Shown here piece by piece: positions 1-64,000 of a stretch of DNA of 64,000 nucleotides. Origin of the DNA: Bacillus pumilus. GTDB lineage: Bacteria; Bacillota; Bacilli; Bacillales; Bacillaceae. Where the stretch lies: contig NZ_LT906438.1 in assembly GCF_900186955.1 (NCBI RefSeq), positions 2,852,001 to 2,916,000 on the forward strand, given 5' to 3'. Made by a program: the position numbers and the translations under genes. Under the pieces are notes generated by a model. That model had not been told where the DNA came from. It saw only the letters and a list, made by a program, of their open reading frames with translations, and ran no database searches. Positions within the stretch are counted from its first letter, which is position 1; every line of letters begins with the position of its first letter.

Positions 1-1971
1 CTTTGTATCTAGAATCTGCTTTTCCTGTGCGAGTGTTACCTGATGCATCTGCGCTTCCGCTTGATTTCCATTCTTTTTAGCCTCGGCGATCTTTCTTTCA
101 ATACTTTCTACTGTAGCTAGTTGGTTAGTAACGGCCTGCTCTTTCTCAGCTCTCTTGCTAGCCTCTGAGTTTATTTCCTGCTTTAATTGCTTCTCTTTTT
201 GAAGATGCCCCTCCATGTTGCGCTCAGAGATCGTCTTTTGCTTTTCGAGTTCCAAGCGCAATTCTTCCGCTTTCTCCGCACTCAAACGTTTCATCGCTTC
301 GGTATTCTTCGCGATCGCATTGCCCTGCGCCGAGAAGGCCGCTTCTGTTTCCGGAGACTTCTTGATAATCTGATCGTTCAACTGTAAGAACCGGTCGAAC
401 TCCTCATTCGTAAGTCCCGAGCTCTTACGGAGGCCGTCTTGTTCTGCGTTTAGTTTCTTAATCGCAGCCGAATCTTTTTCGTTAGCCAGCGCGTCCTTGT
501 TGTCTAAGTAGCGTAGTAATTCATCGTTCGTCAGTTTCATTTTCGCCTGCAAGCCGTCGTACTCTTTGATCGTCTTGTTTATGCCGTCGACTTCCTTTTG
601 CTTCGCGTTTGCCGCTTCGAGGCTGACGGTATTCATCGCTTTATAGCCGGCAGAAACGCCGACCAATAAACCGCCAAGCAACGAAAGACCCGTTATGATC
701 CATCCGGCTGGCCCCATTGCCGCGAATAATCCACGCAATGCAAAGCCGAGTTTGACTGCCGAAGCAGCCGTAAGTGCGATTGCCGCCGAAGTGCCCGCCA
801 TTGCGAGACCCGTCGCTACGACGCTCGGGTTGACCTTACTAAATAAGTCGACTAACTTCGTCCCGTGGTCGACGATAGACCGTAGGTGCGGTAAGAACTC
901 GTTTCCAAGTTTGATACCTACGCCTTCGAGTGCTGACGTAAATTTCTCGAATGCGCCGTATAGGTTATCCATCTGCACATCCGCGACACTTTGCGCTGTT
1001 CCGGCTGATTCTTCTAGCGACTTCGTATACGATTTAAGGCTCTTTTCTCCGGTCGCTAATAACGCCGCAAACCCCGACGCTGCTTCTGTTCCGACGAGCG
1101 ACGCTATTGCAGCCGTCTTCTGCGCCTGACCTAAGTGGCCGAGCTTTTCGTTTAAGTGGCCGATGATTTCCGGTAGGGGCTTCATCTTACCCGAAGCGTC
1201 TTGTACTTCGATGCCGTACGCCTTAGTTGCCTTCGCGGCACGCCCGATTGGGTTAGCAAGCCGTAACATGCCCGCCCGTAATGCCGTACCGGCCATCGAA
1301 CCTTGAATACCGGCGTCAGACATTTTCGCAACTGCGGCCGCCGTTTCCTCGAACGTAAATCCGAGCGACGTCGCAACTGGTGCTACGTACTTCATTGCGT
1401 CTCCGAGTTGTAATAGATCGGTGTTCGCACTGGTCATCGTTTTAACTAGAACGTCAACCGCGTACGTTGAATCTTCCGACGCGATTCCGAAGCCCGTCAT
1501 GATATTCGACACGATGTCCGCCGACGTTCCCATGTCCACCGAAGCAGCAGCCGCCATGTTTAATACAGCCGGTAACGAGCCGATCTGATCTTTAACGCTG
1601 AAGCCCGCCATCGCTAAGTATTGGAGTCCTTGCGCTGCCTCTGTCGCCGTAAACTTCGTCGATTCTCCGAGATCCATAGCAACTTTTCGAAGGGCTTCGA
1701 AGTCCTGTCCGGTAGCGCCCGAAATCGACTGAACTTTCGACATTGCTTGCTCGAAGTCAGCCGCAGTTTTAACTGATACGCCGATGCCCGCGACTACTGC
1801 GCCCCCTACCGCTAGGGCTGCCGTCTGAACGATTCCCATTTGCGTGCTTAACGACTTGGCTGAATTGCTCATCTGATTCATTTGACTTTCCGCCTGAGAG
1901 ACACCGGCGCTGAATTGACTCGATTCTAGCGATAAGCGAGCGACAATTTCTCCTACTGTAGTACCTGACAT
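1..1971 (-). CDS. Phage tail tape measure protein, 3' end outside window
   Basis: The frame is open from the ATG at 1971 to the left edge, so only about the first 657 residues are seen. The N-terminus is the conserved TP901-type tape-measure module: an alpha-helical start rich in Ser, Gln and Ala, then a segment containing TAADFEQAMSKV and a hydrophobic stretch near residues 350-400. The last third is Lys/Glu-rich coiled coil. Tape measures set tail length and thread through the tail tube. A GGAGGAAAT-type ribosome site precedes the ATG. It follows the tail-chaperone pair, the standard siphovirus order. Confidence 0.9.
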   Translation of the reverse strand, partial: MSGTTVGEIVARLSLESSQFSAGVSQAESQMNQMSNSAKSLSTQMGIVQTAALAVGGAVVAGIGVSVKTAADFEQAMSKVQSISGATGQDFEALRKVAMDLGESTKFTATEAAQGLQYLAMAGFSVKDQIGSLPAVLNMAAAASVDMGTSADIVSNIMTGFGIASEDSTYAVDVLVKTMTSANTDLLQLGDAMKYVAPVATSLGFTFEETAAAVAKMSDAGIQGSMAGTALRAGMLRLANPIGRAAKATKAYGIEVQDASGKMKPLPEIIGHLNEKLGHLGQAQKTAAIASLVGTEAASGFAALLATGEKSLKSYTKSLEESAGTAQSVADVQMDNLYGAFEKFTSALEGVGIKLGNEFLPHLRSIVDHGTKLVDLFSKVNPSVVATGLAMAGTSAAIALTAASAVKLGFALRGLFAAMGPAGWIITGLSLLGGLLVGVSAGYKAMNTVSLEAANAKQKEVDGINKTIKEYDGLQAKMKLTNDELLRYLDNKDALANEKDSAAIKKLNAEQDGLRKSSGLTNEEFDRFLQLNDQIIKKSPETEAAFSAQGNAIAKNTEAMKRLSAEKAEELRLELEKQKTISERNMEGHLQKEKQLKQEINSEASKRAEKEQAVTNQLATVESIERKIAEAKKNGNQAEAQMHQVTLAQEKQILDTK

Positions 1972-1996
1972 TCGATTTCCTCCTTTCCTCCGTTAT

Positions 1997-2344
1997 TTAA
2001 GAGAGGCTCCGCAATTGCTCGAACTTATCTCGGTCGAAATCGTCACGTTCCACATAGCCGGCTTGTTTTCGAAGGTCTTTTAACATGCGTTGATAATCCT
2101 CGTCTTCCATAGCGCGCCCTTCAGTGCCGACGAGTGTCGATATCATAGAAAGCCGTTCAATCGCGTTAGACTTCGTCTTTGCACGTAGGAATTTCGGAAT
2201 ATCGACCATGTAGTAATCGTTTTCGATCTGTCGCTGAGTGACCCCGAGCAATACCGCCGCATCTATTAAGTAGTCATCGATTGTGTACTCGCCTTCATCC
2301 GGATACTTTACTCTGTCGGTGCTTTCGGAAGAAGGCTTTTCAGG
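1997..2344 (-). CDS. Tail assembly chaperone, -1 frameshift extension (gpGT-type)
   Basis: This frame has no convincing start or ribosome site of its own. It is open back to a slippery heptamer in the preceding gene, and a -1 shift there adds 115 residues to give a product of about 231 residues. Pairs of frames between the tail tube and tape measure genes typically encode G and GT chaperones that load the tape measure during tail assembly. The extension is charged and helical. The position and the slippery site are seen; the function is from synteny. Confidence 0.75.
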   Translation of the reverse strand, partial: PEKPSSESTDRVKYPDEGEYTIDDYLIDAAVLLGVTQRQIENDYYMVDIPKFLRAKTKSNAIERLSMISTLVGTEGRAMEDEDYQRMLKDLRKQAGYVERDDFDRDKFEQLRSLS

Positions 2345-2691
2345 TTTTTTGCTACGGATTGCAAACGGTTCTTTTCAACTACCGCGATTAGAAAATCGAT
2401 GATTTCGTCGGTCCCGACATTTTCGAGAATGTAGTCTTCGTCAAGACCGGAAAGAACCGAGACAATTTTAGCGACTTCATCCATTGCCAACTTAGCCGCC
2501 GCAACTAATGTAGAAGCGAAGTCGTCCTGTCCGCTTGTGCTTAAAACCGTGATAAATAAGTGCGGTAGACGATCGACCACCTCGAATAGCGCCTTCCATT
2601 TGACCGGCGTCAACTTTGGAATTTGTACCGTTTTATCGCCGAGTGTAAGTTCGCTTGATACCTTTTTCGTACCGATACCAAATAAGCTCAT
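2308..2691 (-). CDS. Tail assembly chaperone (gpG-type)
   Basis: A 127-residue, mostly helical acidic protein between the tail tube gene and the tape measure, the usual place of the short tail-assembly chaperone. The zero-frame stop lies 12 codons after an A AAA AAC site. Termination gives this short form and slippage gives the long form encoded downstream. No catalytic motif is visible. A CTCC-type ribosome site precedes the ATG at 2691. Confidence 0.75.
   Translation of the reverse strand: MSLFGIGTKKVSSELTLGDKTVQIPKLTPVKWKALFEVVDRLPHLFITVLSTSGQDDFASTLVAAAKLAMDEVAKIVSVLSGLDEDYILENVGTDEIIDFLIAVVEKNRLQSVAKNLKSLLPKAPTE
2344..2350 (-). promoter_or_regulatory. Programmed -1 frameshift site A AAA AAC
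   Basis: In the zero frame of the upstream chaperone gene the codons GCA AAA AAC contain the canonical X XXY YYZ heptamer. A -1 shift joins this gene in frame to the next open frame, with no stop until 1997. This is the classical G/GT arrangement of siphovirus tail chaperones. Confidence 0.8.
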
Positions 2692-2747
2692 TGCGCAACC
2701 TCCTTTCTAAATAAAAAGACACCGCCGCTAAGCGATGCCTTCCGTTG

Positions 2748-3290
2748 TTATTCCGCTGATTCGTCGCCCATAACGTATAAAAGGCCGTCGTTGTCTGTGT
2801 CCGGATAGGCTTTAAACGTCAGATTCGCGATACGCTCATCGTCTGAGTTATATGTGTACTCCGGATCTGACATAGCTCCCGCAAGTGGAACCGTGATGTA
2901 GTCATTTGGAGTCGTACCAGGAGCCGTCGGTTTAATGACTAGCGGTTTAGCCGCCGAAAGCATATCAAAGCCTGCTTTTCCTGATACCTCCAACTTCATT
3001 TTTTCGGGATTCGTATTATCCTTAATTAGCTTACTATTAGGCATCGCTGCCGCTAACTTTTCTAAATCGTGAAGCGCGAAAGGCACTGTAACTTCAGCAT
3101 TACGACCTTTTATTGTCGACTTAACCGGAGTGTCTCCGTACTGATCGACAGTTGTATCTTGAATTGATGTCTCCACCTTAAAGACGATACCGCCTTTCGT
3201 AATGCCGAACGAGACCATATCAGCACCCTCGCCATATTCGACGATCGCCGGACCGATAGGAACGTTAATTCCTCTAATTCCTGCTGCCAT
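2748..3290 (-). CDS. Major tail (tube) protein
   Basis: A 180-residue beta-rich protein lying between the tail terminator and the chaperones, where the tail-tube subunit is expected. Short Gly, Thr and Asp-rich strands fit a tail-tube fold. A terminator-like hairpin follows its stop (about 2711-2742), which would allow a high, separate transcript level. The assignment rests on synteny and size. Confidence 0.75.
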   Translation of the reverse strand: MAAGIRGINVPIGPAIVEYGEGADMVSFGITKGGIVFKVETSIQDTTVDQYGDTPVKSTIKGRNAEVTVPFALHDLEKLAAAMPNSKLIKDNTNPEKMKLEVSGKAGFDMLSAAKPLVIKPTAPGTTPNDYITVPLAGAMSDPEYTYNSDDERIANLTFKAYPDTDNDGLLYVMGDESAE

Positions 3291-3316
3291 CTATTTTCCT
3301 CCTTTTATATTTGCGC

Positions 3317-3345
3317 AAAAGAAAAAGCGCCCCTAAGGACGCTCT
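3317..3345 (-). terminator. Rho-independent terminator overlapping a stop codon
   Basis: On the minus strand AGCGTCC TTAG GGGCGCT forms a seven-pair stem followed by a T-rich run. The stop codon of the gene ending at 3333 lies inside the hairpin. Confidence 0.65.
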
Positions 3346-3707
3346 ACGCAATCGAAATTTAATGAGTATATCGGACGATCAGATTCGTCGTCTCCTAAAT
3401 ACAGCGGCGCCGAGTTATTGCAGCGCATTTGTACGATTGAGCTTTCGCCGACCTGTACTTCGGACAGATTCGTAAGCGCATCGTATAATTCGAACGCTTT
3501 GTCTTCCGTGCCTGCGCCGTCTCTAGCTTCGCCGCGCACGAGTATTTGAAAGGACGGCCGCTTTAGTCCGGTATACTTAGACGTCGGAAATCCTCCCGTC
3601 AACTTGACCGAGATTGCGGCGCCTTTACTATCTACCGGAAATTTATTTACGTAATATTTTCCGTCAACTTTCGACTCAATGAAATCGATAAGTTCACCTA
3701 CACGCAT
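3333..3707 (-). CDS. Tail terminator / minor capsid-type protein
   Basis: A 124-residue protein directly upstream of the major tail gene. Size, mixed alpha/beta composition and position match siphovirus tail terminators or head-tail joining proteins that cap the tail tube before head attachment. The ATG overlaps the stop of the gene before it. No specific motif is visible, so the exact role is inferred from gene order. Confidence 0.6.
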   Translation of the reverse strand: MRVGELIDFIESKVDGKYYVNKFPVDSKGAAISVKLTGGFPTSKYTGLKRPSFQILVRGEARDGAGTEDKAFELYDALTNLSEVQVGESSIVQMRCNNSAPLYLGDDESDRPIYSLNFDCVERP

Positions 3708-4117
3708 TAGATCAGCCCCCTACGAACGCCTTCAGCGATCCAGCGTACGTATTTCTCGGCGTTTCCTTTTAACGGACGTTCGAGATATTTGTTGCCGACC
3801 TCGTATCCGTCAATGCCGCCTGCCGCTTGCGATGCTGGTCCGAGGTTGTAGTCCATTTCGTGGGTCCATATCGCGTAGTTGAATCCGCCTTCTACTGCTC
3901 GGAAAGAAACGTCTACGACCGCCTTGCCCTTCGCGAGTTTGTAGTTTTTCTTGATACTCGCGCGTAAGGTTCCTTTGTCGATCGGCGCGATGTTCTGCGC
4001 AATTCTACCGAGATCGTCGCCGGAATCACCTAACGCCTGCGCGGCGCTTTCTAGGGCGCTTCGACTTGCGTTGTTAATGCCGGTTATGAAACTACTCGCA
4101 TCAAACGTAAAACTCAT
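3707..4117 (-). CDS. HK97 gp10-like head-tail joining protein
   Basis: A 136-residue protein with the pattern of the HK97 gp10 family: N-terminal helix, IDKGTLRASI segment near residues 47-56, and a central Phe/Tyr-rich strand region. These proteins complete the head-tail interface. The ATG overlaps the stop of the upstream connector gene, so the two are probably translationally coupled. Confidence 0.75.
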   Translation of the reverse strand: MSFTFDASSFITGINNASRSALESAAQALGDSGDDLGRIAQNIAPIDKGTLRASIKKNYKLAKGKAVVDVSFRAVEGGFNYAIWTHEMDYNLGPASQAAGGIDGYEVGNKYLERPLKGNAEKYVRWIAEGVRRGLI

Positions 4118-4452
4118 AGATACACCTCCGTCAATAGCGCTTTACCATCGATGTGTCTCTTAACGTTGATTTCCTTCGGTCTCTTTTCCATTGTTTCTCC
4201 GAGTTCATTCGTATAAGAGATTACGTCGGTATAGCGCACGTCAGCTAGGCGATCTAATAGAATACGAGCCGATGCGACGGCCTCTTCGGATTTAACGACG
4301 CCATTGTTGCGCGCCTTGACTACGGTCGATCCTTCATCGATGCGGCATTTAAGCGTAAATTCTTCGGCTTCATTTATCGGATTTCCCCAACGGTCTAGCT
4401 CGTCAGATGGGCGCTTCACCATAATAGTTTGGCGCATTGGAAACATCGCCAT
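4114..4452 (-). CDS. Head-tail adaptor (connector) protein
   Basis: A 112-residue beta-rich protein. It starts one base from the stop of the gp6-like connector and overlaps the gp10-like gene by four bases (ATGA). Length, composition and position fit the stopper or adaptor protein that sits below the portal. Assigned by synteny. Confidence 0.65.
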   Translation of the reverse strand: MAMFPMRQTIMVKRPSDELDRWGNPINEAEEFTLKCRIDEGSTVVKARNNGVVKSEEAVASARILLDRLADVRYTDVISYTNELGETMEKRPKEINVKRHIDGKALLTEVYL

Positions 4453-4848
4453 TTACAGCACCGTCCTTCTGATTCGCTTGCCGCCGAATTTGACGTCGTT
4501 TTCTTCTTCTATAGCTACGATCGATTCTTTCGGAATCAAGTCTTCGTCTTCCACTCGCAATGTGTCCTTATAGTTAAACGAGCCGACTCCGGTGATCGAG
4601 AACGAAGAAATACCGTGCTTGTTCAGTCGGTTCGTATCGTTGTACGCGATCGCTAGGACGTTAACAAACTCGTAAACTGCTTTGTCGGGTATGATGTACT
4701 TAGAAAAGACGCGCGTCAAAGTCGAAGAAGCTCGGTTTAATAGCCGACTCTTCTTCTCCTCATCTGCGTCGATCCAATCCTCGGTATCTACTAAAAACGT
4801 GTTAATGTAGTCGTTTGCGCCTTCGACTGTAGCCGCCAATCGCCCCAC
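4453..4848 (-). CDS. gp6-like head-tail connector protein
   Basis: A 131-residue helical protein containing DANDYIN-like and LLNRASS-like helices typical of the gp6/gp15 connector family, which forms a ring under the portal. It lies between a small capsid-region protein and the adaptor gene. GGAGGTGGGGCG precedes the ATG. Confidence 0.65.
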   Translation of the reverse strand: MGRLAATVEGANDYINTFLVDTEDWIDADEEKKSRLLNRASSTLTRVFSKYIIPDKAVYEFVNVLAIAYNDTNRLNKHGISSFSITGVGSFNYKDTLRVEDEDLIPKESIVAIEEENDVKFGGKRIRRTVL

Positions 4849-4854
4849 CTCCTG

Positions 4855-5064
4855 TTATTTTGCGGAGGACTTACGGGCGGGCTTTTTAGCTGGCGCCGAC
4901 TTCGGTTTATCCTCCGTTTTTATACACGTAACCCACTTCGGGCACAATCCGTCTAGTAGCTCGATCTCGTCCGGGTCGTCCGTCTCATACGTTCCGTTGT
5001 GGTCAAATACAATCTTTTGAGAACTTCCGATCATATAAAAAGGTGTCGCTTTATATACAACCAT
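4855..5064 (-). CDS. Small head-region protein, unknown
   Basis: A 69-residue protein with a beta-rich N-terminus and a tail rich in Lys, Ala, Pro and Ser from about residue 53. It lies between the putative head-fibre gene and the connector. Similar small proteins in this place are often accessory head proteins, but no family is recognised. The start overlaps the stop of the preceding gene. Confidence 0.55.
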   Translation of the reverse strand: MVVYKATPFYMIGSSQKIVFDHNGTYETDDPDEIELLDGLCPKWVTCIKTEDKPKSAPAKKPARKSSAK

Positions 5065-5348
5065 TAGCTAGACCCCTTTCCCTCTAACGCCTCCAAACGA
5101 CTTCGATAATCGTCTAAAATCGTCTTGACTTCCGTATTAAGATTATCGAGAAAAACACTGCCCTTTCCGATGGTTCGAGAGTTTACAGCTCCATCCCCAA
5201 TATGCCTATTTTTAATTGTGCCATCCTCAATAACTAATGACCCGCCTTCAGAAGATTGAAGGTTTTGTATAATGTCACCCAATTTCAACTCATTCGCAAT
5301 AGGCATTGACTCGTTTAGTCGTTGTTTTTGACTCTCCGTTATCGCCAA
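5064..5348 (-). CDS. Putative head fibre or decoration protein
   Basis: A 94-residue protein whose middle (residues about 40-70) has repeated IGDGAV and IGKGSV-like turns suggesting a small beta-helix, followed by a C-terminal helix. Bacillus phage head-fibre proteins look like this and follow the capsid gene, as here. The family assignment is by pattern and context only. A good ribosome site precedes the ATG. Confidence 0.5.
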   Translation of the reverse strand: MAITESQKQRLNESMPIANELKLGDIIQNLQSSEGGSLVIEDGTIKNRHIGDGAVNSRTIGKGSVFLDNLNTEVKTILDDYRSRLEALEGKGSS

Positions 5349-5370
5349 ATGTATTTCCTCCTTTCAAAAA

Positions 5371-5395
5371 TAAAAGACGGGCAATTAAGCCCGCC
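5371..5395 (-). terminator. Terminator after major capsid gene
   Basis: On the minus strand CGGGC TTAATT GCCCG forms a stem followed by a T-rich tract, just after the capsid stop codon. It would set the capsid transcript apart from the connector genes. Confidence 0.7.
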
Positions 5396-5397
5396 GA

Positions 5398-6501
5398 TTA
5401 AGATACAGTCGTCGCGATGTTTTCAAGAATCGCAATTTTTTCGTTAGCGTTTTTAACTTTGATTCCGTATTCCCCGCGAATCTGTCTTGCAACAAAGTCT
5501 GCGCCCGGAACACTTGCGTCTGTATCGTATACAGAACGTCCAGTTAAAGGATGTAACGAAAGGATGCTTCGGTCGAACAAAGCGATCTTATCTTTCGGGA
5601 AGTTAGGGTCAACAATGACCGTAGCGACACCGCCGCCAACCATGTCCGAAACAAACGTGCTGATTCTGTGGCCAGTAGCTGCGTCTGTACGTTCAGTTCG
5701 GATAGTGTCTGTCGCCATTTTGGAAATCTGACGAGCACCCGCTGTATTCGTTAAGATTGTATTCACAGAACCGCCTCGGAGATATACTTGCTCCATCAAT
5801 GCGTTAATATCTTTAGCTTCTACTTCTTTTCCTTCTAAATTCGCTTTTGCTGATCCTTTAAGATTAGCGAAGTTTAAAAGGCCGCCAGTCATACGTGGCT
5901 TACCGTCGATTCTACGTCCATAAATCAACCAATCGTTGAACTCGCGCGCCATTTCTTTCAGTCTTAGTTGCACTTGGTAGTTGAGTTCATCCGTTACGTT
6001 GTGTGTTCTAACAGCTTGTTGTGTGTTGGAAACTGCCGCATATCTTTCGATGATCTGCGTGAAGTTGTAATCAACATAGCGGTCGTGCCCCTCGTCCATA
6101 CCTACGCCTGCACCTTCGTTTTGCGGGCGTGAAACAATTCGCAATTCAGAGCCCGCTTTTAGCGTTTCCTGAGTAGTGCCGTCGAATCCTCGAATAACTG
6201 TCAGCACATCTCCCGAAACGTCGGTAACTTTAAGATATTCCTCCCCGACAACAACGATAGCGTCTTTACGGAACTTAGATCCGTCATCTTCTGCGACAGT
6301 AATCTTACCGTCTGCCCCCACTTCTTTAATCGTTGCTAAGTTCGAGTTTAAACGATCTGACATCCACTCGAATTTAGTTTGGAAGAGAGCCTCACCATTT
6401 AGTCCCACAAGCCCTAAAAGAGTCGGCTCGTCTTGCAGAATTAGCTCGATTCCCGCGTCCAACTGACGTACTTGATCCTTAAAATCATAACTCTTTAACA
6501 T
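5398..6501 (-). CDS. Major capsid protein (SU10/DUF5309-like)
   Basis: A 367-residue protein between the scaffold gene and the connectors. The segment around residues 95-110 (VIRGFDGTT) and the later DWLIYGRRI region recall the SU10-type HK97-fold capsid family. No protease gene lies nearby, consistent with a scaffold-assisted head. A terminator follows directly. Confidence 0.85.
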   Translation of the reverse strand: MLKSYDFKDQVRQLDAGIELILQDEPTLLGLVGLNGEALFQTKFEWMSDRLNSNLATIKEVGADGKITVAEDDGSKFRKDAIVVVGEEYLKVTDVSGDVLTVIRGFDGTTQETLKAGSELRIVSRPQNEGAGVGMDEGHDRYVDYNFTQIIERYAAVSNTQQAVRTHNVTDELNYQVQLRLKEMAREFNDWLIYGRRIDGKPRMTGGLLNFANLKGSAKANLEGKEVEAKDINALMEQVYLRGGSVNTILTNTAGARQISKMATDTIRTERTDAATGHRISTFVSDMVGGGVATVIVDPNFPKDKIALFDRSILSLHPLTGRSVYDTDASVPGADFVARQIRGEYGIKVKNANEKIAILENIATTVS

Positions 6502-6512
6502 TTAGTTTCCCC

Positions 6513-7196
6513 CTAGTTATTTAGTAGACTCTTTAGTTTGTTAGAAAGCTCAACAACCTTTGAAAAGTTTTTTTCCTTTTTCGCAGTAGTTAACTGAGCT
6601 TCTAATGTCTTGATTTCTCCACCCGATCCTCCTCCATTTGTAGGTTGGCCTATTGGCTTACTATTTTGAGTGGATTTAATCAGGTAAGGTTTATTGTCAA
6701 CGATCTCCCGAACAACACCTTCTATTCCGTGCACTTTACCCTCCTCGACCTTAACTTCCGATAAGTCTGCGAGACGTAATGCGTCATCAATATAAGCGAT
6801 GCCGTGAGCCGTAGCAACCTTAATAAACTCGTTCGTAACTTTGTTTTGTTCGTCCGCTTTTTTAAGATCCTCGATCTGCTTCGCAAGAGACTGTTCCGCC
6901 TCCGATTTCGCTTCGAGTTCCTTTTTGATGCGGTCGAGTTCCGTCAGTTCTGCGTCTGCCTTTTCTTGCTCCGCTTTTTCATACGCGCTTAGCTTCTCTT
7001 TTAAAGCGTCATAGTCTGCGTATTTAGAGACAGCGCGTTTAACGCGAGACGTAATCTTCTCGTCAAACTCTTCCTGCGTAAGCTCGATTTTCTTCGGCTG
7101 ATCCTCGCTTGGTTGCGTTGGCGTTTGTTCTTCCGCCTGACCCCCGCCTGCTTGATCATCTGCGTCAAATAACGGCATAAATCGTTTTACAAACAT
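6513..7196 (-). CDS. Capsid scaffolding protein (DUF4355-like)
   Basis: About 227 residues. An acidic disordered N-terminus with Gln, Thr and Pro is followed by a long Glu/Lys/Ala coiled coil (about 50-130) and a basic C-terminal helix, the usual layout of siphovirus scaffold proteins. It lies just upstream of the capsid gene. I prefer the ATG at 7196, which has GGAGG five bases upstream, over a TTG four codons earlier. Confidence 0.8.
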   Translation of the reverse strand: MFVKRFMPLFDADDQAGGGQAEEQTPTQPSEDQPKKIELTQEEFDEKITSRVKRAVSKYADYDALKEKLSAYEKAEQEKADAELTELDRIKKELEAKSEAEQSLAKQIEDLKKADEQNKVTNEFIKVATAHGIAYIDDALRLADLSEVKVEEGKVHGIEGVVREIVDNKPYLIKSTQNSKPIGQPTNGGGSGGEIKTLEAQLTTAKKEKNFSKVVELSNKLKSLLNN

Positions 7197-7259
7197 ATCG
7201 TCCTCCAACCGTTTTAAGGCCGTCGCCTATTAGATAAAACAGCCGTTTAGTTTAACGTC

Positions 7260-8090
7260 TTAACGTTCGGACAATAAATCTTCGCTTCTGATCGGCGAAT
7301 ATACGTGCTTACACCGCGGATGAAATATCTCACCCGTCGCTTGCAATTCGTCGTATGTTAAATAAGGACCCGGCGCATCTATCGTAAGTTTCATGATCTC
7401 GCCTTCGTGAAAACGGCAGTAATCCGAAGCCCCGTGCGATGATATTTGCGCATACAAAACACCGCGACTAACGGCTTCATTGCTCGTTGCTTCGCGGTAT
7501 GTCTGCATCATTTTCGTTCGGGTCACCATGTCGGCGTATACTTCCGGCTTCCAGCGCCGTCCTTTTGCGTCGACGATTCCGGTCATGACGGATTCTTTGA
7601 GTCGCTTTTTTATGTCGTCTCTTATCGTCCGTCTTCCGTTTGTACCCGACGCCATGTTGTACTTGATAGAGTCGGAAACGGCGCGCCTGACTGCGGATTT
7701 TGTTTTCCGGTCTACATTCTGCGTGACCGCTAAAAGGTCCGCTTGTGTGTCCGCAATAGCTGCCGCGACCATTGCTTCGTTTAACTCGTTGAACTTTACG
7801 ATAAGAGCCGCTTGTTCAACTGATTCCGCAATCTTAAGTGAAACCAGCGTATTTATTACGCCTTCTCTCGCAGCAATAGGCACGTTCTCACTGACCCACC
7901 GCGCCGACTTTGTATCGAGGTCGGCTAAAATACGGCTGATCGACTGAAGTGTAGCAAGCGCATTGGCTCGTCGGAAATCAGAAATATCGACGCGATCGAG
8001 TTCGGAGAGGATGTCTTTTATGGCGGTTCGATAATAGCCGGCAAGCTGCTTCGTTTGGTAATCGTATTTAGGTGCTGGTACTTTCGCCAT
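7260..8090 (-). CDS. Head morphogenesis protein (Mu gpF-like)
   Basis: A 276-residue minor head protein after the portal gene. The C-terminal part has the motif region CRFHEGEIM and HPRCKHVYSP, typical of Mu gpF-like proteins. The ATG at 8090 shares a base with the portal stop. These proteins sit inside the head near the portal and help assembly or DNA ejection. Confidence 0.85.
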   Translation of the reverse strand: MAKVPAPKYDYQTKQLAGYYRTAIKDILSELDRVDISDFRRANALATLQSISRILADLDTKSARWVSENVPIAAREGVINTLVSLKIAESVEQAALIVKFNELNEAMVAAAIADTQADLLAVTQNVDRKTKSAVRRAVSDSIKYNMASGTNGRRTIRDDIKKRLKESVMTGIVDAKGRRWKPEVYADMVTRTKMMQTYREATSNEAVSRGVLYAQISSHGASDYCRFHEGEIMKLTIDAPGPYLTYDELQATGEIFHPRCKHVYSPIRSEDLLSER

Positions 8091-9691
8091 TACTCATCGT
8101 CCTTAGGTTTCGACGTCGCTTCCGTCTCATTAAAGATCGACGCATCTACAAAGCCATTTGCGGAAGTTTCGTCTTCTTCAATGCGGCGCATAATTTCATC
8201 CGCCTTTTCGTCGTCAACGTCATCCATCGCCTTGATTGCGCTCCTTACGTCAAGTGTCGGTTTACCCGCCGTTCTGATCTGCATGATCTCCGCCCACTCT
8301 TTTTCATTCTGCGGAATACCATCGTTCCAAACAGCGCGCGGATACACAGCCTCGTCGATTTTAATACGTTTGACCGCCTTCTCTAAAAGCATACACGTCC
8401 ACAGCGCGTCTCGGATCGCTCTATCATAGTGCGCTCTTATTCGTTTTACCTTCGAAAGAATCGGCATAAAGCGTGCTTTAATTGCGGCGCCGTCTGTATG
8501 AGACGTTCCCGTTCCTCCGGAGTTATCTCCCGACATTACAGTCCCAAAAAGCCACTGCGGTGTTTCTGATTGCATAAATACGCTACTAAATAAGACATCG
8601 AGTTCCTTAAAAGCCGCGTCCAGTTGCGCTTGCCATACCATATATCCCGGCGTCGGATCGTCTTTTGTTACTGGAATATAAGCTCCGCCGAATTTTACTG
8701 TATCGCCGTCATCTTGAATTTCAGGCCCATACGCTGTAGGATCGCTGTGTTTCCATAGAATATAATCGATCTGTACTAATCGATCGTTAATCGCAGCAAA
8801 GGTCGTTTCTAGCTTTTCTAGTCCGCCAATTCCGAAGAACTCGTCGTCAATCGACTTGTATGGAACATGAAAGACCGGGATATGTGGTAGATGCGTTTCC
8901 TCGATATCTTCTTCGCGACCTGTCGGCAATTGATCACCTATCTTAAATACAGGTACCGGCGTGCCAGTTGACGTATCAACTCCGTTTTCATTCAAACGAT
9001 GTTTCGAGTACAGAATATAGCCGGGTATGTGTCGTTCTACGTTTAAAAACGGAATCTCCGTCTTCTCCGTCTCGACCCACTCAACTTGCGCAATGTTGAC
9101 CGCTTTTAGCTTCTTGACGTTTCCGGCGCTAAACTCCGGAAAGACTGCGCCAGCGCTAACGTGTTCAATGATCGCTTCCATTTCGGCATCTGCCGGCACA
9201 GATAAGCCGAGTTTCTCAACTTCCGAAAAGTCTTGGCGGTATCCGTACCGTACCTTAAACCATGAATCACCGCGAAATCCGTTAGCCGTTGCGCTTTCGT
9301 GAAGAAGTTGATTAATGTCGTTTTCCTCTACGTAGCGATTCAGCGCTTTTTGTTCCTCGCTGTCGTCGGGTAGCCCACTTTCGAATTGAACCGGTTCGCC
9401 TACGAGAAGGTCAGCCGGCTTAGTTACGAGAATGTCGGCAAGATTGACCGCGATATATAGCTTCTTTAATTGCTCGGCTTGTGGCGAGTCTTTGAGCACC
9501 TCGGTTGCACGCTCATAAACGTCTCGCTGTCGTCCTTCAAACAGCTTTTTCATGCGCCGATATTTCGCTAGCCGTTCAATTGAATCAACCGGAGGAAACT
9601 GCGCGCCGGGGCGGATGATGCTATACGTTTTCGTATGCGATCCGTCGTCGGGTTCGTGGTTGCGGTGCTTAAATAAGTCCGTAAAACCCAT
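8090..9691 (-). CDS. Portal protein
   Basis: A 533-residue protein between terminase and the head morphogenesis gene. Length, acidic C-terminus and central motif region (SVFMQSETPQWLFG) are those of SPP1-type portals. It forms the dodecameric ring through which DNA enters the head and on which terminase docks. A ribosome site GGAGGAATAAG precedes the ATG. Confidence 0.9.
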   Translation of the reverse strand: MGFTDLFKHRNHEPDDGSHTKTYSIIRPGAQFPPVDSIERLAKYRRMKKLFEGRQRDVYERATEVLKDSPQAEQLKKLYIAVNLADILVTKPADLLVGEPVQFESGLPDDSEEQKALNRYVEENDINQLLHESATANGFRGDSWFKVRYGYRQDFSEVEKLGLSVPADAEMEAIIEHVSAGAVFPEFSAGNVKKLKAVNIAQVEWVETEKTEIPFLNVERHIPGYILYSKHRLNENGVDTSTGTPVPVFKIGDQLPTGREEDIEETHLPHIPVFHVPYKSIDDEFFGIGGLEKLETTFAAINDRLVQIDYILWKHSDPTAYGPEIQDDGDTVKFGGAYIPVTKDDPTPGYMVWQAQLDAAFKELDVLFSSVFMQSETPQWLFGTVMSGDNSGGTGTSHTDGAAIKARFMPILSKVKRIRAHYDRAIRDALWTCMLLEKAVKRIKIDEAVYPRAVWNDGIPQNEKEWAEIMQIRTAGKPTLDVRSAIKAMDDVDDEKADEIMRRIEEDETSANGFVDASIFNETEATSKPKDDE

Positions 9692-9694
9692 CGC

Positions 9695-10120
9695 TTATTC
9701 CTCCTTTAGAAGTGCGTCTAACTTATCCGCTTCATTTTGAATATCATCGACTGACTCGTCGGTTGTTGTGTTGTCGGTAATAATTTGCTTTTCGGTAAGC
9801 AGTCCGTATCGTTTCATGAATAAATCAATCGCTTTAACGGATGGTTGCGGACCCTTGATCAGCTTCATTAATTGACCGTATACTTCCGACCTGTGACTAG
9901 AAAGCATGTCATCCGCAAGTAAATTCATGTATTCAATGAACGCGGAATCCTGCGTTCGCCATCGATACAACCCCATTCGCGACATCCCTAGTTCTTCTGC
10001 GAGTTGCTCCTGCGTTTTCTTCTCGCCGCCTTCCGGCATAATTTCATTCAAAGCGCAGGCCTGGGCGGCTTTCCGCTTCTCAAACGACAATTGCGCCTCT
10101 AGCTGCTTAATTCTCGACAT
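9695..10120 (-). CDS. Terminase small subunit
   Basis: A 141-residue protein directly upstream of the portal gene and downstream of the large terminase. A helix-turn-helix is visible at about residues 38-58 (EELGMSRMGLYRWR), followed by helices. Small terminases bind the packaging site and recruit the ATPase subunit. The gene follows the large subunit here instead of the more usual order. Confidence 0.75.
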   Translation of the reverse strand: MSRIKQLEAQLSFEKRKAAQACALNEIMPEGGEKKTQEQLAEELGMSRMGLYRWRTQDSAFIEYMNLLADDMLSSHRSEVYGQLMKLIKGPQPSVKAIDLFMKRYGLLTEKQIITDNTTTDESVDDIQNEADKLDALLKEE

Positions 10121-10137
10121 TTAACGTCCCCCTTTCG

Positions 10138-11904
10138 TTACATAAATTTTGGCTTCTCCTGAAGCATCGTTTTCGCTCGCTTGCTGACACTCACCGCCAT
10201 TTCTAACGCATCCGGTAGGTCATCGTGCCAATTCGAGCCGTACCGCTCAAACTGCTCGAGTAAGAGCGTTTGACTGCGGTGAAATTCGATCTCACCTTTT
10301 TCGATCTGCGGCATGAGTGCTTCGATACGGAGTTCTTTCCGCGATCGTTGATTTATTTTTGTGACGCGCGATCCAGCCGGGTATCCTTGTACTACCAACT
10401 CGCGTTTCAGCGTATCAATGAAGAACTCTTGCGCCATTTGAGACTCTGCCGCTATTCGATCGGGTAGGTACTCGATAACCTTCTCCACAATCCTGCGCAG
10501 AAACTTATCGGGATGTATTCGTTCTCCGTAAGCGTCAATGACGTAAATCTTTCCGGTCTTTTTATGTTTTGCGATTGTCACGATTGCCGAGAAGTCTCCG
10601 CGTTCTTTACCCATTGCGAAATCTATTCCCATATAAACGGCGTAGTCTTTACGATTAAGTTTAAAATCCGTCCAATACGAAAAGAATTCCGGCTTGAATA
10701 GCTGCGAATCCTCGTCGATTGGATTATTCATAAATTCGGTATTGAACGCCTTTGTGCCGATATTGACCTTTTCGATCATCAGCGCAGGCAAAGGAAAGCG
10801 ACCCGGCCATAAAACTTCGGCACCTTCGTCCATCTCCGCTTTATGTTCTTCATAGAAACGGATAGCTGCACGCGCATTCGGCGTAGACATTGAGTCTTCC
10901 GATTCTGCTTGCATCATTTCCTCGACTTCTTCATCGCTTGGTACGTACTCTTTGTATATACGTTCAAATTCAGCCCATAGGTCGGTCCTCTTCGGCGGCT
11001 TGATGATCGCCGGAAAACTGTTTTTAATGAAGTCGCGACGTTCTTGCAGTACGTAGTTCAGCAAACTATCGAAGTGTACAAGTGTTCCCATGAAAATAAA
11101 TGCGGTTTTCGTAGGATCACCCGCTGGCATAAGGTCTTGGTTGAGCCAATCCTTCGCCTTTTGTCGCAATTCGGGCGTATTGTTCGAGTCTAACGATTCT
11201 AAGTCGTCTAACAAGACTAGATCTGGTCGTTGCGAACCATTACGGAATCCCCGAATCTGAGTTCCGAGCGATGTCGCTTCCATTTTGATTCCGGTCGTTG
11301 TTATAAAAGCCGTCTCGGAATCCTTTTCGTTGCGCGTCTTTTGTTCGTACAGGACCTCGCCAAAGTCTTCGCGTAGCTTTTGATTGTACTTAAGCTGTCC
11401 CGCGACCCATTTAATGAATTTGATCGATCCGGCGTTCGTTTCCGAAATAATCAAGATCATGCGTCGCTTTTTATACACGATTTCACGCACCGGATAGGCA
11501 TTCGATAGATACGCCGACTTTGCATGTCCCCTCGAAGCCGCCCAAGCGATACGAGCCGTTTTATTTCGGTTAGATACCGAGTCGAGGATCGACGATAACT
11601 TGGCGTGGAAATTCGGCGCGTCGTCCATGTCTACCGCGGTCGTCGGCACGAGGTTATCCGGATTTCCTTGGTTTCTTGCTTCCGAAAAATATTCGTAGAA
11701 GAAATAGAGCATATCGACCTCGGCACGGTGTACCCGTTTTAGTTTGGTGAGTTCGTCGCGGTCTTTCCGCATAAGATCGACATGGTAGTCCGAGTGTTTT
11801 CCAGCTTTGATAATGTCGCGTAACTTCTTCAGCCGCTCCGTGACGGCCTCTATCCGCGCCTGTCTTTCTTCACGTTCTAAAAACTTGCCGTTTATATACG
11901 CCAA
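10138..11904 (-). CDS. Terminase large subunit
   Basis: A 588-residue packaging motor. The Walker A-like segment AASRGHAKSAYLS is near residue 125 and the Walker B LVLLDDLES near 230. The C-terminal RNase H-like nuclease starts with GIDFAMGKERGDF near 425. It cuts and pumps DNA into the prohead through the portal. A GGAGG site precedes the ATG. The recombinase gene diverges from it about 100 bases away. Confidence 0.93.
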   Translation of the reverse strand: MAYINGKFLEREERQARIEAVTERLKKLRDIIKAGKHSDYHVDLMRKDRDELTKLKRVHRAEVDMLYFFYEYFSEARNQGNPDNLVPTTAVDMDDAPNFHAKLSSILDSVSNRNKTARIAWAASRGHAKSAYLSNAYPVREIVYKKRRMILIISETNAGSIKFIKWVAGQLKYNQKLREDFGEVLYEQKTRNEKDSETAFITTTGIKMEATSLGTQIRGFRNGSQRPDLVLLDDLESLDSNNTPELRQKAKDWLNQDLMPAGDPTKTAFIFMGTLVHFDSLLNYVLQERRDFIKNSFPAIIKPPKRTDLWAEFERIYKEYVPSDEEVEEMMQAESEDSMSTPNARAAIRFYEEHKAEMDEGAEVLWPGRFPLPALMIEKVNIGTKAFNTEFMNNPIDEDSQLFKPEFFSYWTDFKLNRKDYAVYMGIDFAMGKERGDFSAIVTIAKHKKTGKIYVIDAYGERIHPDKFLRRIVEKVIEYLPDRIAAESQMAQEFFIDTLKRELVVQGYPAGSRVTKINQRSRKELRIEALMPQIEKGEIEFHRSQTLLLEQFERYGSNWHDDLPDALEMAVSVSKRAKTMLQEKPKFM

Positions 11905-11933
11905 GGTATCGTCCTCCTTCCGTCTATTTGCCG

Positions 11934-11962
11934 TTGACTTACCGTATTCGTTATCGTATAAT
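11934..11962 (+). promoter_or_regulatory. Promoter of the recombinase gene
   Basis: TTGACT (11934-11939), a 17-base spacer and TATAAT (11957-11962) form a near-consensus housekeeping promoter 45 bases upstream of the plus-strand recombinase. Strong consensus suggests expression in the lysogen. Confidence 0.75.
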
Positions 11963-12006
11963 GAATGTAACTTAAAAATAATTAAAGTACATTGGAGTGA
12001 AGACGT

Positions 12007-12552
12007 ATGGCTAACGAAGTGAACCCGATCAAAAGTAAACGTGATTTCAATAAATTAAAAAACGCCCTCAAACCGGGGCGCGACCGTCTGTTATTGCAAT
12101 TAGGGACGGCTTTTGGGCTGAGAATCTCCGATTTACTTTCGCTTAAGGTCGGCGATCTTCGCGGCCAAACGTCTCTTAAAATAACCGAAGCCAAGCGCAA
12201 AAAAACGCGTGTCATTACGTTTTCGACATCCGTCAAAAAGCTCGTCAATGAACTCGAAGGAGCCGACGATGACTACGTATTTGCCAGCCGAAAGGGCGCC
12301 AAGCCGATCAGCCGCGTTCAAGCCTACCGTATTCTAAACGAGGCAGCCGAGCGCGCCGAGATCGCTAAAAAGATCGGCAACATCGGTACTCATACGTTGC
12401 GTAAGACGTTCGGCTACCGTTTATATGAAATGGATATCGCAGTCGACCGGATCATGGCTATACTCGGACACTCTTCCGAAAAAGATACGTTAAAATACAT
12501 CGGTATCACTGCCGATGAAATTTCGGACGCATACGAAAGCATCGCGATTTAG
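12007..12552 (+). CDS. Minimal tyrosine recombinase (catalytic domain only)
   Basis: A 181-residue protein with the complete tyrosine-recombinase set: R39 (FGLRISDLL), a Lys in the beta-hairpin near 63-66, H129xxR132 (THTLRK), H155 (LGHSS) and the nucleophile Y164 (TLKYIGI). The N-terminal arm- and core-binding domains of normal phage integrases are missing. GGAGTG precedes the ATG. It is the only plus-strand gene in the structural region. It could act in integration, dimer resolution or as a DNA-binding regulator; distance from the prophage end makes the first uncertain. Confidence 0.88.
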   Translation: MANEVNPIKSKRDFNKLKNALKPGRDRLLLQLGTAFGLRISDLLSLKVGDLRGQTSLKITEAKRKKTRVITFSTSVKKLVNELEGADDDYVFASRKGAKPISRVQAYRILNEAAERAEIAKKIGNIGTHTLRKTFGYRLYEMDIAVDRIMAILGHSSEKDTLKYIGITADEISDAYESIAI

Positions 12553-12568
12553 ATCGTGGTGCTTTTAT

Positions 12569-12820
12569 TTATTCCGAAAAATCTACGCCGACCCGACGCC
12601 AGTCGAGCGCATACGGTGATTCTACAGTTCCACAGCCGCCTTTTCTGCGATTATTTGGCGTCTTTTCATACCCTCTCATCGCCGCGTCTAGTTCAGCTAA
12701 CGCCTTCGCCGCGTCTTTTGCTGCGCGCTGGACCGCTTTTAGTCCTTTAATAGCTTTCGAAACATCTACTTCTACCTTTACGTTTAAATTGCCGACTGAT
12801 TCGCGTTTGTTTTCCGCCAT
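12569..12820 (-). CDS. Small hypothetical phage protein
   Basis: An 83-residue protein with a beta strand (LNVKVEVDV) then an Ala/Lys-rich amphipathic helix to about residue 50 and a short basic tail. It is convergent with the recombinase and ends 16 bases from it. GGGGATGACGTGA-like sequence precedes the ATG. No family recognised. Confidence 0.55.
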   Translation of the reverse strand: MAENKRESVGNLNVKVEVDVSKAIKGLKAVQRAAKDAAKALAELDAAMRGYEKTPNNRRKGGCGTVESPYALDWRRVGVDFSE

Positions 12821-12871
12821 TCACGTCATCCCCTTTGTCCGTTTTATTGCTGCGCATTTGAACGCAAGCAC

Positions 12872-12900
12872 AAAAAGACCTCCGGCGCTGACCGGAAGCC
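12872..12900 (-). terminator. Terminator downstream of the tRNA-like RNA
   Basis: On the minus strand CTTCCGG TCAGCG CCGGAGG is a seven-pair stem followed by TCTTTTT. It lies about 85 bases beyond the tRNA-like structure, with no gene between, so it probably ends that RNA. Confidence 0.75.
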
Positions 12901-12984
12901 TCGTTCTGATTGCGACATTATTACACGCTTTCCGGCACGTATTTTACGTCCCCGCCGGCGGAGAATCCTTAGTCGCGTAAGAAT

Positions 12985-13111
12985 ATGCGGACGAGGATTT
13001 GCACCTCGCATGTCAGCCGAGCTTTCTGACTCACGAGTTTTTAGCGGGTTCACTCCCGATTCTCCTATGCTTTCGCACATGATAAGCGTCTACCTATTTC
13101 GCCACCGCATC
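12985..13111 (-). ncRNA. tRNA-like structured RNA of unknown class
   Basis: The minus strand has a GATGCGG...CCGCAT acceptor-like pairing, a Leu/Ser-type D arm (GCGAAATAGGTAGACGC) and a T-arm-like hairpin with stem CGAGG/CCTCG and loop TGCAAAT. Between them, instead of an anticodon arm, are a GAAA-capped stem (TGTGC/GCATA), CGGG AGTGAA CCCG and GTCAG...CTGAC. The total is about 127 bases, too long for a tRNA, and there is no seven-base anticodon loop. It may be a phage tRNA-like RNA or a degenerate tRNA carrying an insertion. Confidence 0.5.
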
Positions 13112-13122
13112 TTTAAAAATAA

Positions 13123-13194
13123 CACGAAATTAACGCTTTTCACCGTCTACCCTTACGAATACCCTAGTCGGATACCAAAACGTCTAATTTCGTG
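13123..13194 (-). repeat. Ten-bp inverted repeat forming a long hairpin
   Basis: CACGAAATTA at 13123-13132 is matched by its exact complement at 13185-13194. The pairing extends inward through ACG/CGT and TTTT/AAAA with small bulges. It lies upstream of the tRNA-like structure on the same strand and may be part of the same transcript. Confidence 0.55.
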
Positions 13195-13211
13195 CATTTT
13201 ACCTGTTAAAA

Positions 13212-13502
13212 TCATTGTGCTAGTCCGTATCGTTTCCGCAATACTTTCATATCGGCGTCGATTTCCGCTTTTAACGCGTCGATTGAAGCCGGTTCTGATC
13301 CGTCCGTAAGACGTAATTGCTTAAGCGTTTCTATTTTCGTTCGTATCGCGCTGTTTGTAATCGCGGTCGGGTAATGCGTGCCGCAGACGATGCATTCAAA
13401 GTACGTTTCGACGAGGCCTTTTCGGACGGTGCGTTCTTTTAATGCGATGGCGGTCCGTTGATTGCATGCGTCGCAGGTGGCGAAAGTAGGTAGCGTGGTC
13501 AA
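13212..13502 (-). CDS. Zinc-ribbon hypothetical protein
   Basis: A 96-residue protein with a CxxC (CDACN, residues 10-13) and a second CxxC (CIVCG, about 37-40), a four-Cys zinc ribbon, followed by a helical region. Its start overlaps the upstream stop by four bases. Phage zinc ribbons often bind nucleic acid or host proteins. No family named. Confidence 0.65.
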   Translation of the reverse strand: MTTLPTFATCDACNQRTAIALKERTVRKGLVETYFECIVCGTHYPTAITNSAIRTKIETLKQLRLTDGSEPASIDALKAEIDADMKVLRKRYGLAQ

Positions 13503-13801
13503 GAGCGATCGCCTCCTCGTAAAGTCACCGTCTCGAAATAGAACACGCCCGGCTCATCCGGACATAATGGAATTTCTTGCGGCTGCGTTTCCGCACTTTT
13601 CGCAATAAGCCGATAGTTACTCGTTCCCCACGTAAGTCCGTTTGGATCTACGAAAGTTTCCTGCTTAATTTCATAGCCGTCTAATTGCGTTAAGTCTTCC
13701 GGTCGCTCAACGCCTAGAAAGATACGAACCATTTCGCTAGTTTCTCTCGTTAAGTAGCGATTTTCCGCGATACGAATGCATCCGTCCATGAATGACGTCA
13801 C
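13499..13801 (-). CDS. Hypothetical phage protein
   Basis: A 100-residue protein. I choose the GTG at 13801, which has AAGGAGG eight bases upstream and overlaps the stop of the previous gene; an ATG at 13840 has no such site. Helical N-terminal half, beta-rich C-terminal half ending in a basic tail. No motif recognised. Confidence 0.6.
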   Translation of the reverse strand: MTSFMDGCIRIAENRYLTRETSEMVRIFLGVERPEDLTQLDGYEIKQETFVDPNGLTWGTSNYRLIAKSAETQPQEIPLCPDEPGVFYFETVTLRGGDRS

Positions 13802-13965
13802 CCTAGCGACCTCCTTCTCGTTATTAAATGCATATCCCACATGAACAACGCATCCGAAGCCGTCAGATGAAATCCGTATCCTGCCGTGTATTTCAGTCGA
13901 TCAAAATCGAACCGATACGGCAATTTGAAGCTTACGTCTGATGGAACGATTTTATAGCGTCTCAT
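13798..13965 (-). CDS. Small hypothetical protein (55 aa)
   Basis: ATG at 13965 with GGAG nine bases upstream. The product is 55 residues, aromatic in the middle and ending in a basic tail. The stop overlaps the GTG of the next gene, so the three genes from 13965 to 13212 are one translation-coupled unit. Confidence 0.6.
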   Translation of the reverse strand: MRRYKIVPSDVSFKLPYRFDFDRLKYTAGYGFHLTASDALFMWDMHLITRRRSLG

Positions 13966-15130
13966 TCGAACGTCTCCTCTACGTTTAATTAGCGTGTTAA
14001 CCCTCCACCCGCTCCGAGAAACTTCGGATAGCTACGACCGCGCGATTCGCAGCATAACGTATGTCTACGTACGGGTAGACGATTAACACCCCGAGTTTAA
14101 AAAATTGTGCGCAAGTTTTGTTCACTAGATTCCGCGTTTTCGTTTGGGGCGCTTGGGGGCGGGCGGCTTCGTCTCTTTTTCGCGATTATTATTGAATAAC
14201 GCATTCATAACGTTGCATAACGAAAGTAACAAAAAGACTTTCTGTTACATTCGCATTGATGACGAACGTTGATGCATCGCAGTCGGATGCCGTTAGACCG
14301 ACGCAACGAAACGAATGAACTTTATGCATCGCACCAGCCCCGCCATGCCGCCATCCGTGCGGGCTACCTATGCCGGCCGGTATGTATAGGATCGTGCATA
14401 AACGGATTGGCTTCGGCTTCTGACCCCTCGAGTTTCGGAAGGCCTCGTCCGGTAGAGGCGGCTGCTTGGTTGCGGATGTCTTCGCCTGTCCCTCACCGTC
14501 ACCCTGCCGTCCGCCTTCGTACTATATTATATACACCGTCTGTGCCTGCCGTTACATAGCGGCTGCAAGACGGTACCCTATTCGGCTTATCAATCGCTGC
14601 CTATCGTCTTGACTACGGTATCCCTGCCGTTAGTATGTTACGTTCATTTACGTCCTTCTATAACGTAAGACAGCATATACGTACGTTACGCAAGTATATC
14701 TACGCAATGGAGACGAATATTCATCGTTTATATGTCCGTCTTATTAACGTTGTCCTTTCCGTAGTTACTTAAGTGATAGCGACCTCGGCTCCGCCTCGTC
14801 CGCAATTAATAAACCGCCGTTATTCATTCATTATACATATTGCGTATATGTGAGACGGAGCGTAGCGGAGGATCACTAGGTTTAAGATTTAGAAGATAAG
14901 AAGTAATTTCCGACCTCAAAACGCTGTATCCCACGTGGCTCTAAGCGCCAACCCCGTTTTCTCTTGTACGAATAAAGTCGTACTTTTGGCGTTTTTGTAC
15001 GAATGAAGTCGTATTGATTATCAGTTACCTCGACCTAATTGAGAATAGACGGAGGTATCTACGGCCTGACATCTCTGCTATAGCGTATTAACATTCATGT
15101 TAACGTATATTCATACGGATAACTGCACGC
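13966..15130. other. Gene-free stretch of about 1.2 kb with many inverted repeats
   Basis: I see no credible gene. It contains a 7-bp inverted repeat GTGTTAA/TTAACAC (near 13988 and 14085), GTAACA/TGTTAC (near 14230), repeated ATGCATCGCA (near 14271 and 14325), a hairpin with arms ACCGTCT/AGACGGT (14536-14575), and the palindrome TTAACAT TC ATGTTAA (15088-15103). It separates the structural transcription unit from the repressor region. It could hold a packaging or replication site or a transcribed RNA. Confidence 0.6.
14966..15014. promoter_or_regulatory. Two copies of an 18-bp dyad, probable operator pair
   Basis: GTACGA ATAAAG TCGTAC (14966-14983) and GTACGA ATGAAG TCGTAT (14997-15014) are near-identical dyads with six-base arms and six-base spacers, starting 31 bp apart, about three helical turns. 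This looks like a pair of repressor sites. Confidence 0.55.
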
Positions 15131-15158
15131 AAAAAAGAGACGCTCGTCCTGAACGTCC
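15131..15158 (-). terminator. Terminator of the XRE repressor gene
   Basis: Minus-strand GGGACG TTCAGGACGAG CGTCTC followed by TTTTTT, immediately after the repressor stop codon. Confidence 0.75.
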
Positions 15159-15386
15159 CTACTTCTCGTCTTTGCCTTCGTCCTCTATTTCGAATAGATC
15201 CTCGTACTTCCATCCGCCCGCTTTCATAAGCGCAACGACCTGCCAATCCTCGTGCCGACCATTCGAATCGAACCGCGAGATAGAACCCTGCGGAACGCCC
15301 GACGCTTCTGAAAGTCTTGTTTGCGTCCAGCCATCCGCCTTCATTAATTCCTTCAGACGCGGCCTAACGTTTATGTGCTTGCCCAT
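15159..15386 (-). CDS. Small XRE-family repressor
   Basis: A 75-residue Cro/CI-type DNA-binding protein. The helix-turn-helix spans about residues 19-42 (WTQTRLSEASGVPQGSISRF). The ATG at 15386 has GGAGG nine bases upstream. Its promoter and the divergent plus-strand promoter both carry a TACGATATCG dyad over the -10 box, so autorepression and control of the divergent operon are likely. This looks like a lysogeny or immunity switch; that role is inferred from the layout. Confidence 0.8.
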   Translation of the reverse strand: MGKHINVRPRLKELMKADGWTQTRLSEASGVPQGSISRFDSNGRHEDWQVVALMKAGGWKYEDLFEIEDEGKDEK

Positions 15387-15414
15387 CCGCACCACCTCCG
15401 TATTTATATAAGTA

Positions 15415-15478
15415 ATTATACGATATCGAATATTATTTCGCAATATCCGTTGACATACGTTATACGATATCGTATAAT
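15415..15478. promoter_or_regulatory. Divergent promoters with palindromic operators
   Basis: Plus strand: TTGACA (15450-15455), 17-base spacer, TATAAT (15473-15478). Minus strand: TTGCGA (15438-15443), 17-base spacer, TATAAT (15415-15420). The perfect 18-bp palindrome at 15460-15477 and its half-conserved copy at 15416-15432 overlap both -10 boxes. A repressor bound there would close both promoters. Confidence 0.85.
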
Positions 15479-15504
15479 AAAGGTACAGAAAGGAGGTGCA
15501 CGAA

Positions 15505-15651
15505 TTGATTGAACTAGCTACTAAAATATCCGTCTTGCTTGCGTCGTGGTTGGCGATCATCAAAACCGCAATGGAAATCACGGCAATGAAGAAGCAACGG
15601 AAAGCAAAGAAAAAGCGACGGTCTCCCTCCAAGAAGAAACGTCGCAAGTAA
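15505..15651 (+). CDS. Small membrane-anchored basic peptide (48 aa)
   Basis: TTG at 15505 with AAAGGAGG ten bases upstream, the first gene after the repressed promoter. About 22 hydrophobic residues are followed by a tail almost wholly Lys and Arg. A small membrane peptide is likely; it could be a toxin, a holin-like or a regulatory peptide. A GGGGC/GCCCC hairpin follows the stop. Confidence 0.6.
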   Translation: MIELATKISVLLASWLAIIKTAMEITAMKKQRKAKKKRRSPSKKKRRK

Positions 15652-15694
15652 ACGGACGGGGCGCTAAGCCCCGGTTCAATCAATTATACCACAC

Positions 15695-15853
15695 ATGCGC
15701 AAAATTAATACGCTTGATACGTTGCTCATTATCGTATTAGTCGCCTGGATAGCGTTCACGGATTACGCTAAATGGCAGCCGATAGACTGCGCAGCCGTCG
15801 CAACATTAATCATTTTCGGCTTTACGGTCGCTGTAAAATCGCTAATAAAATAA
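15695..15853 (+). CDS. Small membrane protein (52 aa)
   Basis: Two hydrophobic segments (about residues 9-21 and 32-47) joined by a short polar loop. The ATG at 15695 lacks a clear ribosome site, so expression is less sure than for its neighbours. Second gene of the plus-strand operon. Confidence 0.45.
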   Translation: MRKINTLDTLLIIVLVAWIAFTDYAKWQPIDCAAVATLIIFGFTVAVKSLIK

Positions 15854-15937
15854 GACGTCGGCCAGCCCAGCCTATTACGACGCTACTAAGACGGAGCTGA
15901 CGTACTAAAATCGTTAAAAATTCGAGGAGGTTTTTAC

Positions 15938-16273
15938 ATGAAAAAGACGAAATGGATGACGGCCATACTCGGCATATCAATCGCAGGAAACGCGGCACTA
16001 GGAATTTACGCGGTTAAACTAAACGACGACGTTGACGTAGCTTATCGCGTTGCCGACGACATGGCGCTCGAAGCAGAAACGGCGCAAGAAACGGTTCAGC
16101 GAGAATATATTGTAGAAGGCGCAGACTACGCGGTATCGGCAGACGATGGCGGCTTCGCTTTCAACCCCGACAAAGTTAACGCTAATCCCGGCGATCGGAT
16201 TAGCGTAGAGTATACAAAAAAGCAGTACGAAGATGGCTCCGGCTATAAGAAAGTCGAAGTGATTGACGATTAA
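15938..16273 (+). CDS. Secreted or membrane-anchored acidic protein
   Basis: A 111-residue protein with GGAGG six bases before its ATG. The N-terminus (KKTKWMTAILGISIAGNAAL) is a signal sequence or anchor. The rest is acidic, with Asp-rich ends, and probably lies outside the cell. A lysogenic conversion or superinfection role is possible but not shown. Confidence 0.65.
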   Translation: MKKTKWMTAILGISIAGNAALGIYAVKLNDDVDVAYRVADDMALEAETAQETVQREYIVEGADYAVSADDGGFAFNPDKVNANPGDRISVEYTKKQYEDGSGYKKVEVIDD

Positions 16274-16294
16274 AATACGAAGGAGGACGACGAT

Positions 16295-16426
16295 ATGAAA
16301 TTCCGCAGATTCTTGTACGGGTGGGCTAGGTTTTTGGGAGACGTAAACGCGGTGAAGAAAAACGACGTAGGCGGACGCATCATGCGCCGCGGCATCGGAA
16401 GGACTTTCGGTAAGTTGTTTAAATAG
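16295..16426 (+). CDS. Small basic protein (43 aa)
   Basis: ATG at 16295 with GGAGGACGACGAT directly upstream. Rich in Arg, Lys, Gly and Phe, without a membrane segment. Part of the plus-strand operon. No family recognised. Confidence 0.6.
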   Translation: MKFRRFLYGWARFLGDVNAVKKNDVGGRIMRRGIGRTFGKLFK

Positions 16427-16469
16427 GCGTCGAGATACGTTATAATACGTAGGTTGTGAGGTGAAAGAC

Positions 16470-16646
16470 GTGACTAGACCGCAGCCAGGCGATTATGACG
16501 TATCTGTCGTTTATGACATACGCGATATGCCCGACGTTAAGAGCGGACGGTGCGATAATTGCGATACGTCGAAGTTTAACAGTTCGATCAAAGGCGGAGT
16601 ATTTCTCCGTAAATGTTCGAGATGTGGCATGACGAAACGAATATAG
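16470..16646 (+). CDS. Zinc-ribbon protein (58 aa)
   Basis: The second of two GTG codons, at 16470, has GAGGTG correctly spaced. Two CxxC pairs (CDNC and CSRC) form a zinc ribbon in the C-terminal half. A TATAAT at 16441-16446 could give it its own promoter. Last gene of the plus-strand operon; a terminator follows. Confidence 0.65.
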   Translation: MTRPQPGDYDVSVVYDIRDMPDVKSGRCDNCDTSKFNSSIKGGVFLRKCSRCGMTKRI

Positions 16647-16656
16647 CGCAAAAATA

Positions 16657-16683
16657 AAGACGCCCTCTAAGGCGTCCTTTTCG
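16657..16683. terminator. Bidirectional terminator
   Basis: GACGCC CTCTAA GGCGTC flanked by an A-rich and a T-rich side separates the convergent plus-strand operon and the minus-strand gene at 16689. Confidence 0.8.
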
Positions 16684-16688
16684 TTTAT

Positions 16689-17498
16689 TTAGCGTACCTT
16701 CTCAACGTTAAATAGCGCAATCAACGTTTTATCCGGCGCTTTAGATTGACGATAGAAAACGTTTGGATTAAACGTGTAGCGCTCCGGCTCACTGCCGACT
16801 TTAACGCGTGCTATAACGTACTCGCTTCCGAATTTCATCGCTTTAAGACGGCGGCCAAGCGTGTCTGGCACGACACCTATCGCGGCAGCTAGACCGGCTC
16901 GGCTGAACCAACGGATGGCTCTCGGATTAGATTCGTTAGGATTCTCGCATAGAGCGTTAGTATCGAAATGAATATACGGAAGCATACGATATATCAGACC
17001 GATGTCGGTCGCTTTGACTTCGCTGTAAACCCGTTTAATTTTGGCGCTATAGATTTTAACAACGTGCGGACTTCGGAAGTTACCTTTAAAATGATAACGT
17101 TCATTTACGGAATAACCCACGCCATCTTTTCGTATAATATCGTTTTCGATAGCCGCCGAAATGAAATCGTAGAAAGTCTGTCGCTTTTTCGTAAGCTGAA
17201 GAACGTCCATCATGTCCGAAGTATCCATCGGTGTCTTATCACGACTAGACTTGATTAAAAGACCGCCGTAATCAACGTAGCATTGCAAAAGCATTAAATA
17301 TCCGCATTGAGCCGTTGTGAGGACGTCATATACTTCGTTTATATTCGGCATTTCCGCATTAGTAAATTCGCGTCTATCCTCCGTTTTATTTAATTGCTGA
17401 CGGAAAGCAGCGTCTTGATTCCGGTGCCTTAACGAGTAGATACCGGATAGGTCTTCGCCTGTGTTAACGTCAATGATGCGCGGTTTATTTTGATTCAT
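16689..17498 (-). CDS. Winged-helix DNA-binding protein, RepL-like
   Basis: A 269-residue protein with a helical N-terminal part, a winged-helix-like middle (residues about 70-135) and a second wHTH-like part (AAIGVVPDTLGRRLKAM, about 218-234). The pattern resembles RepL-type initiators and related phage regulators. The ATG at 17498 has a weak GGGGCG site. It is transcribed alone between two terminators. It could be a replication initiator or a regulator. Confidence 0.5.
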   Translation of the reverse strand: MNQNKPRIIDVNTGEDLSGIYSLRHRNQDAAFRQQLNKTEDRREFTNAEMPNINEVYDVLTTAQCGYLMLLQCYVDYGGLLIKSSRDKTPMDTSDMMDVLQLTKKRQTFYDFISAAIENDIIRKDGVGYSVNERYHFKGNFRSPHVVKIYSAKIKRVYSEVKATDIGLIYRMLPYIHFDTNALCENPNESNPRAIRWFSRAGLAAAIGVVPDTLGRRLKAMKFGSEYVIARVKVGSEPERYTFNPNVFYRQSKAPDKTLIALFNVEKVR

Positions 17499-17526
17499 AT
17501 ATACGCCCCTTTTCGTATTTATCGCA

Positions 17527-17552
17527 AAACAAAAGACGCCTATTGAGCGTCT
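17527..17552 (-). terminator. Terminator overlapping a stop codon
   Basis: Minus-strand AGACGC TCAATA GGCGTCT followed by T-rich sequence. The stop of the gene ending at 17540 lies inside the hairpin. Confidence 0.65.
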
Positions 17553-18028
17553 GATCTTACCGTTTTGATGCCGGTTGTTATATTTACGGTGAATTGTCCG
17601 CTAGACTTTCCATTGACGAAAGCGTTGTAGCGTTTGCGAGCCGTCTTATTACGTGCTTTTGCGTGCCGGTCCGTGAATAAGTTCTCGTAAGGAGACCGTG
17701 TGCTTCGTTTAGGTACGCCGCGATTAGTGCCTGTGATATCGTACTCCTCGGCCATCTTGTCCGATGCTTCGCCCGTCTTGCGTGTCTTTTCCATGCGTTC
17801 GGACATGATCGGGTATTCTTCGGCCGACATTTTATTGCGGCGCGTGTCCGAAAGTTCTTCGTACAAGATTAAGTCGGACAACCGTTCCAGTACGTTTTCG
17901 GGCGGTGTTCCGTCATATGCCGAGAGTAAAGCGTCTATTTCTGTGATTCGTTCTTCGCGCTCTAAGGCGCCGGCTTTTGTGCGTTCGTATAGAGCCGTAA
18001 TGGCTTCGTGCAAATCATCCTTCGTCAA
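17540..18028 (-). CDS. Hypothetical phage protein
   Basis: A 162-residue charged, helical protein with a basic C-terminal half (about 105-140). TTG start at 18028 directly after the stop of the gene before, with GGAGGAGGGCGCC upstream. No family recognised; the basic tail would fit nucleic-acid binding. Confidence 0.6.
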   Translation of the reverse strand: MTKDDLHEAITALYERTKAGALEREERITEIDALLSAYDGTPPENVLERLSDLILYEELSDTRRNKMSAEEYPIMSERMEKTRKTGEASDKMAEEYDITGTNRGVPKRSTRSPYENLFTDRHAKARNKTARKRYNAFVNGKSSGQFTVNITTGIKTVRSDAQ

Positions 18029-18172
18029 TTAGGCGCCCTCCTCCGTATATGCATTCAGTAGTATCGATAATACTCGCGGTGAAATTCTCGGGTGGTTCAT
18101 GGTATCGTAGCACCAGCGTACATAATCGCGTAATTGCTCGATTTCTTTCTTCGTTAATTTGCCCGCCATCAT
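18029..18172 (-). CDS. Small hypothetical protein (47 aa)
   Basis: Tandem ATG codons at 18172 and 18169 overlap the stop of the sigma-like gene. The 47-residue product is a helical, basic polypeptide. Its own end carries the ribosome site of the next gene, so it belongs to the operon. Confidence 0.6.
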   Translation of the reverse strand: MMAGKLTKKEIEQLRDYVRWCYDTMNHPRISPRVLSILLNAYTEEGA

Positions 18173-18552
18173 ACCGCCCCTTTCGTCGCTCCGTACCCTT
18201 CGCCGTGTGACGCCCAGTAGTAATAAATGTCGACGATCTTATTTACCGCCATATTAATCGCAAAGTCTACAGCTTGTCGCGTAATGCCTAGCGCCGTGCC
18301 CGCCTGTGTTTGCGTTAAGTCATCGAAATAGACCAAGCGCAGGGCTTCGTATTGCTTTCCGGTCAAAGCCGCCAATTCAATAGCGCGGCTCAGGTCGATC
18401 AGAATATCACACGCAGCCATATCGCCCAAGAAACGCCGTTGTCTTAACGTTGTATACTCGGCTAGAAGTGCCTTGACGCCGTCGGGCCCGTCGAGCTTAT
18501 ACTGCGCTTCATACCGTAAGTGCTGGTCGGGCTTGTTCGTAGATGCGCCCAT
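18169..18552 (-). CDS. Sigma-70 region 4-like transcription factor
   Basis: A 127-residue protein whose C-terminal half has a sigma region-4 helix-turn-helix (LTQTQAGTALGITRQAVDFA, about 79-98), preceded by the LTGKQYEALRLVYF helix. There is no region 2, so it is more likely a late-gene activator than a full sigma factor. It lies one base from the methylase-like gene and near the structural genes, fitting late transcription control (inferred). Confidence 0.65.
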   Translation of the reverse strand: MGASTNKPDQHLRYEAQYKLDGPDGVKALLAEYTTLRQRRFLGDMAACDILIDLSRAIELAALTGKQYEALRLVYFDDLTQTQAGTALGITRQAVDFAINMAVNKIVDIYYYWASHGEGYGATKGAV

Positions 18553-19301
18553 TACGACACCTCCCCATCAATTCCGCACAGTAAATGAAGGAATTTAGTT
18601 TCAGCGCTAACTGCGCCGAACTCCGTTGGGTTTATTACATGGGCGGGGATCTCTGTCGATTCGATGAGATCGTCATAGGGGATTAAGTCATCATCCCAAG
18701 TCACGTCTAACTCTTCCGCAGTGAAGTCGGTATATGGAAGTACGTTCAGTGCTGAGAAATGCATAAAGTCGTCATGGTCGTTTTGAATAAAAAACGCACC
18801 TTTACTTTTCCTAGTCAGGACGTCGCAATGCACGACAACGGCATTCATTCCTCGGAATAATAGATTAAACAACAGGAAAGGTATTGCGCGATCGCTCATC
18901 TCTTCGCAGTGATAGAAATACCACGAAGGCTTGTAATCAAACGGTGAGTGATTAATGCGATCAGATTGCCATTTTGCGATTGTAAGTCCGCCTGTACCCG
19001 CACACCCATCGTAGCTAGTAGTCGACTCAAGTCCGCCGTCAGTAACTCTCGCTAACAGGTCCGCCACACTACGCGGAGTAAAATCTTGTTTCTTGGTTTT
19101 TCTGTCCGCATGCTCATCCTGAAAGTATTCGTGAAACACATCCTTCTCAGTGAAATTAAGTTCCGGGTCCGCTACGAATTGTCGGAACACCTCCTCACGA
19201 CGCTCTCGATCAAACAAAATCTCCATAAGCCTTGACGGAGCTTTATACGAGTCATCTATACCAAATATACGATTAATTTTCTCCGTTACTGATTCGCCCA
19301 A
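18552..19301 (-). CDS. N6-adenine methylase-like protein lacking a clear NPPY
   Basis: A 249-residue protein with the HsdM-type start QDFTPRSVADLLARV (about 91-105) and SAM-binding motif DGCAGTGGLTIA (about 118-129). Where NPPY is expected I see only NVLPYTDF-type sequence, and the target-recognition part is absent. It may be a shortened active methylase or a catalytically dead relative. Unlike the two other methylases it has no paralogue here. Confidence 0.65.
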   Translation of the reverse strand: MGESVTEKINRIFGIDDSYKAPSRLMEILFDRERREEVFRQFVADPELNFTEKDVFHEYFQDEHADRKTKKQDFTPRSVADLLARVTDGGLESTTSYDGCAGTGGLTIAKWQSDRINHSPFDYKPSWYFYHCEEMSDRAIPFLLFNLLFRGMNAVVVHCDVLTRKSKGAFFIQNDHDDFMHFSALNVLPYTDFTAEELDVTWDDDLIPYDDLIESTEIPAHVINPTEFGAVSAETKFLHLLCGIDGEVS

Positions 19302-19319
19302 TCATACCGCCTCCTTCGT

Positions 19320-19348
19320 TTGCTTTCCGTCCGTGAATCGACTATAAT
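19320..19348 (+). promoter_or_regulatory. Promoter for the AbrB-like gene
   Basis: TTGCTT (19320-19325), 17-base spacer, TATAAT (19343-19348). A second TATAAT follows at 19356-19361. It reads the plus strand, divergent from the methylase-like gene. Confidence 0.6.
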
Positions 19349-19378
19349 CGTCTTATATAATAAGAGAGGTGTATCCGT

Positions 19379-19753
19379 ATGGCATTAGAGTGGATTTCCG
19401 CGGTCAGTAATACCGCGTACATAACGTTGGATAGTCAGAAAAGAATATATGTTAACGCTGCGGCTAGGGCTTTACTTGGTATACCGCCAAACACGCCGTT
19501 TCAACTTACGATCGGCTACGACAAAGATGAATCGTGCCTAGTCGTTGCAAAGCCGGAAATGGTTAAAGCGGACGTCCAGCCGTTCAATTTCAATAAAGAT
19601 GCGTATAGTAAGCGTGCTCGACACGTTTTAGAAGGTGCTGGCCTCGAAGAACGTGAATTACCGTTGCGCCTCTTTTTGATTGGCGATGGCGAGACGTCTA
19701 AGCAGCCGCATCTAGCCTACCCGAAAGGTACCTACGCGTTCTCTTTGAGCTGA
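19379..19753 (+). CDS. AbrB/SpoVT-like small DNA-binding protein
   Basis: A 124-residue protein. The N-terminal 50 residues have the swapped-hairpin pattern (ITLDSQKRIYVNAAARALLGI) of AbrB-like proteins. It is a lone plus-strand gene with its own promoter and an AGAGAGGTG ribosome site. Its last 22 bases overlap, tail to tail, the kinase gene. A transition-state-type regulator is likely; target unknown. Confidence 0.55.
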   Translation: MALEWISAVSNTAYITLDSQKRIYVNAAARALLGIPPNTPFQLTIGYDKDESCLVVAKPEMVKADVQPFNFNKDAYSKRARHVLEGAGLEERELPLRLFLIGDGETSKQPHLAYPKGTYAFSLS

Positions 19754-20292
19754 TCGGCCATAATTTCGTCCAATCGCGCATATAAATCGTCAAGCATGCC
19801 GTCATTTACGATCTCATAATCGACTTCGAACCGGTCGAGCGCGGTTTCTGTCGGGTGGTCTAAGTCAGCCGACTTAAATTTGTCGCCGCGCCGTTTGGCA
19901 CGCTCGATACGTAGTTCATCCGGTGCAGTAATACGGAGTACCTTAAAACCTCCCGCCTTGGCTCGTTTATACTCCGCAGGCTTCCGAATGTCCGTGATCA
20001 ATATGCGGCTATCTCGGCAGCATCGCAGTTTCTCGTGGTCTTTGATACGGCGGAACAGATAATCGACCCATACGTCTTTTGCGCCAGGTACGTCTAATTC
20101 GGTGATTCCGTTAATGAAATCACGCATAGGCTGGCGCTGTTTGGCGTCGCCGCGTAGTTCCGGAAATAACTCGTAAAATAGCGCCTTACCTTTTGCGGAA
20201 AATGTGAACGGAAAGAATTCGTACATGGCTACGAGATAATCGACGGCTACGTCTTTACCGGCGCCTAGCTTACCCGTGATTGCGAGTTTCAT
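19732..20292 (-). CDS. Deoxynucleoside monophosphate kinase-like protein
   Basis: A 186-residue P-loop kinase: Walker A GKLGAGKDVA at residues 7-16, then ITDIRKPAEYKRAKAGGFKVLRI, as in T4 gp1-type dNMP kinases, with a Lys/Arg-rich lid (IERAKRRGDKF). It would phosphorylate dNMPs made by the neighbouring ThyX and dUTPase. The ATG overlaps the stop of the upstream gene by four bases. Confidence 0.75.
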   Translation of the reverse strand: MKLAITGKLGAGKDVAVDYLVAMYEFFPFTFSAKGKALFYELFPELRGDAKQRQPMRDFINGITELDVPGAKDVWVDYLFRRIKDHEKLRCCRDSRILITDIRKPAEYKRAKAGGFKVLRITAPDELRIERAKRRGDKFKSADLDHPTETALDRFEVDYEIVNDGMLDDLYARLDEIMADQLKENA

Positions 20293-21146
20293 AGGCCGGC
20301 CCTCGATAGACTTACGATTATCTGCGCGAACTCATCCGCAGTAAACGACAAGGCTCTCGGATCATCAGCCGTTACCTTTGCGAGCTGTTCGCCGAGACGG
20401 ACTTTATCTTCGTGGAGGGCGTTGATTTCCGCTTGCATACGTCCGATCTCCGATTCGTAATTAGATACAACCGATTTCAGTTCGCATAGTCCGTTGCGAA
20501 TCTCCGGAATATACCCCGGCCCCATTTCGTTCCATCCGAGAGCTTTTTCGAATTGTTCGTTTTTCCGCTTTAATTCCGCCACCTCTGCGCCTAGATTGGC
20601 AAGTACGGTGATGACGTCGGATTCTTGCGCCTCGGCAGCGTCTTGAACCGGAGTGAGGACGAGAAGCCGGTCGCTTTCTCCGTCGAAATAATCCTCTCCG
20701 CCGCGTTCGTCTTCCAAATAACAAGAACCATTGTCATATCTGACGTCAATATCTTTCACCACGCTGATATGACCGATCGGCATGTCGTAACTTTTAGTTA
20801 CGATAATTTTTTCGCCTGCTTCCGCCTTACGATCTTCTAAACGGTAGCGCTCACCGTCAATGTGGATGATGTCGGTCGGCTCGAGTACGTGGTATTCCGT
20901 ATGAAATATAGTGCCCTTATGGCTGAAGTCAGAAATGGCCTCAGCACTTCGTACGCAATCATCCGATTCCGAAAGAGCATCTACTGTAAAAATATCGCCT
21001 TCATTATACGGATCTTGACTACCGCTCTTCTCTACAATTACGATCTTCTCGCCAACCTCCGCGTTCCTATCCACCGCAACATATTCACGCTCAACACCGA
21101 GCTTTTCGTCCTTTAATACGTGTATGGTACGCTTTTCTTCCGTCAT
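20289..21146 (-). CDS. Hypothetical protein with repeated SH3-like beta module
   Basis: About 285 residues. Two modules with the pattern Y-x4-R-x-A-x-x-GE-K-I-x-V and ending in ExHVLEPT or similar (about 20-90 and 95-165) are followed by a coiled coil (about 185-255). Related modules occur in the proteins at 38253 and 48571. I choose the second of two ATGs, seven bases after GGAGG. Function unknown. Confidence 0.6.
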   Translation of the reverse strand: MTEEKRTIHVLKDEKLGVEREYVAVDRNAEVGEKIVIVEKSGSQDPYNEGDIFTVDALSESDDCVRSAEAISDFSHKGTIFHTEYHVLEPTDIIHIDGERYRLEDRKAEAGEKIIVTKSYDMPIGHISVVKDIDVRYDNGSCYLEDERGGEDYFDGESDRLLVLTPVQDAAEAQESDVITVLANLGAEVAELKRKNEQFEKALGWNEMGPGYIPEIRNGLCELKSVVSNYESEIGRMQAEINALHEDKVRLGEQLAKVTADDPRALSFTADEFAQIIVSLSRAGL

Positions 21147-21292
21147 CATTCCGCCTCCTCGTATTGCGCTACATTTAGGTAACTTTCGATATCTTCGCAT
21201 TCTATCCGTATACCGTTATCGAAAACTATTAAATGATCGCTTGCTTCAACAACTTTCGCGCCAACGATCGCAGTTAATCCGTCATAAACCAC
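21146..21292 (-). CDS. Small acidic protein (48 aa)
   Basis: GTG at 21292 with GGAGG eight bases upstream; the stop overlaps the first ATG of the next gene. Beta-rich acidic product (GAKVVEASDHLIVFDNGIRI). Possibly a single small beta barrel. No family. Confidence 0.6.
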   Translation of the reverse strand: MVYDGLTAIVGAKVVEASDHLIVFDNGIRIECEDIESYLNVAQYEEAE

Positions 21293-21311
21293 CTGAGCAA
21301 CCTCCGCTATT

Positions 21312-21824
21312 TTATTTCGTTATGATTTCCGCCTCTAGCCGCTGTCGTCCGAATGCTTTCGCCTCGCCCACGCCCGCAACGTATAGATCGATATGACCTT
21401 CCGTAATTGCGCCGCCGCGATCTTCACATACCCTGACGCCGATGCCTTCGATATTCAGCCGCGTCCCGAACGCCAATGAAGGCGGACAGGCGATCGTATG
21501 ACCCGTTTTGGTACGCGCGCCGCTTGCTGTTACTCCGTAGTCGGAATGGCCGGCTGACTTGCCCGTAGACTCGGCGCCGTTTGTATACGCAGTCACTTCG
21601 TATGTTTGCGCTAGTTTTGGCGGCGCCTTCTTGCGATTGACTACGTTTGGCGACGGTTTCTTAGCCGCCGCCTTCTTCAGCGCCTTTAATTCGCCCTCTA
21701 ACGTCTTGATGCGCTGATTGGCTCGTTGTAAGGCCGCTTGATCATCCGTTAATATAGGCGCAGGCTTTTCCGTCGCTGGTTGCTGCGTACAAAGTAACCC
21801 GCACGCAAGCGTCATGGTCGACAT
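21312..21824 (-). CDS. 3D-domain (YocH/Rpf-type) secreted protein
   Basis: About 170 residues: hydrophobic N-terminus (signal), coiled coil (about 28-60), then a C-terminal 3D domain with YEVTAYTNG and the three Asp signature region CEDRGGAITEGHIDLYV. 3D domains are murein-cleaving double-psi barrels in Bacillus cell-wall proteins. The ATG overlaps the thyX stop (TAATG). It sits among metabolic genes, far from a lysis cassette, so a wall-modifying role during infection or lysogeny is possible. Confidence 0.75.
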   Translation of the reverse strand: MSTMTLACGLLCTQQPATEKPAPILTDDQAALQRANQRIKTLEGELKALKKAAAKKPSPNVVNRKKAPPKLAQTYEVTAYTNGAESTGKSAGHSDYGVTASGARTKTGHTIACPPSLAFGTRLNIEGIGVRVCEDRGGAITEGHIDLYVAGVGEAKAFGRQRLEAEIITK

Positions 21825-22612
21825 TATACCGATGCAGACACCCCCTCGAAGAATTGCGCAGTCCACGGTTCGACTTCGACTACTTCTCGGCGAAGCGCTT
21901 CGGCTAGGTCGGCGATTTCCGCCTGTGCGCCGTTGCCCTTCCGTCTCTTAGCGTAGAAGTCTAGTAAAGCGCGTAGGTTAACGGTCAATACGAGATTAGT
22001 AGCGGCGGCTTGCGGTAGGACGGCGCGTGCATCTTCTGCCGGTACGCCTGCTTTACGCAAAAGATCGTAGCTCTCCTGAGCGTATTTCATTGCGTCATCA
22101 AAAACATCTTCCGCAGTTAAGTCGTAATCAGCACACTCTACTGCGGTCTTATCGCCCATAACCTTTTCCGGAACGACGTAATCGAAACCACCTGACCTAT
22201 CACCGCTACCCATCCGCACATAACGTTGTGATTGGACGCTGAAGCTAAAGCCGACGCGGTGTCGTGTTAATTGCGCTAATAGGGCGCGGCTTACGCCTTC
22301 GATCGCAAAGGTGAACGTAATTCCTTCTAAAGTAGACGTATGTTTCGACGCAACAATCTGCCGAATAAGTCTATCCGCGTCAGAACCGGAAGTTCCATCC
22401 GATGCAGCCGACCCAAAATATTTAGCGCCTTCTTTAATCGCGATTTCAGACGGTTTGTTTGCGCTATAGCAAGTACGGATGGCTGTTAAAGCGAGGATCT
22501 TTCCGTCCGTCATATCCGTTAGTTGGTCGGAGGCCTTTTGTAATTTCGCTTTAAATTTATCGCTTAATTGCGTATGAAACATTAATTCAACTGACATTTT
22601 TGTTTCTGCCAA
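21824..22612 (-). CDS. thyX: Flavin-dependent thymidylate synthase ThyX
   Basis: Contains the ThyX signature [15 protein letters not shown] (RHR-x7-S) near residue 120 and the SKHTSTLEG active-site region. It makes dTMP from dUMP with FAD and methylene-tetrahydrofolate. I choose the TTG at 22612 because GGAGG lies seven bases upstream; an ATG at 22597 is too far from it. Its start overlaps the end of the HNH gene, which separates it from dUTPase. Confidence 0.9.
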
Positions 22613-23087
22613 GACCCATCCTCCTCGTATCCCTATTTTTAAGTTGTTCCGCCATAGTTGCCCATTTGCAATTTTCTGGACAGTAGTTGCCGTCGTTATC
22701 GATCCGTTCAATTGTTAGGTTATCTTGATAACCGTTTACACTAGCCCATTTATAAAAAGTTTCGAAACCAGTTAGCCAGTCACTACAAATACTAATCCCC
22801 CTACCTCCGTATCTATGAAATCTTGGGTTGTTACTATTTAAGCACCTATCTTTCATATCCCCGTAAATCTGATAAATTCTAGTACTATGCATACCGTGTT
22901 TCGTGCTCGCAAGCCTCTTTAATTCACTACTCACACACCCGCAACTTTTAGTTCTTCCATTCTTAATATTTTGCGCAAGAATCCATTTTTCAGTTCCGCA
23001 GATGCATTTGGTTAAATAATACCTTCGACTAGAACTCGGTCGTTTGACTATCTTATTGCCTATGACCGTCAGATAGTTGTAAATCAT
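22587..23087 (-). CDS. HNH homing endonuclease
   Basis: A 166-residue phage HNH nuclease. N-terminal Cys-rich zinc segment (CICGTEKW and KSCGC, about 28-50), then [12 protein letters not shown] and the HNH core [18 protein letters not shown] (about 124-141). It is free-standing between dUTPase and ThyX and overlaps both genes by a few bases. Such genes spread by cutting phage genomes that lack them. The sequence is more AT-rich than its neighbours. Confidence 0.85.
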
Positions 23088-23623
23088 TAACTAACCCCGC
23101 TGCTCCCGAAGCCTCCCGAGCCTCGCTCCGTATCTTCCAGCGCATCCACAACCGTAAAGGTCGCTTGCTCTACCGGTTTGATGACTGCTTGAGCTATGCG
23201 ATCTCCTTTGCGGATACTGTACGTTCCTGAATAGACTGTACTCGGAAGATGAATACGTTCCCCATCGGCGGTGTCGATGTGCCAAGCACGCTTGTGAAAT
23301 ACGCTATGAGGTCCGGCCTCCAAATGCTTAGCGCCGAGTATTGTCGCATTATCCACGATCACGCCGACCTCGCCCGCATATCCGCTATCTACCGTCCCTA
23401 GCTGAACGCGAAGGTGCGTCTTTAACGTAATGCCCGAACGCGGTCGAATTTGCATTTCGTAGCCCGGCGGAATCTCGAACGCCAAGCCCGTCGGCACTAA
23501 CACCGTCTCGCCCGGCTCGACAATGACGTCAGCCGCCGCATATAGATCGAAGCAGGCGTCCGTCGAGTGTGCGTATGTTGGCGTAGTTGCGTCGGCTGAT
23601 AGCCGTTTAATATTTACGTTCAT
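23087..23623 (-). CDS. dut: dUTPase
   Basis: A 178-residue trimeric-type dUTPase with all five motifs: [40 protein letters not shown] and [10 protein letters not shown]. About 40 extra residues lie between motifs 3 and 4 (the [20 protein letters not shown] region), making it longer than usual. It hydrolyses dUTP to dUMP, the ThyX substrate. Start overlaps the upstream stop. Confidence 0.92.
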
Positions 23624-23775
23624 TGCGATTCCTCCTTCAGTGCGGCGAAAACGACCGCCAACATAGCTGCTTCAATAGTTAGAAACACCGTAAATGACTC
23701 GATTATTGACGGCTTAAAACAATCTAACCACGTTATAAATCCGACTAGTGCTACGACTGCGCACACGTACCTCAT
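23620..23775 (-). CDS. Small membrane protein (51 aa), tandem paralogue
   Basis: ATG at 23775, stop overlapping the dUTPase ATG. Two hydrophobic helices. The start RYVCAVVALVGFITWLDCFK resembles that of the 48-residue protein at 23928, so the two are tandem duplicates separated by one small frame. Confidence 0.65.
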   Translation of the reverse strand: MRYVCAVVALVGFITWLDCFKPSIIESFTVFLTIEAAMLAVVFAALKEESQ

Positions 23776-23925
23776 CTACTCGTCCTCCAATAATTCGAAA
23801 TCGACCGATTCCGAGTAATAGCCGTTAACTGATTCGAACCAACGGATAGTAACGTCGCCTTGGATGGTCGCAAACTTGTAAAAAGTCGACGTGTACGAAC
23901 AGCAGTGATATTCTTCCGAACGTTC
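23776..23925 (-). CDS. Possible small acidic protein without standard start
   Basis: An open frame of 49 codons ending in LLEDE followed by TAG, directly before the next ATG. Its composition is protein-like, with paired Cys and many aromatics, but there is no ATG, GTG or TTG after the upstream stop. The overlapping frame with ATG at 23927 encodes a less protein-like basic 51-mer. Either a non-standard start or a coding change has occurred. Confidence 0.35.
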   Translation of the reverse strand, partial: ERSEEYHCCSYTSTFYKFATIQGDVTIRWFESVNGYYSESVDFELLEDE

Positions 23926-23927
23926 AT

Positions 23928-24074
23928 CTACTCGCCCTCCTTTTTAACCGCGCCCGTAAGTAAGGCCGCCGCAATAGTAACGAAGTAAATTACGGTCTCT
24001 ACGTTGGATGGCCTAGAACATTCCAACCACGTCGCGGTACCGATTATCACTATTCCCGCTAGAATATAACGCAT
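23928..24074 (-). CDS. Small membrane protein (48 aa)
   Basis: ATG at 24074 follows the previous stop directly. Two hydrophobic helices flank a short CSRPSN-type loop, and the tail ends KKEGE. Paralogue of the 51-residue protein at 23620. Confidence 0.65.
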   Translation of the reverse strand: MRYILAGIVIIGTATWLECSRPSNVETVIYFVTIAAALLTGAVKKEGE

Positions 24075-24245
24075 TTATTCGCCCTCCTTCGCCTTCTTAC
24101 CGTCCTCAAACGGTAGCGTAACAACGTATAACAAGAACGGCGCTCCCGCCGCCACGAACCACCAAAAGCCCGCTGCATGTGCGTACCAAAATGCCGGCAC
24201 GATGGACGCCGCAATTAAAGCGCCTCGATTAATCGTCTGTCGCAT
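24075..24245 (-). CDS. Small membrane protein (56 aa)
   Basis: ATG at 24245 with AAGGAG eight bases upstream, the first gene after promoter-like element A. Two hydrophobic helices rich in Trp, Phe and Ala. It heads the run of small membrane genes leading into dUTPase and ThyX. Confidence 0.65.
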   Translation of the reverse strand: MRQTINRGALIAASIVPAFWYAHAAGFWWFVAAGAPFLLYVVTLPFEDGKKAKEGE

Positions 24246-24270
24246 ACGATCAGCTCCTTATTTTCGCTTT

Positions 24271-24311
24271 CACTTATACAGTCGCATGTGGGCGGTGGAA
24301 ATCGGGACATT
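24271..24311 (-). promoter_or_regulatory. Conserved 41-bp promoter-like element, copy A
   Basis: Minus strand begins AATGTCCCGATT and ends ATGCGACTGTATAAGTG, including TG-TATAAG as a possible extended -10. The identical 18 bases GAAAGCGAAAATAAGGAG follow here and after copy C. It lies just upstream of the small-membrane-gene/dUTPase/ThyX unit. Confidence 0.7.
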
Positions 24312-24341
24312 AATCGGCAGGAAAATGAAAATATCCGGTTA

Positions 24342-25091
24342 TCAGGCGCTTTTACTCCGTCCCCAATTTGATTCGCGGATGAGTTCGAAAGTCCAACCGT
24401 TGTAATCGGCTCGTTCACCGCGAAGACATTTCTTAATGGTGGGTCGGTGCAGGCCGTGTTTGGCTGCGAAGGGTCGTAGGCCGGAAACCGTAAATGATTC
24501 ACCGGAAGGCGATGTCGCTTTGAATAGCAATCTCGCTTTCGTTAGGTCTCTATTTCGATTATTTACAGCCTGGGAAACGAAAGTGCACGTATTTAATGAA
24601 TAGACCATTTCAGATTTAGGAATACCTTTCTGCTTTAAGTCCTTATCTAAAAATATCTTTCTATCAGCAAATAAATCAGGCTCAAATCCGTCTATGAACG
24701 TGAAATCTTTGACGAAATTGGCAAAACAATGCCACTTCTCGCAGACAGTAACGCCTTTAGCACCGTAATCTTGAAATTGGGGAGAGTTTTCATCGTAACA
24801 GCGTTCCAACATTCCATTCCAAACGTTATACTCTCTTTTGTGATCCACCATTCTTGCGTCTCCGAGATACCCCACGCCGAAAACAGTCCTTTCAGTTCGA
24901 TCTCTAACAGTACCTCTAGTAATTTGAACCTTCTCGACAGCATATTGATAGCCTGATTTAGTGAATCTGACTACATATTTACAGGCCCTCCCTTTCTGTC
25001 CGCTAATTTTATCTATTACAGTAAATTCGTGTCCGGAATTATTAGAATACGTTGCGCCAATTATGGAACTAGGCGTCAAAGTGAAAATCCT
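24342..25091 (-). CDS. HNH-type homing endonuclease with C-terminal DNA-binding repeat
   Basis: About 249 residues from the ATG at 25091, inside the end of nrdF. The middle has the phage HNH pattern [19 protein letters not shown] and [12 protein letters not shown]. The C-terminus has an intron-endonuclease-type helix-turn-helix ([20 protein letters not shown]). Free-standing beside nrdF and more AT-rich than its neighbours. Confidence 0.75.
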
Positions 25092-26058
25092 CATCTCTAA
25101 GCGCCTCGACCGTCGCCTTTTTGTAGCCGTTCCCTTGCATGCTAAAGAAGTCATGTGCCTTCGTCTTCGTACTCAGTCCGTTAATCACGATCGGGTTGAC
25201 CAGCTCATCCGGAAAGTGCGCATCGAATCCGAGGTTCATGAGCGCCTTATTCGCGTTGTACCTAACGAAAGCCTTAACGTCATGCGCCAAGCCGACCGCA
25301 CCGTACACATCGTCCGTATATGCGACTTCATTCTCGTACAGCTCCGTTAATAACCCGAGCGACCATTCGTGTAAATCCGCCCTCACGTCGTCCGTCTGAC
25401 GGTTGTATATTTCCTGCGCAAGCAAACCGACGTAGACGCCATGGATCGCTTCGTCACGGATAATAAGGTTAATAATCTCGCCGCTCTGCATCATGCGCCC
25501 TTGACCGTAGAAATACAACGGGTAATAAAAGCCGCTGTAGAATAGGAAACTTTCGAGATATACCGAAGCGACCATCGCTTTATACAACGAAATGTCGTCG
25601 CCTGCCTTGATATCGCGATAAAGGTCGGTGATCAGCTTCGCTTTGCGTTGCAAGTACCGGTTCTCTTTAACCCATTCGAAGACGGCCGTAATAGTTTCCG
25701 AAGGCGCAAGCGTTAGAAAGATATTCGAGTAAGACTTCGCATGTACTGCGTTCTCCATCATCGCCATGAAGTTGAGGACGGCCTTGCGTTGGTGACCGTC
25801 TACGTGCGCCATGATGGCGGGCATGCCGGTGTTTCCTTGCTCCGTATCTAATAACGTCAGGCCGGCGAGCACTTTCATATACGTGTCGCGTTCGGCAGGC
25901 GTCAGGTCTTTCCACGCGAGTAGGTCGCCGTTAAGCGAAATCTCCTCCGGTAGCCAAAACTGCTTGACGTTCTGATCGTAGAACATGGCCGTAAAATTAT
26001 CGTCTGATTGCGACCAGTTGGCCGCTGTGTATATTTCATTTTCGATAGGTTCCGTCAT
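25069..26058 (-). CDS. nrdF: Ribonucleotide reductase class Ib small subunit
   Basis: A 329-residue radical-bearing subunit. Metal ligands lie in the ENAVH and RDEAIH motifs, with the tyrosyl radical probably in AKSYSNIF. It works with NrdE and NrdI to make deoxynucleotides. GGAGG precedes the ATG. A methylase-containing insert of about 1.2 kb separates it from nrdE, whereas nrdE and nrdF are normally adjacent. Confidence 0.93.
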
Positions 26059-26106
26059 TATTAATCCTCCTAACGATAGTTTTTTAAAAAGTTTGATTCA
26101 GACACT

Positions 26107-26337
26107 TTAAAGCACATCTACATGTTGAAAGAAGGCTTTCTTAACCGTTGTATCCGCCACTCCACACTGCTCTGCTACACTGGTAAATGTGTTCTTACCT
26201 TTGATAGATTCCTTGCCTATGCGCTTGAATAATCGCCCTGTAATCTTGTCGTTTCTTGCGATAGAGATAAAGTAGTCAGAGAATGTAGAATCGCAGTGAG
26301 GGCATTTGTAACGATTTTGAATGACTTCGAGAAAGTC
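26107..26337 (-). pseudogene. Zinc-finger/HTH frame continuing after the methylase stop
   Basis: In the same frame as the methylase, 76 sense codons follow its TAA before the next stop. They encode a zinc-finger-like start (RYKCPHCDSTFSDY) and an HTH-like part (FTSVAEQCGVADTTVKKAF), resembling the N-terminal part of ISL3-type transposases. There is no start codon. Either a lost C-terminal domain of the methylase or a transposase-type fragment. Confidence 0.45.
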
Positions 26338-27135
26338 TTATTGGTAGGAAGCTAAATCATCACCTAATTGGACTTGTTCAAGACGTTTATTAGCAAGTTG
26401 GTAAAACGTTGGGTCAGTCTCAAAACCTATCCATTTTCTTTGGCTGATTATAGATGCGACAGCTGTTGTGCCAGAACCCATGCAGTTATCGAGAACTATA
26501 TCTGATTGGTCTGTGTAAGTTCGTATCAAATATTCGCACATCTCCACAGGTTTTTGTGTTGGGTGGATATTATCTTTATCTTTTAAAAATGTTTGGATAC
26601 TTACTGGATGTCTGCCCTCATTTACTTTTTCAAAATTGTCTCGCAACGAGCCTCCGTTGAAGATTTCTCCCTTGTGGCTGCTTCTCTTAACCTTATATTC
26701 CTTCCCTTCTGTTTTTTGCGGAAAATAAGTTGCCGTACCCTTTTTGTTTGGACTTGCAGGAAGTTTACTGAAAACGAGAATATTTTCATGAACCTTAAGT
26801 GGTTGGTGGTTAGAGTTTAGGAAATTCGCTCCCTTTGTTTTATCCCAAATCCATTCGTACCTGAACATAGAAGGATTACTGTTAACTAAATAACTTGTAA
26901 ACGGTTGACTACCGAACAGAACGACATTGCCAGTTTCTTTGATGATTCGTTTGTACTGCTCCCATAACTTTTCAATTGGGATGATTTTATCCCACCTTTT
27001 AACGTCAGTTGTTCCGTAAGGTAAGTCACATAAAATTAAGTCTACGGATTCATCAGGAATTAATTTCATCCCTTCGAGACAGTCCATTTGATATATTCTA
27101 TTAAGTTCTAAGCTCCCGAGTAACTCTTTCTCCAT
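26338..27135 (-). CDS. DNA methyltransferase 1 (beta-type, N4/N6)
   Basis: A 265-residue methylase with catalytic DLPYGT near residue 37 before the SAM motif DNCMGSGTTA near 230, the beta-class order, plus HPTQKPV. It methylates an unknown site, probably for protection from restriction. The ATG at 27135 has GGAGG seven bases upstream. Close paralogue of the methylase at 30358. No cognate nuclease is seen. Confidence 0.85.
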   Translation of the reverse strand: MEKELLGSLELNRIYQMDCLEGMKLIPDESVDLILCDLPYGTTDVKRWDKIIPIEKLWEQYKRIIKETGNVVLFGSQPFTSYLVNSNPSMFRYEWIWDKTKGANFLNSNHQPLKVHENILVFSKLPASPNKKGTATYFPQKTEGKEYKVKRSSHKGEIFNGGSLRDNFEKVNEGRHPVSIQTFLKDKDNIHPTQKPVEMCEYLIRTYTDQSDIVLDNCMGSGTTAVASIISQRKWIGFETDPTFYQLANKRLEQVQLGDDLASYQ

Positions 27136-27319
27136 ATAACGCCTCCGAATATTTATATTTTTTTGTATAAACATTCATCTACCTAACATGAATATTCATA
27201 CAGTCCCACACAGGATCCTTTGCCGAAGATTCCCTATGAAAGTTGACGTAACTGCTAATCTACCTTGTTAATTATTTACAGGGTTTCCCCTGAGAAGTTT
27301 GTATGCCCAAATATTATTG

Positions 27320-28633
27320 TCAGACTGCGCAACTTAGACAGCCTTCCTGCCCAGTATCTTTAGTGCGCGCATAATAAAGCGTCTTGATGCCTTTGTGGTG
27401 CGCGTACAGGTCAATTCGATTCAAATCGCGCGTCGTCATCGTATCTTTTAAGAACAGCGTAAATGAGATGCCTTGGTCGACGTGCTGCTGAATCGTAGCG
27501 ATCATATCGACGACCTTAAACATATCCATGTCGTACGCTTCTTTATAGAAGAACCAGTTTTGCGGCGATAACCCCGGCATTGGATAGTACGTCTTCGAGT
27601 TTCCGTAAGTCCGTTCCTCAATGCGCTCCATAATCGGCATGACCGAAGCTGTCGCCGACTGTACATACGAAATAGATCCGTTAGGCGCAATCGCAAGTCT
27701 ATAGGCGTGGTATAGTCCGTGAAGATTTACGTTATCGCTCAGGACTTGCCATTCGAGAGGCGTCGGAATCACGATGTCTTTAAACAACGCCCGCACTTTA
27801 TCCGTTTTTGGTCGGTAATCACCTTCGAGGTACTTATCGAAATACTCTCCGCTCGCATACGTAGATCCCTCGTAGCCTTCAAACGTAGTTCCCGTTTCCT
27901 GCGCCAATTCATTCGAGCGCACTAACGTCCAGTAATTGACCGTAGCGAAGAATACGTTAGCAAAGTCACGAGCTTCTTCCGATTCATATGCGATTCCATT
28001 CTGCGCTAAATAGCCGTGCAGATTCATCGCGCCAAGTCCGATAGAACGCATCTCACGGTTAGCCTTTGCGACGGCCGGCGCGTTCTTGATATTCGTAGAT
28101 TCCGAAACTACGGTCAGCGCATCGACGGCTAGTTTGACGGCGTTTTCGATCGATCCACCCGCCATTACATTCGCGATATTAAGAGAGCCGAGGTTGCACG
28201 AAATATCTAAGCCGATATCGTCCGGTTCGCCATAGTCGGTGTATTCCGAGACGGTCGAAGCCTGAAGCACCTCCGAACAGAGATTCGAGAACTTAACGCG
28301 GCTGATATGGTTCAGCGCATGCTCTCGGTTAACGTTGTCTTGAAACATCATGTACGGATACCCCGACTCTGAACGCAGAACGGCCATCTTTTCGAGTAGC
28401 TGGCGCGGGTTAATACGTTCCTTCCGCACCGCCGGATTATTCACGAGTTCATCGTACATTGCGCCGATATCCATTTCGTCTAAATGCGTGCCGTACGCCT
28501 TATAGACCGTATGCGGATAGAAAACGTAAGCCGGTCGGTCTTCTCGCGCTAGTTCGATGAATTTGTCGGGCACAACGACGCCGATTGACAGCGTTTTGAC
28601 TCGGACGTCTTCATCTGCCGAGATTTTTTTGGT
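27320..28633 (-). CDS. nrdE: Ribonucleotide reductase class Ib large subunit, exon 2
   Basis: Exon 2 starts ACC AAA AAA ATC directly after the intron and carries residues 263-699. It includes SCNLGSLNIA, the barrel core and the C-terminal redox pair CLSC. Joined to exon 1 the protein has 699 residues, the normal NrdE length. It reduces ribonucleoside diphosphates with NrdF. Confidence 0.93.
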   Translation of the reverse strand, partial: TKKISADEDVRVKTLSIGVVVPDKFIELAREDRPAYVFYPHTVYKAYGTHLDEMDIGAMYDELVNNPAVRKERINPRQLLEKMAVLRSESGYPYMMFQDNVNREHALNHISRVKFSNLCSEVLQASTVSEYTDYGEPDDIGLDISCNLGSLNIANVMAGGSIENAVKLAVDALTVVSESTNIKNAPAVAKANREMRSIGLGAMNLHGYLAQNGIAYESEEARDFANVFFATVNYWTLVRSNELAQETGTTFEGYEGSTYASGEYFDKYLEGDYRPKTDKVRALFKDIVIPTPLEWQVLSDNVNLHGLYHAYRLAIAPNGSISYVQSATASVMPIMERIEERTYGNSKTYYPMPGLSPQNWFFYKEAYDMDMFKVVDMIATIQQHVDQGISFTLFLKDTMTTRDLNRIDLYAHHKGIKTLYYARTKDTGQEGCLSCAV

Positions 28634-29582
28634 CAGTTACCCTCGTATTTCTACGAGGACTGGACTATATCATCGTCTACGTGAGACGCCTTGCGCTTCA
28701 ACCGGTGCTAATCTCCGGCTTACTATTAGTCTCTACACCTTCCGAGCACCGATAATAATTTTTGAACTTTGGGTTGTTCACACGACTTGTGATAGTCGTC
28801 CGGCTAATCCCTAACTGACGACTCGCCTCTGCCATTGAACGATAAAATACGCCATTTACACATATCCTTGCGTTATTCCCATTGTTCAAACGAAGTTTTA
28901 AGCATTCACTCTCTGATTTTACTCGTCCTTTATGTGCCTCAGACATTTTACGTCGCGTCTCTGTCGTATGTTTTCTGCCATCGAATCGTTTAGTTATTAA
29001 ACTACGCATCATCTGCATGTGCTCCATATTGTTGTACCATGGATTATTTTCACCTGAATTTATTACAGATAATTTCCGCTTAACATCTTCACTATGTGTC
29101 CGCCCAAACATTGGGTTTTTATGTCCCGTGTACGACATTCCGAATGCGTTGTGATACAAGTTATACCTTAGATGTTTGTCGCATCTATCTATCCAATACT
29201 GCTCAGCTTCGAAAAGAGCGTGCCTTTCAATTTCACCGAAACTCTGCAATACTTTAAATTCAAAAGCTTTTTCGCCCATCAAATTAAAATCCTCTTGTAA
29301 AGGCTGATTGTGGTGTATGCCCTTTCTTAGTAAGTTGATGTGAGCATTTTTTCTTTTTTGAAAATCTGAACTACTTCCGATATAACACTTACCGTTTTTC
29401 ATGTTTTTAATTTCGTAAACAGCGTTCACTTTTTCACCTCCTTTGGTGCTCGGCTTGGCACGGGATTGCCACCACCCTTACGTGCTGAGGTTTCCCCGTT
29501 AGCCCTCGTATGAGGACACCGCTTTTGCATGCGTTCACAAGGTTTTCACTACCCAATCGCTTGGATAGGCGACTACCATTTA
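28634..29582 (-). other. Group I intron in nrdE
   Basis: The junction GAT|TAAATGG ... AACTG|ACC has the exon T before the 5' site and intron-terminal G. Removing 949 bases restores FLD|TKKISADE in frame. Core elements are visible: ACGGGGAAACCT (P4/P5 side), CAATCCCGTGCCAAGC (Q-like), GAGACTA (R-like) pairing with GATATAGTCC (S-like) as P7, and a CCTCGT...ACGAGG hairpin near the 3' end. Confidence 0.92.
28698..29429 (-). CDS. GIY-YIG homing endonuclease in the intron
   Basis: A 243-residue protein: GIY-YIG domain (VYEIKNMKNGKCYIGSS at residues 3-19), NUMOD3-like repeats (KNPMFGRTHSED, GRKHTTETRRKMSEAHKG) and a C-terminal IENR1-type helix-turn-helix (MAEASRQLGISRTTITSRV). The GTG at 29429 has AAAGGAGG eight bases upstream. 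It would cut intronless nrdE genes and so spread the intron. Confidence 0.93.
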   Translation of the reverse strand: MNAVYEIKNMKNGKCYIGSSSDFQKRKNAHINLLRKGIHHNQPLQEDFNLMGEKAFEFKVLQSFGEIERHALFEAEQYWIDRCDKHLRYNLYHNAFGMSYTGHKNPMFGRTHSEDVKRKLSVINSGENNPWYNNMEHMQMMRSLITKRFDGRKHTTETRRKMSEAHKGRVKSESECLKLRLNNGNNARICVNGVFYRSMAEASRQLGISRTTITSRVNNPKFKNYYRCSEGVETNSKPEISTG

Positions 29583-30368
29583 ATCGAGAAAATCATTAAT
29601 ATCCGCGTGGAATACGTTTAGATAAGCTGCGCCCGCGCCCTGTCTTTGGCCCATCTGATCCGCATATCGGAACGCATTATCGAGTAGCTTCATAACGCCG
29701 ACTACGCCTTTAGTCGCTCCGGCAACGTCCTTAATCGACTCACCTTTTGCGCGAATCTTTGAAAGATTAAGCGACACGCCCCCACCTGACTTCGATAGCT
29801 GCATCGAAATGTCGATTGCGCGTGAGATATCGTTCAGCGAGTCGTTAACTTCGAGCAGGAAACACGACACCATCTCGCCTCTACGCTTGCGCCCGGCATT
29901 TAAAAACGTAGGAGTCGCCGGTTGGTATTCCTGGCGGATCATTAGTTTCGCAAACTCGATCGCCTTGGCCCCGTCACCTTTTCCGAAGTACAGCGCACAG
30001 CAAGCGATACGGTCTTCGTAGCGTTCGAGAATCTTTTTGCGATCGTTCGTCTTCAGCGCGTAGTCGTTGTAGAATTTGAATGCGCTCATGAACGAAGGGA
30101 ATCGGAACTTTGCGGCGTAGGCCGTTTTATAGACTGCCTTGATTTCCTCGAATGTATAAGCGTCAAGGAACTCCGTCTCGTAGTAATCGTTATCGCGCAG
30201 ATAGTCGAGCTTTTCTTTTAAATCGTGGAAAAATACGGTGTTTTGATTTACGTAGTCTATAAAATAAGCACGGACGGCCTCTTCGTCTTTCTCGAATTGA
30301 AACCGCCCGTCTTTTTGAATCATAATTTCGTTATTTAACTCGATATAACTTGCGCTGCTATTTGTCAT
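29583..30368 (-). CDS. nrdE: Ribonucleotide reductase class Ib large subunit, exon 1
   Basis: Residues 1-262 of NrdE, with an ATG preceded by GGAGG at normal distance. It contains the active-site Cys region (EMVSCFLLEVNDSLNDI) and the GAAYLNVFHADINDFLD end that the intron interrupts. Without splicing, translation would stop at the TAA of the intron. The start overlaps methylase 2 by 11 bases. Confidence 0.93.
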
Positions 30369-31131
30369 GTGGCGCCTCCTTTATTGATGATCCCCGTACA
30401 CTAGAATCTAAACGCTGATTAGCTCTCTTCGCATATTCTGTCTCAATCTCAAAACCTATAAAATTACGATTTAATTGAGTCGCCGCTACCGCCGTTGTCC
30501 CTGAACCTATACAACTATCAAGAATAATGTCGCCTTCATTTGTGAACGTTTTAATTAGCCACTCGAATAGTTTCACTGGTTTTTGGGTTGGATGACCTCC
30601 CTTTTCACGGATTTGGGGAATCTCAATTATCGACGTTGGGTATCTCCTGCCGTCGCTCTTCGTTTCATTCTCATTTTGGCTCCCATAGTTACTTGTTGAA
30701 TGTTTCCGTCTCACTTCGTAAGAGTCTCCGAATGTAAATTGAGGATTGTATGTCGGAGGTTTCTTATAAAAAATTAAAATGTCCTCGTGTTTTCTTAGGG
30801 GCATCCTTTTCGCATTGAGGAATCCGGTTATTTGCTTTTTATCCCAAGTAATGTCGTACCTGAATAATTTCGGATTACTCGATACTAATAAACTAGTGAA
30901 AGGCTGTGCCGCTGTAAGCACTATCGCGCCGTTATCTTTTACGACTCTTTCGTACTGTTCCCAAAGAGAGTCTAAAGGAATAACAATATCCCACTTATTT
31001 CGAGTTGTGCCGTAAGGTAAATCGCAAAGTATCATATCGATCGACTTATCCGGCAGCATACGCATCCCTTCGATACAATCGCGCTGATATATCCGATTCA
31101 ATTCGAGTTCCCCGATCATCTCTTTACCCAA
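30358..31131 (-). CDS. DNA methyltransferase 2 (beta-type, N4/N6)
   Basis: A 257-residue paralogue of methylase 1 with the same layout: DLPYGTT near residue 38, HPTQKPVKLFEW near 183, SAM motif DSCIGSGTTAVA near 211. I take the TTG at 31131 because it aligns with the ATG of the paralogue; the ATG at 31119 is possible. It lies between nrdI and nrdE, in a place where nrd operons usually have none. Confidence 0.85.
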   Translation of the reverse strand: MGKEMIGELELNRIYQRDCIEGMRMLPDKSIDMILCDLPYGTTRNKWDIVIPLDSLWEQYERVVKDNGAIVLTAAQPFTSLLVSSNPKLFRYDITWDKKQITGFLNAKRMPLRKHEDILIFYKKPPTYNPQFTFGDSYEVRRKHSTSNYGSQNENETKSDGRRYPTSIIEIPQIREKGGHPTQKPVKLFEWLIKTFTNEGDIILDSCIGSGTTAVAATQLNRNFIGFEIETEYAKRANQRLDSSVRGSSIKEAPHDK

Positions 31132-31483
31132 GCGCCTTCACCCTTTCCGTAAATTGTTTTACGTCCTCTTCCGTCCCTGCTAATTCGAATTTACCGATCA
31201 CCGGCACATCATAAAGCGTCGCAATAACGTCGGCAGCCGCTCCAAAGCCGTCTCCCCAATTTCGATTTCCCGACGCCGCTATGCCGACCATCCAATCGCC
31301 ATTATCCTTAAGCCATTCGCTTACCGTTGCGGGCGGCTGACCGAAGTCGTAAGTCGGCGTTACCAGCACGAACGGTTCCTCAACGACCTCGCCGGTCTTG
31401 ATTTCGCGTGCCTGACCGCCTAGTCCGGTCTTAGCGATGAACCGCCGCACGTTGCCCGTCAGCGAGTAGAAATATACGTTCAC
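31124..31483 (-). CDS. nrdI: NrdI flavodoxin-like RNR maturation protein
   Basis: A 119-residue flavodoxin-like protein (YFYSLTGNVRRF at the N-terminus, then VTPTYDFGQPP and GIAASGNRNWGDGF) that activates the NrdF manganese site. The GTG at 31483 has GGAG seven bases upstream and overlaps the upstream stop (GTGA). First of the nrd genes in transcription order. Confidence 0.9.
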   Translation of the reverse strand: MNVYFYSLTGNVRRFIAKTGLGGQAREIKTGEVVEEPFVLVTPTYDFGQPPATVSEWLKDNGDWMVGIAASGNRNWGDGFGAAADVIATLYDVPVIGKFELAGTEEDVKQFTERVKALG

Positions 31484-31644
31484 GGCTGAACTCCGGTCGC
31501 GTACGCTAATAAAACCGCAGTAGGAATGATCAGCAAGACGAGGCCGGCTATTTTCGTCGTGATTTCTTCGTATGATTTCGCCTTCATCCCGCCCACAAAA
31601 ATGATGAGGATCGCGAGGCTGAATAACGCAATGTACGTACTCAT
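31480..31644 (-). CDS. Small two-helix membrane protein (54 aa)
   Basis: ATG at 31644, stop TGA overlapping the nrdI GTG. Two hydrophobic helices (about 5-18 and 34-48) with a charged KAKSYEEITTK loop. Overlaps on both sides show it is in the operon. Confidence 0.65.
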   Translation of the reverse strand: MSTYIALFSLAILIIFVGGMKAKSYEEITTKIAGLVLLIIPTAVLLAYATGVQP

Positions 31645-31814
31645 TCGTCTCCACCTTCCGATTCATCTAACGAAGAAAGTTCGGCTTCAAGTTTTCCCAC
31701 CTTTTCATATGCGTGACTAACCTCTCTTTCTAAGTCTTCAATTTCGCTTTTTCCGACTTCGATCATTTCGTAAATTCCGAATAGTTCCGTCTCTATTTCT
31801 TCTCTCGTTCTCAT
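31641..31814 (-). CDS. Small coiled-coil protein (57 aa)
   Basis: ATG at 31814, ATGA overlap with the next gene. The product is almost wholly Glu/Lys/Leu heptad-like helix. No family. Confidence 0.6.
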   Translation of the reverse strand: MRTREEIETELFGIYEMIEVGKSEIEDLEREVSHAYEKVGKLEAELSSLDESEGGDE

Positions 31815-31978
31815 CCGCGGTCACCCTTTCCGAAATCGTCCATGCTTCGTCCTAACTTATTTAACTGCCGTTCAACCTCTGCGATACCTTCTTCGCCAAA
31901 GTACGCCGGATCTGCGCCGAGAACTTTGGACGCTTCTTCCATCGCCTTGGCGTAAATAGTGTCGTCGTTGTCCGTCAT
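31811..31978 (-). CDS. Small acidic protein (55 aa)
   Basis: ATG at 31978, ATGA overlaps on both sides. Acidic helical protein with an AYFGEEG segment. No family. Confidence 0.6.
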   Translation of the reverse strand: MTDNDDTIYAKAMEEASKVLGADPAYFGEEGIAEVERQLNKLGRSMDDFGKGDRG

Positions 31979-32184
31979 CCACGCCCACCTCTCCGCTCAA
32001 TTTCCGCTTCTAATTCCGCAATTCTAGCAGCCGTCCGGTCACGCTCGATTTCCGTCTCGACGCGTTTCAGTTCTAGTCGCATGAGTGCGTATTCGTGATC
32101 GCCTAAATCCGATTCGAGTCGCCGTTTCATGTCGAGTAAATTAGCGATTGGCGCAACGAAAATATCACCGTATTCCATCGTCAT
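31975..32184 (-). CDS. Small coiled-coil protein (69 aa)
   Basis: A short beta start then a long Arg/Glu-rich helix (residues about 20-66). The first ATG overlaps the upstream stop; the second, two codons later, has better spacing from GGAGG. No family. Confidence 0.6.
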   Translation of the reverse strand: MTMEYGDIFVAPIANLLDMKRRLESDLGDHEYALMRLELKRVETEIERDRTAARIAELEAEIERRGGRG

Positions 32185-32534
32185 TTACCTCCAATCGTGT
32201 CGAGGATTTCTATGATTGCGTAGTATTCCGGATTCAAAACCGCTTTTATTCCGTTTACACCCAAAATGCAAGCGAGTATTAACAGAAACACCGAGATGAA
32301 AACGCACCAACCAAAGGCGATAGCTAAACCGTCAGGTATTACACCTTTGCGTCTTTTGGCTTCTCGCATGCACAATATCGGAATTACTATCGCAATTAAT
32401 AAAAGAACTAATGAAGCGCCGATACTTACACCTCCGCCGACCACCGCCTGCTTAACGAGCACTCCGTAAACGTGTTCCGCCGCCACTCCGAGCTTTGCGG
32501 CTAATTTGTCGATGTAAGCCATCGCTTTATCCAT
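32181..32534 (-). CDS. Membrane protein, unknown
   Basis: A 117-residue protein with two membrane helices (about 31-50 and 68-92) and short basic loop KRRKG. Overlaps both neighbours. Could be an exclusion or holin-like protein; no family recognised. Confidence 0.6.
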   Translation of the reverse strand: MDKAMAYIDKLAAKLGVAAEHVYGVLVKQAVVGGGVSIGASLVLLLIAIVIPILCMREAKRRKGVIPDGLAIAFGWCVFISVFLLILACILGVNGIKAVLNPEYYAIIEILDTIGGK

Positions 32535-32799
32535 TTGCGCCCGCCTCCTTCGTTGCGTTCTCTAGTGCACGTCTCACAGCCAATCCGTTAAGTACATGCG
32601 TAAAGTCAATCGCATTCTTCTGTTCTCCCGTATAGTGATTGAACATGACTCCGAGAGCCGCGGTTGCAGCCGTAAAGAATTCAGTTAAATCCACCTTTTC
32701 TAATTCCGCAATAAAATGCTCTGACTCCTCGTTAAAAACTTCCCCTAACGCGCCTACAATTTTAATTACGTGTTGTTCGTGGTTATCCATCCGAATCAC
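32527..32799 (-). CDS. Hypothetical helical protein (90 aa)
   Basis: Soluble, acidic, helical, with no motif. Starts in the four-base overlap with the preceding membrane gene. No family. Confidence 0.55.
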   Translation of the reverse strand: MIRMDNHEQHVIKIVGALGEVFNEESEHFIAELEKVDLTEFFTAATAALGVMFNHYTGEQKNAIDFTHVLNGLAVRRALENATKEAGANG

Positions 32800-33314
32800 T
32801 CCATATCGATTTTATAGTCGGTCGTAATCGTGTTTTCCGGTAAGTAAAATTCGTACGTATTTAAACCCGTGCTCTTACCGTAGAAGAATCGTGCAATAGC
32901 CGATTTATACTGGACGTCATAAGTGAGAACGTAAGGCTTTTCGTAAGTACCTTCTCGAATCTTGGACGATAATATCTCCGCTTTATTGATCGTTGTAAAA
33001 CCGTCCTTCTCGACCGCGTAATAAAAATACGGTTCAGCGGAGGCTGTTCCCGACCCTAAAACGAATCTTCCCGAGGATTCGGATGTGTCTTTTAGCGAGG
33101 AGACTTCGCTTTTGACGGGATCTGCCGAATGAGTAGGCAAGAAAAACCCCGGAATAAGCACGATGCATACTGCGAGTAAACCTGCTAACATTCCGAAGAA
33201 ACCCGCGGCTAAGTAGTCTAGAAAATCCACGTAAGCATACCCGAGCGAGCCAAGTAGACAAACAGCAAATCCTATAGAAACTACAACAAAAGTAATAATT
33301 AAACCTGCGCCCAT
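32796..33314 (-). CDS. Membrane protein with extracytoplasmic beta domain
   Basis: A 172-residue protein: two membrane helices in the first 55 residues and a C-terminal beta-rich domain (about 85-172) probably outside the membrane. It follows the resolvase gene directly. Role unknown; a superinfection or envelope function would fit. Confidence 0.6.
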   Translation of the reverse strand: MGAGLIITFVVVSIGFAVCLLGSLGYAYVDFLDYLAAGFFGMLAGLLAVCIVLIPGFFLPTHSADPVKSEVSSLKDTSESSGRFVLGSGTASAEPYFYYAVEKDGFTTINKAEILSSKIREGTYEKPYVLTYDVQYKSAIARFFYGKSTGLNTYEFYLPENTITTDYKIDME

Positions 33315-33875
33315 CTATTTCGCCCCTTTCGGTTTCTCAAGTACGCCTTCATCGATCAGCCACGCAAGCCCAATCGCAGCCGCATCCGATTCATCAAAGT
33401 TGGCGAAGGTTCCGTCGTAGCCTGTTATCCGTCTTACGCCCGCCTCTACTTCGTCCTTTTCTGCGTTGCCCGATCCGGCGACCAATGACTTAACGCGCGT
33501 CGCGGATATGCCGAGATCTTCCGTCTTTTTGCCCGGCTTCTTGTATTTATCGAACGTCAGCCCGAATCGTGACGTCGCTCTTTCACACGCGTTCCAAGCG
33601 CTGAGTACCGGATAGTTAGACCGTGACGTCTTGCCCGCAAAGTCTTCGCGAACCACGTAATCAAAGCCGGCGGTTCCGACATGCTTATCGAGAAACAGCA
33701 TCGCCCATCCTTCGATAACCTCCGCTCGGTGCGCATGTGATCGGCTCGTATTCGGCTTGACGTGGCTTAGCGCCTTGATGATCGGCTTACCTTTGCGGAC
33801 TTCTATGATCGCGACGCCCGGACAGGTCATCGACGTGTCAAACGCAAGGCATCGGATAGGCTTGGCGGCGGTCAT
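33315..33875 (-). CDS. RuvC-like Holliday junction resolvase
   Basis: About 186 residues with an RNase H-like fold: first Asp in LAFDTSMTCPGVAII, Glu in VVREDF, and the C-terminal acidic pair in DESDAAAIGLAWL, the RuvC-type catalytic set. It would resolve recombination or replication branches before packaging. The ATG at 33875 overlaps the preceding stop. Confidence 0.8.
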   Translation of the reverse strand: MTAAKPIRCLAFDTSMTCPGVAIIEVRKGKPIIKALSHVKPNTSRSHAHRAEVIEGWAMLFLDKHVGTAGFDYVVREDFAGKTSRSNYPVLSAWNACERATSRFGLTFDKYKKPGKKTEDLGISATRVKSLVAGSGNAEKDEVEAGVRRITGYDGTFANFDESDAAAIGLAWLIDEGVLEKPKGAK

Positions 33876-34072
33876 CCGAACCACCGGAAGAATTCGATTT
33901 TCTCCGTCTTTAACGCTTCTGCTGCAAGTTTATCCGGGCTATCCGCGCCTTTTGCGATTGCCGTTAATACCTCGGAATACAATTCGGACTCCTTACAGTG
34001 TGCCGCCTCATCGTCGAAGGCTATTTGTCGGATAACTTCAACGCGTTCTCTAACTTCATCGACCGTCATCAA
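33872..34072 (-). CDS. Small hypothetical protein (66 aa)
   Basis: Acidic helical protein between the exonuclease and resolvase genes, overlapping both by four bases. No motif recognised. Confidence 0.6.
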   Translation of the reverse strand: MMTVDEVRERVEVIRQIAFDDEAAHCKESELYSEVLTAIAKGADSPDKLAAEALKTEKIEFFRWFG

Positions 34073-35118
34073 ACCGCCTCCCCTTCTCGGACTCTCTCAA
34101 TAAATGCGAGCGCCTCTGCATACTGCTGCTTCGTACTTGCGTAGGCTCCCGATTTACGCATCTGCGCCACCTTACCGCGAATCACCGTCATTTCATCGTC
34201 TGTCAGCGACTTAGCAATCGCAGTCTTGAAGTTGTTGAACGTCCATGCTCCGAGGTCTAGTTCGGGCGGCGTACCCGCATCGACCGCATTTCGGATATCT
34301 ACGAATCTATCAAGAATCGCGTCAATATCATGCGGCTTGATTTCGAGACCAAACGCTCGGATGTCCGGTGTCTTTTCAAATTCGCCTTCCGGATATACCC
34401 ACGACTTTTTAGACGCATTGACGTAAAGAATGACGTAATAATCAACGCCGTACATCGGTCCATAAGTCACGCATTGTGCGACGTGCTTCGGGTCCGGTTC
34501 TCGCATCGAATGCAGCGACGTCCTAGCCGCGGATGTCTGCTTCGACTTGATTTCGAGTCCAACGCGTAGGATTTCGCCGTCTGCCGTCACATAACGCATG
34601 ATGCCGTCGCAAGTTCCGTATAAGTAGAACGTCTGACCGCCGCGCTCGATCTTATGATTTCGTTTGGCAAAGTCCTCGAATACCGGCGTGCCATCTTCGT
34701 TGCGTTCGAAGTCAAACGGACATACACGACCCGTCTTTTTACCGAAGTGCTTCGCCATGAACAATATATCGCGCTGGATCATGTCGCCGATCGCCGTTCC
34801 TAAGCGCGTCCATCGTCCTTGATATGGCGGCTTTGATTCGACGTCTTTCGGGTCATTCAACGCCTTGTGGTACAATTCACGCGGACATGCGTTTGCTGCC
34901 GATGGTGAGAAATACGGGCGCTTCGGGAATACGTTTGGCGCTTCCGAATACCACCGGTGAATATCCGCATCTAGTTGGTTATCCCACGTCTCGGGCAACG
35001 AGTGCCATTCGTTAAGATATGATACGAGTTCATCTGCGATTGACTGCGCAAATGAAGGTTCCGAAGATCCGCCGTTACTAAGTAGTTGAGCCGCTAATTT
35101 TCGTTTGTCTGCCGTCAA
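34069..35118 (-). CDS. PD-(D/E)XK exonuclease, RecB/Cas4-like
   Basis: A 349-residue nuclease. The core motif is CDGIM then VGLEIKSKQ (about 188-206), with a QCVTYGPMYG helix following, as in RecB/Cas4-type phage exonucleases. The four Cys of a Cas4 iron-sulfur cluster are not evident. Placed between the DnaQ-like exonuclease and resolvase, it fits recombination or end processing. Confidence 0.75.
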   Translation of the reverse strand: MTADKRKLAAQLLSNGGSSEPSFAQSIADELVSYLNEWHSLPETWDNQLDADIHRWYSEAPNVFPKRPYFSPSAANACPRELYHKALNDPKDVESKPPYQGRWTRLGTAIGDMIQRDILFMAKHFGKKTGRVCPFDFERNEDGTPVFEDFAKRNHKIERGGQTFYLYGTCDGIMRYVTADGEILRVGLEIKSKQTSAARTSLHSMREPDPKHVAQCVTYGPMYGVDYYVILYVNASKKSWVYPEGEFEKTPDIRAFGLEIKPHDIDAILDRFVDIRNAVDAGTPPELDLGAWTFNNFKTAIAKSLTDDEMTVIRGKVAQMRKSGAYASTKQQYAEALAFIERVREGEAV

Positions 35119-35841
35119 TTAATCACGTCCTTTCATATTGCGTTCGAGGATGGAACCGATCTTTAACGACATAGCTTCGTTATCCCTTAGCGCTTGGTAA
35201 ATACGCAGCAGATCCGCTTTAGACAGCGCAACCATCTGAACCTCCCAAACGATTGCGTGCTTGGGAACGAATTTCATCGGTCTGTCCGGCGCCTCCATAA
35301 CTACGTTCGCAAAGTCGTTATATTCATCGACTACTCGTGGTAAGTATCTACGGAATACTTCGATCGTTGCCTCTACGTCATTTAACGCGCGGTGATGACC
35401 GTCTAGCGAAATTCCAATTCGTTTGGTCACGTCCTTTAATGACGCTGATAACTCCGGTTCTACGAATCGTGCCATAGCTCTCGTACAATAGAAGCGTTCC
35501 GGCTCGATGTCACCACGACTAATGAACGAAAGATCAAACGGTGCATTCTGCGCAACGACGATAGCGTCTCCGATGAAGTTTTGTAATTCGTCCAGCGCGT
35601 CCCATTCTTCCGGGGCGTCTTCGAGGTCTTCTTCCGTGATTCCGGTTAAATTCGTAATGAATTCGGGTAGATCGCGACCTTCTTCTAATGCGACCATCGT
35701 ATGAAAACGGCTTACCTCTTCGAATTCACGCACCCGACCGCCAAGTCGAATTTTAATTGCGCCAATTTCGATAATCTGATCCTTCTTATGATCGAGTCCC
35801 GTCGTTTCTAAATCGAGTACAACGTATGTTTGTGGAATCAT
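35119..35841 (-). CDS. DnaQ-like 3'-5' exonuclease
   Basis: A 240-residue DEDDh exonuclease: DLETTGL at residues 9-15, the middle Asp in NAPFDLSFI, and HHRALNDVEAT near 148. About 60 further residues follow the nuclease domain. It overlaps the DNA polymerase stop by one base. Proofreading or RNA-primer removal beside the polymerase is likely. Confidence 0.85.
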   Translation of the reverse strand: MIPQTYVVLDLETTGLDHKKDQIIEIGAIKIRLGGRVREFEEVSRFHTMVALEEGRDLPEFITNLTGITEEDLEDAPEEWDALDELQNFIGDAIVVAQNAPFDLSFISRGDIEPERFYCTRAMARFVEPELSASLKDVTKRIGISLDGHHRALNDVEATIEVFRRYLPRVVDEYNDFANVVMEAPDRPMKFVPKHAIVWEVQMVALSKADLLRIYQALRDNEAMSLKIGSILERNMKGRD

Positions 35842-38075
35842 TAAACCGCCCCTTTTCCTTGCCAGCCTTCGCCGACAATCCGTTTTTGTTTTTCGTAATC
35901 ATCCTCGTTAGGGTAGTCATCACGGCTCACTTCACCGCTGAAGAATTCGCTTATCTTCAAACCCTCGCCCCATCTTCGGCTTATCTCGATGTCCGTCTTA
36001 TTCGGTATGTTTCCGAACACGTACGTATTGACCATGACGTCCTCGAAGTCTTTTACGTCTTGCTGCGTAAGTGTATCCGGCACTAATAAAAGCGCCTCGT
36101 CATGAACCACGCACCATAAGCGCCATTCTCCACGTCCTTCAGCCGTCTTTCTATCGCATAACTCTTGCAGCGCAATCATGGTCGCCTTTGTTTGAATCGC
36201 GGCCGAGCCTTGAACGCGGGCATTCGTTGACTGCGTAAAGACCGCTGAGTAGTGCCCTTTTGCGCTCCGATCTTTTGCGTCAGGAAGGCGCCGTTTTCGC
36301 TGTAAATGGTCCATCCAAACGAAGCCGTGTTTCTTGACGAACTTCTGATTCGATTCGACCCATTCTTTAACGACCGGAAATCTCTCGAAGAAACTGTCGA
36401 GGAACTTTTGTGCCTCGTGCTTTTCAACGCCGATCGCATCTTTTAGCATGTTCGCGCCGCCCCCGTAAGCAACCGCAAGCATAATAACCTTCGCCTGTTT
36501 ACGGTAGACAGACCCATCTCCGCATTCTTCGATCGGCTTACCGAACACTTCTGCCGCGATAGATGCGTATAAATCGTCGCCGCGGAAATAGTTATCGACT
36601 AGCTTCGGGTCTTGCGTAAAGTACGCCAGGCATCGGTATTCTTGTTGGCTCCAGTCACCGCCTAGTATTGCGTAGCCTTCGGGCGCAACGAATAATTTAC
36701 GAGCCTTCTTCGGCTGGTTCTGTAGGTTGACGCCCGTTCCGCCGGAACTGAACCGGCCCGTCTTCGCTCCATTCGGATTGAAGTTCGTGTATAACTTGCC
36801 GGTCTTTTGATCGATTAGCTCCGGCAATGCGTTGATATACGTTGAATAAAGCTTAAAGCTGTCTTTATATTCGAGTAGCTTCTTAACTACCGGATACTTT
36901 TTCGCAAGTGGTTTAAGTACCTTCTTCGCATCGGTTGACGCTAGTGATTCGCCCGTTACCCGTTCAAGGGCCGGCTTTAACTGCGCCGGAGAGTTTATGT
37001 TGACGTCGCCTAGTTCTTCGATTAGCTCATCGTATAAACGGTCTAAGCCGCTTTTTAATTCGCGTCCATATTCCTCGGCGTAATCTAAATCAATATCGAA
37101 GCCGGTAGTCTCCATCTGCTGAACTACGCTGATCAACGGAACCTCTACCGTCTCGTAATAACGCAGTACTTCCGGCATTTTTGCGAGATGCTCCCGCTGG
37201 AAGTTTCGTAGCTTAAGCGTCACGTCACCGTCTTTAGCTGCATAGGCAAGCGCGATTTCTAAATCGTCTACTTCGTCAAAGCCGATCTTTCCGAACAGGT
37301 CACCGTAGGTACTCGACTCGATGCGCAAGTATTTTGTGACAAGGTTCTTAAGAGCAAATGACGGCTCGTTTTCGTTTAGAAGTCGCATAGCTTCCTGTGT
37401 ATCCCACGTAAGTCCGCGCAGCTTAATTCCTTCGCGATCAAGCATATGAATATCGAACTTAGCGTTATGGGCGAGTTTGCCGACGGTCGGGTCTTCGTAG
37501 AAAGGTCGTAGAGTTTCGTTTACTAAATCTCGGCTTAATTGCGGTAGGATAGTTTTATGTCGCGTTGGAATATAAGCGTGTACGTCCGCTTTGATCGCCG
37601 TGATCACATGGCCGACGATATAATCGTTCCACACGTCAACGCCGGTCGTTTCTACGTCAAATACGATTTCTTCTTCGTTTTCAAGTAGCGCCACAAACTC
37701 GGCCAGCCGCTTTTCATCCGTGATCAGCCAGTAATTCTCCGGCGTTTCCTCGACCATTTTACGTAACTTATCTTCGCGGTTCTGCGCTTGCACCGTTTTC
37801 CAAAGACGCAGCGCTTCCGCCTTGCTGAATTTCTTCGGCTTGCCGGCTTTATTAACGCAGTCAGAAGGATCGCGCGCCAAGCGTCCGTCCTCCATAGCCG
37901 CCTTGACTTCGTCTAATTTCTGCCGGTCTGAATCGCTAAGTTTACTCGCGTAGATGCGACGCCATGCATCCTCGATTGGCTCGACGGCGTTGGCCGCTTG
38001 CTTACGTTTGGCAACGTCGGCCGCCGGCGCCGCCTTATGTCCATTTACGTTTAGTTTTAACGGCTTGATTTCCAC
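35841..38075 (-). CDS. DNA polymerase, family A, with 3'-5' exonuclease
   Basis: About 744 residues. Exonuclease domain with FDVETTG and HNAKFDIHML, then polymerase motifs A (GGDWSQQEYRC), B (RKQAKVIMLAVAYG) and C (VHDEALL). The first roughly 100 residues are a basic leader. I choose the GTG at 38075, seven bases after AAAGGAGG; an ATG 45 bases earlier lacks a site. This is the phage replicase. Confidence 0.92.
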   Translation of the reverse strand: MEIKPLKLNVNGHKAAPAADVAKRKQAANAVEPIEDAWRRIYASKLSDSDRQKLDEVKAAMEDGRLARDPSDCVNKAGKPKKFSKAEALRLWKTVQAQNREDKLRKMVEETPENYWLITDEKRLAEFVALLENEEEIVFDVETTGVDVWNDYIVGHVITAIKADVHAYIPTRHKTILPQLSRDLVNETLRPFYEDPTVGKLAHNAKFDIHMLDREGIKLRGLTWDTQEAMRLLNENEPSFALKNLVTKYLRIESSTYGDLFGKIGFDEVDDLEIALAYAAKDGDVTLKLRNFQREHLAKMPEVLRYYETVEVPLISVVQQMETTGFDIDLDYAEEYGRELKSGLDRLYDELIEELGDVNINSPAQLKPALERVTGESLASTDAKKVLKPLAKKYPVVKKLLEYKDSFKLYSTYINALPELIDQKTGKLYTNFNPNGAKTGRFSSGGTGVNLQNQPKKARKLFVAPEGYAILGGDWSQQEYRCLAYFTQDPKLVDNYFRGDDLYASIAAEVFGKPIEECGDGSVYRKQAKVIMLAVAYGGGANMLKDAIGVEKHEAQKFLDSFFERFPVVKEWVESNQKFVKKHGFVWMDHLQRKRRLPDAKDRSAKGHYSAVFTQSTNARVQGSAAIQTKATMIALQELCDRKTAEGRGEWRLWCVVHDEALLLVPDTLTQQDVKDFEDVMVNTYVFGNIPNKTDIEISRRWGEGLKISEFFSGEVSRDDYPNEDDYEKQKRIVGEGWQGKGAV

Positions 38076-38095
38076 GTCGCGTCCTCCTTTCTTCG

Positions 38096-38266
38096 TTAAA
38101 AGTCGATTTCGTCCGTCCACTTCCGCCTGTGTGCCGCCTCATTGTCCGCGTAAAACTCCGACCAGCAGTCGCCGTCGCAACAATACACATCGTATAGTGA
38201 GTCGTAAACGGCGGACTGGCCTTCGTTAATGGGCGCTTGGCAGGCGGCGCATTTAGCTGCGGTCAA
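38096..38266 (-). CDS. Small Cys-rich protein (56 aa)
   Basis: TTG at 38266 with GAGG upstream, overlapping the end of the previous gene. Six Cys in a CAAC...CC...C pattern near the N-terminus and centre suggest a zinc-binding fold. Lies just before the polymerase. Confidence 0.55.
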   Translation of the reverse strand: MTAAKCAACQAPINEGQSAVYDSLYDVYCCDGDCWSEFYADNEAAHRRKWTDEIDF

Positions 38267-38996
38267 AACGTGCCTCGACCGGAGTGACTAGCGTGATTCG
38301 ATCTTTCTCTAAATAAAACACGTTATTAAACCCGCCCTTATCAACTGCCGCCACACGTACTAATCCGCCTTTGTCCTCGCCAACTTTCCCGAACCCCTTA
38401 TTCGCAAACCATTCCGGATCATCATACGCAACAATATCGTCTTTCCGATACTCGTCAACTTTGCGTCCGATCTTCGCCCATTTCGCTTCGACAGAGTGTT
38501 TTGCTTCCGCTTCTTTGACGGCTGCGACTTCGTCTTCGGTTGCGAGGACTAATTCGGATTCACGCATCCAAACGGTTTCTCCAACAAACTCTCCGTTCTG
38601 AACCTTGCACTGAAACGGACGGTACTTTTTGTCATCGATCAAAACCTTAACGAAGTCTCCCTGAGCAACTTTCCATTCTTTAGCACAATCGATCACCTTC
38701 GCATAATCTCCGACTTTTAGGCGGGCATGCTTCTTGTGAAATGGAATGTAATCTTCTCGGGAAAGGGCGTTTAGATCGCCTTCATCGTCATAAAAATAAG
38801 CGTCTCCATCGCGATCAACCTCGTTGATTATATAAAACGCTCCGGCTGTTATATCGTGACACCCTTCCTTGGACATTAATAAACCGCCAACCTCCGCGTC
38901 TCTCTCAACGCGTTCATACTCCGCACCTTCATACGACACTTTCGTAATCTCTCCGCCCACCATATCGAGCGTCTTTACGCCTTTTAATGCCGCCAT
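38253..38996 (-). CDS. Hypothetical protein with repeated SH3-like beta module
   Basis: A 247-residue protein containing three beta modules, with a pattern like Y-x-R-V-x-R-x-A-E-V-G-x-L and KVGDYAKVID. Related modules occur in the proteins at 20289 and 48571. An intervening helix (about 158-178) separates the modules. Function unknown. Confidence 0.6.
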   Translation of the reverse strand: MAALKGVKTLDMVGGEITKVSYEGAEYERVERDAEVGGLLMSKEGCHDITAGAFYIINEVDRDGDAYFYDDEGDLNALSREDYIPFHKKHARLKVGDYAKVIDCAKEWKVAQGDFVKVLIDDKKYRPFQCKVQNGEFVGETVWMRESELVLATEDEVAAVKEAEAKHSVEAKWAKIGRKVDEYRKDDIVAYDDPEWFANKGFGKVGEDKGGLVRVAAVDKGGFNNVFYLEKDRITLVTPVEARFDRS

Positions 38997-39036
38997 CTAT
39001 TCGTCCTCCTTTTATTGACCGTCCGACCCGATAAGG

Positions 39037-39471
39037 TCAAACCGCCTCCGCTTCGTTTTCAATCGCCGCCAAGAAATCGCGATCTAAATTAAGTTTAAGT
39101 TCGACCCATTCCCGCTTACCTTCGTTTCGCTTCGGCATCCAATAGTCCGTAATGCCGCGGCACTCGAACATGTACGCTTTGGTTACGTCGGCTTCGATTA
39201 GCACGCCGATAAAATAGTCCGTGTCGGCTTTCGTGTACGGTTTGCCGGTGTTCTTGCGCCCACTAACTGTTAAAGTATCACGCTTCTTCCTGCGATCACG
39301 AATCGTCTTTACTTGAAACCGCTTGATCTCGCCGCTAAACGGATCGGCTGCGAGAATATCATAAGGCTCTTCGGTTTCCGGCTTGCTGACGCCTGACCAG
39401 CCGGCCGCCATTAAGGCAGCTCGGGCGATCATTTCGGCGAACTTGCCGATCGTTTCTTCTTTGTGCGCCAT
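39037..39471 (-). CDS. PD-(D/E)XK nuclease-like protein
   Basis: A 144-residue protein with EEPYDILAAD then RFQVKTI (about 35-57), the D...QxK core of the small PD-(D/E)XK family often linked to mobile introns and phage repair. No partner intron is adjacent. Probably a nuclease; the substrate is unknown. Confidence 0.65.
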   Translation of the reverse strand: MAHKEETIGKFAEMIARAALMAAGWSGVSKPETEEPYDILAADPFSGEIKRFQVKTIRDRRKKRDTLTVSGRKNTGKPYTKADTDYFIGVLIEADVTKAYMFECRGITDYWMPKRNEGKREWVELKLNLDRDFLAAIENEAEAV

Positions 39472-39726
39472 CTATTCGTCCTCCTTCGTGATATGCCCGG
39501 CTAAAATATCGCTAATAGATTCCGCAACTTCAACGTCGTTTGTCATTAACTGACGCGCATTATTCGCTATTTTCTCACCGTAAACTGCCTCGATGAGTCT
39601 CCACACGGTCGAAGTTGCTGCTTCGTAAATTGACGCCTTAATAACAATCAATTCCGCCAACGAAACTTCTACGGTGACCTTCTTCGATAAATCTAACGTC
39701 TGCGATTCCGTTTTAATTTCTCGCAT
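39472..39726 (-). CDS. Hypothetical protein (84 aa)
   Basis: Beta-strand start then two helices, acidic end. Directly upstream of the nuclease-like gene. No family recognised. Confidence 0.55.
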   Translation of the reverse strand: MREIKTESQTLDLSKKVTVEVSLAELIVIKASIYEAATSTVWRLIEAVYGEKIANNARQLMTNDVEVAESISDILAGHITKEDE

Positions 39727-39739
39727 CTATGCGTCCTCC

Positions 39740-40519
39740 TTAGAATCCGAGGTTTTCTTCGGCTGGTAGTTCGTCGTCTGCTGCCGTCTGAGATCCGCCG
39801 CCAAGCGATTCGCCAATTAACGCTAGGTCAAAGCCTGCCGCGACTAGATTTTCGAGCATTTCCTTTTCGTCAGCTTCGTAAATTAAGCCGTCAAATAAAG
39901 ACATGTCGAACTCTTTGCCGTCTTGCGCTGCGAAATGCTTGCGTTCCACTTCCGTCAAATCCTCTTCCATATCGATAAGAGGCGTTAGCGAAACGACTGT
40001 ACTCGTTCCTGAGCCGGACTTCTCTAACTCAAACGCGATACGACCGAGCTTCTTCTCTTGTTTCTTAATGACCGCATGAACAGTCGTAGCCTGCGGCTTA
40101 GAAAGATCGACGATGATTGGCTCGCCAGTTTCGAGGTTGATAAATCCTAGCGCATAACGTTCTTTTACGCGATATTTAGCCGCTTCTTGCTTAGCCGCTT
40201 CTTCCGCTTTAGCATCTCCGCGATCATCAGCCGCTTTCTTTTGGTCTTGATAATACTTCCATGCGCGATCCCATGACGTTAGGTTCGACTCAGGAAAGCC
40301 GTTCTTATTTAGCGTGCTTGGATTAGCCGCCGAGAACGAATTTACCTTCTTATAGATTCCGTATGAGAAGAAGCGAATCAGATCGAACGCACTCATTACG
40401 CGTACCTTATAAACCGTGCCCGTCTTAAAGCTCGCAAACTCAGCGCTATTACCGCCATTACCTTCATTTGTTGCGTTCAATGCGTTTAGAGCGTCAGCTC
40501 CGCTAGTGTACTTTGTCAT
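39740..40519 (-). CDS. Single-stranded DNA-binding-like protein
   Basis: About 259 residues with a GGAGG site seven bases before the ATG at 40519. A central beta-rich domain with aromatics, an interrupting charged helix (about 95-125), and an acidic C-terminal tail ending in Phe (EENLGF), as in SSB tails that recruit partners. The frame is open upstream to 40663 but that part is not protein-like. Called from layout and replication-gene context. Confidence 0.6.
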   Translation of the reverse strand: MTKYTSGADALNALNATNEGNGGNSAEFASFKTGTVYKVRVMSAFDLIRFFSYGIYKKVNSFSAANPSTLNKNGFPESNLTSWDRAWKYYQDQKKAADDRGDAKAEEAAKQEAAKYRVKERYALGFINLETGEPIIVDLSKPQATTVHAVIKKQEKKLGRIAFELEKSGSGTSTVVSLTPLIDMEEDLTEVERKHFAAQDGKEFDMSLFDGLIYEADEKEMLENLVAAGFDLALIGESLGGGSQTAADDELPAEENLGF

Positions 40520-40659
40520 CCGATTACCTCCGTTAATTTGTTTTAGGGTTTGACCCTCGCAAAACACCGGTATCTGCGCCCGAGACGCCGCCAGCGCACG
40601 GCATAGCGACGCGACAGTTTTACTTAACGAACGCCCCGGTATTCTCCGAGCGTCGGCGG

Positions 40660-40776
40660 TCATCCGCCGCCTTTATTCCGTCTCTCTTCGCTCACTAGCG
40701 ACCAATACATGCCGCCGATAATGAAGGTCGAGATTGTGCCGACGAATGCGAAATACATTAAGAAGTCGTCAAACAT
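40660..40776 (-). CDS. Single-helix membrane peptide (38 aa)
   Basis: ATG at 40776 with GGAG upstream, overlapping the end of the previous gene. One membrane helix (about residues 7-24) and a charged tail ending GGG. No family. Confidence 0.5.
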   Translation of the reverse strand: MFDDFLMYFAFVGTISTFIIGGMYWSLVSEERRNKGGG

Positions 40777-41293
40777 ACGCGGCAACTCCTCTCGCATAGC
40801 GCGTTACTTGGCGCTTGATTTCGAGAGATTCGGTAGGCAGTTCATCGACGCGCATTTGAACGGCATTGATTCGGGCTTGTAGCGCCATTCTTTTAGCTTT
40901 CGATCGAGTACGTTGGAGTTCTTCGGCTAACCAGCGTAGCTCTTCGTCTAATTCAGCCGAAAATGATTCGTATTGACTAATCGTTTCAGTTGCGTTTTTC
41001 TTTATGACTTCATAAGCGTCGATAAGTAAGCGCTTGGCGATCGACCCGGCGTTGTCTTTTTCCTTATAAACGGTAATAACGACGTTTGTGTCTACCGCAA
41101 AATGAATAACTACGCCTTTACTCGCGTACATGCGAGCCTCTTTGCCGGATTCATCTACAGTGATTCCGAGATACTGAGCGTGTTCCATTTTCTGCGCGAT
41201 CCAATTACGTGCGGCATAATGATTATCGATGCCAAATCGGGTTTTAAATCGCTGCTTCGCGTGGTGGGTTATGGTTATTTCGGAAGGTTTCAT
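40769..41293 (-). CDS. Hypothetical phage protein
   Basis: A 174-residue protein with an alpha/beta first half (THHAKQRFKTRFGI, then VVIHFAVDTNVVITVY) and a long C-terminal coiled coil. The first half recalls small nuclease or toxin-like folds, but no catalytic set can be named. Overlaps both neighbours. Confidence 0.55.
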   Translation of the reverse strand: MKPSEITITHHAKQRFKTRFGIDNHYAARNWIAQKMEHAQYLGITVDESGKEARMYASKGVVIHFAVDTNVVITVYKEKDNAGSIAKRLLIDAYEVIKKNATETISQYESFSAELDEELRWLAEELQRTRSKAKRMALQARINAVQMRVDELPTESLEIKRQVTRYARGVAAYV

Positions 41294-41433
41294 CCGACGC
41301 GCACCGCCTTGATCGAAGTCGGTCGGTAATAGTCCGCCGGATCATCCTCGCGATATAACGCGCCTTCGTATTGTAATTCCGTTAATTTTTGGATGTTTAC
41401 TACGGGTGGGAAATCGTTTGTAGGTTGTTTCAT
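41290..41433 (-). CDS. Small hypothetical protein (47 aa)
   Basis: ATG at 41433 with AAGGAGG upstream, ATGA overlap with the next gene. Pro-rich start, Tyr-rich end. First gene of the unit containing the ssDNA-binding-like protein. Confidence 0.6.
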   Translation of the reverse strand: MKQPTNDFPPVVNIQKLTELQYEGALYREDDPADYYRPTSIKAVRVG

Positions 41434-41567
41434 AGTACGTTAGCCTCCTTAATTTTTAGGTAAAACGTACTAGACGGAGGGTTGTTCGCATGGTGTTCGC
41501 TTGAAATTCGATTCTCAATCGATTATCATTAAAATACGTAGCGAAGCCCTCGTGCCTAGATACGTGA

Positions 41568-42098
41568 TTATGCTGTTAGTTCGCGCTGGCAGTGTAAACG
41601 GAAACGTCGGATGAACTTGCGATGTGCTTCGAAATTTCCTCCTAAACGTTGCGTCAACAACGTGGAGATTTCGGTCATATTCGTACATCCTTCGCTCCAA
41701 CATCTAAGTATTAATTCTTTGCGAAGATCGCCTTGCGTCAACAGGGCGGTCTTTTCTTTTAGTAAAACTTCGCCTTCGACGTCCGTCAAAACGTCTTGAG
41801 GCTCCCACGAGACATTACCATCATCTCGCATTCCTTCTATAGATAAAGCCGCTTCTTTTCGTGAAGCCTTCAGATACTTATTTCGTTCCCTTACGATAAT
41901 GCGCTGGATCAACGCTTTCTTATCACGACCATTCCCTTCATAGCGCTCCAACCAGTAGCCTATCGAGTTTAAGCACCGCTGCTCGAACGATGTTTGGTCG
42001 GGAACTAAGTGTGCGATTCGTTGCGATTCTCTTTGTACATACGGAATCGCTCCGTAATCTGCGGCCATCTGAAGTCTATTAAATTTTTCTTTATTCAA
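41568..42098 (-). CDS. Sigma factor-like regulator
   Basis: About 176 residues. A helical N-terminal part resembles sigma region 2, and the C-terminal third carries a possible region-4-like HTH (NMTEISTLLTQRLGGNFEAH). I choose the TTG at 42098, seven bases after GGGAGGAG. Promoter-like element B lies just upstream, so it may control itself and other copies of the element. It is the next gene downstream of aimP. Confidence 0.6.
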   Translation of the reverse strand: MNKEKFNRLQMAADYGAIPYVQRESQRIAHLVPDQTSFEQRCLNSIGYWLERYEGNGRDKKALIQRIIVRERNKYLKASRKEAALSIEGMRDDGNVSWEPQDVLTDVEGEVLLKEKTALLTQGDLRKELILRCWSEGCTNMTEISTLLTQRLGGNFEAHRKFIRRFRLHCQRELTA

Positions 42099-42120
42099 GT
42101 TTTTCTCCTCCCGTCCCTTA

Positions 42121-42161
42121 CACTTATACAGTCGCATATGGTCTGTTAGAATCGGGACATT
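42121..42161 (-). promoter_or_regulatory. Conserved 41-bp promoter-like element, copy B
   Basis: Minus strand begins AATGTCCCGATTCT and ends ATGCGACTGTATAAGTG. It sits between the aimP terminator and the sigma-like gene. TTACACT at its downstream edge matches part of the inverted repeat at 45196-45262. Confidence 0.7.
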
Positions 42162-42224
42162 TGATATAAAGTTTTTTATATTTTTTCTTCCATGTCCATA
42201 TATTAGCATCTAGGGAGGAGAAGT

Positions 42225-42368
42225 TTGTGGTTTTTGGATAATCTTAGTTTTTTAGACTTTTCCGAAAAATATCATAAAAAAAGACAAAAGAAAAAGGCCA
42301 GTTGGCCCGTTCTTTTATCCACCTACTTTTATTGCGCTTGTCTGTATTGGTGTATTTTCATCCGCTAA
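42225..42368 (+). CDS. Possible antisense small protein (47 aa)
   Basis: TTG at 42225 has GGGAGGAG seven bases upstream. The peptide begins with aromatic and Leu residues, then a run of Lys and Arg, then Cys/Tyr/Trp-rich residues. Its last third is antisense to aimP. Promoter evidence is weak, so it may be chance. Confidence 0.3.
   Translation: MWFLDNLSFLDFSEKYHKKRQKKKASWPVLLSTYFYCACLYWCIFIR
42290..42309 (-). terminator. Terminator after aimP
   Basis: Minus-strand GGGCC AACT GGCC followed by TTTTT, directly after the aimP stop. If read through, transcription would pass into the region where aimX-like RNA is found in other arbitrium phages. Confidence 0.6.
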
Positions 42369-42449
42369 ATCTTTTGTGGATCCTTCGGTATTAAGAAGCG
42401 AAAGAACTAATGCCCCTAAAACAAAACCCGTTAATAAAATCTTTTTCAT
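42315..42449 (-). CDS. aimP: Arbitrium signal precursor AimP (44 aa)
   Basis: ATG at 42449 with GGGAGC eight bases upstream, overlapping the end of aimR. N-terminal KKILLTGFVLGALVLSLL is a secretion signal; the charged pro-region ends in AIKVGG, the predicted mature hexapeptide, analogous to SAIRGA of phi3T and GMPRGA of SPbeta. Exported, cut outside, and re-imported by the host oligopeptide permease in the known systems. Confidence 0.85.
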   Translation of the reverse strand: MKKILLTGFVLGALVLSLLNTEGSTKDLADENTPIQTSAIKVGG

Positions 42450-43557
42450 AAACAACAGCTCCCTTAGTTTTTAATTTAATCGACTTCAAAGCATTAACCT
42501 GATCGGGGTCTACTCCAACAATACGTAGGGTTTCCGCTGCGAGTGATGCGAAGAAGAAGTTCATCTCTTTGTGGAAATGGCTAAATGCTCTATATATATC
42601 GCCCAATTCCCTCCCCTTAACGTAGTTAAAGTATACTATAAAATCCTCATCACCTCCTAGAAGTAATCTGTCTGTAAATTTAGTTATATCCGGTAAATTT
42701 CCGCCGCTAAGGAAATCAAAAAGTGTCTTCACGAAATTTAAGTTATTCGTCGCTTCGGAAATTAAAACATCTTCTTTTGTCATTTTTGCGTAATCGACAC
42801 TCTTTATTAAAAAATCAATACACGAACCCTTATCTTCATATAAGTTACACATACCTAAATAATAATAACCGTCGGATATATGCTTGTAGTTGAGTTCGGT
42901 TTCAACAAGCACATTTGCGTGTTCGCGACATAACTCTAAATCATTTAAATGTAAATATGCCGGAGCTAACAATTCCGATAAACGATAAGAAAATGATTCT
43001 CTGAAAAATGCTCTTCTTTTTCCGATATTTTTTATAGAGTCATTTATCTCATTAGCTACCCTTGCCATTCCCAAAAAGTCTCCTTCATAGTATAAAGAAA
43101 CGCAGATGTATATATCTCTTAACACTGCGAGATCTTTAGAACTCGATACTTTTTGTTTTTTTACATTTTGGCACAATTCATTAAATTTAATTCTATCAGT
43201 CATGAAGTTCAACAAGAGGCTGTACATCTCGACGAATTGCTTAATTCCCGGCTCTTCTTTACTTTTTTCAAGAAGCATCCCAAGTAACTCTGAATCTCTT
43301 TTTAATGCAGCGTACTCAAAAGCTTGTTTAATCCACTCAGGAGATTCGATTTTCATACACCATTCACGCATTGTTTCGTGGTATTGTTCTTTGTAGAAGA
43401 ACTTTGAAAGTGTTACTAAGTGCTTGAAGCCAATGGACCCGCTGTCGGAAAACTCGTATAATACATCTTGGTTAATTCCGGTTTTTGTGGAAATACATGC
43501 TATACTTAAGTCGTGTTTTTCTCTGAGGTTGATAAAATCATCTTTAATTGACCGCAT
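42391..43557 (-). CDS. aimR: Arbitrium receptor AimR
   Basis: About 388 residues: N-terminal helix-turn-helix (residues about 8-48) and a long TPR-like helical domain. Matches the AimR pattern, including HETMREWCMKIES, LHLNDLELCREHA and YFNYVKGREL-type segments, the length, and the downstream signal gene. Peptide-free AimR promotes lysis in known phages and peptide binding favours lysogeny. The ATG at 43557 has AAGGGGTG upstream. Divergent XRE genes share its promoter region. Confidence 0.9.
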   Translation of the reverse strand: MRSIKDDFINLREKHDLSIACISTKTGINQDVLYEFSDSGSIGFKHLVTLSKFFYKEQYHETMREWCMKIESPEWIKQAFEYAALKRDSELLGMLLEKSKEEPGIKQFVEMYSLLLNFMTDRIKFNELCQNVKKQKVSSSKDLAVLRDIYICVSLYYEGDFLGMARVANEINDSIKNIGKRRAFFRESFSYRLSELLAPAYLHLNDLELCREHANVLVETELNYKHISDGYYYLGMCNLYEDKGSCIDFLIKSVDYAKMTKEDVLISEATNNLNFVKTLFDFLSGGNLPDITKFTDRLLLGGDEDFIVYFNYVKGRELGDIYRAFSHFHKEMNFFFASLAAETLRIVGVDPDQVNALKSIKLKTKGAVVYEKDFINGFCFRGISSFAS

Positions 43558-43612
43558 AATACACACCCCTTATAGACTTACGCCTTCTCTCTGTTTATAC
43601 TATAACATAAAT

Positions 43613-43628
43613 GCACACTTTTGTGTGC
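43613..43628. promoter_or_regulatory. Palindromic operator between aimR and the XRE gene
   Basis: GCACAC TTTT GTGTGC is a perfect dyad in the divergent region, close to TATAGT of a minus-strand promoter and upstream of the plus-strand XRE gene. Probably bound by the adjacent XRE protein. Confidence 0.65.
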
Positions 43629-43658
43629 GGTAATTTAAGGAAAAAAGGAGATTTTTTT

Positions 43659-43865
43659 ATGATTAGCTACGAACCGCTTAGGACTTACTTGGATGAAAGA
43701 GGGTTAACAACCGGAATTTTAAGAGATAAAGTAATACATCGGAACCTTGTAACGAAGATTAACGAGGACAAGCCCGTTAGCTTATCGACTATCGAAGCTA
43801 TTTGCCTCGAATTGGATGTGCCTATCGAAAAGGTTGTCCGTATTCTTCCAAATCCGCCCGAATGA
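43659..43865 (+). CDS. XRE-family regulator (68 aa)
   Basis: ATG at 43659 with AAAGGAG upstream. Compact Cro/C1-type HTH (PF13443-like: LRTYLDERGLTTGILRDKV then SLSTIEAICLELDVPIEKV). Divergent from aimR with a palindrome between, so likely controls aimR, itself or both. Confidence 0.8.
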   Translation: MISYEPLRTYLDERGLTTGILRDKVIHRNLVTKINEDKPVSLSTIEAICLELDVPIEKVVRILPNPPE

Positions 43866-43887
43866 CGATGGAATCGGCGCGGTTATG

Positions 43888-43896
43888 TGGTATAAT
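43888..43896 (+). promoter_or_regulatory. Extended -10 promoter
   Basis: TGG-TATAAT (43888-43896) with no good -35, 35 bases upstream of the second XRE gene. Confidence 0.5.
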
Positions 43897-43931
43897 TTCC
43901 TTCGTAAAGCGCGTCATTTTGCTTTGCGGAG

Positions 43932-44174
43932 GTGTTTATCTCGCAGTATTCGGTCGTAGATTGCCGGATAAAGGAACTGTGTTATAAACGTGGTTATACG
44001 CTTATCCAACTCGCAGAAATGGTCGGAATATCTAATACGCAGCTTTCCGATTATATTTCGCTCAGAAACGTCCCTAACGTTGAAATGGCATATTCTATTG
44101 CGCGTTGCCTCGACTGCCCGGTCGAAGCATTATATAATTGGCGTCCTTTATCCGGTAGCAACACGGAGGGTTAA
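43932..44174 (+). CDS. XRE-family regulator (80 aa)
   Basis: HTH at about residues 22-42 (TLIQLAEMVGISNTQLSDYI), followed by the usual helices. The GTG at 43932 is very close to its GGAGG, so the true start could be slightly downstream. Its stop overlaps the primase stop on the other strand. Second of two small regulators in the decision module. Confidence 0.75.
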   Translation: MFISQYSVVDCRIKELCYKRGYTLIQLAEMVGISNTQLSDYISLRNVPNVEMAYSIARCLDCPVEALYNWRPLSGSNTEG

Positions 44175-45172
44175 GACAACCTCCGCCGACCGAAAGTTCG
44201 GATATTCCCGAACCTCACGTTAATACTTACCGCCTCCGCACGACTAACAACTCGCTTAAGAGCGCCCTCACCTTTCGCCATCAATAATTCATTCGCATCT
44301 TTGTACCCTTCCGTTATATAACCGTGCGCAAGCCTGACTTTGCCGCGCATCTTTAGCTCGACCTCCTTCCGAAGTTTTTTACCGGCTTCGTCATTGTCCG
44401 TTATTACTATTAAATATTCGATTGACGACTGCGCAATTATGTCCGCCTTCTCTGCGGAAAATTTACTGCCGCCTGTCGCAATGCCGCAATAGCCTGCCGT
44501 ACGCCACGAAAGCGCATCGATTTCAGCTTCGGCAAGCACCGCTGTTTTAGCGCGATCAGCATATACGGTTTCGATTCCGTAAATAAGTTCACGAATCGGC
44601 AAGCCGCCTTTTGCGTACCAAAACGCTTTATTGCGGGTCGATCGGTACTTCACGTTTGCCAGACGCTTGTTAGGCAACCGCCACGGAATCACGGCCGTTT
44701 TTCCGATCAAGCCTACGCCTGCTTCGCGCTGGACGTCTTCGCTTATTCCGCGGTTAGTTAAGTAAGCATTCGGGCCGATTTTAACGTCGGTCAGTAAACT
44801 TTCGGCTAATGGCCGTCTAGGCTCAACGATTTTTAAACGCGGAATGCGGAGTTTTAGGCGTTCTTCGCCTTCGCTAGTACCATAAGTCTCGGTTAGATAT
44901 AAAGCCGTCTCTTCCTCGGTTTCTTCACGCAAGAATGCGAGCAGTTTAATGAATCCGCCACGTTCGCCCGTGCCGCTGTCTCCGAAATATCCGGCCTTGG
45001 CTGTCGAGGTGTCTTCGTAATAAACATAAAAACTAGGAGTACGGTCATCGCGAAAAGGGCTTGCCGCCGTTAATCGGTCAGCGTGCCACGTAGGACGATC
45101 CCATTCAAAAAGTTCTAATTCTTCGCGTATGTCGACGTCCGTCGGGACGCCATTAATCGTAATGATCGACAT
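44171..45172 (-). CDS. DnaG-like primase with TOPRIM domain
   Basis: A 333-residue protein. N-terminal part resembles the primase zinc-binding and RNA-polymerase region (ASPFRDDRTPSFYVYY) but no complete zinc ligand set is visible. The TOPRIM core is AVLAEAEIDALSW then VITDNDEAGKKL (about 213-277). It primes DNA replication with the helicase encoded upstream. Confidence 0.82.
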   Translation of the reverse strand: MSIITINGVPTDVDIREELELFEWDRPTWHADRLTAASPFRDDRTPSFYVYYEDTSTAKAGYFGDSGTGERGGFIKLLAFLREETEEETALYLTETYGTSEGEERLKLRIPRLKIVEPRRPLAESLLTDVKIGPNAYLTNRGISEDVQREAGVGLIGKTAVIPWRLPNKRLANVKYRSTRNKAFWYAKGGLPIRELIYGIETVYADRAKTAVLAEAEIDALSWRTAGYCGIATGGSKFSAEKADIIAQSSIEYLIVITDNDEAGKKLRKEVELKMRGKVRLAHGYITEGYKDANELLMAKGEGALKRVVSRAEAVSINVRFGNIRTFGRRRLS

Positions 45173-45195
45173 GTATATACGACTCCTTTCGTTAT

Positions 45196-45262
45196 ATTAC
45201 ACTAAACCAATCGACATTGTAGTCGTAATTTGTCGAAAAAATTCAGAATTATTTAGTGTAAT
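45196..45262. repeat. 11-bp inverted repeat between helicase and primase
   Basis: ATTACACTAAA (45196-45206) and its exact complement (45252-45262) are separated by 45 bp of AT-rich DNA in the only sizeable gap of the replication operon. Two inverted boxes with a long spacer suggest a dimeric regulator site. Confidence 0.6.
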
Positions 45263-45294
45263 TGTTGGTACGTATTACATTTAAAACCATATCG

Positions 45295-46686
45295 CTAGAA
45301 ACCGTAGGCTTTTAACTCAATCTCTCCGGCTGCCACCTGCTTGATTAGCCCGACTTGCGGAAGATAGACGATCTCGACGACTTCATCCTCTCCTCCGTCA
45401 CGTCCTTTATTTACGCCGATCAAACCGCGTCCTTCCTTTGCATTCGTATCAACCGGTATCAGCACCGCCGCATCTTCCAGTAAAGCCGACGTTTTCTTTA
45501 CGTCCTTACGCTTCGGCAACTTAATTTCGCGATTACCGGCTTCGTCTTCGGTTGCGTCATCTTCTCCGGCTTGTGTGATAGCGAAAATGACAACGTCCAT
45601 TGTCCCGGCTAAACGGCGCATCTTCTTCGATGTATCGGCGGCTGCCCCGCCCGTCGTCTTATTCGAGTTGGACTCGTAATCTAAGTAATAAAACGGGTCG
45701 ACCATCACGACGTCCGCTTTCGTTTGCTCAATGTCCGCTTTAAGGTCTTTTAGCGAACGAGAATCGAAGTCTTTGTCGTCAACTGCACGCACTGTAATAG
45801 AACCGTCGATAATCGTATTTAACGTCTCGATAAAGTCCATAAAGGCCGCCTCGAATTCCTCCGATAACTTGCCCTGGCGAACTGACCTCGAATCAAATCC
45901 GGCCTCCATTTGCTGACCGTCAATTTCGGTTAAAGCGACGCCCTGATCCCCGGAAAGTGAAACGTAGATGCGAACGAGAACTTCGAACCAGCCCATCTCC
46001 ATCGACCATATGAGCGTATTTGCGCCTTGAATTGCGCAGTGAATGACTTCTTCCAGCGTAATCGCCGACTTGCCGCGTCCCGATTTTCCGTAGACAACGT
46101 ACATGTTCGAACTGACATAGCCGCCGATTGCCGTATTAAGCGCCGGAAACTTGCTGTTCCAAATACGAAATGACTCGCCGGACTTCCGTTTTTCATATTC
46201 GGCACGAAATTTATCGACGTCTGTCACGACGTTTGTTCCTACTGTTTTACGAACGCTTGTTCTCATTATACTCTGTTCCGCGACGGTTTTCAACCAATCA
46301 AATAACTCCTGCGGATTTCCACTTTCCTGCGCGCGGTTGAACCGTTGAACAAAGTCTGAGTCCGCCGTCTTGACACCGTTCGCTCCGTATTTATCATTAA
46401 ATTTCGAAGCGAAATCGTTCATCACCGCAGCTTCCTTCGCCTTCTTCGCTAAGTATTCAAAGGTCGCGTCAATACTAAATTCCGGCTGGAATGTCGGCAC
46501 TTCGGTCGCTACCATTTCGGCGGTCGGCGCTTGGTTTCCGTGCTTTTCCGCATATGCGCTGATGTATTCGAAGGCTGCCCGTTCGCCATCCGTTTGAAAA
46601 TCTTTGCGCGTTAAGCCGTAGCGCAATAAGGCCGACGGGTCGTTCGCTTCGATTACTTTCGATAAAAGACTAGTTCCGAAACTCAT
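45295..46686 (-). CDS. DnaB-like replicative helicase
   Basis: A 463-residue protein: helical N-terminal domain, then RecA-like core with Walker A YGKSGRGKSAIT (near 196), Walker B VVMVDPFYYL (near 317), and the later FAITQAGEDDATEDEAG region. It unwinds the fork and recruits primase. The first gene upstream ends at its ATG with a four-base overlap. Confidence 0.88.
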   Translation of the reverse strand: MSFGTSLLSKVIEANDPSALLRYGLTRKDFQTDGERAAFEYISAYAEKHGNQAPTAEMVATEVPTFQPEFSIDATFEYLAKKAKEAAVMNDFASKFNDKYGANGVKTADSDFVQRFNRAQESGNPQELFDWLKTVAEQSIMRTSVRKTVGTNVVTDVDKFRAEYEKRKSGESFRIWNSKFPALNTAIGGYVSSNMYVVYGKSGRGKSAITLEEVIHCAIQGANTLIWSMEMGWFEVLVRIYVSLSGDQGVALTEIDGQQMEAGFDSRSVRQGKLSEEFEAAFMDFIETLNTIIDGSITVRAVDDKDFDSRSLKDLKADIEQTKADVVMVDPFYYLDYESNSNKTTGGAAADTSKKMRRLAGTMDVVIFAITQAGEDDATEDEAGNREIKLPKRKDVKKTSALLEDAAVLIPVDTNAKEGRGLIGVNKGRDGGEDEVVEIVYLPQVGLIKQVAAGEIELKAYGF

Positions 46687-47315
46687 CGGCGTTCAGCTCC
46701 CTCGACTGTCAATCGCGCCATAGTTTCGTCCATTTTCGCCTTAAACGTCAATTCACCCGTCTTTTCATATTGCGCTTTATACCAGTTGTAGATGTCGAGC
46801 AAATTATCGGTTTGTTCCGTTGCATCTTTACGTTCCTGTTTACGCTTTTGTACTCGGCTCATTATCGGCTGCTCTTTTGCCGCCATTTCCTCCGCCTCCG
46901 TTTCGTAGTTTATTAGATAAACAGTACTTCTAGCCGGCGGATAGTCTTCGAGGTTGAAGTCCACCAAGAAATCCTCCGCAACAAGCGCGTTAGCTAACAA
47001 CGTCATGTCCGCCTCGAACGCTTCTAGCCACTCGCCGTTAATCGCGTCGTACAGGTCGTATTCTATGAAGTTAAAGACGGCCTCTTTCGACGTTTCCTCG
47101 ATGTACCGCGCGCAGTCAATGTAAAAGACGCGTCCTTCGTAGCCGCCGACCGAAACTAGATCGCCAGTTTTATAGGCCGGCGTGTGGTCCGCAAATTCTA
47201 GCGCATCGAGTTTATCGAAGATGGCGAGTTTTGCTGCGCCTTCTCCGTTAGCCAACGAATCCGCAACGAGCAGGTCGCGTAGGTACTGAATTTCCGTCAA
47301 TGATAAGCCGCTCAT
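46683..47315 (-). CDS. Hypothetical replication-region protein
   Basis: A 210-residue acidic protein between the helicase and loader genes. A small beta module (YKTGDLVSVGGYEGRVFYI, about 48-66) lies in the middle and a basic helix near 155. Its position suggests a replication accessory. No family recognised. Confidence 0.6.
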   Translation of the reverse strand: MSGLSLTEIQYLRDLLVADSLANGEGAAKLAIFDKLDALEFADHTPAYKTGDLVSVGGYEGRVFYIDCARYIEETSKEAVFNFIEYDLYDAINGEWLEAFEADMTLLANALVAEDFLVDFNLEDYPPARSTVYLINYETEAEEMAAKEQPIMSRVQKRKQERKDATEQTDNLLDIYNWYKAQYEKTGELTFKAKMDETMARLTVEGAERR

Positions 47316-48077
47316 TTACAGCCGCCTCCTTTTTGATCCGCCCGCAAAGACGATTTCTCTGCACTGGTCGGCGATCCGGTCCGCCAGTCGAGCTTCTCCG
47401 AACACTTCCGGCAGGTCTGCCATTTTAATGTTCGACGTATAAACGGTCGGCATTCGGTTAGTCACGCGATAGTTGATTATCGTATGCAAATCGCCGCGAA
47501 ATCCTTCCGTTACGTCTCTCATGCCTATTTCGTCCAGCACTGCGAAAGGTGCCCGTTTTGCCGCTTCTAGCGCCTCGTAATATCTTTTAGCCGCCGGCTC
47601 TGCGATTGAGTCCGGAACTCGCGGTCTATTAAACTCGTTGTATTCGTTCTGCCACGCGTTGACGTCGAGGAAATACGCCGGTCGCTGGTCGGGCTGAACG
47701 CCCCGTTTTAAGGCGCCAATGTAATGGACCGTTAAATATTCGTTTAACAGAGCTGCCGCCGTCGTCGTTTTACCGGTGCCTGATTTCGCGCTGTATAAAT
47801 ATAGCGATTTAATACGTTCAGCATCAGCATCGAATTGGCGGTCGAACGTCTGCGCATATACATCGGCCGCCTTGTAAGCTCCGGATTGGTCGGCACGTGC
47901 CGGCGAATTCTTAAGCGTCACTAGCCGATAGTCTTCCGCCAATCCAGCCGCGCCCGACCGTCCGCCTCCGCCATCTAAACCGTGCAAGCCGAGGTATAAT
48001 TCGCAGTGTTTCGTACAATTAACGCCGCCAGCTTGGGCGCATTTGCTTGCGAGTAGGCATCGTGATTCATTCGTCAT
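47316..48077 (-). CDS. DnaC/DnaI-like helicase loader
   Basis: A 253-residue AAA+ protein. Four Cys in the first 25 residues (CLLASKCAQAGGVNCTKHC) suggest a zinc site. Walker A SAKSGTGKTTTAAAL near 97, Walker B FAVLDEIG near 167, sensor VYTSNI near 213. It would load the DnaB-like helicase encoded downstream. Confidence 0.87.
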   Translation of the reverse strand: MTNESRCLLASKCAQAGGVNCTKHCELYLGLHGLDGGGGRSGAAGLAEDYRLVTLKNSPARADQSGAYKAADVYAQTFDRQFDADAERIKSLYLYSAKSGTGKTTTAAALLNEYLTVHYIGALKRGVQPDQRPAYFLDVNAWQNEYNEFNRPRVPDSIAEPAAKRYYEALEAAKRAPFAVLDEIGMRDVTEGFRGDLHTIINYRVTNRMPTVYTSNIKMADLPEVFGEARLADRIADQCREIVFAGGSKRRRL

Positions 48078-48264
48078 TCATAGCCGCCTCCTTTCGGTCA
48101 ATTCGTTTCCGTAAAGTTCGTTCGTGTTTTGAGCGCATCTTTTTATCTTCGCCCTTAACGCGTTGTTCATTGAAGTTCGCTTTCCAACCGCCACCGGTAT
48201 AATACCAATCGACGCCGCCATAGCTCTTTCTTCCACCTGTTTTAAGCCATCGATGAAGCGTCAA
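48067..48264 (-). CDS. Small basic protein (65 aa)
   Basis: Trp/Tyr-rich first half (GGVDWYYTGGGW) and Lys/Arg-rich helix at the end, overlapping the loader start by 11 bases. Possibly nucleic-acid binding. No family. Confidence 0.55.
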   Translation of the reverse strand: MTLHRWLKTGGRKSYGGVDWYYTGGGWKANFNEQRVKGEDKKMRSKHERTLRKRIDRKEAAMNDE

Positions 48265-48337
48265 TCGAGCGCCTCCTTTGCGTTAAATTTCCGATAACAA
48301 CCTTCGCAAAGTTAGCCCACTTACCCGCGTCAATCAT
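48242..48337 (-). CDS. Very small peptide (31 aa)
   Basis: ATG at 48337 seven bases after GGAGG. The peptide has one amphipathic helix and a basic end; its sequence carries the ribosome site of the next gene. It may serve mainly translational coupling. Confidence 0.4.
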   Translation of the reverse strand: MIDAGKWANFAKVVIGNLTQRRRSIDASSMA

Positions 48338-48361
48338 CCGTTTACCTCCGTCCTTGAATCG

Positions 48362-48574
48362 TCAGTTTTTAGGAAAGAATAGATGCGGAACGATGTACGG
48401 TTCTTTTCCGTCGCCGCTATCCGACACCGACATGATCATGTTTTTTATTCGATGATGCTTCGGAATCTCATGAAATAGCGCATCATAGCCGTTTAACTCT
48501 TCCGAAATCTCTATCGTTTCGTCGAGGTAGTACTTACCTCTCGTTCTGAAGTACGTTACATTCACCGTTTTCAT
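48362..48574 (-). CDS. Small hypothetical protein (70 aa)
   Basis: Alpha/beta protein with TYFRTRGKYYLDETI near the start. Overlaps the upstream stop by four bases. No family. Confidence 0.55.
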   Translation of the reverse strand: MKTVNVTYFRTRGKYYLDETIEISEELNGYDALFHEIPKHHRIKNMIMSVSDSGDGKEPYIVPHLFFPKN

Positions 48575-49395
48575 TCGTCCTCACCCGCTCTCGAATCGTC
48601 AATGATTACAAGTTCGGCATTACTTATGAAATCAAATCCGTCGTCATAGTAATACGCTCCATCTTTAATGTTTTTTATTGTTTCTTCGTAGAACTCAACT
48701 CCGTTTGCTTGCCTTCCCCTAACAAAGTCACCCACACGTACTTCAGTCGGTTGTGGCGTATATAGATATTCCGCAGGCACTTCGAGACCTAGCGCACGTC
48801 TCAGCGCGATAGCCTTACCGATGTGTGCGTTGAAGCAATCGACAGGAGCGCATTTAGCGATTCCATAAAACGCTTTGCGACTATTCGGTACTTTAGCCGT
48901 AACTTCAACGGATCTGTTTTCCGCGTTAACACTGATCTCGATATTAAACGCCTTTGATAATCGATTACGCATTTTCAGCGTTTCGACGTCCTCCTTCGCC
49001 TTCTCGATGATCTCATCCCGTTTCTGTTGGTCGGACTTCTCATGCGTACCATGCGCCGCCTCAATTTCCGCATCGAAACGCCCTTGGTCGTAGCCTAGCT
49101 TATATGAACGTGTTCTGAGCGCCTTCATTGTGTCCTCGACTAGCGCGATTAATTCGTCATAGTCCATTTCGTCAAGGTTCGGGATTGGCGGGTGTTCTCC
49201 GATGATGACTTCGTACTCTTCGTGGTATATGATGCGCCCAATGTCATCATGTACCGCGTCGTCGCCACGTAATGAGCCCACACGGAGCACTGCTCCATTT
49301 TCATAGCGGGTCTCCATCACATTTACGTCCGTAATCAAAATATGCTCGCCTACGTTTGCTTTACGTTTCTCCGTCTTATAATTAGGTTGCGTCAT
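48571..49395 (-). CDS. Hypothetical protein with SH3-like beta module
   Basis: A 274-residue protein. N-terminal beta module (YKTEKRKANVGEHILITDV) resembling those at 20289 and 38253, a central helical region (about 75-150), and a second beta module near the C-terminus (VRVGDFVRGRQANGVEF). Function unknown. Confidence 0.6.
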   Translation of the reverse strand: MTQPNYKTEKRKANVGEHILITDVNVMETRYENGAVLRVGSLRGDDAVHDDIGRIIYHEEYEVIIGEHPPIPNLDEMDYDELIALVEDTMKALRTRSYKLGYDQGRFDAEIEAAHGTHEKSDQQKRDEIIEKAKEDVETLKMRNRLSKAFNIEISVNAENRSVEVTAKVPNSRKAFYGIAKCAPVDCFNAHIGKAIALRRALGLEVPAEYLYTPQPTEVRVGDFVRGRQANGVEFYEETIKNIKDGAYYYDDGFDFISNAELVIIDDSRAGEDE

Positions 49396-49396
49396 A

Positions 49397-49759
49397 TCAA
49401 AACATCTCCCCGTAGTTTATTTGCGACTGTTCCGCCGCCCTTTTATCGTCTTCTTCCGTCTGTTGAGCCGTCTTCTGCTTCGCAAGCAACGGCGGCAGGT
49501 GCCGGTCTCGCATATACGAAAACATAAAGCCGAAGTTGCAGCCGGGCCATTGAGCCGTCGGCTTCTTAGCCGCAAAGCAAGCGTCAATGAAGTCACGTAC
49601 GATAACCGCCCCATATTCGTCGATCATCGTCTTTAGGTTCCGCGCTTCCATGCCGCGGTTGTTTGCGACGTATTTGATGCCGTAGACTTCGGGGTGGCGG
49701 TCGTGCAGATAAACGATGAAGTCGCGTGCCGTCCATTTTCCGATAGGCTTTTCGTTCAT
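49397..49759 (-). CDS. Hypothetical protein (120 aa)
   Basis: Helical protein with DFIVYLHDRHPEVYG near the start and an acidic/Gln-rich tail. Placed among early genes before the helicase loader. The arrangement recalls small replication accessories, but no family can be named. Confidence 0.55.
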   Translation of the reverse strand: MNEKPIGKWTARDFIVYLHDRHPEVYGIKYVANNRGMEARNLKTMIDEYGAVIVRDFIDACFAAKKPTAQWPGCNFGFMFSYMRDRHLPPLLAKQKTAQQTEEDDKRAAEQSQINYGEMF

Positions 49760-49771
49760 GAATATCGCCTC

Positions 49772-49969
49772 CTAATCTTCGATTGATTCCGTCTCTACGG
49801 TTATTCCGTTTATACGCTTCTCTGAATAATCGTGATCATTACCAGCTATATCAACGCTCCCATTATACGTATAGACGCTGTACGCAATTGATTTAACGCG
49901 CTGACCAAATTTCGATAAATCATTGTCAATAAGGCGCTTTATATCCGTAAGTACGTACGTCATTTTCAT
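49772..49969 (-). CDS. Small hypothetical protein (65 aa)
   Basis: N-terminal helix then beta strands; acidic end. ATG shares a base with the upstream stop. No family. Confidence 0.5.
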   Translation of the reverse strand: MKMTYVLTDIKRLIDNDLSKFGQRVKSIAYSVYTYNGSVDIAGNDHDYSEKRINGITVETESIED

Positions 49970-50310
49970 TACGCATTCACCCCTTCGATTTTGATGCCAA
50001 GATGGTCGAGCGTTTGTTTGATTCCGTTTGAAACGCCCGCCGTGTAATAATCGTCATCACTAAACGGCTTCGACCTTTCGTGTTTGGCGTAATTAGCTTC
50101 GTAGTAATCTCGTACCTTTTGTTCCGGCGACTTTGTGACTTCATATCCGTTGATTAACGCAGCCGCTAATGAAACGCGACTTAAATCGTTCAGTACTGCG
50201 CAATGCCTGACATATACGCCAAAGTGACTCAAAATATATTCGTCATCCCTACCGAGTCCTCTTAAATATGATATAGCCTTCGCCTGCTCTTTCGTGATTT
50301 CCGGCTTCAT
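49969..50310 (-). CDS. Hypothetical protein (113 aa)
   Basis: Helical protein with a possible HTH-like start (QAKAISYLRGLGRDDEYILS). Overlaps its neighbours. No family recognised. Confidence 0.55.
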   Translation of the reverse strand: MKPEITKEQAKAISYLRGLGRDDEYILSHFGVYVRHCAVLNDLSRVSLAAALINGYEVTKSPEQKVRDYYEANYAKHERSKPFSDDDYYTAGVSNGIKQTLDHLGIKIEGVNA

Positions 50311-50534
50311 TTTAACGCCTCCTTCATTCGGTTTAATACGAATCTAACGTAATCCTTAACGTGCTCCGGCGAACCGATCGCGAGTAAATGTTCGGTCGCA
50401 TTCCGGTCATCAAATTCCTCCGGCATCATATCTCGTATACGAGCGAGGTGATCTACGTATTTTTCATTCTCCGCAATCAGCGCCGCCATTGCCTGACGTA
50501 ATTCTGCGATTTCTTGATCCTTCGTTTTAGCCAC
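50307..50534 (-). CDS. Small helical protein (75 aa)
   Basis: Coiled-coil start (about 5-35) and acidic middle. ATGA overlap with the next gene; GGAGGCGGTTAAATCGTG precedes the ATG. No family. Confidence 0.55.
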   Translation of the reverse strand: MAKTKDQEIAELRQAMAALIAENEKYVDHLARIRDMMPEEFDDRNATEHLLAIGSPEHVKDYVRFVLNRMKEALK

Positions 50535-50557
50535 GATTTAACCGCCTCCTAGCCGTT

Positions 50558-50893
50558 TTATTTGACCGTAGTAGTAGCGCCCTCGATCGTCAGTGCCTCC
50601 GCTAATTCCGTGCGAAATTCCCGTACCATTTGCGCGATCTCGGCGAGTGAAGTCGCATCCGACGTTTTGATCTGTCGGTTCATTACGTCTAGAACGGCGC
50701 GATCAACCGTAGGGTGATACGAAACTTCTCGCCAGCGTTCGACGGGCGTCGGGTCGGCGTCAGGGTTCTCGGCCAGTTTCTTCGCCCAGCCCGGCGCTTT
50801 GGTCGGGTCGGTGAAATAGCGCTCGTTGACGATGATATTGTGGGCGTCTGATGTAAGGCGGTAATCGGGTGATAACGGAATATTAATCGACAT
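50558..50893 (-). CDS. Hypothetical protein (111 aa)
   Basis: N-terminal beta segment (DYRLTSDAHNIIVNERYF), Pro/Asp-rich middle with paired Trp, and C-terminal helix. Start overlaps the upstream gene by 11 bases. It looks like a conserved phage protein of unknown role. Confidence 0.55.
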   Translation of the reverse strand: MSINIPLSPDYRLTSDAHNIIVNERYFTDPTKAPGWAKKLAENPDADPTPVERWREVSYHPTVDRAVLDVMNRQIKTSDATSLAEIAQMVREFRTELAEALTIEGATTTVK

Positions 50894-51257
50894 GATTATC
50901 GAACTCCTTTTCGTTAGATTCGACTAATTGCATTACGTCCGAAAAATACGGCTCATCACGATTAATAACTACGTAATCATTTACTGGACGTTTTCCTTGA
51001 ATCGTCCTATTAAGCATAATTTCGACTTGCATGTCGTATAAATGACGCTTTTGTTCGTCTGTTGCGTACCGATCTATTTCGGATTTCTTTAAGACTACGT
51101 ATGACATACGATCACTCCTTTCGTTTATTAGTCGCAATACTTTGTCGCTTAAATCAGCTACCTTTAATTTTACGCCGTCTTTAAATTGCGCCTGAGTGCT
51201 CGGGTGTAGTTCGGTAAGTGCTTCGTATATAGTAACGAGTTCATGTTTCGTAAACAT
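50883..51257 (-). CDS. Hypothetical protein, possible two-in-one gene
   Basis: About 124 residues from the ATG at 51257 (AGAGGTG upstream). At 51107 a second in-frame ATG has AAAGGAG seven bases upstream, so a 74-residue C-terminal product may also be made. The two halves look like separate small domains. The frame is open without a stop. Confidence 0.5.
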   Translation of the reverse strand: MFTKHELVTIYEALTELHPSTQAQFKDGVKLKVADLSDKVLRLINERSDRMSYVVLKKSEIDRYATDEQKRHLYDMQVEIMLNRTIQGKRPVNDYVVINRDEPYFSDVMQLVESNEKEFDNHVD

Positions 51258-51495
51258 AACGCACCTCTTTCCGTTTATTATTAAGACCGTAGCAATTCGT
51301 TCGCTTACGCTCACTCTTTGCAAATATCCTTTATCGCGATAGATATATCCTTTAAGTAATTATTTGCGCGAAAGGTTTTGATTGAGCGCTATTATTTATC
51401 TAGTTATTAATGGCTCTAGTTAAAAGATGGTTCTAGTTAGTGTAAAGCCGAGCCGTGTACGGGTCAGCCGTATATGGGTAGACGATACACGGCGT

Positions 51496-51912
51496 TTATA
51501 ACTCCTCCGTATCTCCGTCAAATATTGCGAGCTGACTAATCGGAAGTATTGTATAGCGGGCATTCTCCCACCGCTGAGTCTTTCCTTCGCGTCCTTGTTT
51601 CTTAACGACGAGAGGACGTCCTTGCCAACGATAATCACATAACGCCTGTATCCGCTTATTTGCCGCAACTCGGCTTAAATTTAATACGGCCCCTATCTGT
51701 TCCTGCGTCGGGTAGCATTCGCCATTTGCGTCCATAAACGATGATAGTACGCAGAGAGTCTGCCAACGTTCGGGTCCGATATCCGCGATCAAGCCTTTCT
51801 TGACGGCATCGACGTACATCTTAACGAAGATACGCGTCTCGGACTTTCCGGACGTTAAGTTATATTCCGATTGTGTTTCTACGGAGACGAGCCGTTGGTG
51901 ATCGTTTGTCAC
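51496..51912 (-). CDS. Winged-helix initiator-like protein
   Basis: A 138-residue protein with a helix-turn-helix (YPTQEQIGAVLNLSRVAANKRI, about 67-88) as in plasmid and phage replication initiators and RepA/DnaD-like regulators. GTG start with GGAGGTG upstream. First gene of the early region after promoter element C. Confidence 0.65.
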   Translation of the reverse strand: MTNDHQRLVSVETQSEYNLTSGKSETRIFVKMYVDAVKKGLIADIGPERWQTLCVLSSFMDANGECYPTQEQIGAVLNLSRVAANKRIQALCDYRWQGRPLVVKKQGREGKTQRWENARYTILPISQLAIFDGDTEEL

Positions 51913-51937
51913 GCCAACACCTCCTTATTTTCGCTTT

Positions 51938-51978
51938 CATAAGTACAGTCGCATGTGGTCGGTCAAAATCGGGACATT
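51938..51978 (-). promoter_or_regulatory. Conserved 41-bp promoter-like element, copy C
   Basis: Minus strand begins AATGTCCCGATTTTGACC and ends ATGCGACTGTACTTATG. TTGACC and TACTTA or TGTACTTAT are possible -35 and -10 boxes with a short spacer. It heads the early genes. Confidence 0.7.
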
Positions 51979-52012
51979 CGCTTCAAACTTTTTTGAATTG
52001 GCCCATAAAACG

Positions 52013-52042
52013 CAAAAAACCCCCGCCTATTAAGACGAGGGT
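52013..52042 (-). terminator. Terminator insulating the phage early region
   Basis: Minus-strand CCCTCGTC TTAATA GGCGGGGG is an imperfect stem followed by TTTTTT. It would stop transcripts entering from the host side. Confidence 0.6.
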
Positions 52043-52063
52043 TCAGAGTAGCGCCGTATTTAG

Positions 52064-52093
52064 TTGCGGTGTAGCGTTCCTATGCGGTATAAT
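52064..52093 (+). promoter_or_regulatory. Plus-strand promoter facing the prophage end
   Basis: TTGCGG (52064-52069), 18-base spacer, TATAAT (52088-52093), reading rightwards across the repeats to the tRNA end. No gene lies directly downstream in the lysogen; in the circular phage it would read into the other end. Confidence 0.5.
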
Positions 52094-52108
52094 GCGCTTA
52101 GAGACGAT

Positions 52109-52162
52109 TGACTTATCGGTGACTTAACGTTGATATAGTTGACTTTACGGGTGACTTATCGG
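52109..52162 (+). repeat. Four direct TGACTT repeats near the attachment site
   Basis: Starting at 52109, 52120, 52140 and 52152 are four copies of a motif like TGACTTATCGG (two exact at 52109 and 52152, two variants). They lie 30-80 bases from the tRNA end, the usual place of arm-type integrase sites. Confidence 0.6.
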
Positions 52163-52189
52163 AGAAAAACAACGTAGAAATAACGACGT

Positions 52190-52236
52190 GGAAGCTGGCA
52201 GCGTAGAGGTCAGCGGTTCGATCCCGCTATGCTCCA
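52190..52236 (+). other. tRNA-Ala-like 3' end, probable prophage attachment site
   Basis: GAGGTCAGCGGTTCGATCCC and the following CGCTATGCTCCA form a full T arm and the 3' acceptor strand of a tRNA, but no D arm, anticodon arm or 5' acceptor precedes it. U at the G3:U70 position suggests tRNA-Ala. The 5' part is probably restored at the other end of the prophage. Confidence 0.75.
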
Positions 52237-52242
52237 TAACGA

Positions 52243-52277
52243 AAAACCATTCTTGAGAAATCAAGGATGGTTTTTTT
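52243..52277 (+). terminator. Host terminator of the tRNA gene
   Basis: AACCATTCTTGA GAAA TCAAGGATGGTT followed by seven T. A 12-pair stem with a GAAA loop; it ends the chromosomal tRNA transcript. Confidence 0.85.
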
Positions 52278-52290
52278 ATGTATTTATTTC

Positions 52291-52479
52291 TTACAGCTCT
52301 GTTTGTTCTTTGTTTTTTCTTAAGCCTAATATCTTTAAGATGCGGTACGCGATCACAGAGACATAAGCCGTGATGAGAATGATTGTGTAAGACACAGGAT
52401 AATCACTCGTCATTCCGTGATAAAAGAAATAGATGAGCAGCACTGACAGCATGATGACTTGGAACAGTTCCTTTTTCAT
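52291..52479 (-). CDS. Two-helix membrane protein (62 aa)
   Basis: Two hydrophobic helices (about 7-22 and 30-50) and a charged tail. It lies between the tRNA end and the lysis cassette of the right island. Composition is host-like. No family recognised. Confidence 0.6.
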   Translation of the reverse strand: MKKELFQVIMLSVLLIYFFYHGMTSDYPVSYTIILITAYVSVIAYRILKILGLRKNKEQTEL

Positions 52480-52593
52480 TTTACTCTCCCCTCATGATAG
52501 TGATTCGGTCGATTATATCACAAATGATGTCATTTTTTGTTAGCTATCAGCAAGGGGAAATCCATTCACCTGCTGATAGCACTTTATGAATGA

Positions 52594-53397
52594 TCACTTT
52601 TTCAGCAATCGTTCGATTTTGTTCTTCGTCTTCGGACCGTATATCCCATCTGCCGCTAGACCATTCATAAGCTGGAACCGCTTGACCGCATTCGCTGTTT
52701 TTGATCCATAATAGCCATCAATCCCGTTGTTTTTTGCCCCTTTATCTGGGTAGAAATAGAGGGAGGATAAGGCTTTTTGCACAGCTATGACTTGTGGTCC
52801 TTTTGTTAAGGGCTTGGTTATTTTTAAGATGCCCGATGGCAGATTTGACGATTTCTGTTTGGTAACTGGTGCTTTGTGACTCAAGCTCTCTGTTCGAACT
52901 GGCTTTCTTGTGCTTTTGCTGCCGGTACGAGCTGTGGCTATTCCAGCTTTAAATTGATCCCACCGTCCGAGCAATTTCCTTGGACATTCTTTCCCGCTCC
53001 AATGTTTATGAGGGACTACATTTGATAAAGGAATTCCCAAATCGCCCATTAGCTTTCGAATGAGCCATTGGGCATTTTCGACTGCTTGTTCAAAGTTGCC
53101 GTCTGTATTTTCGCAAATTTCAATTCCGATTGATTTCATATTGCCATTGCCTCTGCCATCTCCTGTATGCCAGCCGTTCTCGTTTAACGGTAAATGCTGA
53201 TAAATCACCTGATCGTCGACAGTGTAATGCCAGCTGACTCCGGTACTTGAACGTGCAACAAACGCAGCGTGACTCCCAGCATTTGCACCTTTTGCCGTGT
53301 TAGAGGTATTATGCACCGTAATATAGAGCGGCTTCATCGTATTTCCTGGTCTGTTGCGGTTGTGTTTTGGAATGTAGGCTTGAATGATATTGACCAT
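52594..53397 (-). CDS. N-acetylmuramoyl-L-alanine amidase, endolysin
   Basis: A 267-residue XlyA-type lysin. Amidase_2 domain with zinc-binding His in ITVHNTS and HKHWSGKECP and an active-site region GWHTGDGRGN, then a linker and a C-terminal peptidoglycan-binding domain with ALSSLYFYPDKGAKNNGIDG. It cuts the bond between MurNAc and L-Ala. It follows the holin genes. Confidence 0.9.
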   Translation of the reverse strand: MVNIIQAYIPKHNRNRPGNTMKPLYITVHNTSNTAKGANAGSHAAFVARSSTGVSWHYTVDDQVIYQHLPLNENGWHTGDGRGNGNMKSIGIEICENTDGNFEQAVENAQWLIRKLMGDLGIPLSNVVPHKHWSGKECPRKLLGRWDQFKAGIATARTGSKSTRKPVRTESLSHKAPVTKQKSSNLPSGILKITKPLTKGPQVIAVQKALSSLYFYPDKGAKNNGIDGYYGSKTANAVKRFQLMNGLAADGIYGPKTKNKIERLLKK

Positions 53398-53416
53398 ATT
53401 GTTTCTCCTTCAACGA

Positions 53417-53680
53417 TTATTTTGTTAGCCCTCTTTGTTTCAGGGTATCTTTTTGTAATTGACCTTTGTAGGTCACATAATTGTTTTTAAACCAAGCGAT
53501 AATGGCTGTCACCATCGTAAAAATGGTGGAACCTGCTACATATAGTGCCTCACCAGCGGTTTGTACTTGCTCCTCACTAATCGGTAGCACCGTCTGTCCA
53601 AACATGACAAGTGTTTGATTGATGAGCGCAATAAAAAGAAGCACTGTGCGAATCACAGTGCCTTTGTCGAATGTTTTCAT
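53417..53680 (-). CDS. xhlB: Holin XhlB-like
   Basis: An 87-residue SPP1/PBSX-type holin with two membrane helices (about 10-29 and 47-65) and a basic end. It permits endolysin release. Located directly between BhlA-like and amidase genes. Confidence 0.85.
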
Positions 53681-53691
53681 GATTTCTCCTC

Positions 53692-53913
53692 CTATTTTAA
53701 ATTCCGTTCAATTTTGTCGAGTTTGTCGATCACAACATCATACTTCTCACTAAACTTTGCTAACACATCATTTTGCGCCTCGATTTGTTCATTGAGCTTG
53801 TTTTCTCTTTCCTTTGTTGTGTTTAATACATAAAACAGCACCCAACAGAACAACACCGCAAACGGCCCTTGTGTCATTAAGTTTTGAACAACATCTACTT
53901 CCATTGAAATCAC
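53692..53913 (-). CDS. bhlA: BhlA-type holin
   Basis: A 73-residue protein with one N-terminal membrane helix ([16 protein letters not shown]) and a charged coiled-coil C-terminus, the BhlA/UviB pattern of Bacillus pumilus-type phages. Works with XhlB and the amidase. Confidence 0.85.
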
Positions 53914-53940
53914 CTTCTTTCCGGCAAAAAAATAAAGCCA

Positions 53941-54084
53941 TTAGGCTTCGTATATTTCTCCAGTTATATTTTGATAGTCTTCTGTCGAGATCCAGCCAAT
54001 GCTTACATAAAATGCAATGTCCTCTGGGCCGTAACACTGCCAGTCCCAGAATTGTTTGATATCTACAACAGTTGGAAACATCAT
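53941..54084 (-). CDS. XkdX family protein, copy 2
   Basis: A 47-residue protein with Trp/Tyr and the pattern of XkdX (WDWQCYGPEDIAFYVSIGWI). The ATG at 54084 overlaps the XkdW-like stop and has GGGGGG eight bases upstream. Last gene of the second fibre module. Confidence 0.75.
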   Translation of the reverse strand: MMFPTVVDIKQFWDWQCYGPEDIAFYVSIGWISTEDYQNITGEIYEA

Positions 54085-54278
54085 TCTGAAGTCCCCCCTT
54101 TTTGCATAGCCAATAGCTGCGTTAATTGTTTTGATAACAAAGCATTTTGTTTCTTCAAAAGCTCTATATCACTTGGCGGGAGAGGGGCTGGTTTTAGGCT
54201 ATCTATATACTCCTGTGTCGCTGATTCATACCCGTGTTGTTTTTCCACATCAAATGCAGCTTTATAAAAAGCAGGCAC
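54081..54278 (-). CDS. XkdW-like small protein, copy 2
   Basis: A 65-residue helical protein whose ending LLKKQNALLSKQLTQLL is a heptad repeat. Shorter than the 109-residue first copy at 55884. Between the truncated fibre and XkdX, its place in PBSX-type islands. Confidence 0.6.
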   Translation of the reverse strand: MPAFYKAAFDVEKQHGYESATQEYIDSLKPAPLPPSDIELLKKQNALLSKQLTQLLAMQKGGTSE

Positions 54279-54546
54279 CTAACGATTTTATCCCGTTATA
54301 AATACTGCCGCCAGATGGGATATTGATCAACTGGGATCCGTTATCATTCGTCATTTTATATAGCTGAGATTGATTCCATTTCTGCTTTTCTGTTTTAGAT
54401 GAATGAGATGTTACATCATTTTCGTGTTGATTGATATGATTTAATAGTTCAGCATCATTTTCAATAATAACCTTTACCATGTCATTAAACAGATCTGCAT
54501 GAGCTGTATCACTTGTTTTGAAAGTACGCGGTGTCTTTATCTCCAT
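54262..54546 (-). CDS. Truncated tail fibre N-terminus
   Basis: A 94-residue relative of the first quarter of the 376-residue fibre at 54576: same EIK-P-x-F...AHADLFNDMVKV start, TEKQKWNQSQLYKMT and an INIPSGGSIYNGIK segment. It then ends abruptly. Looks like a leftover of a replaced fibre gene, but it has a good start. Confidence 0.7.
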   Translation of the reverse strand: MEIKTPRTFKTSDTAHADLFNDMVKVIIENDAELLNHINQHENDVTSHSSKTEKQKWNQSQLYKMTNDNGSQLINIPSGGSIYNGIKSLGACFL

Positions 54547-54575
54547 GTGATTCTCCTTTCACATTGTTTATGGAA

Positions 54576-55706
54576 TTATCTTGTACTGAACTTAAAACCA
54601 AATGTAATAAACTCAGTTGGATTAGCATTATTTGAAGATGATTGCACACATACATTCCCATTCTTATCTACTAAGGTTCGATGGAATTGAGGTACTCCAG
54701 GTGTCCCTATACTCGAAGCGATACCTACAAAATGGATTGCCTGCTGCGGCCGATATCCTTCAGGCAAAATAAACACTGGGTTATTTCCTAAAATCCCACC
54801 TTTTATAGCACCTACTATCTCAACTTCCCCCAAGAGATTCTTTCGATATTTCACTGGCAAATTAATAGGGTCATATCCCTTCCAATTGCCATTAATCTCT
54901 TTAGGTGTTTCCCATGAACCTTCTAATAGATCTGATAGCGTGATTTGCTTCTCCCACGGTGTCCATGATTGTGCATTGTGTCTAAGAACTCTAAAGTATG
55001 TGTTTTTTCCATAAACAGATTCGTATGCTATTTGCACCAATGTAGTGCCATAACTCATCACCAACAAAAACACTCGATCATAGGAAGGCGATGGACCGTT
55101 TACTCCAGTATTATATATAAGGTACATTCCTGTCTCGGTAAGAGTATTGTAGTCTGTCTCGCTAGCAAACCCATGATAAAATGGCTTTCCATTATCTTGA
55201 GTGATTTTTACTAATTGACCATTATCCCATCTATTTCTATCTCTTACCGTAGGCAGCTTTGTCCAAGTAATCGACATATGTCCGGCTTCGTAATAGAAAA
55301 AATAAGCATTACCTGAACTATCCATCGCAAAACCAGAGCCAATATTTTCTTGACCTACTGTCTGCAGCCCTCTGATTGAGACATTTGATGAAACTGGAGA
55401 ATCCTCCACACCAGCAGCTGCATAAAAAGTACATGTTCCTTTATCTTTTATCGCATCAAATATTCTGCCGTCAGAAGATACATTAATCAGCTGTCTTCCA
55501 CTATCTGCTGTGATCTTATAGTTCTGTGAATTATTCCATTTCTTCTTTTCTGTTTCAGATGCGTGTACTTTTGCATCATTTGTATGTTTTAAGAACTGTT
55601 CTATTAATCCATGATCATTTTCAAGAAGTACTTTGACCACGTCATTAAACAAATCAGCATGTGCTTTATCATTTACTTCAAAAGGTTTTGGTTCTTTTAT
55701 TTCCAT
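54576..55706 (-). CDS. Tail fibre protein, module 2
   Basis: A 376-residue protein. N-terminal anchor module (AHADLFNDVVKVLLENDH), linker with TEKKKWNNSQNYKIT, then beta-rich repeated receptor-binding region. Phage fibres and pyocin-like tails use such proteins to bind the host wall. GGGAGTGAAAACTGA precedes the ATG. Confidence 0.8.
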   Translation of the reverse strand: MEIKEPKPFEVNDKAHADLFNDVVKVLLENDHGLIEQFLKHTNDAKVHASETEKKKWNNSQNYKITADSGRQLINVSSDGRIFDAIKDKGTCTFYAAAGVEDSPVSSNVSIRGLQTVGQENIGSGFAMDSSGNAYFFYYEAGHMSITWTKLPTVRDRNRWDNGQLVKITQDNGKPFYHGFASETDYNTLTETGMYLIYNTGVNGPSPSYDRVFLLVMSYGTTLVQIAYESVYGKNTYFRVLRHNAQSWTPWEKQITLSDLLEGSWETPKEINGNWKGYDPINLPVKYRKNLLGEVEIVGAIKGGILGNNPVFILPEGYRPQQAIHFVGIASSIGTPGVPQFHRTLVDKNGNVCVQSSSNNANPTEFITFGFKFSTR

Positions 55707-55713
55707 TCAGTTT

Positions 55714-55887
55714 TCACTCCCTTGCTTTGATGCTTGGTTCCATTTCTTGTAGCTGCTCTAGAGTGAGCATCCTTTGTTCATATCCTGTTTTTAAATCTTC
55801 CATTGAACAATCGCCTAGTTCCACCGCTTGTTTGACCAATTCAGGGGTCACCCATTTAAAATACAACGCCATCACCCAATAATTCAT
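55714..55887 (-). CDS. XkdX family protein, copy 1
   Basis: A 57-residue protein with MNYWVMALYFKWVTPELVK, the XkdX pattern. It overlaps the XkdW-like stop and precedes the second fibre gene. Confidence 0.75.
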   Translation of the reverse strand: MNYWVMALYFKWVTPELVKQAVELGDCSMEDLKTGYEQRMLTLEQLQEMEPSIKARE

Positions 55888-56213
55888 GATTCACGCTCTC
55901 CTTTATATAAAAGGATCTCATTTTTTAGCGCTTTTATTTCGTTTGTTAAATGATCACATTGATGTTCAAGCTGTTTTCTCATGAGCTTTTCTTTGGCTAC
56001 TTCTTGTGCTAGATAATCTAGCGGAAGAGGTGGTTGATATCTTGGATTGATTTGAGATTCGTCCCACCATTCTTTCAATTCTTTTGCCGTTGGCTTTGGC
56101 ACATCTAGATGCCACTCGTTAATGTAAGAACCGTCTCCGTCATTTCTAAGTTCAAAGTCCTTTTGCGGATCCGCATCGGGGTATTTATACTTAATGGCTT
56201 CATATAAAATCAT
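55884..56213 (-). CDS. XkdW-like protein, copy 1
   Basis: A 109-residue protein with an acidic Pro-rich first half (ADPQKDFELRND, YINEWHLD) and a C-terminal coiled coil. Between the first fibre and XkdX. Probably a fibre-assembly factor by position. Confidence 0.65.
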   Translation of the reverse strand: MILYEAIKYKYPDADPQKDFELRNDGDGSYINEWHLDVPKPTAKELKEWWDESQINPRYQPPLPLDYLAQEVAKEKLMRKQLEHQCDHLTNEIKALKNEILLYKGERES

Positions 56214-56222
56214 AGAATCCTC

Positions 56223-57101
56223 CTATCCTCTCAGGAAATTTCTGCCGCCTACTTCTGTAATATCAAAATAGTTGTACCAGCCTGAATTTTCAGATACATA
56301 ACGACTAACATCTCCGTCATATCCTGCATACATGTAAATTTCTAAATAATCCCCTTTATTAGCCGGTACATTCGCAGCACCATAAAGTCCCATACTAAAG
56401 CTCAACGTATCAGATGGGCTGGTCGGGCTCTGTCTTTGATGTGCAATATTTTTATACCTTTTTCCATTTAAATAGATCGATAATTCAAAGTTTGCGTATC
56501 GTTGAAAGGTTTCAATATAAACACCTGCATTCACTGAATACATTCCGTTTTCAGGGCAGATGAAGCGATTATTTTTGATATCAAAATTGTTATGACTGTC
56601 TTTTATCTTTCGATTAAAAAGGATTTTTTGATACTCACCTTTGGTTAATAACTGTTTTCCAGTTGTACCTATATTGGCATGACAGAATCCAGAGAGCTTA
56701 TGCCAGTCGGTCCAACCAGATCCAGTCCACCAATGACGGCACCACGTACCTGTGCTATCAAAATAACTGCCCGCTTCGTTTCCAGTCCCATAGTAATATT
56801 GAACAAATCGAAAGTTACTATATTTTTCATTTTTCACAAAGCCAAATCTCGTAGGATATCCGGTATCATTCGCTTGTCCAATATCCATGAACGTAATGCC
56901 ATTAGGATATTCCTCACCGCTGACTGATGCATCTTGAATGGCTTGATCGCCTGTTAGTTTAAATAAGCTTTCATTTGTGATTCCTTCTATTTGTAGCCTG
57001 AGCGCATTGTCATTCTCTACTAGAGTGTCGACCATCCGGTTAAATAAGTTGGCATGTGCTTTGTCAGAGGTTTCAAACGGTAAAGGTGATTTGATGTCCA
57101 T
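56223..57101 (-). CDS. Tail fibre protein, module 1
   Basis: About 292 residues from the ATG at 57101 (GGAGGGGAATGAA upstream). Starts with the same anchor (AHANLFNRMVDTLVENDNAL) as the other fibres; the C-terminal 120 residues are a C1q-like beta domain (NIGTTGKQLLTKGEYQKI then KNNRFICPENGMYSVNAG), a likely receptor-binding head. Confidence 0.8.
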   Translation of the reverse strand: MDIKSPLPFETSDKAHANLFNRMVDTLVENDNALRLQIEGITNESLFKLTGDQAIQDASVSGEEYPNGITFMDIGQANDTGYPTRFGFVKNEKYSNFRFVQYYYGTGNEAGSYFDSTGTWCRHWWTGSGWTDWHKLSGFCHANIGTTGKQLLTKGEYQKILFNRKIKDSHNNFDIKNNRFICPENGMYSVNAGVYIETFQRYANFELSIYLNGKRYKNIAHQRQSPTSPSDTLSFSMGLYGAANVPANKGDYLEIYMYAGYDGDVSRYVSENSGWYNYFDITEVGGRNFLRG

Positions 57102-57115
57102 TTCATTCCCCTCCA

Positions 57116-57499
57116 TTAATAAATATCATCAATCTCAAAAACAAATTCGATGTCGCCGTCTTTTTGTTTGTCTGTCATGGTGCGGATGGCGGTGAATTTG
57201 CCGGCTTCGTCGACAAGTGCTAGTTCGTTGATGACTTCTCCTGCAAGTTCTCCTTCGGCGATCGTGCAGGTGTAGCGGATTTTTGCTGGTTCCATGAAGG
57301 TAAACGAATCAATCTCTTTTTGGACGAGTTCTTTTTTGAGTTTTTGTTCAGTGCCGTCTAGTGAGATCGGTTTCCCATCCTTCGTCCCACCATTTCCAAA
57401 TGCCATTTTGACGACTTTTGTGAGTTTTGTTCCTTCGGCTCTTGCCTTTGCCATTTGTTGACGTGCATATAATGTTGTTACGGTTAATTGATCAGCCAT
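57116..57499 (-). CDS. Phage tail-collar fibre-like protein (DUF3751-like)
   Basis: A 127-residue protein with KMAFGNGGTKDGKPI and the beta-rich pattern of the tail-collar N-terminal family. Follows XkdU in many PBSX-type islands and probably connects baseplate and fibres. Confidence 0.7.
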   Translation of the reverse strand: MADQLTVTTLYARQQMAKARAEGTKLTKVVKMAFGNGGTKDGKPISLDGTEQKLKKELVQKEIDSFTFMEPAKIRYTCTIAEGELAGEVINELALVDEAGKFTAIRTMTDKQKDGDIEFVFEIDDIY

Positions 57500-57510
57500 T
57501 GTGATCCTCC

Positions 57511-58434
57511 TTATAGCTCTATTTTTTGAGAAGTAGCTGCTAGCATTTTTGATCCGTCCAGCGGAACAGATCCATCGAGAATCCAGTAATGATCCTTAAT
57601 CAGTAAGCTGCCGCCTTGTTCAGTTTGGACATGTACTGGCAATCGGAACGTCATTTTCTTCTTGGTTTGATGCTGGAGCTGATTTTTTGTGCGTAAAGTC
57701 AATGCCGCTCCTTGCTTCGTTTCATGTACCGCTCCAGTCATGACATAATTCATTCGGTATGTGTTCTCTGACTTATGCTGAAGCGGCATTCTCATCTTCA
57801 ACGAATGCCGAAAACGAGCAGGTACATCGGTTGTCCCTCGTGTTCCGCTCAGATAAAACGACCCATTTAATACAAATTCACCATTGAGTAAAATCGGGAT
57901 ATGATCGAAAAAACCCACTCTGCTTCGCAGTGTGAGCCTCCCGTGATGATCATTTATTTCATGTACATCGGTATGATGAAATGCAGTGAACGTATAAGCC
58001 AAATGAGCTGGCTTTAACGTTTCAAGTATTTCTACAATATATCTAGTGTTTTGCAGATCATCTAGATTCACACGTAAGGCGAAATGGTAGCGATTGGTGG
58101 TCAGACGGATGATGGCACTTGGATTTTTGAGAAAGCGATTCACCGATTTCTCTAAAGAAAGATACGTGATCGGTGGAATGTTTGACATCATATTGAGTAA
58201 GCGTGCTCTGCGAAGTTCAATGGAATCATCTGATTCTCGCTGCACCTTCAGCATTCTTTCCCATCTATTCAATCCCCATGTCGCTGTCAAAGGGAAGAAC
58301 TGATCCATTAAATCGAAAATGGATTCATCCAATTGCTCAAACTCTGGCGCTTCTGTTTTGAGCAGGTGATCGACTTCATAAATCTCTGTAAAATATGGCG
58401 GCAAGTAGTTTTTCATTTCATCCTGTTTGCTCAA
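57511..58434 (-). CDS. xkdU: XkdU-like baseplate protein
   Basis: A 307-residue DUF2313-type protein (YLPPYFTEIYEVDHLLKTEA near the start) that caps the baseplate, with an additional C-terminal beta domain of about 120 residues, longer than typical XkdU. Overlaps the xkdT stop by 17 bases. Confidence 0.8.
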   Translation of the reverse strand: MSKQDEMKNYLPPYFTEIYEVDHLLKTEAPEFEQLDESIFDLMDQFFPLTATWGLNRWERMLKVQRESDDSIELRRARLLNMMSNIPPITYLSLEKSVNRFLKNPSAIIRLTTNRYHFALRVNLDDLQNTRYIVEILETLKPAHLAYTFTAFHHTDVHEINDHHGRLTLRSRVGFFDHIPILLNGEFVLNGSFYLSGTRGTTDVPARFRHSLKMRMPLQHKSENTYRMNYVMTGAVHETKQGAALTLRTKNQLQHQTKKKMTFRLPVHVQTEQGGSLLIKDHYWILDGSVPLDGSKMLAATSQKIEL

Positions 58435-59467
58435 TAACCTTCACCTGCCTCAGACGCGGTATCTCAATGTCCTGTAACACTAAGTTTTTTGACTCCCCAT
58501 TCAATAACACGTTTGCATAATCTGATACACTTTCTGAATGGTACAGAATGTCATTTAATGCGGACATTCGAATGGTACTCTTTTCAAATGCAATTGATTT
58601 CAACAGCGCTTTGACCTTTTCTTCTATTTCTTTCTGCGCTCCTTCAAGGGTCCAGTCCATTTGAAGTTCGACGGCTACTTCTATGTCAATGTCCAGCCAT
58701 TTGGCGCTTTCGACGGTCGCTTTTGAACCAATAGGCGCTTGTCCTTCTCCTTCGCCTGGTACTGGGTCGATATATTCCTGTACTCTTTTAACAAGCAGAT
58801 CTGATGCAACATCTAGATTGCCGTCTGTGATGACAATCTTGACTGTTCCTTCTCCATTCCAAAGCGGGAATACCTTCGCTCTGCCAACCCCTGTCACTTC
58901 CTCAGCCCATTTTTTATAATGCGCCTTGTTGGCACTGACAGCCTCTCGCCTAGCACGTATTAAGTAGCGATCATATAACGAAGCGTCATCTTCTTCCTCT
59001 TGTCCGGGTATTACCAAATCTTTCATGATAATTGATTCAAGCCCCGGGATTGTATCAAGTGAAAGCAGCGCCTGATCTGTTAATTGACCATTGCCGACTT
59101 TGCCAGGTGTCTCGCATTCTAGCGTCCCATCGTTCGAATATTGGAAATAGACGTCTTCAATAAAAAACCGTGAGCCAGCTGGGATGTTGATATCCTCCGG
59201 CTTAATAGCTGCGGACCAAACCGCTTTAGTCGCTGGTTTTCTTTCAATTCCTACTTCAGCGGCCCGCCGATCTAGAAACTCTCCTTGTGCTGTATCTGCA
59301 AAGACCAGCTCGAATACTTGATCAAGCCAAATATAGGACTGGGCCAGTTCAGCAGCAGCAGGTGCCAAGGCATTCCAAATGACGCTGTTTTCTCTTTTAT
59401 CTATGTCATCTGGCAGTCTGTCTAGCATTCTTTCCATTAATGCTTCGTACGTTTGTTCCTCAAACAT
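58418..59467 (-). CDS. xkdT: Baseplate J-like protein XkdT
   Basis: A 349-residue baseplate wedge protein with the [20 protein letters not shown] and [19 protein letters not shown] motifs typical of gpJ-like proteins. Overlaps xkdS by eight bases. Confidence 0.9.
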
Positions 59468-59891
59468 CGCTCTCCATCACCTCCTCTATTTCTAATGTGC
59501 CTTCATCTGTGACTATAGCTAGCTTGACATGAAACGAGTCATTTTCCTTTGTGACCTCTATCTCTTCAATATGATCAATCCGTTCGTCCACAATCAATGC
59601 TTCCTCTAGCAGCCTCGGAATCTCCATTTCTTTGTATTCATCCGTGGCTTCTGTATCCGTCAAAAGCTCCTGAATTTCAGTGCCAATGTCGTGGCTGTAA
59701 ATAGGATGTGCATACCGCTCTGTCCTAAGTGTCATATAAACGAATTGACGAATTGCTTCAATGCCTGAAATGGTTTCACCTGTCAATCTGCCAGTTTCAA
59801 CATCTATTCGATACGTCGTCGAGGTTTCCACCTCTTCGCCTTCTTCTGTTTCCTCAATTTCTTCCTCTGGTGAAAGTGCCACGTTCATCAC
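59460..59891 (-). CDS. xkdS: XkdS-like baseplate protein
   Basis: A 143-residue DUF2634-type protein with [15 protein letters not shown] sequence ([18 protein letters not shown]). Glu-rich start. Between xkdR and xkdT as in PBSX. Confidence 0.85.
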
Positions 59892-59896
59892 CTCCC

Positions 59897-60163
59897 TTAC
59901 AATTTGTCGATGATGTAGAAGGATTGCCCTCCTGCCATTGCCAGCACCATAATGCTGTCTCCCCTTTTCAGTTCATCATCCTCACCCTTATTTAGGCGCT
60001 TTGGCCAAATCAGTAATTCTTCCGGGATGATTAGCTTATGGTTTTCATTTAACTGGATGCTTACAGGAGAAACTGCCGTAACTTCTCCAATCACCAGATC
60101 AATTGGAGAGGCGGCGTCTACAGCATTCACTGCTAATCGTTTAATCGCTTCACTTAACCTCAC
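59897..60163 (-). CDS. xkdR: XkdR-like protein
   Basis: An 88-residue DUF2577-type beta protein ([20 protein letters not shown], then [17 protein letters not shown]). Overlaps xkdQ by four bases. Confidence 0.85.
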
Positions 60164-61170
60164 GCTTGATCACCCTTTGGAATGGAATTTTTCTCAACGA
60201 CATCAATTGTCATGGTGTGTTTCACCCCACTGAATTCATGTTTGTCCTGATCGATCCAGTACGTATTTTTTACGTTGATTTCAGGGATTTTCAAATAGAT
60301 TGGAAGACCGCTTTGCAGTTCAGGAATGCCTAGCGCTTGGATGCTTTTGACTTCTTGTTTCACGCCTTTTTTCTCTGCCAGCCGTACTTTGGCTCTTTTT
60401 TGCAGCTGCGGCTGGTTGATTTGCCCTGTAACCGTCTCAACATGCTGTAAAATACCGTATTTACTCTGACCTGCTTTATCCTGTTCGACCACTACAATCT
60501 CTGATTTGCTACCTTTTTTCTTATTTTTCCCCTGTTCATCCACAGACGTGCGCAGCTTGACACGAGTGGCTGTTTCTTCAATCGAGGTGCTGTACTGATA
60601 GCCAATGAGATTGACACCTGATTCAATGACCCATACGTCCTCTGGATCTGGCCAAGCTCTCAGCCCCATCTTTCCTTTAGCAGAATAGATTTGATAGTTT
60701 CTGCCGGTTTGCCGCTTTGTCTCTTTTAATGCTTTCAGAATCATGTCATATAGGCTCGTATCGTTTTTAAACACTAGTGATTTTATGACATGACCTGTAT
60801 TGGCGATGGAGGTCATGGGAATTTGAAAGTCAGCTCCAATCCGTCTCAAGATTTGATCTGCTCTTTGTTTTGAAAAAACATAGACATCTTGGTTTTTCAC
60901 CAAATATTGAAGCATGTCGTATGCGGTAAAGGTCAGTTTCCCTTCAACAGGCGTCCTAGAAAACACAATGCCTCTGAACAGCTCTTTTCCTTTCCATTTA
61001 AAAAGAACCGTGTCCCCTTCTGAGACACGGTAATATGTTTGACTCCCTTGCTTTGTGATAATATTTGCTTGAATAGAGCGAGGAGCTTGATACCTTTGCC
61101 CCTGAAGTGTCACACTCTCTGTGACAAGCTCATACATGGTGCCGCTTCTGATGGCAAAAAGCTCGATCAA
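60160..61170 (-). CDS. xkdQ: XkdQ-like tail hub protein
   Basis: A protein of about 336 residues of the gpD/XkdQ type. I choose the TTG at 61170, which has AGGGGGG seven bases upstream and follows the xkdP stop; an ATG at 61221 lies inside xkdP. Central hub domain binds the spike. Confidence 0.85.
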   Translation of the reverse strand: MIELFAIRSGTMYELVTESVTLQGQRYQAPRSIQANIITKQGSQTYYRVSEGDTVLFKWKGKELFRGIVFSRTPVEGKLTFTAYDMLQYLVKNQDVYVFSKQRADQILRRIGADFQIPMTSIANTGHVIKSLVFKNDTSLYDMILKALKETKRQTGRNYQIYSAKGKMGLRAWPDPEDVWVIESGVNLIGYQYSTSIEETATRVKLRTSVDEQGKNKKKGSKSEIVVVEQDKAGQSKYGILQHVETVTGQINQPQLQKRAKVRLAEKKGVKQEVKSIQALGIPELQSGLPIYLKIPEINVKNTYWIDQDKHEFSGVKHTMTIDVVEKNSIPKGDQA

Positions 61171-61181
61171 TGCCAGCCCCC

Positions 61182-61853
61182 CTATTGTGGTATTTTTAAC
61201 CTTTGTCCAGGGAAAATCCAATGCCCCGGCTGCTTAATATTTCGTTTGCTACGTTTAATCATCGCTAATTTATTGGCATTCCAAATACGCCGCCATTTTG
61301 TACTGTCGCCATAAAACCTGCCTGAAATGGCCCATAGCGTATCCCCTTTTTTGACGGTGTACATTTTTGGCGGTGTTTTTGAAGGCCTTTTCTTTTTCGT
61401 TTGTTTTGCTTTTTTCTTTCGTTTAATTTTCCTAGGCGATGCGGTTTTGTATTCCTTTAACTCGATCGTAAATTCACGATCGCCAATATCATATGATCCT
61501 TCTTTATGGGTGAAGCTTTCAATGCTGCACGTCATGTTGATTTTTGTCCCCGTTACAATCAGCCGCACAGACTTCTTTGAACGCATCATTCGTTCTATTT
61601 TCGCTATCGCATTCTCCGGTGATGGAATGCTTTTATATTCAGCAATTGGCGAATATTTCTTAGGAAATAAAGAAGTGAATGATACTTGCTTAGCCGATGG
61701 GACATCAATAAAGGTCAGTTCTCCAAAAGAGGCAACCTTTACCGTTTCATTTTGTACGTTATTTGTGATTTCAAGTTCGGATGGAAGGACAGGGAATCGC
61801 AACTTGTCCTTTCCTTGGGAAATCCACAATTGATACACTGATTTACCCATCAA
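61182..61853 (-). CDS. xkdP: XkdP-like LysM protein
   Basis: A 223-residue protein: N-terminal beta domain, a Lys-rich linker (about 145-165), and a C-terminal LysM domain ([20 protein letters not shown], about 169-188) that contacts peptidoglycan at the tail tip. Confidence 0.9.
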
Positions 61854-64000
61854 TCACGACCCCCTTCGTTCCTGTATGAAGCTCTACTTCCAGTTCATCT
61901 ACGAGCATTTGTCTAATTTTTTCGACTAGCGATTGCTGATCTTGTCCATTATGGAAATGCTGATCCCCATTGAATTGAATGGTGATTTGCTTATTACTTG
62001 ACGATGCTGTACGACTAGAAGACTGAGCTGAGGTGACTTGCTGCATTTGTGATTCTGGTAAAGGAGCAGACGCATTTGCTGGATCATATACTTGCATTCC
62101 AAGTGCCTTGGCTGCCTGCGTTAATAAATACCTTCCGCGTATGCCTCTTTCTTCAGGAATGATCCATTCGCGTTTGTTTCCTTCACCGACTCTAGCAACC
62201 TGCTCCTGAGTAATCAGTCCACCATTTGCGTAGCCTTTATAAGGCCCGCCTCTTCTCATACTTCGTAATCCCGGTGTATTGAAGACTGTTCCATATCTGC
62301 CCTTAATGTAGTTAATGGCTGCTACGGCATTATGAATTGGGTTCCAAATGTCATTCATGCCTTTGCCTTTATTGGAGTTAAACGTCGTTCCAATGGTTTG
62401 CATTAAGCCTTTAGAAGGCGTTCCCTTCTTGGCGTTAGAATCCCATAAGTTGATTGCTCTCGGATTTCCATTCGATTCATGCTGCGCAATGGTCATAAGT
62501 CCTGGAAGCCAGTTCATCGATGTGCCAGTTGCCATGAGAGCTGCCATGAGCCATTGCTGAACACTAAGACCTGAAGCCCCCATACCGCTGAAGGCACCGA
62601 TTAATGAACCAGCCTGATTTTCAGCAAACTTTTTCACATCAACTGAGTCGAGTCCTTTGACGACACCGATCGATGCGAATTTCCCAAGACTCATCATGAC
62701 GCGTGAAGGGGAATGAATATCTAATTCCTCTCTAAACGCCTGCTCTACTTTCTTCGCCATTTCTTTGGCGGCTTGTGTGACTTCACTTGCTTTTGAACGC
62801 ATGCCACTGTTAAAGGCATCCATCATTCCTGAGCCCCAGCCTGGTGATTCTTGTTTTGCTTGTAGAAATGGTTGTTTGATGTGCTGATCTACGTATTGGC
62901 TAGTACCAACTGAAGTGGCATTTTGACCTGTGGCAAAACCACTAACCGTTCCAGAACCCCAAGTTGGCGATGCTGTCATCACTTGTTGATATGGTGCTTT
63001 TACACGACTTTGCAAAAAGCTATCTGTTCCTGTTGGTGTCATCTGCTGACCATTCGCAAAAGCAGCAACTGTTTGCTGACCATACTTATTTGAGTCTGAG
63101 GTCAATTGACCAAAAGGCTGCTGAATATTCTTTTGCTTCCATTGATCAAGTGTAATCATTTTTTGATTTAATCCTTGTTCAAAATCCTTATTAAATTGCT
63201 CGCCTATGCTGGAGGCTTGAATGTTCCCAGTCATCGAGACCGATCCGTCTATTGAACCGACAGAAGATGATGAAGCTACTGCTGTAGGAGCTGGAGAGCT
63301 TGATACTTGATTTCCAGCTGCTCCGCTTGGCATAACAGACATCCCAAGATGAGAAGCAGCCTGAGCAAGCAGCATCTTCCCGCGCCCTCGGTTATTTTGA
63401 GTTGGAATGACAAATTCGTTACCTGCTTCACCGACCCATGATAAGGTTGGCTGGGTGATATAGCCGCCTGTGGCTTTTTTATCAGGGTCTCCAAAGACAT
63501 GTTTCAATACAAAATCAACCCCACCGCCAGCCTTATTAAACAAATCTTTGACCCACCCAAACGCTTTAGAAAACCCATCACCAATAGCTTCTGCTACTTT
63601 TACAATCGGCTTTTGAATGTTGTCCTCAAACCATTTGGATAATCCATCCCATATATCTGTCACCACTTTATACGCTTCTTCGAACTTTTTCCCGAAACTG
63701 TCTTTAATGGTTCCTACGGTATCTACAAGTGGATTCCACACATTTTCCATAAACCATGACGATACAGCTCCAAAGATTGATTGTATCTTTTTCCATGCAT
63801 TTGATAATGCTGTCCAAATCCCTGTAGCGACTGTAACAACTGTACTGCTCAGTGGTGTCCAAACGTTTTCAATAAACCAACCCGCTACTGCACTGAACGT
63901 TTCTTGTATCCATGTCCATGCATTGACTAAACTTGACCAGATGGTCGTTGCTACCGTAACGACTGTGTCGCTGAGCGGTGTCCAAACGTTTTCGATAAAC
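61843..64000 (-). CDS. xkdO: Tail tape measure XkdO with transglycosylase domain, 5' end outside window
   Basis: The frame is open from the stop at 61843 to the right edge (719 codons seen). It has tandem 41-residue repeats at the visible start, two segments of [23 protein letters not shown], and a soluble lytic transglycosylase domain ([18 protein letters not shown], then [10 protein letters not shown]) in the last third. It sets tail length and opens the wall during injection. Confidence 0.9.
63757..64000 (-). repeat. Tandem 41-residue (123-bp) repeats in xkdO
   Basis: Units beginning [11 protein letters not shown] and containing TVVTVAT-IW-LxNAWxxIQxxF recur at exactly 123 bp; at least two units are complete in the window and a divergent third begins at 63756. 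Such repeats change tape length in steps. Confidence 0.8.

Follow-up and report, generated by a model that had tools for sequence, protein, structure and literature searches.

A pair of overlapping genes in a Bacillus pumilus prophage raises two questions: whether they form an arbitrium module, as their sequences had suggested, and, if so, what that module controls. The window analyzed here is a stretch of 64,000 nucleotides of the B. pumilus chromosome (NZ_LT906438.1, positions 2,852,001–2,916,000), and the coordinates given below are positions within it unless stated otherwise.

Receptor, signal precursor and surrounding phage

The larger gene, aimR (42391–43557, minus strand), has an ATG start and encodes a 388-residue HTH-TPR protein that the original prediction took for an arbitrium receptor. 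Profile searches bear this out, with 222.9 bits against the NCBIfam equivalog lysogeny_AimR (NF038310; cut-off 70, E 6.1e-66) and 84.5 bits against Pfam PF22871 (cut-off 26.7). The AlphaFold model (mean pLDDT 84.9, from a 12-row alignment) shows an HTH plus TPR-like AimR fold, and all 16 of its PDB matches at E ≤ 0.001 are AimRs. The next matches are a proteasome subunit (0.013) and RapI (0.015); a Rap- or PlcR-type regulator was rejected on this comparison, the AimRs matching at 2.8e-7 to 2.3e-5. Agreement in the peptide pocket is partial: aligned by sequence only with the peptide-anchoring residues of Katmira AimR (PMC9232636), R228 and N273 have counterparts in K225 and N272, N202 corresponds to P199, and Q299/E300 fall in an alignment gap.

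Relatives were collected with AimR as the query because the AimP query matched two protein clusters, and eight of the 11 AimR relatives are already named AimR in a source. A scan of viral contigs with P0007 and P0008 returned no relatives, and the scan of genome contigs returned one locus. On the same chromosome there is a second AimR-family gene (G000:C1:2410236-2411261; locus L007, and L084 at 9236-10261), which scores 172 bits, over the cut-off, and lies beside genes for an integrase, an HTH protein and a phage replisome organiser. An open reading frame downstream of it ends in TKEVRVGM. Two arbitrium-like receptors, each with a signal of its own, may thus be present in this host.

The smaller gene, aimP (42315–42449, minus strand; ATG start), overlaps the end of aimR by 59 nt and encodes a 44-residue precursor with the end TSAIKVGG, just where the original prediction had placed it. 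AimP had no significant match among protein families (best E 0.11). An overlapping precursor of the MKK...hydrophobic...GG/GA type is present at the aimR end in all 23 loci processed, at offsets of −53 to −101 nt relative to that end. Within the overlap, identity at aimR third codon positions is 0.68–0.95 in every one of eight pairwise comparisons (22 overlap codons each; the eight pairs come from five sequences and are not independent), and outside it identity is 0.37–0.49 in the body of the gene and 0.34–0.74 in the first 50 codons. This codon-position conservation indicates that the aimR/aimP overlap is likely to code in both frames, and aimP is probably a real gene. Both the ribosome-binding site and the start of aimP lie inside aimR codons, and AimR residues 367–388 have pLDDT below 50; we infer that this tail owes its existence mainly to the aimP overlap. 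By family, fold, gene order and precursor, the locus is an arbitrium (AimR-AimP) module.

The predicted mature signal is AIKVGG, which would be cut after TS, judging from an alignment with VAGIVRGA of Goe14. Its likeness to SAIRGA, pointed out in the original prediction, is partly an effect of register, since C-terminal alignment pairs AIKVGG with the hexapeptide GIVRGA. When relatives are grouped by AimR, the end TSAIKVGG is found in the window and its near relatives, further groups have VSEIKVGG, VAEIKVGG or VAGIKVGG, and more distant precursors end in TADIRPGG, TAELRPGG, VAEISPGA, MAGIKPGG, ETIKPGG, VEIKPGG, GKVQPGG, ADPIPGG, INAIGG, ANQLGG or INSIGA. AIKVGG is therefore one member of a wider xIKVGG group that includes EIKVGG and GIKVGG. 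The suggestion of a new arbitrium specificity holds up in part: in the literature searched, which did not include the Stokar-Avihail 2019 catalogue, no match to AIKVGG, EIKVGG, GIKVGG or IKVGG was phage-related by title, but AIKVGG itself is common to several close prophages, and close variants occur in other species groups.

The phage around the module is not SPbeta-like in layout, and the SU10 major capsid protein (PF17236, 5.9e-59) and family A DNA polymerase (PF00476, 5.6e-73) read from the sequence were both recovered. Other prophage genes encode an SPP1-like portal, an integrase and a terminase. With integrase, terminase, capsid, portal and polymerase genes, and as a chromosomal prophage that can be aligned to phage KLEB27-1, the element carrying the module is a temperate phage. 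The gene order of primase, two divergent HTH genes, aimR, sigma-like gene and polymerase is also found in phi18-2, in KLEB27-1 and in a B. paralicheniformis plasmid. That plasmid (NZ_CP126497.1, L043) is circular, has 65,049 bases and includes AimR in this order, which suggests that the lineage includes a phage-plasmid. Two phages of the same lineage, 268TH002 and 268TH007, have been reported as temperate (PMC9476937), and the part of that paper covered contains no mention of arbitrium; the name KLEB27-1 was absent from the literature matches listed. Beyond 51978, where the alignment with KLEB27-1 ends, positions 52291–64000 hold another set of phage-like structural genes, which by eye looks like a PBSX-type element.

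A predicted operator and a probable exchangeable cassette

Downstream of aimP, on the same strand, a terminator-like hairpin with a T-run (42291–42308, read by eye) is followed by a 41-bp block (42229–42269), identified by sequence comparison, that is conserved in the near group. Inside the block lies a 38-bp dyad, TTTTCGGA-22-TCCAAAAA (42231–42268, minus strand), which we predict to be the AimR operator, and beyond it an extended −10 element of the form TGnTAnnAT, TGCTAATAT (42200–42208, minus strand), the predicted AimR-dependent promoter. No good −35 was seen by eye for this promoter, and Rfam gave nothing at the gathering threshold on the window.

The arrangement recurs among the relatives. 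A TGnTAnnAT element lies no more than 200 nt past the end of aimP in 22 of the 23 loci, the exception being L013; in the 144 kb around the window there are 57 such sites on both strands. Across 13 representatives, the best common dyad centre is 44–45 bp upstream of the extended −10, and among 111 centres it ranks first in eight representatives, second in three, third in one and tenth in one (L032), with the window's first rank tied with a poly-A/T dyad and L012, among the second-ranked loci, weak. The joint score of the 13 is 78.2, as against a mean of 26.0 (sd 3.6, maximum 36.6) in 200 dinucleotide shuffles. Nine less related representatives score 55.6 (maximum of 300 shuffles, 35.8), the set with the window left out scores 50.0 (shuffled, 28.4) and a set of six scores 33.4 (shuffled, 25.0), each with the centre at 44.5. 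The same spacing of dyad and extended −10 is thus found in divergent AimR relatives with different half-sites: TTTTCGGA in the window, AAATTGGGT in L028, AAGTTG in L014, AGTTTAAAA in KLEB27-1, GAACAA in L037, L043 and L015, AGTACAC in L035, GTATCTAAA in L036 and GTAAACTAA in L042. Taking the window alone, one of 56 other extended −10 sites in the 144 kb reaches an equal dyad score, and the case for the operator is therefore a comparative one. On this shared geometry we predict an AimR operator downstream of aimP, an addition of the present analysis. At 52520 on the minus strand, a further extended −10 is preceded at the same spacing by a dyad that is very strong, scoring 10.2; that dyad may be a transcription terminator hairpin.

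Comparison with KLEB27-1 places the operator in a segment that appears to have been replaced as a whole. The prophage aligns to this phage in pieces 68–100% identical from about window position −11,646 to 51,978; the homology ends at 42208 and resumes at 43800–43929, and the gap holds the dyad, aimP, aimR and HTH1, the two AimRs being 26.6% identical. HTH1 (43659–43865, plus strand) encodes a 68-residue Cro/CI-type regulator (PF13443, above cut-off) divergent from aimR, and HTH2 (43932–44174, plus strand), an 80-residue XRE-type regulator (PF01381, 42.6 bits), lies outside the exchanged cassette, in the resumed homology. Among ten phage pairs, picked by inspection, five have a clean break near the promoter, two are continuous and three have only patchy homology. 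The output gene is kept and the cassette changed between the window and KLEB27-1 (94% from −3) and between L032 and L014 (93% from about +30), while the cassette is kept (90–95%) and the output gene changed at +34 to +47 in the pairs window/L005, L010/L030 and L030/L031. Recombination at the promoter appears to have separated the receptor-signal-dyad cassette from the output gene in these five of the ten pairs, so that receptor, signal and operator would form one exchangeable cassette and the output gene a second exchangeable unit. The swapping of arbitrium cassettes as such has already been stated in a review (PMC13389391).

The output gene and its control

Behind the predicted promoter, a leader of approximately 95 nt is followed by a gene of 176 codons (41568–42098, minus strand; TTG start, ribosome-binding site GGGAGGAG) whose product is sigma-like (phrog_24888); no separate small aimX-like gene was identified downstream of aimP in the window. 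In 17 of the 21 loci examined the promoter is followed by a sigma-like gene, which belongs to one of three types, the others encoding 207 and 211 residues. Against TIGR02937, the 207- and 211-residue outputs of L004, L012 and L015 score 37.9, 38.1 and 33.1 bits, all below the cut-off of 42.9, and the output gene of L037 has no match; PF04542 matches L015 (26.0 bits, cut-off 24) and no other of the five outputs tested. The sigma-like output is likewise an addition of this analysis, and its sigma function is putative. A leader hairpin, GGACAT...ATGTCC, was considered and dropped, being absent by eye in loci with the 207-residue output. In the more distant L036 and L042 the dyad geometry is kept and no sigma-like gene lies downstream of aimP; in L042 an annotated 132-nt ORF follows aimP, and HTH regulators come after it.

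Our proposal is that, in place of a stand-alone aimX, AimR activates a sigma-like factor of the phage. The sequences show an AimR-family receptor, an overlapping AimP precursor, a dyad and extended −10 at shared geometry and a sigma-like gene behind them; from these we infer binding, activation and sigma function. AimP would be secreted and then processed to AIKVGG; the free AimR dimer would bind the dyad and activate the sigma-like gene promoter, favoring lytic development; re-imported AIKVGG would bind AimR, which would then lose its hold on DNA, leaving the sigma-like gene silent and lysogeny favored. It is in our judgment probable that the locus is the arbitrium module of an integrated temperate Bacillus phage of approximately 64 kb in which AimR activates the sigma-like gene promoter and AIKVGG silences it. 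We give about even chances to the bolder reading that in a lineage of Bacillus phages of approximately 65 kb AimR directly switches a phage sigma factor, so that an excreted hexapeptide would decide whether the host RNA polymerase is redirected, with cassette and sigma gene as plug-in units at a fixed spacing of 44–45 bp. Control of a phage sigma factor by AimR is not described in those passages of the arbitrium literature examined that deal with sigma factors.

In a standard arbitrium system, the leader of approximately 95 nt would be an aimX-like RNA or a short-peptide gene, and the sigma-like gene merely the next gene along. This would agree with phi3T, in which a small ORF downstream of aimP is annotated as aimX, and with the promoters of L036 and L042, which lack a sigma-like gene behind them. 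We nevertheless consider it unlikely, because the promoter stays in place while outputs swap among three types, because of the prevalence of the sigma-like gene given above, and because the leader is not conserved between the 176-residue and 207-residue output types. A second alternative reverses the sign of control: AimR would repress the promoter, and the peptide would turn the sigma-like gene on. Sequence by itself does not tell activation from repression, but the position of the dyad, upstream of a −10 for which no good −35 was seen by eye, is that expected of an activator, and the characterized AimRs are activators of aimX (PMC9232636, PMC10516654), which makes repression improbable.

It is also conceivable, at a probability we put lower still, that another regulator, HTH1 or the sigma-like system, binds the dyad at −44 and that AimR acts elsewhere, given that HTH1 was swapped along with aimR in the KLEB27-1 comparison. 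The divergent promoter region between aimR and HTH1 contains a palindrome, GCACAC-4-GTGTGC (43613–43628, plus strand), that is a candidate HTH1 site; a search allowing two mismatches returned two matches (1.19 expected), that at 43613–43628 being exact, and the palindrome is common to L005, L030, L028 and L034. The window and L028 share this palindrome and an HTH1 78% identical but have different dyads, and between the window and L005 it is the dyad that is shared and the output gene that differs; in the HTH1 comparison, the rows for L011 (ORF clearly wrong) and L015 (probably wrong) carry no weight. The 41-bp block, in turn, occurs once per contig in seven viral contigs, exactly those with an AimR at least 69% identical, and has a single match in the host genome when up to three mismatches are allowed. 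Since the block tracks AimR and the dyads differ where HTH1 is shared, the dyad appears to follow AimR rather than HTH1, as expected if AimR is the activator. It is very improbable that the module has decayed and lost its activity in this prophage, as its ORFs are all intact, relatives show dual constraint between them, and the lineage has yielded phage isolates (KLEB27-1, by its record, and 268TH002/007, described as temperate; PMC9476937).

Relation to known arbitrium systems

The original observation was correct and is of a known kind; the operator, promoter, sigma-like gene and dual coding did not form part of it, and the operator geometry and sigma-like output are new predictions. The module shares AimR family and fold, as well as a small, putatively secreted precursor after aimR, with the AimR-AimP-aimX systems of SPbeta, phi3T and Katmira (clade 2, PMC9232636). 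The SPbeta-type dyad, ATCACT-25-AGTGAT, likewise lies downstream of aimP and spans 37 bp (PMC9232636), compared with 38 bp here; it was found in three of four SPbeta-type records, phi3T being the exception, and none of the four has TGnTAnnAT within 330 nt after aimP. In the records of Goe14, SPbetaL1 and phi3T, aimP starts 25, 27 and 30 nt after the end of aimR, whereas in the window the two genes overlap. The window further differs from SPbeta, phi3T and Katmira in its signal AIKVGG, its extended −10, a sigma-like gene in place of a small aimX, and its SU10-type phage.

Closer relatives are the AimR types P0001–P0005 (named B. altitudinis, B. safensis, B. licheniformis and B. velezensis), which are 48–91% identical, have an overlapping aimP and occur in loci carrying AIKVGG, EIKVGG or GIKVGG; they differ in signal position 1, in dyad sequence and, in some loci, in the type of output gene. 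vB_BauS_KLEB27-1 (OM654379) has the same layout, matches most of the prophage in the aligned pieces of 68–100% identity described above and carries nearly the same output gene, but differs in its distant AimR, its signal end TADIRPGG and its dyad. Phage B83 of the B. cereus group (clade 7, PMC6669507) is similar by description, with aimR-aimP likewise among XRE-type regulators, and is set apart by a propeptide ending in ADPGGSVG and a small ORF as proposed aimX.

Little is known of what AimR acts through, and according to PMC10516654 the components that follow the AimX RNA in the pathway have yet to be identified. A predicted protein output and a precise predicted binding site open this question to direct tests in a new lineage of phages, and with the shared geometry as a rule, AimR sites can be predicted in receptors distantly related to this group. 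Moreover, the pattern of exchange suggests how a phage may change its signal and receptor yet keep its output, or the reverse.
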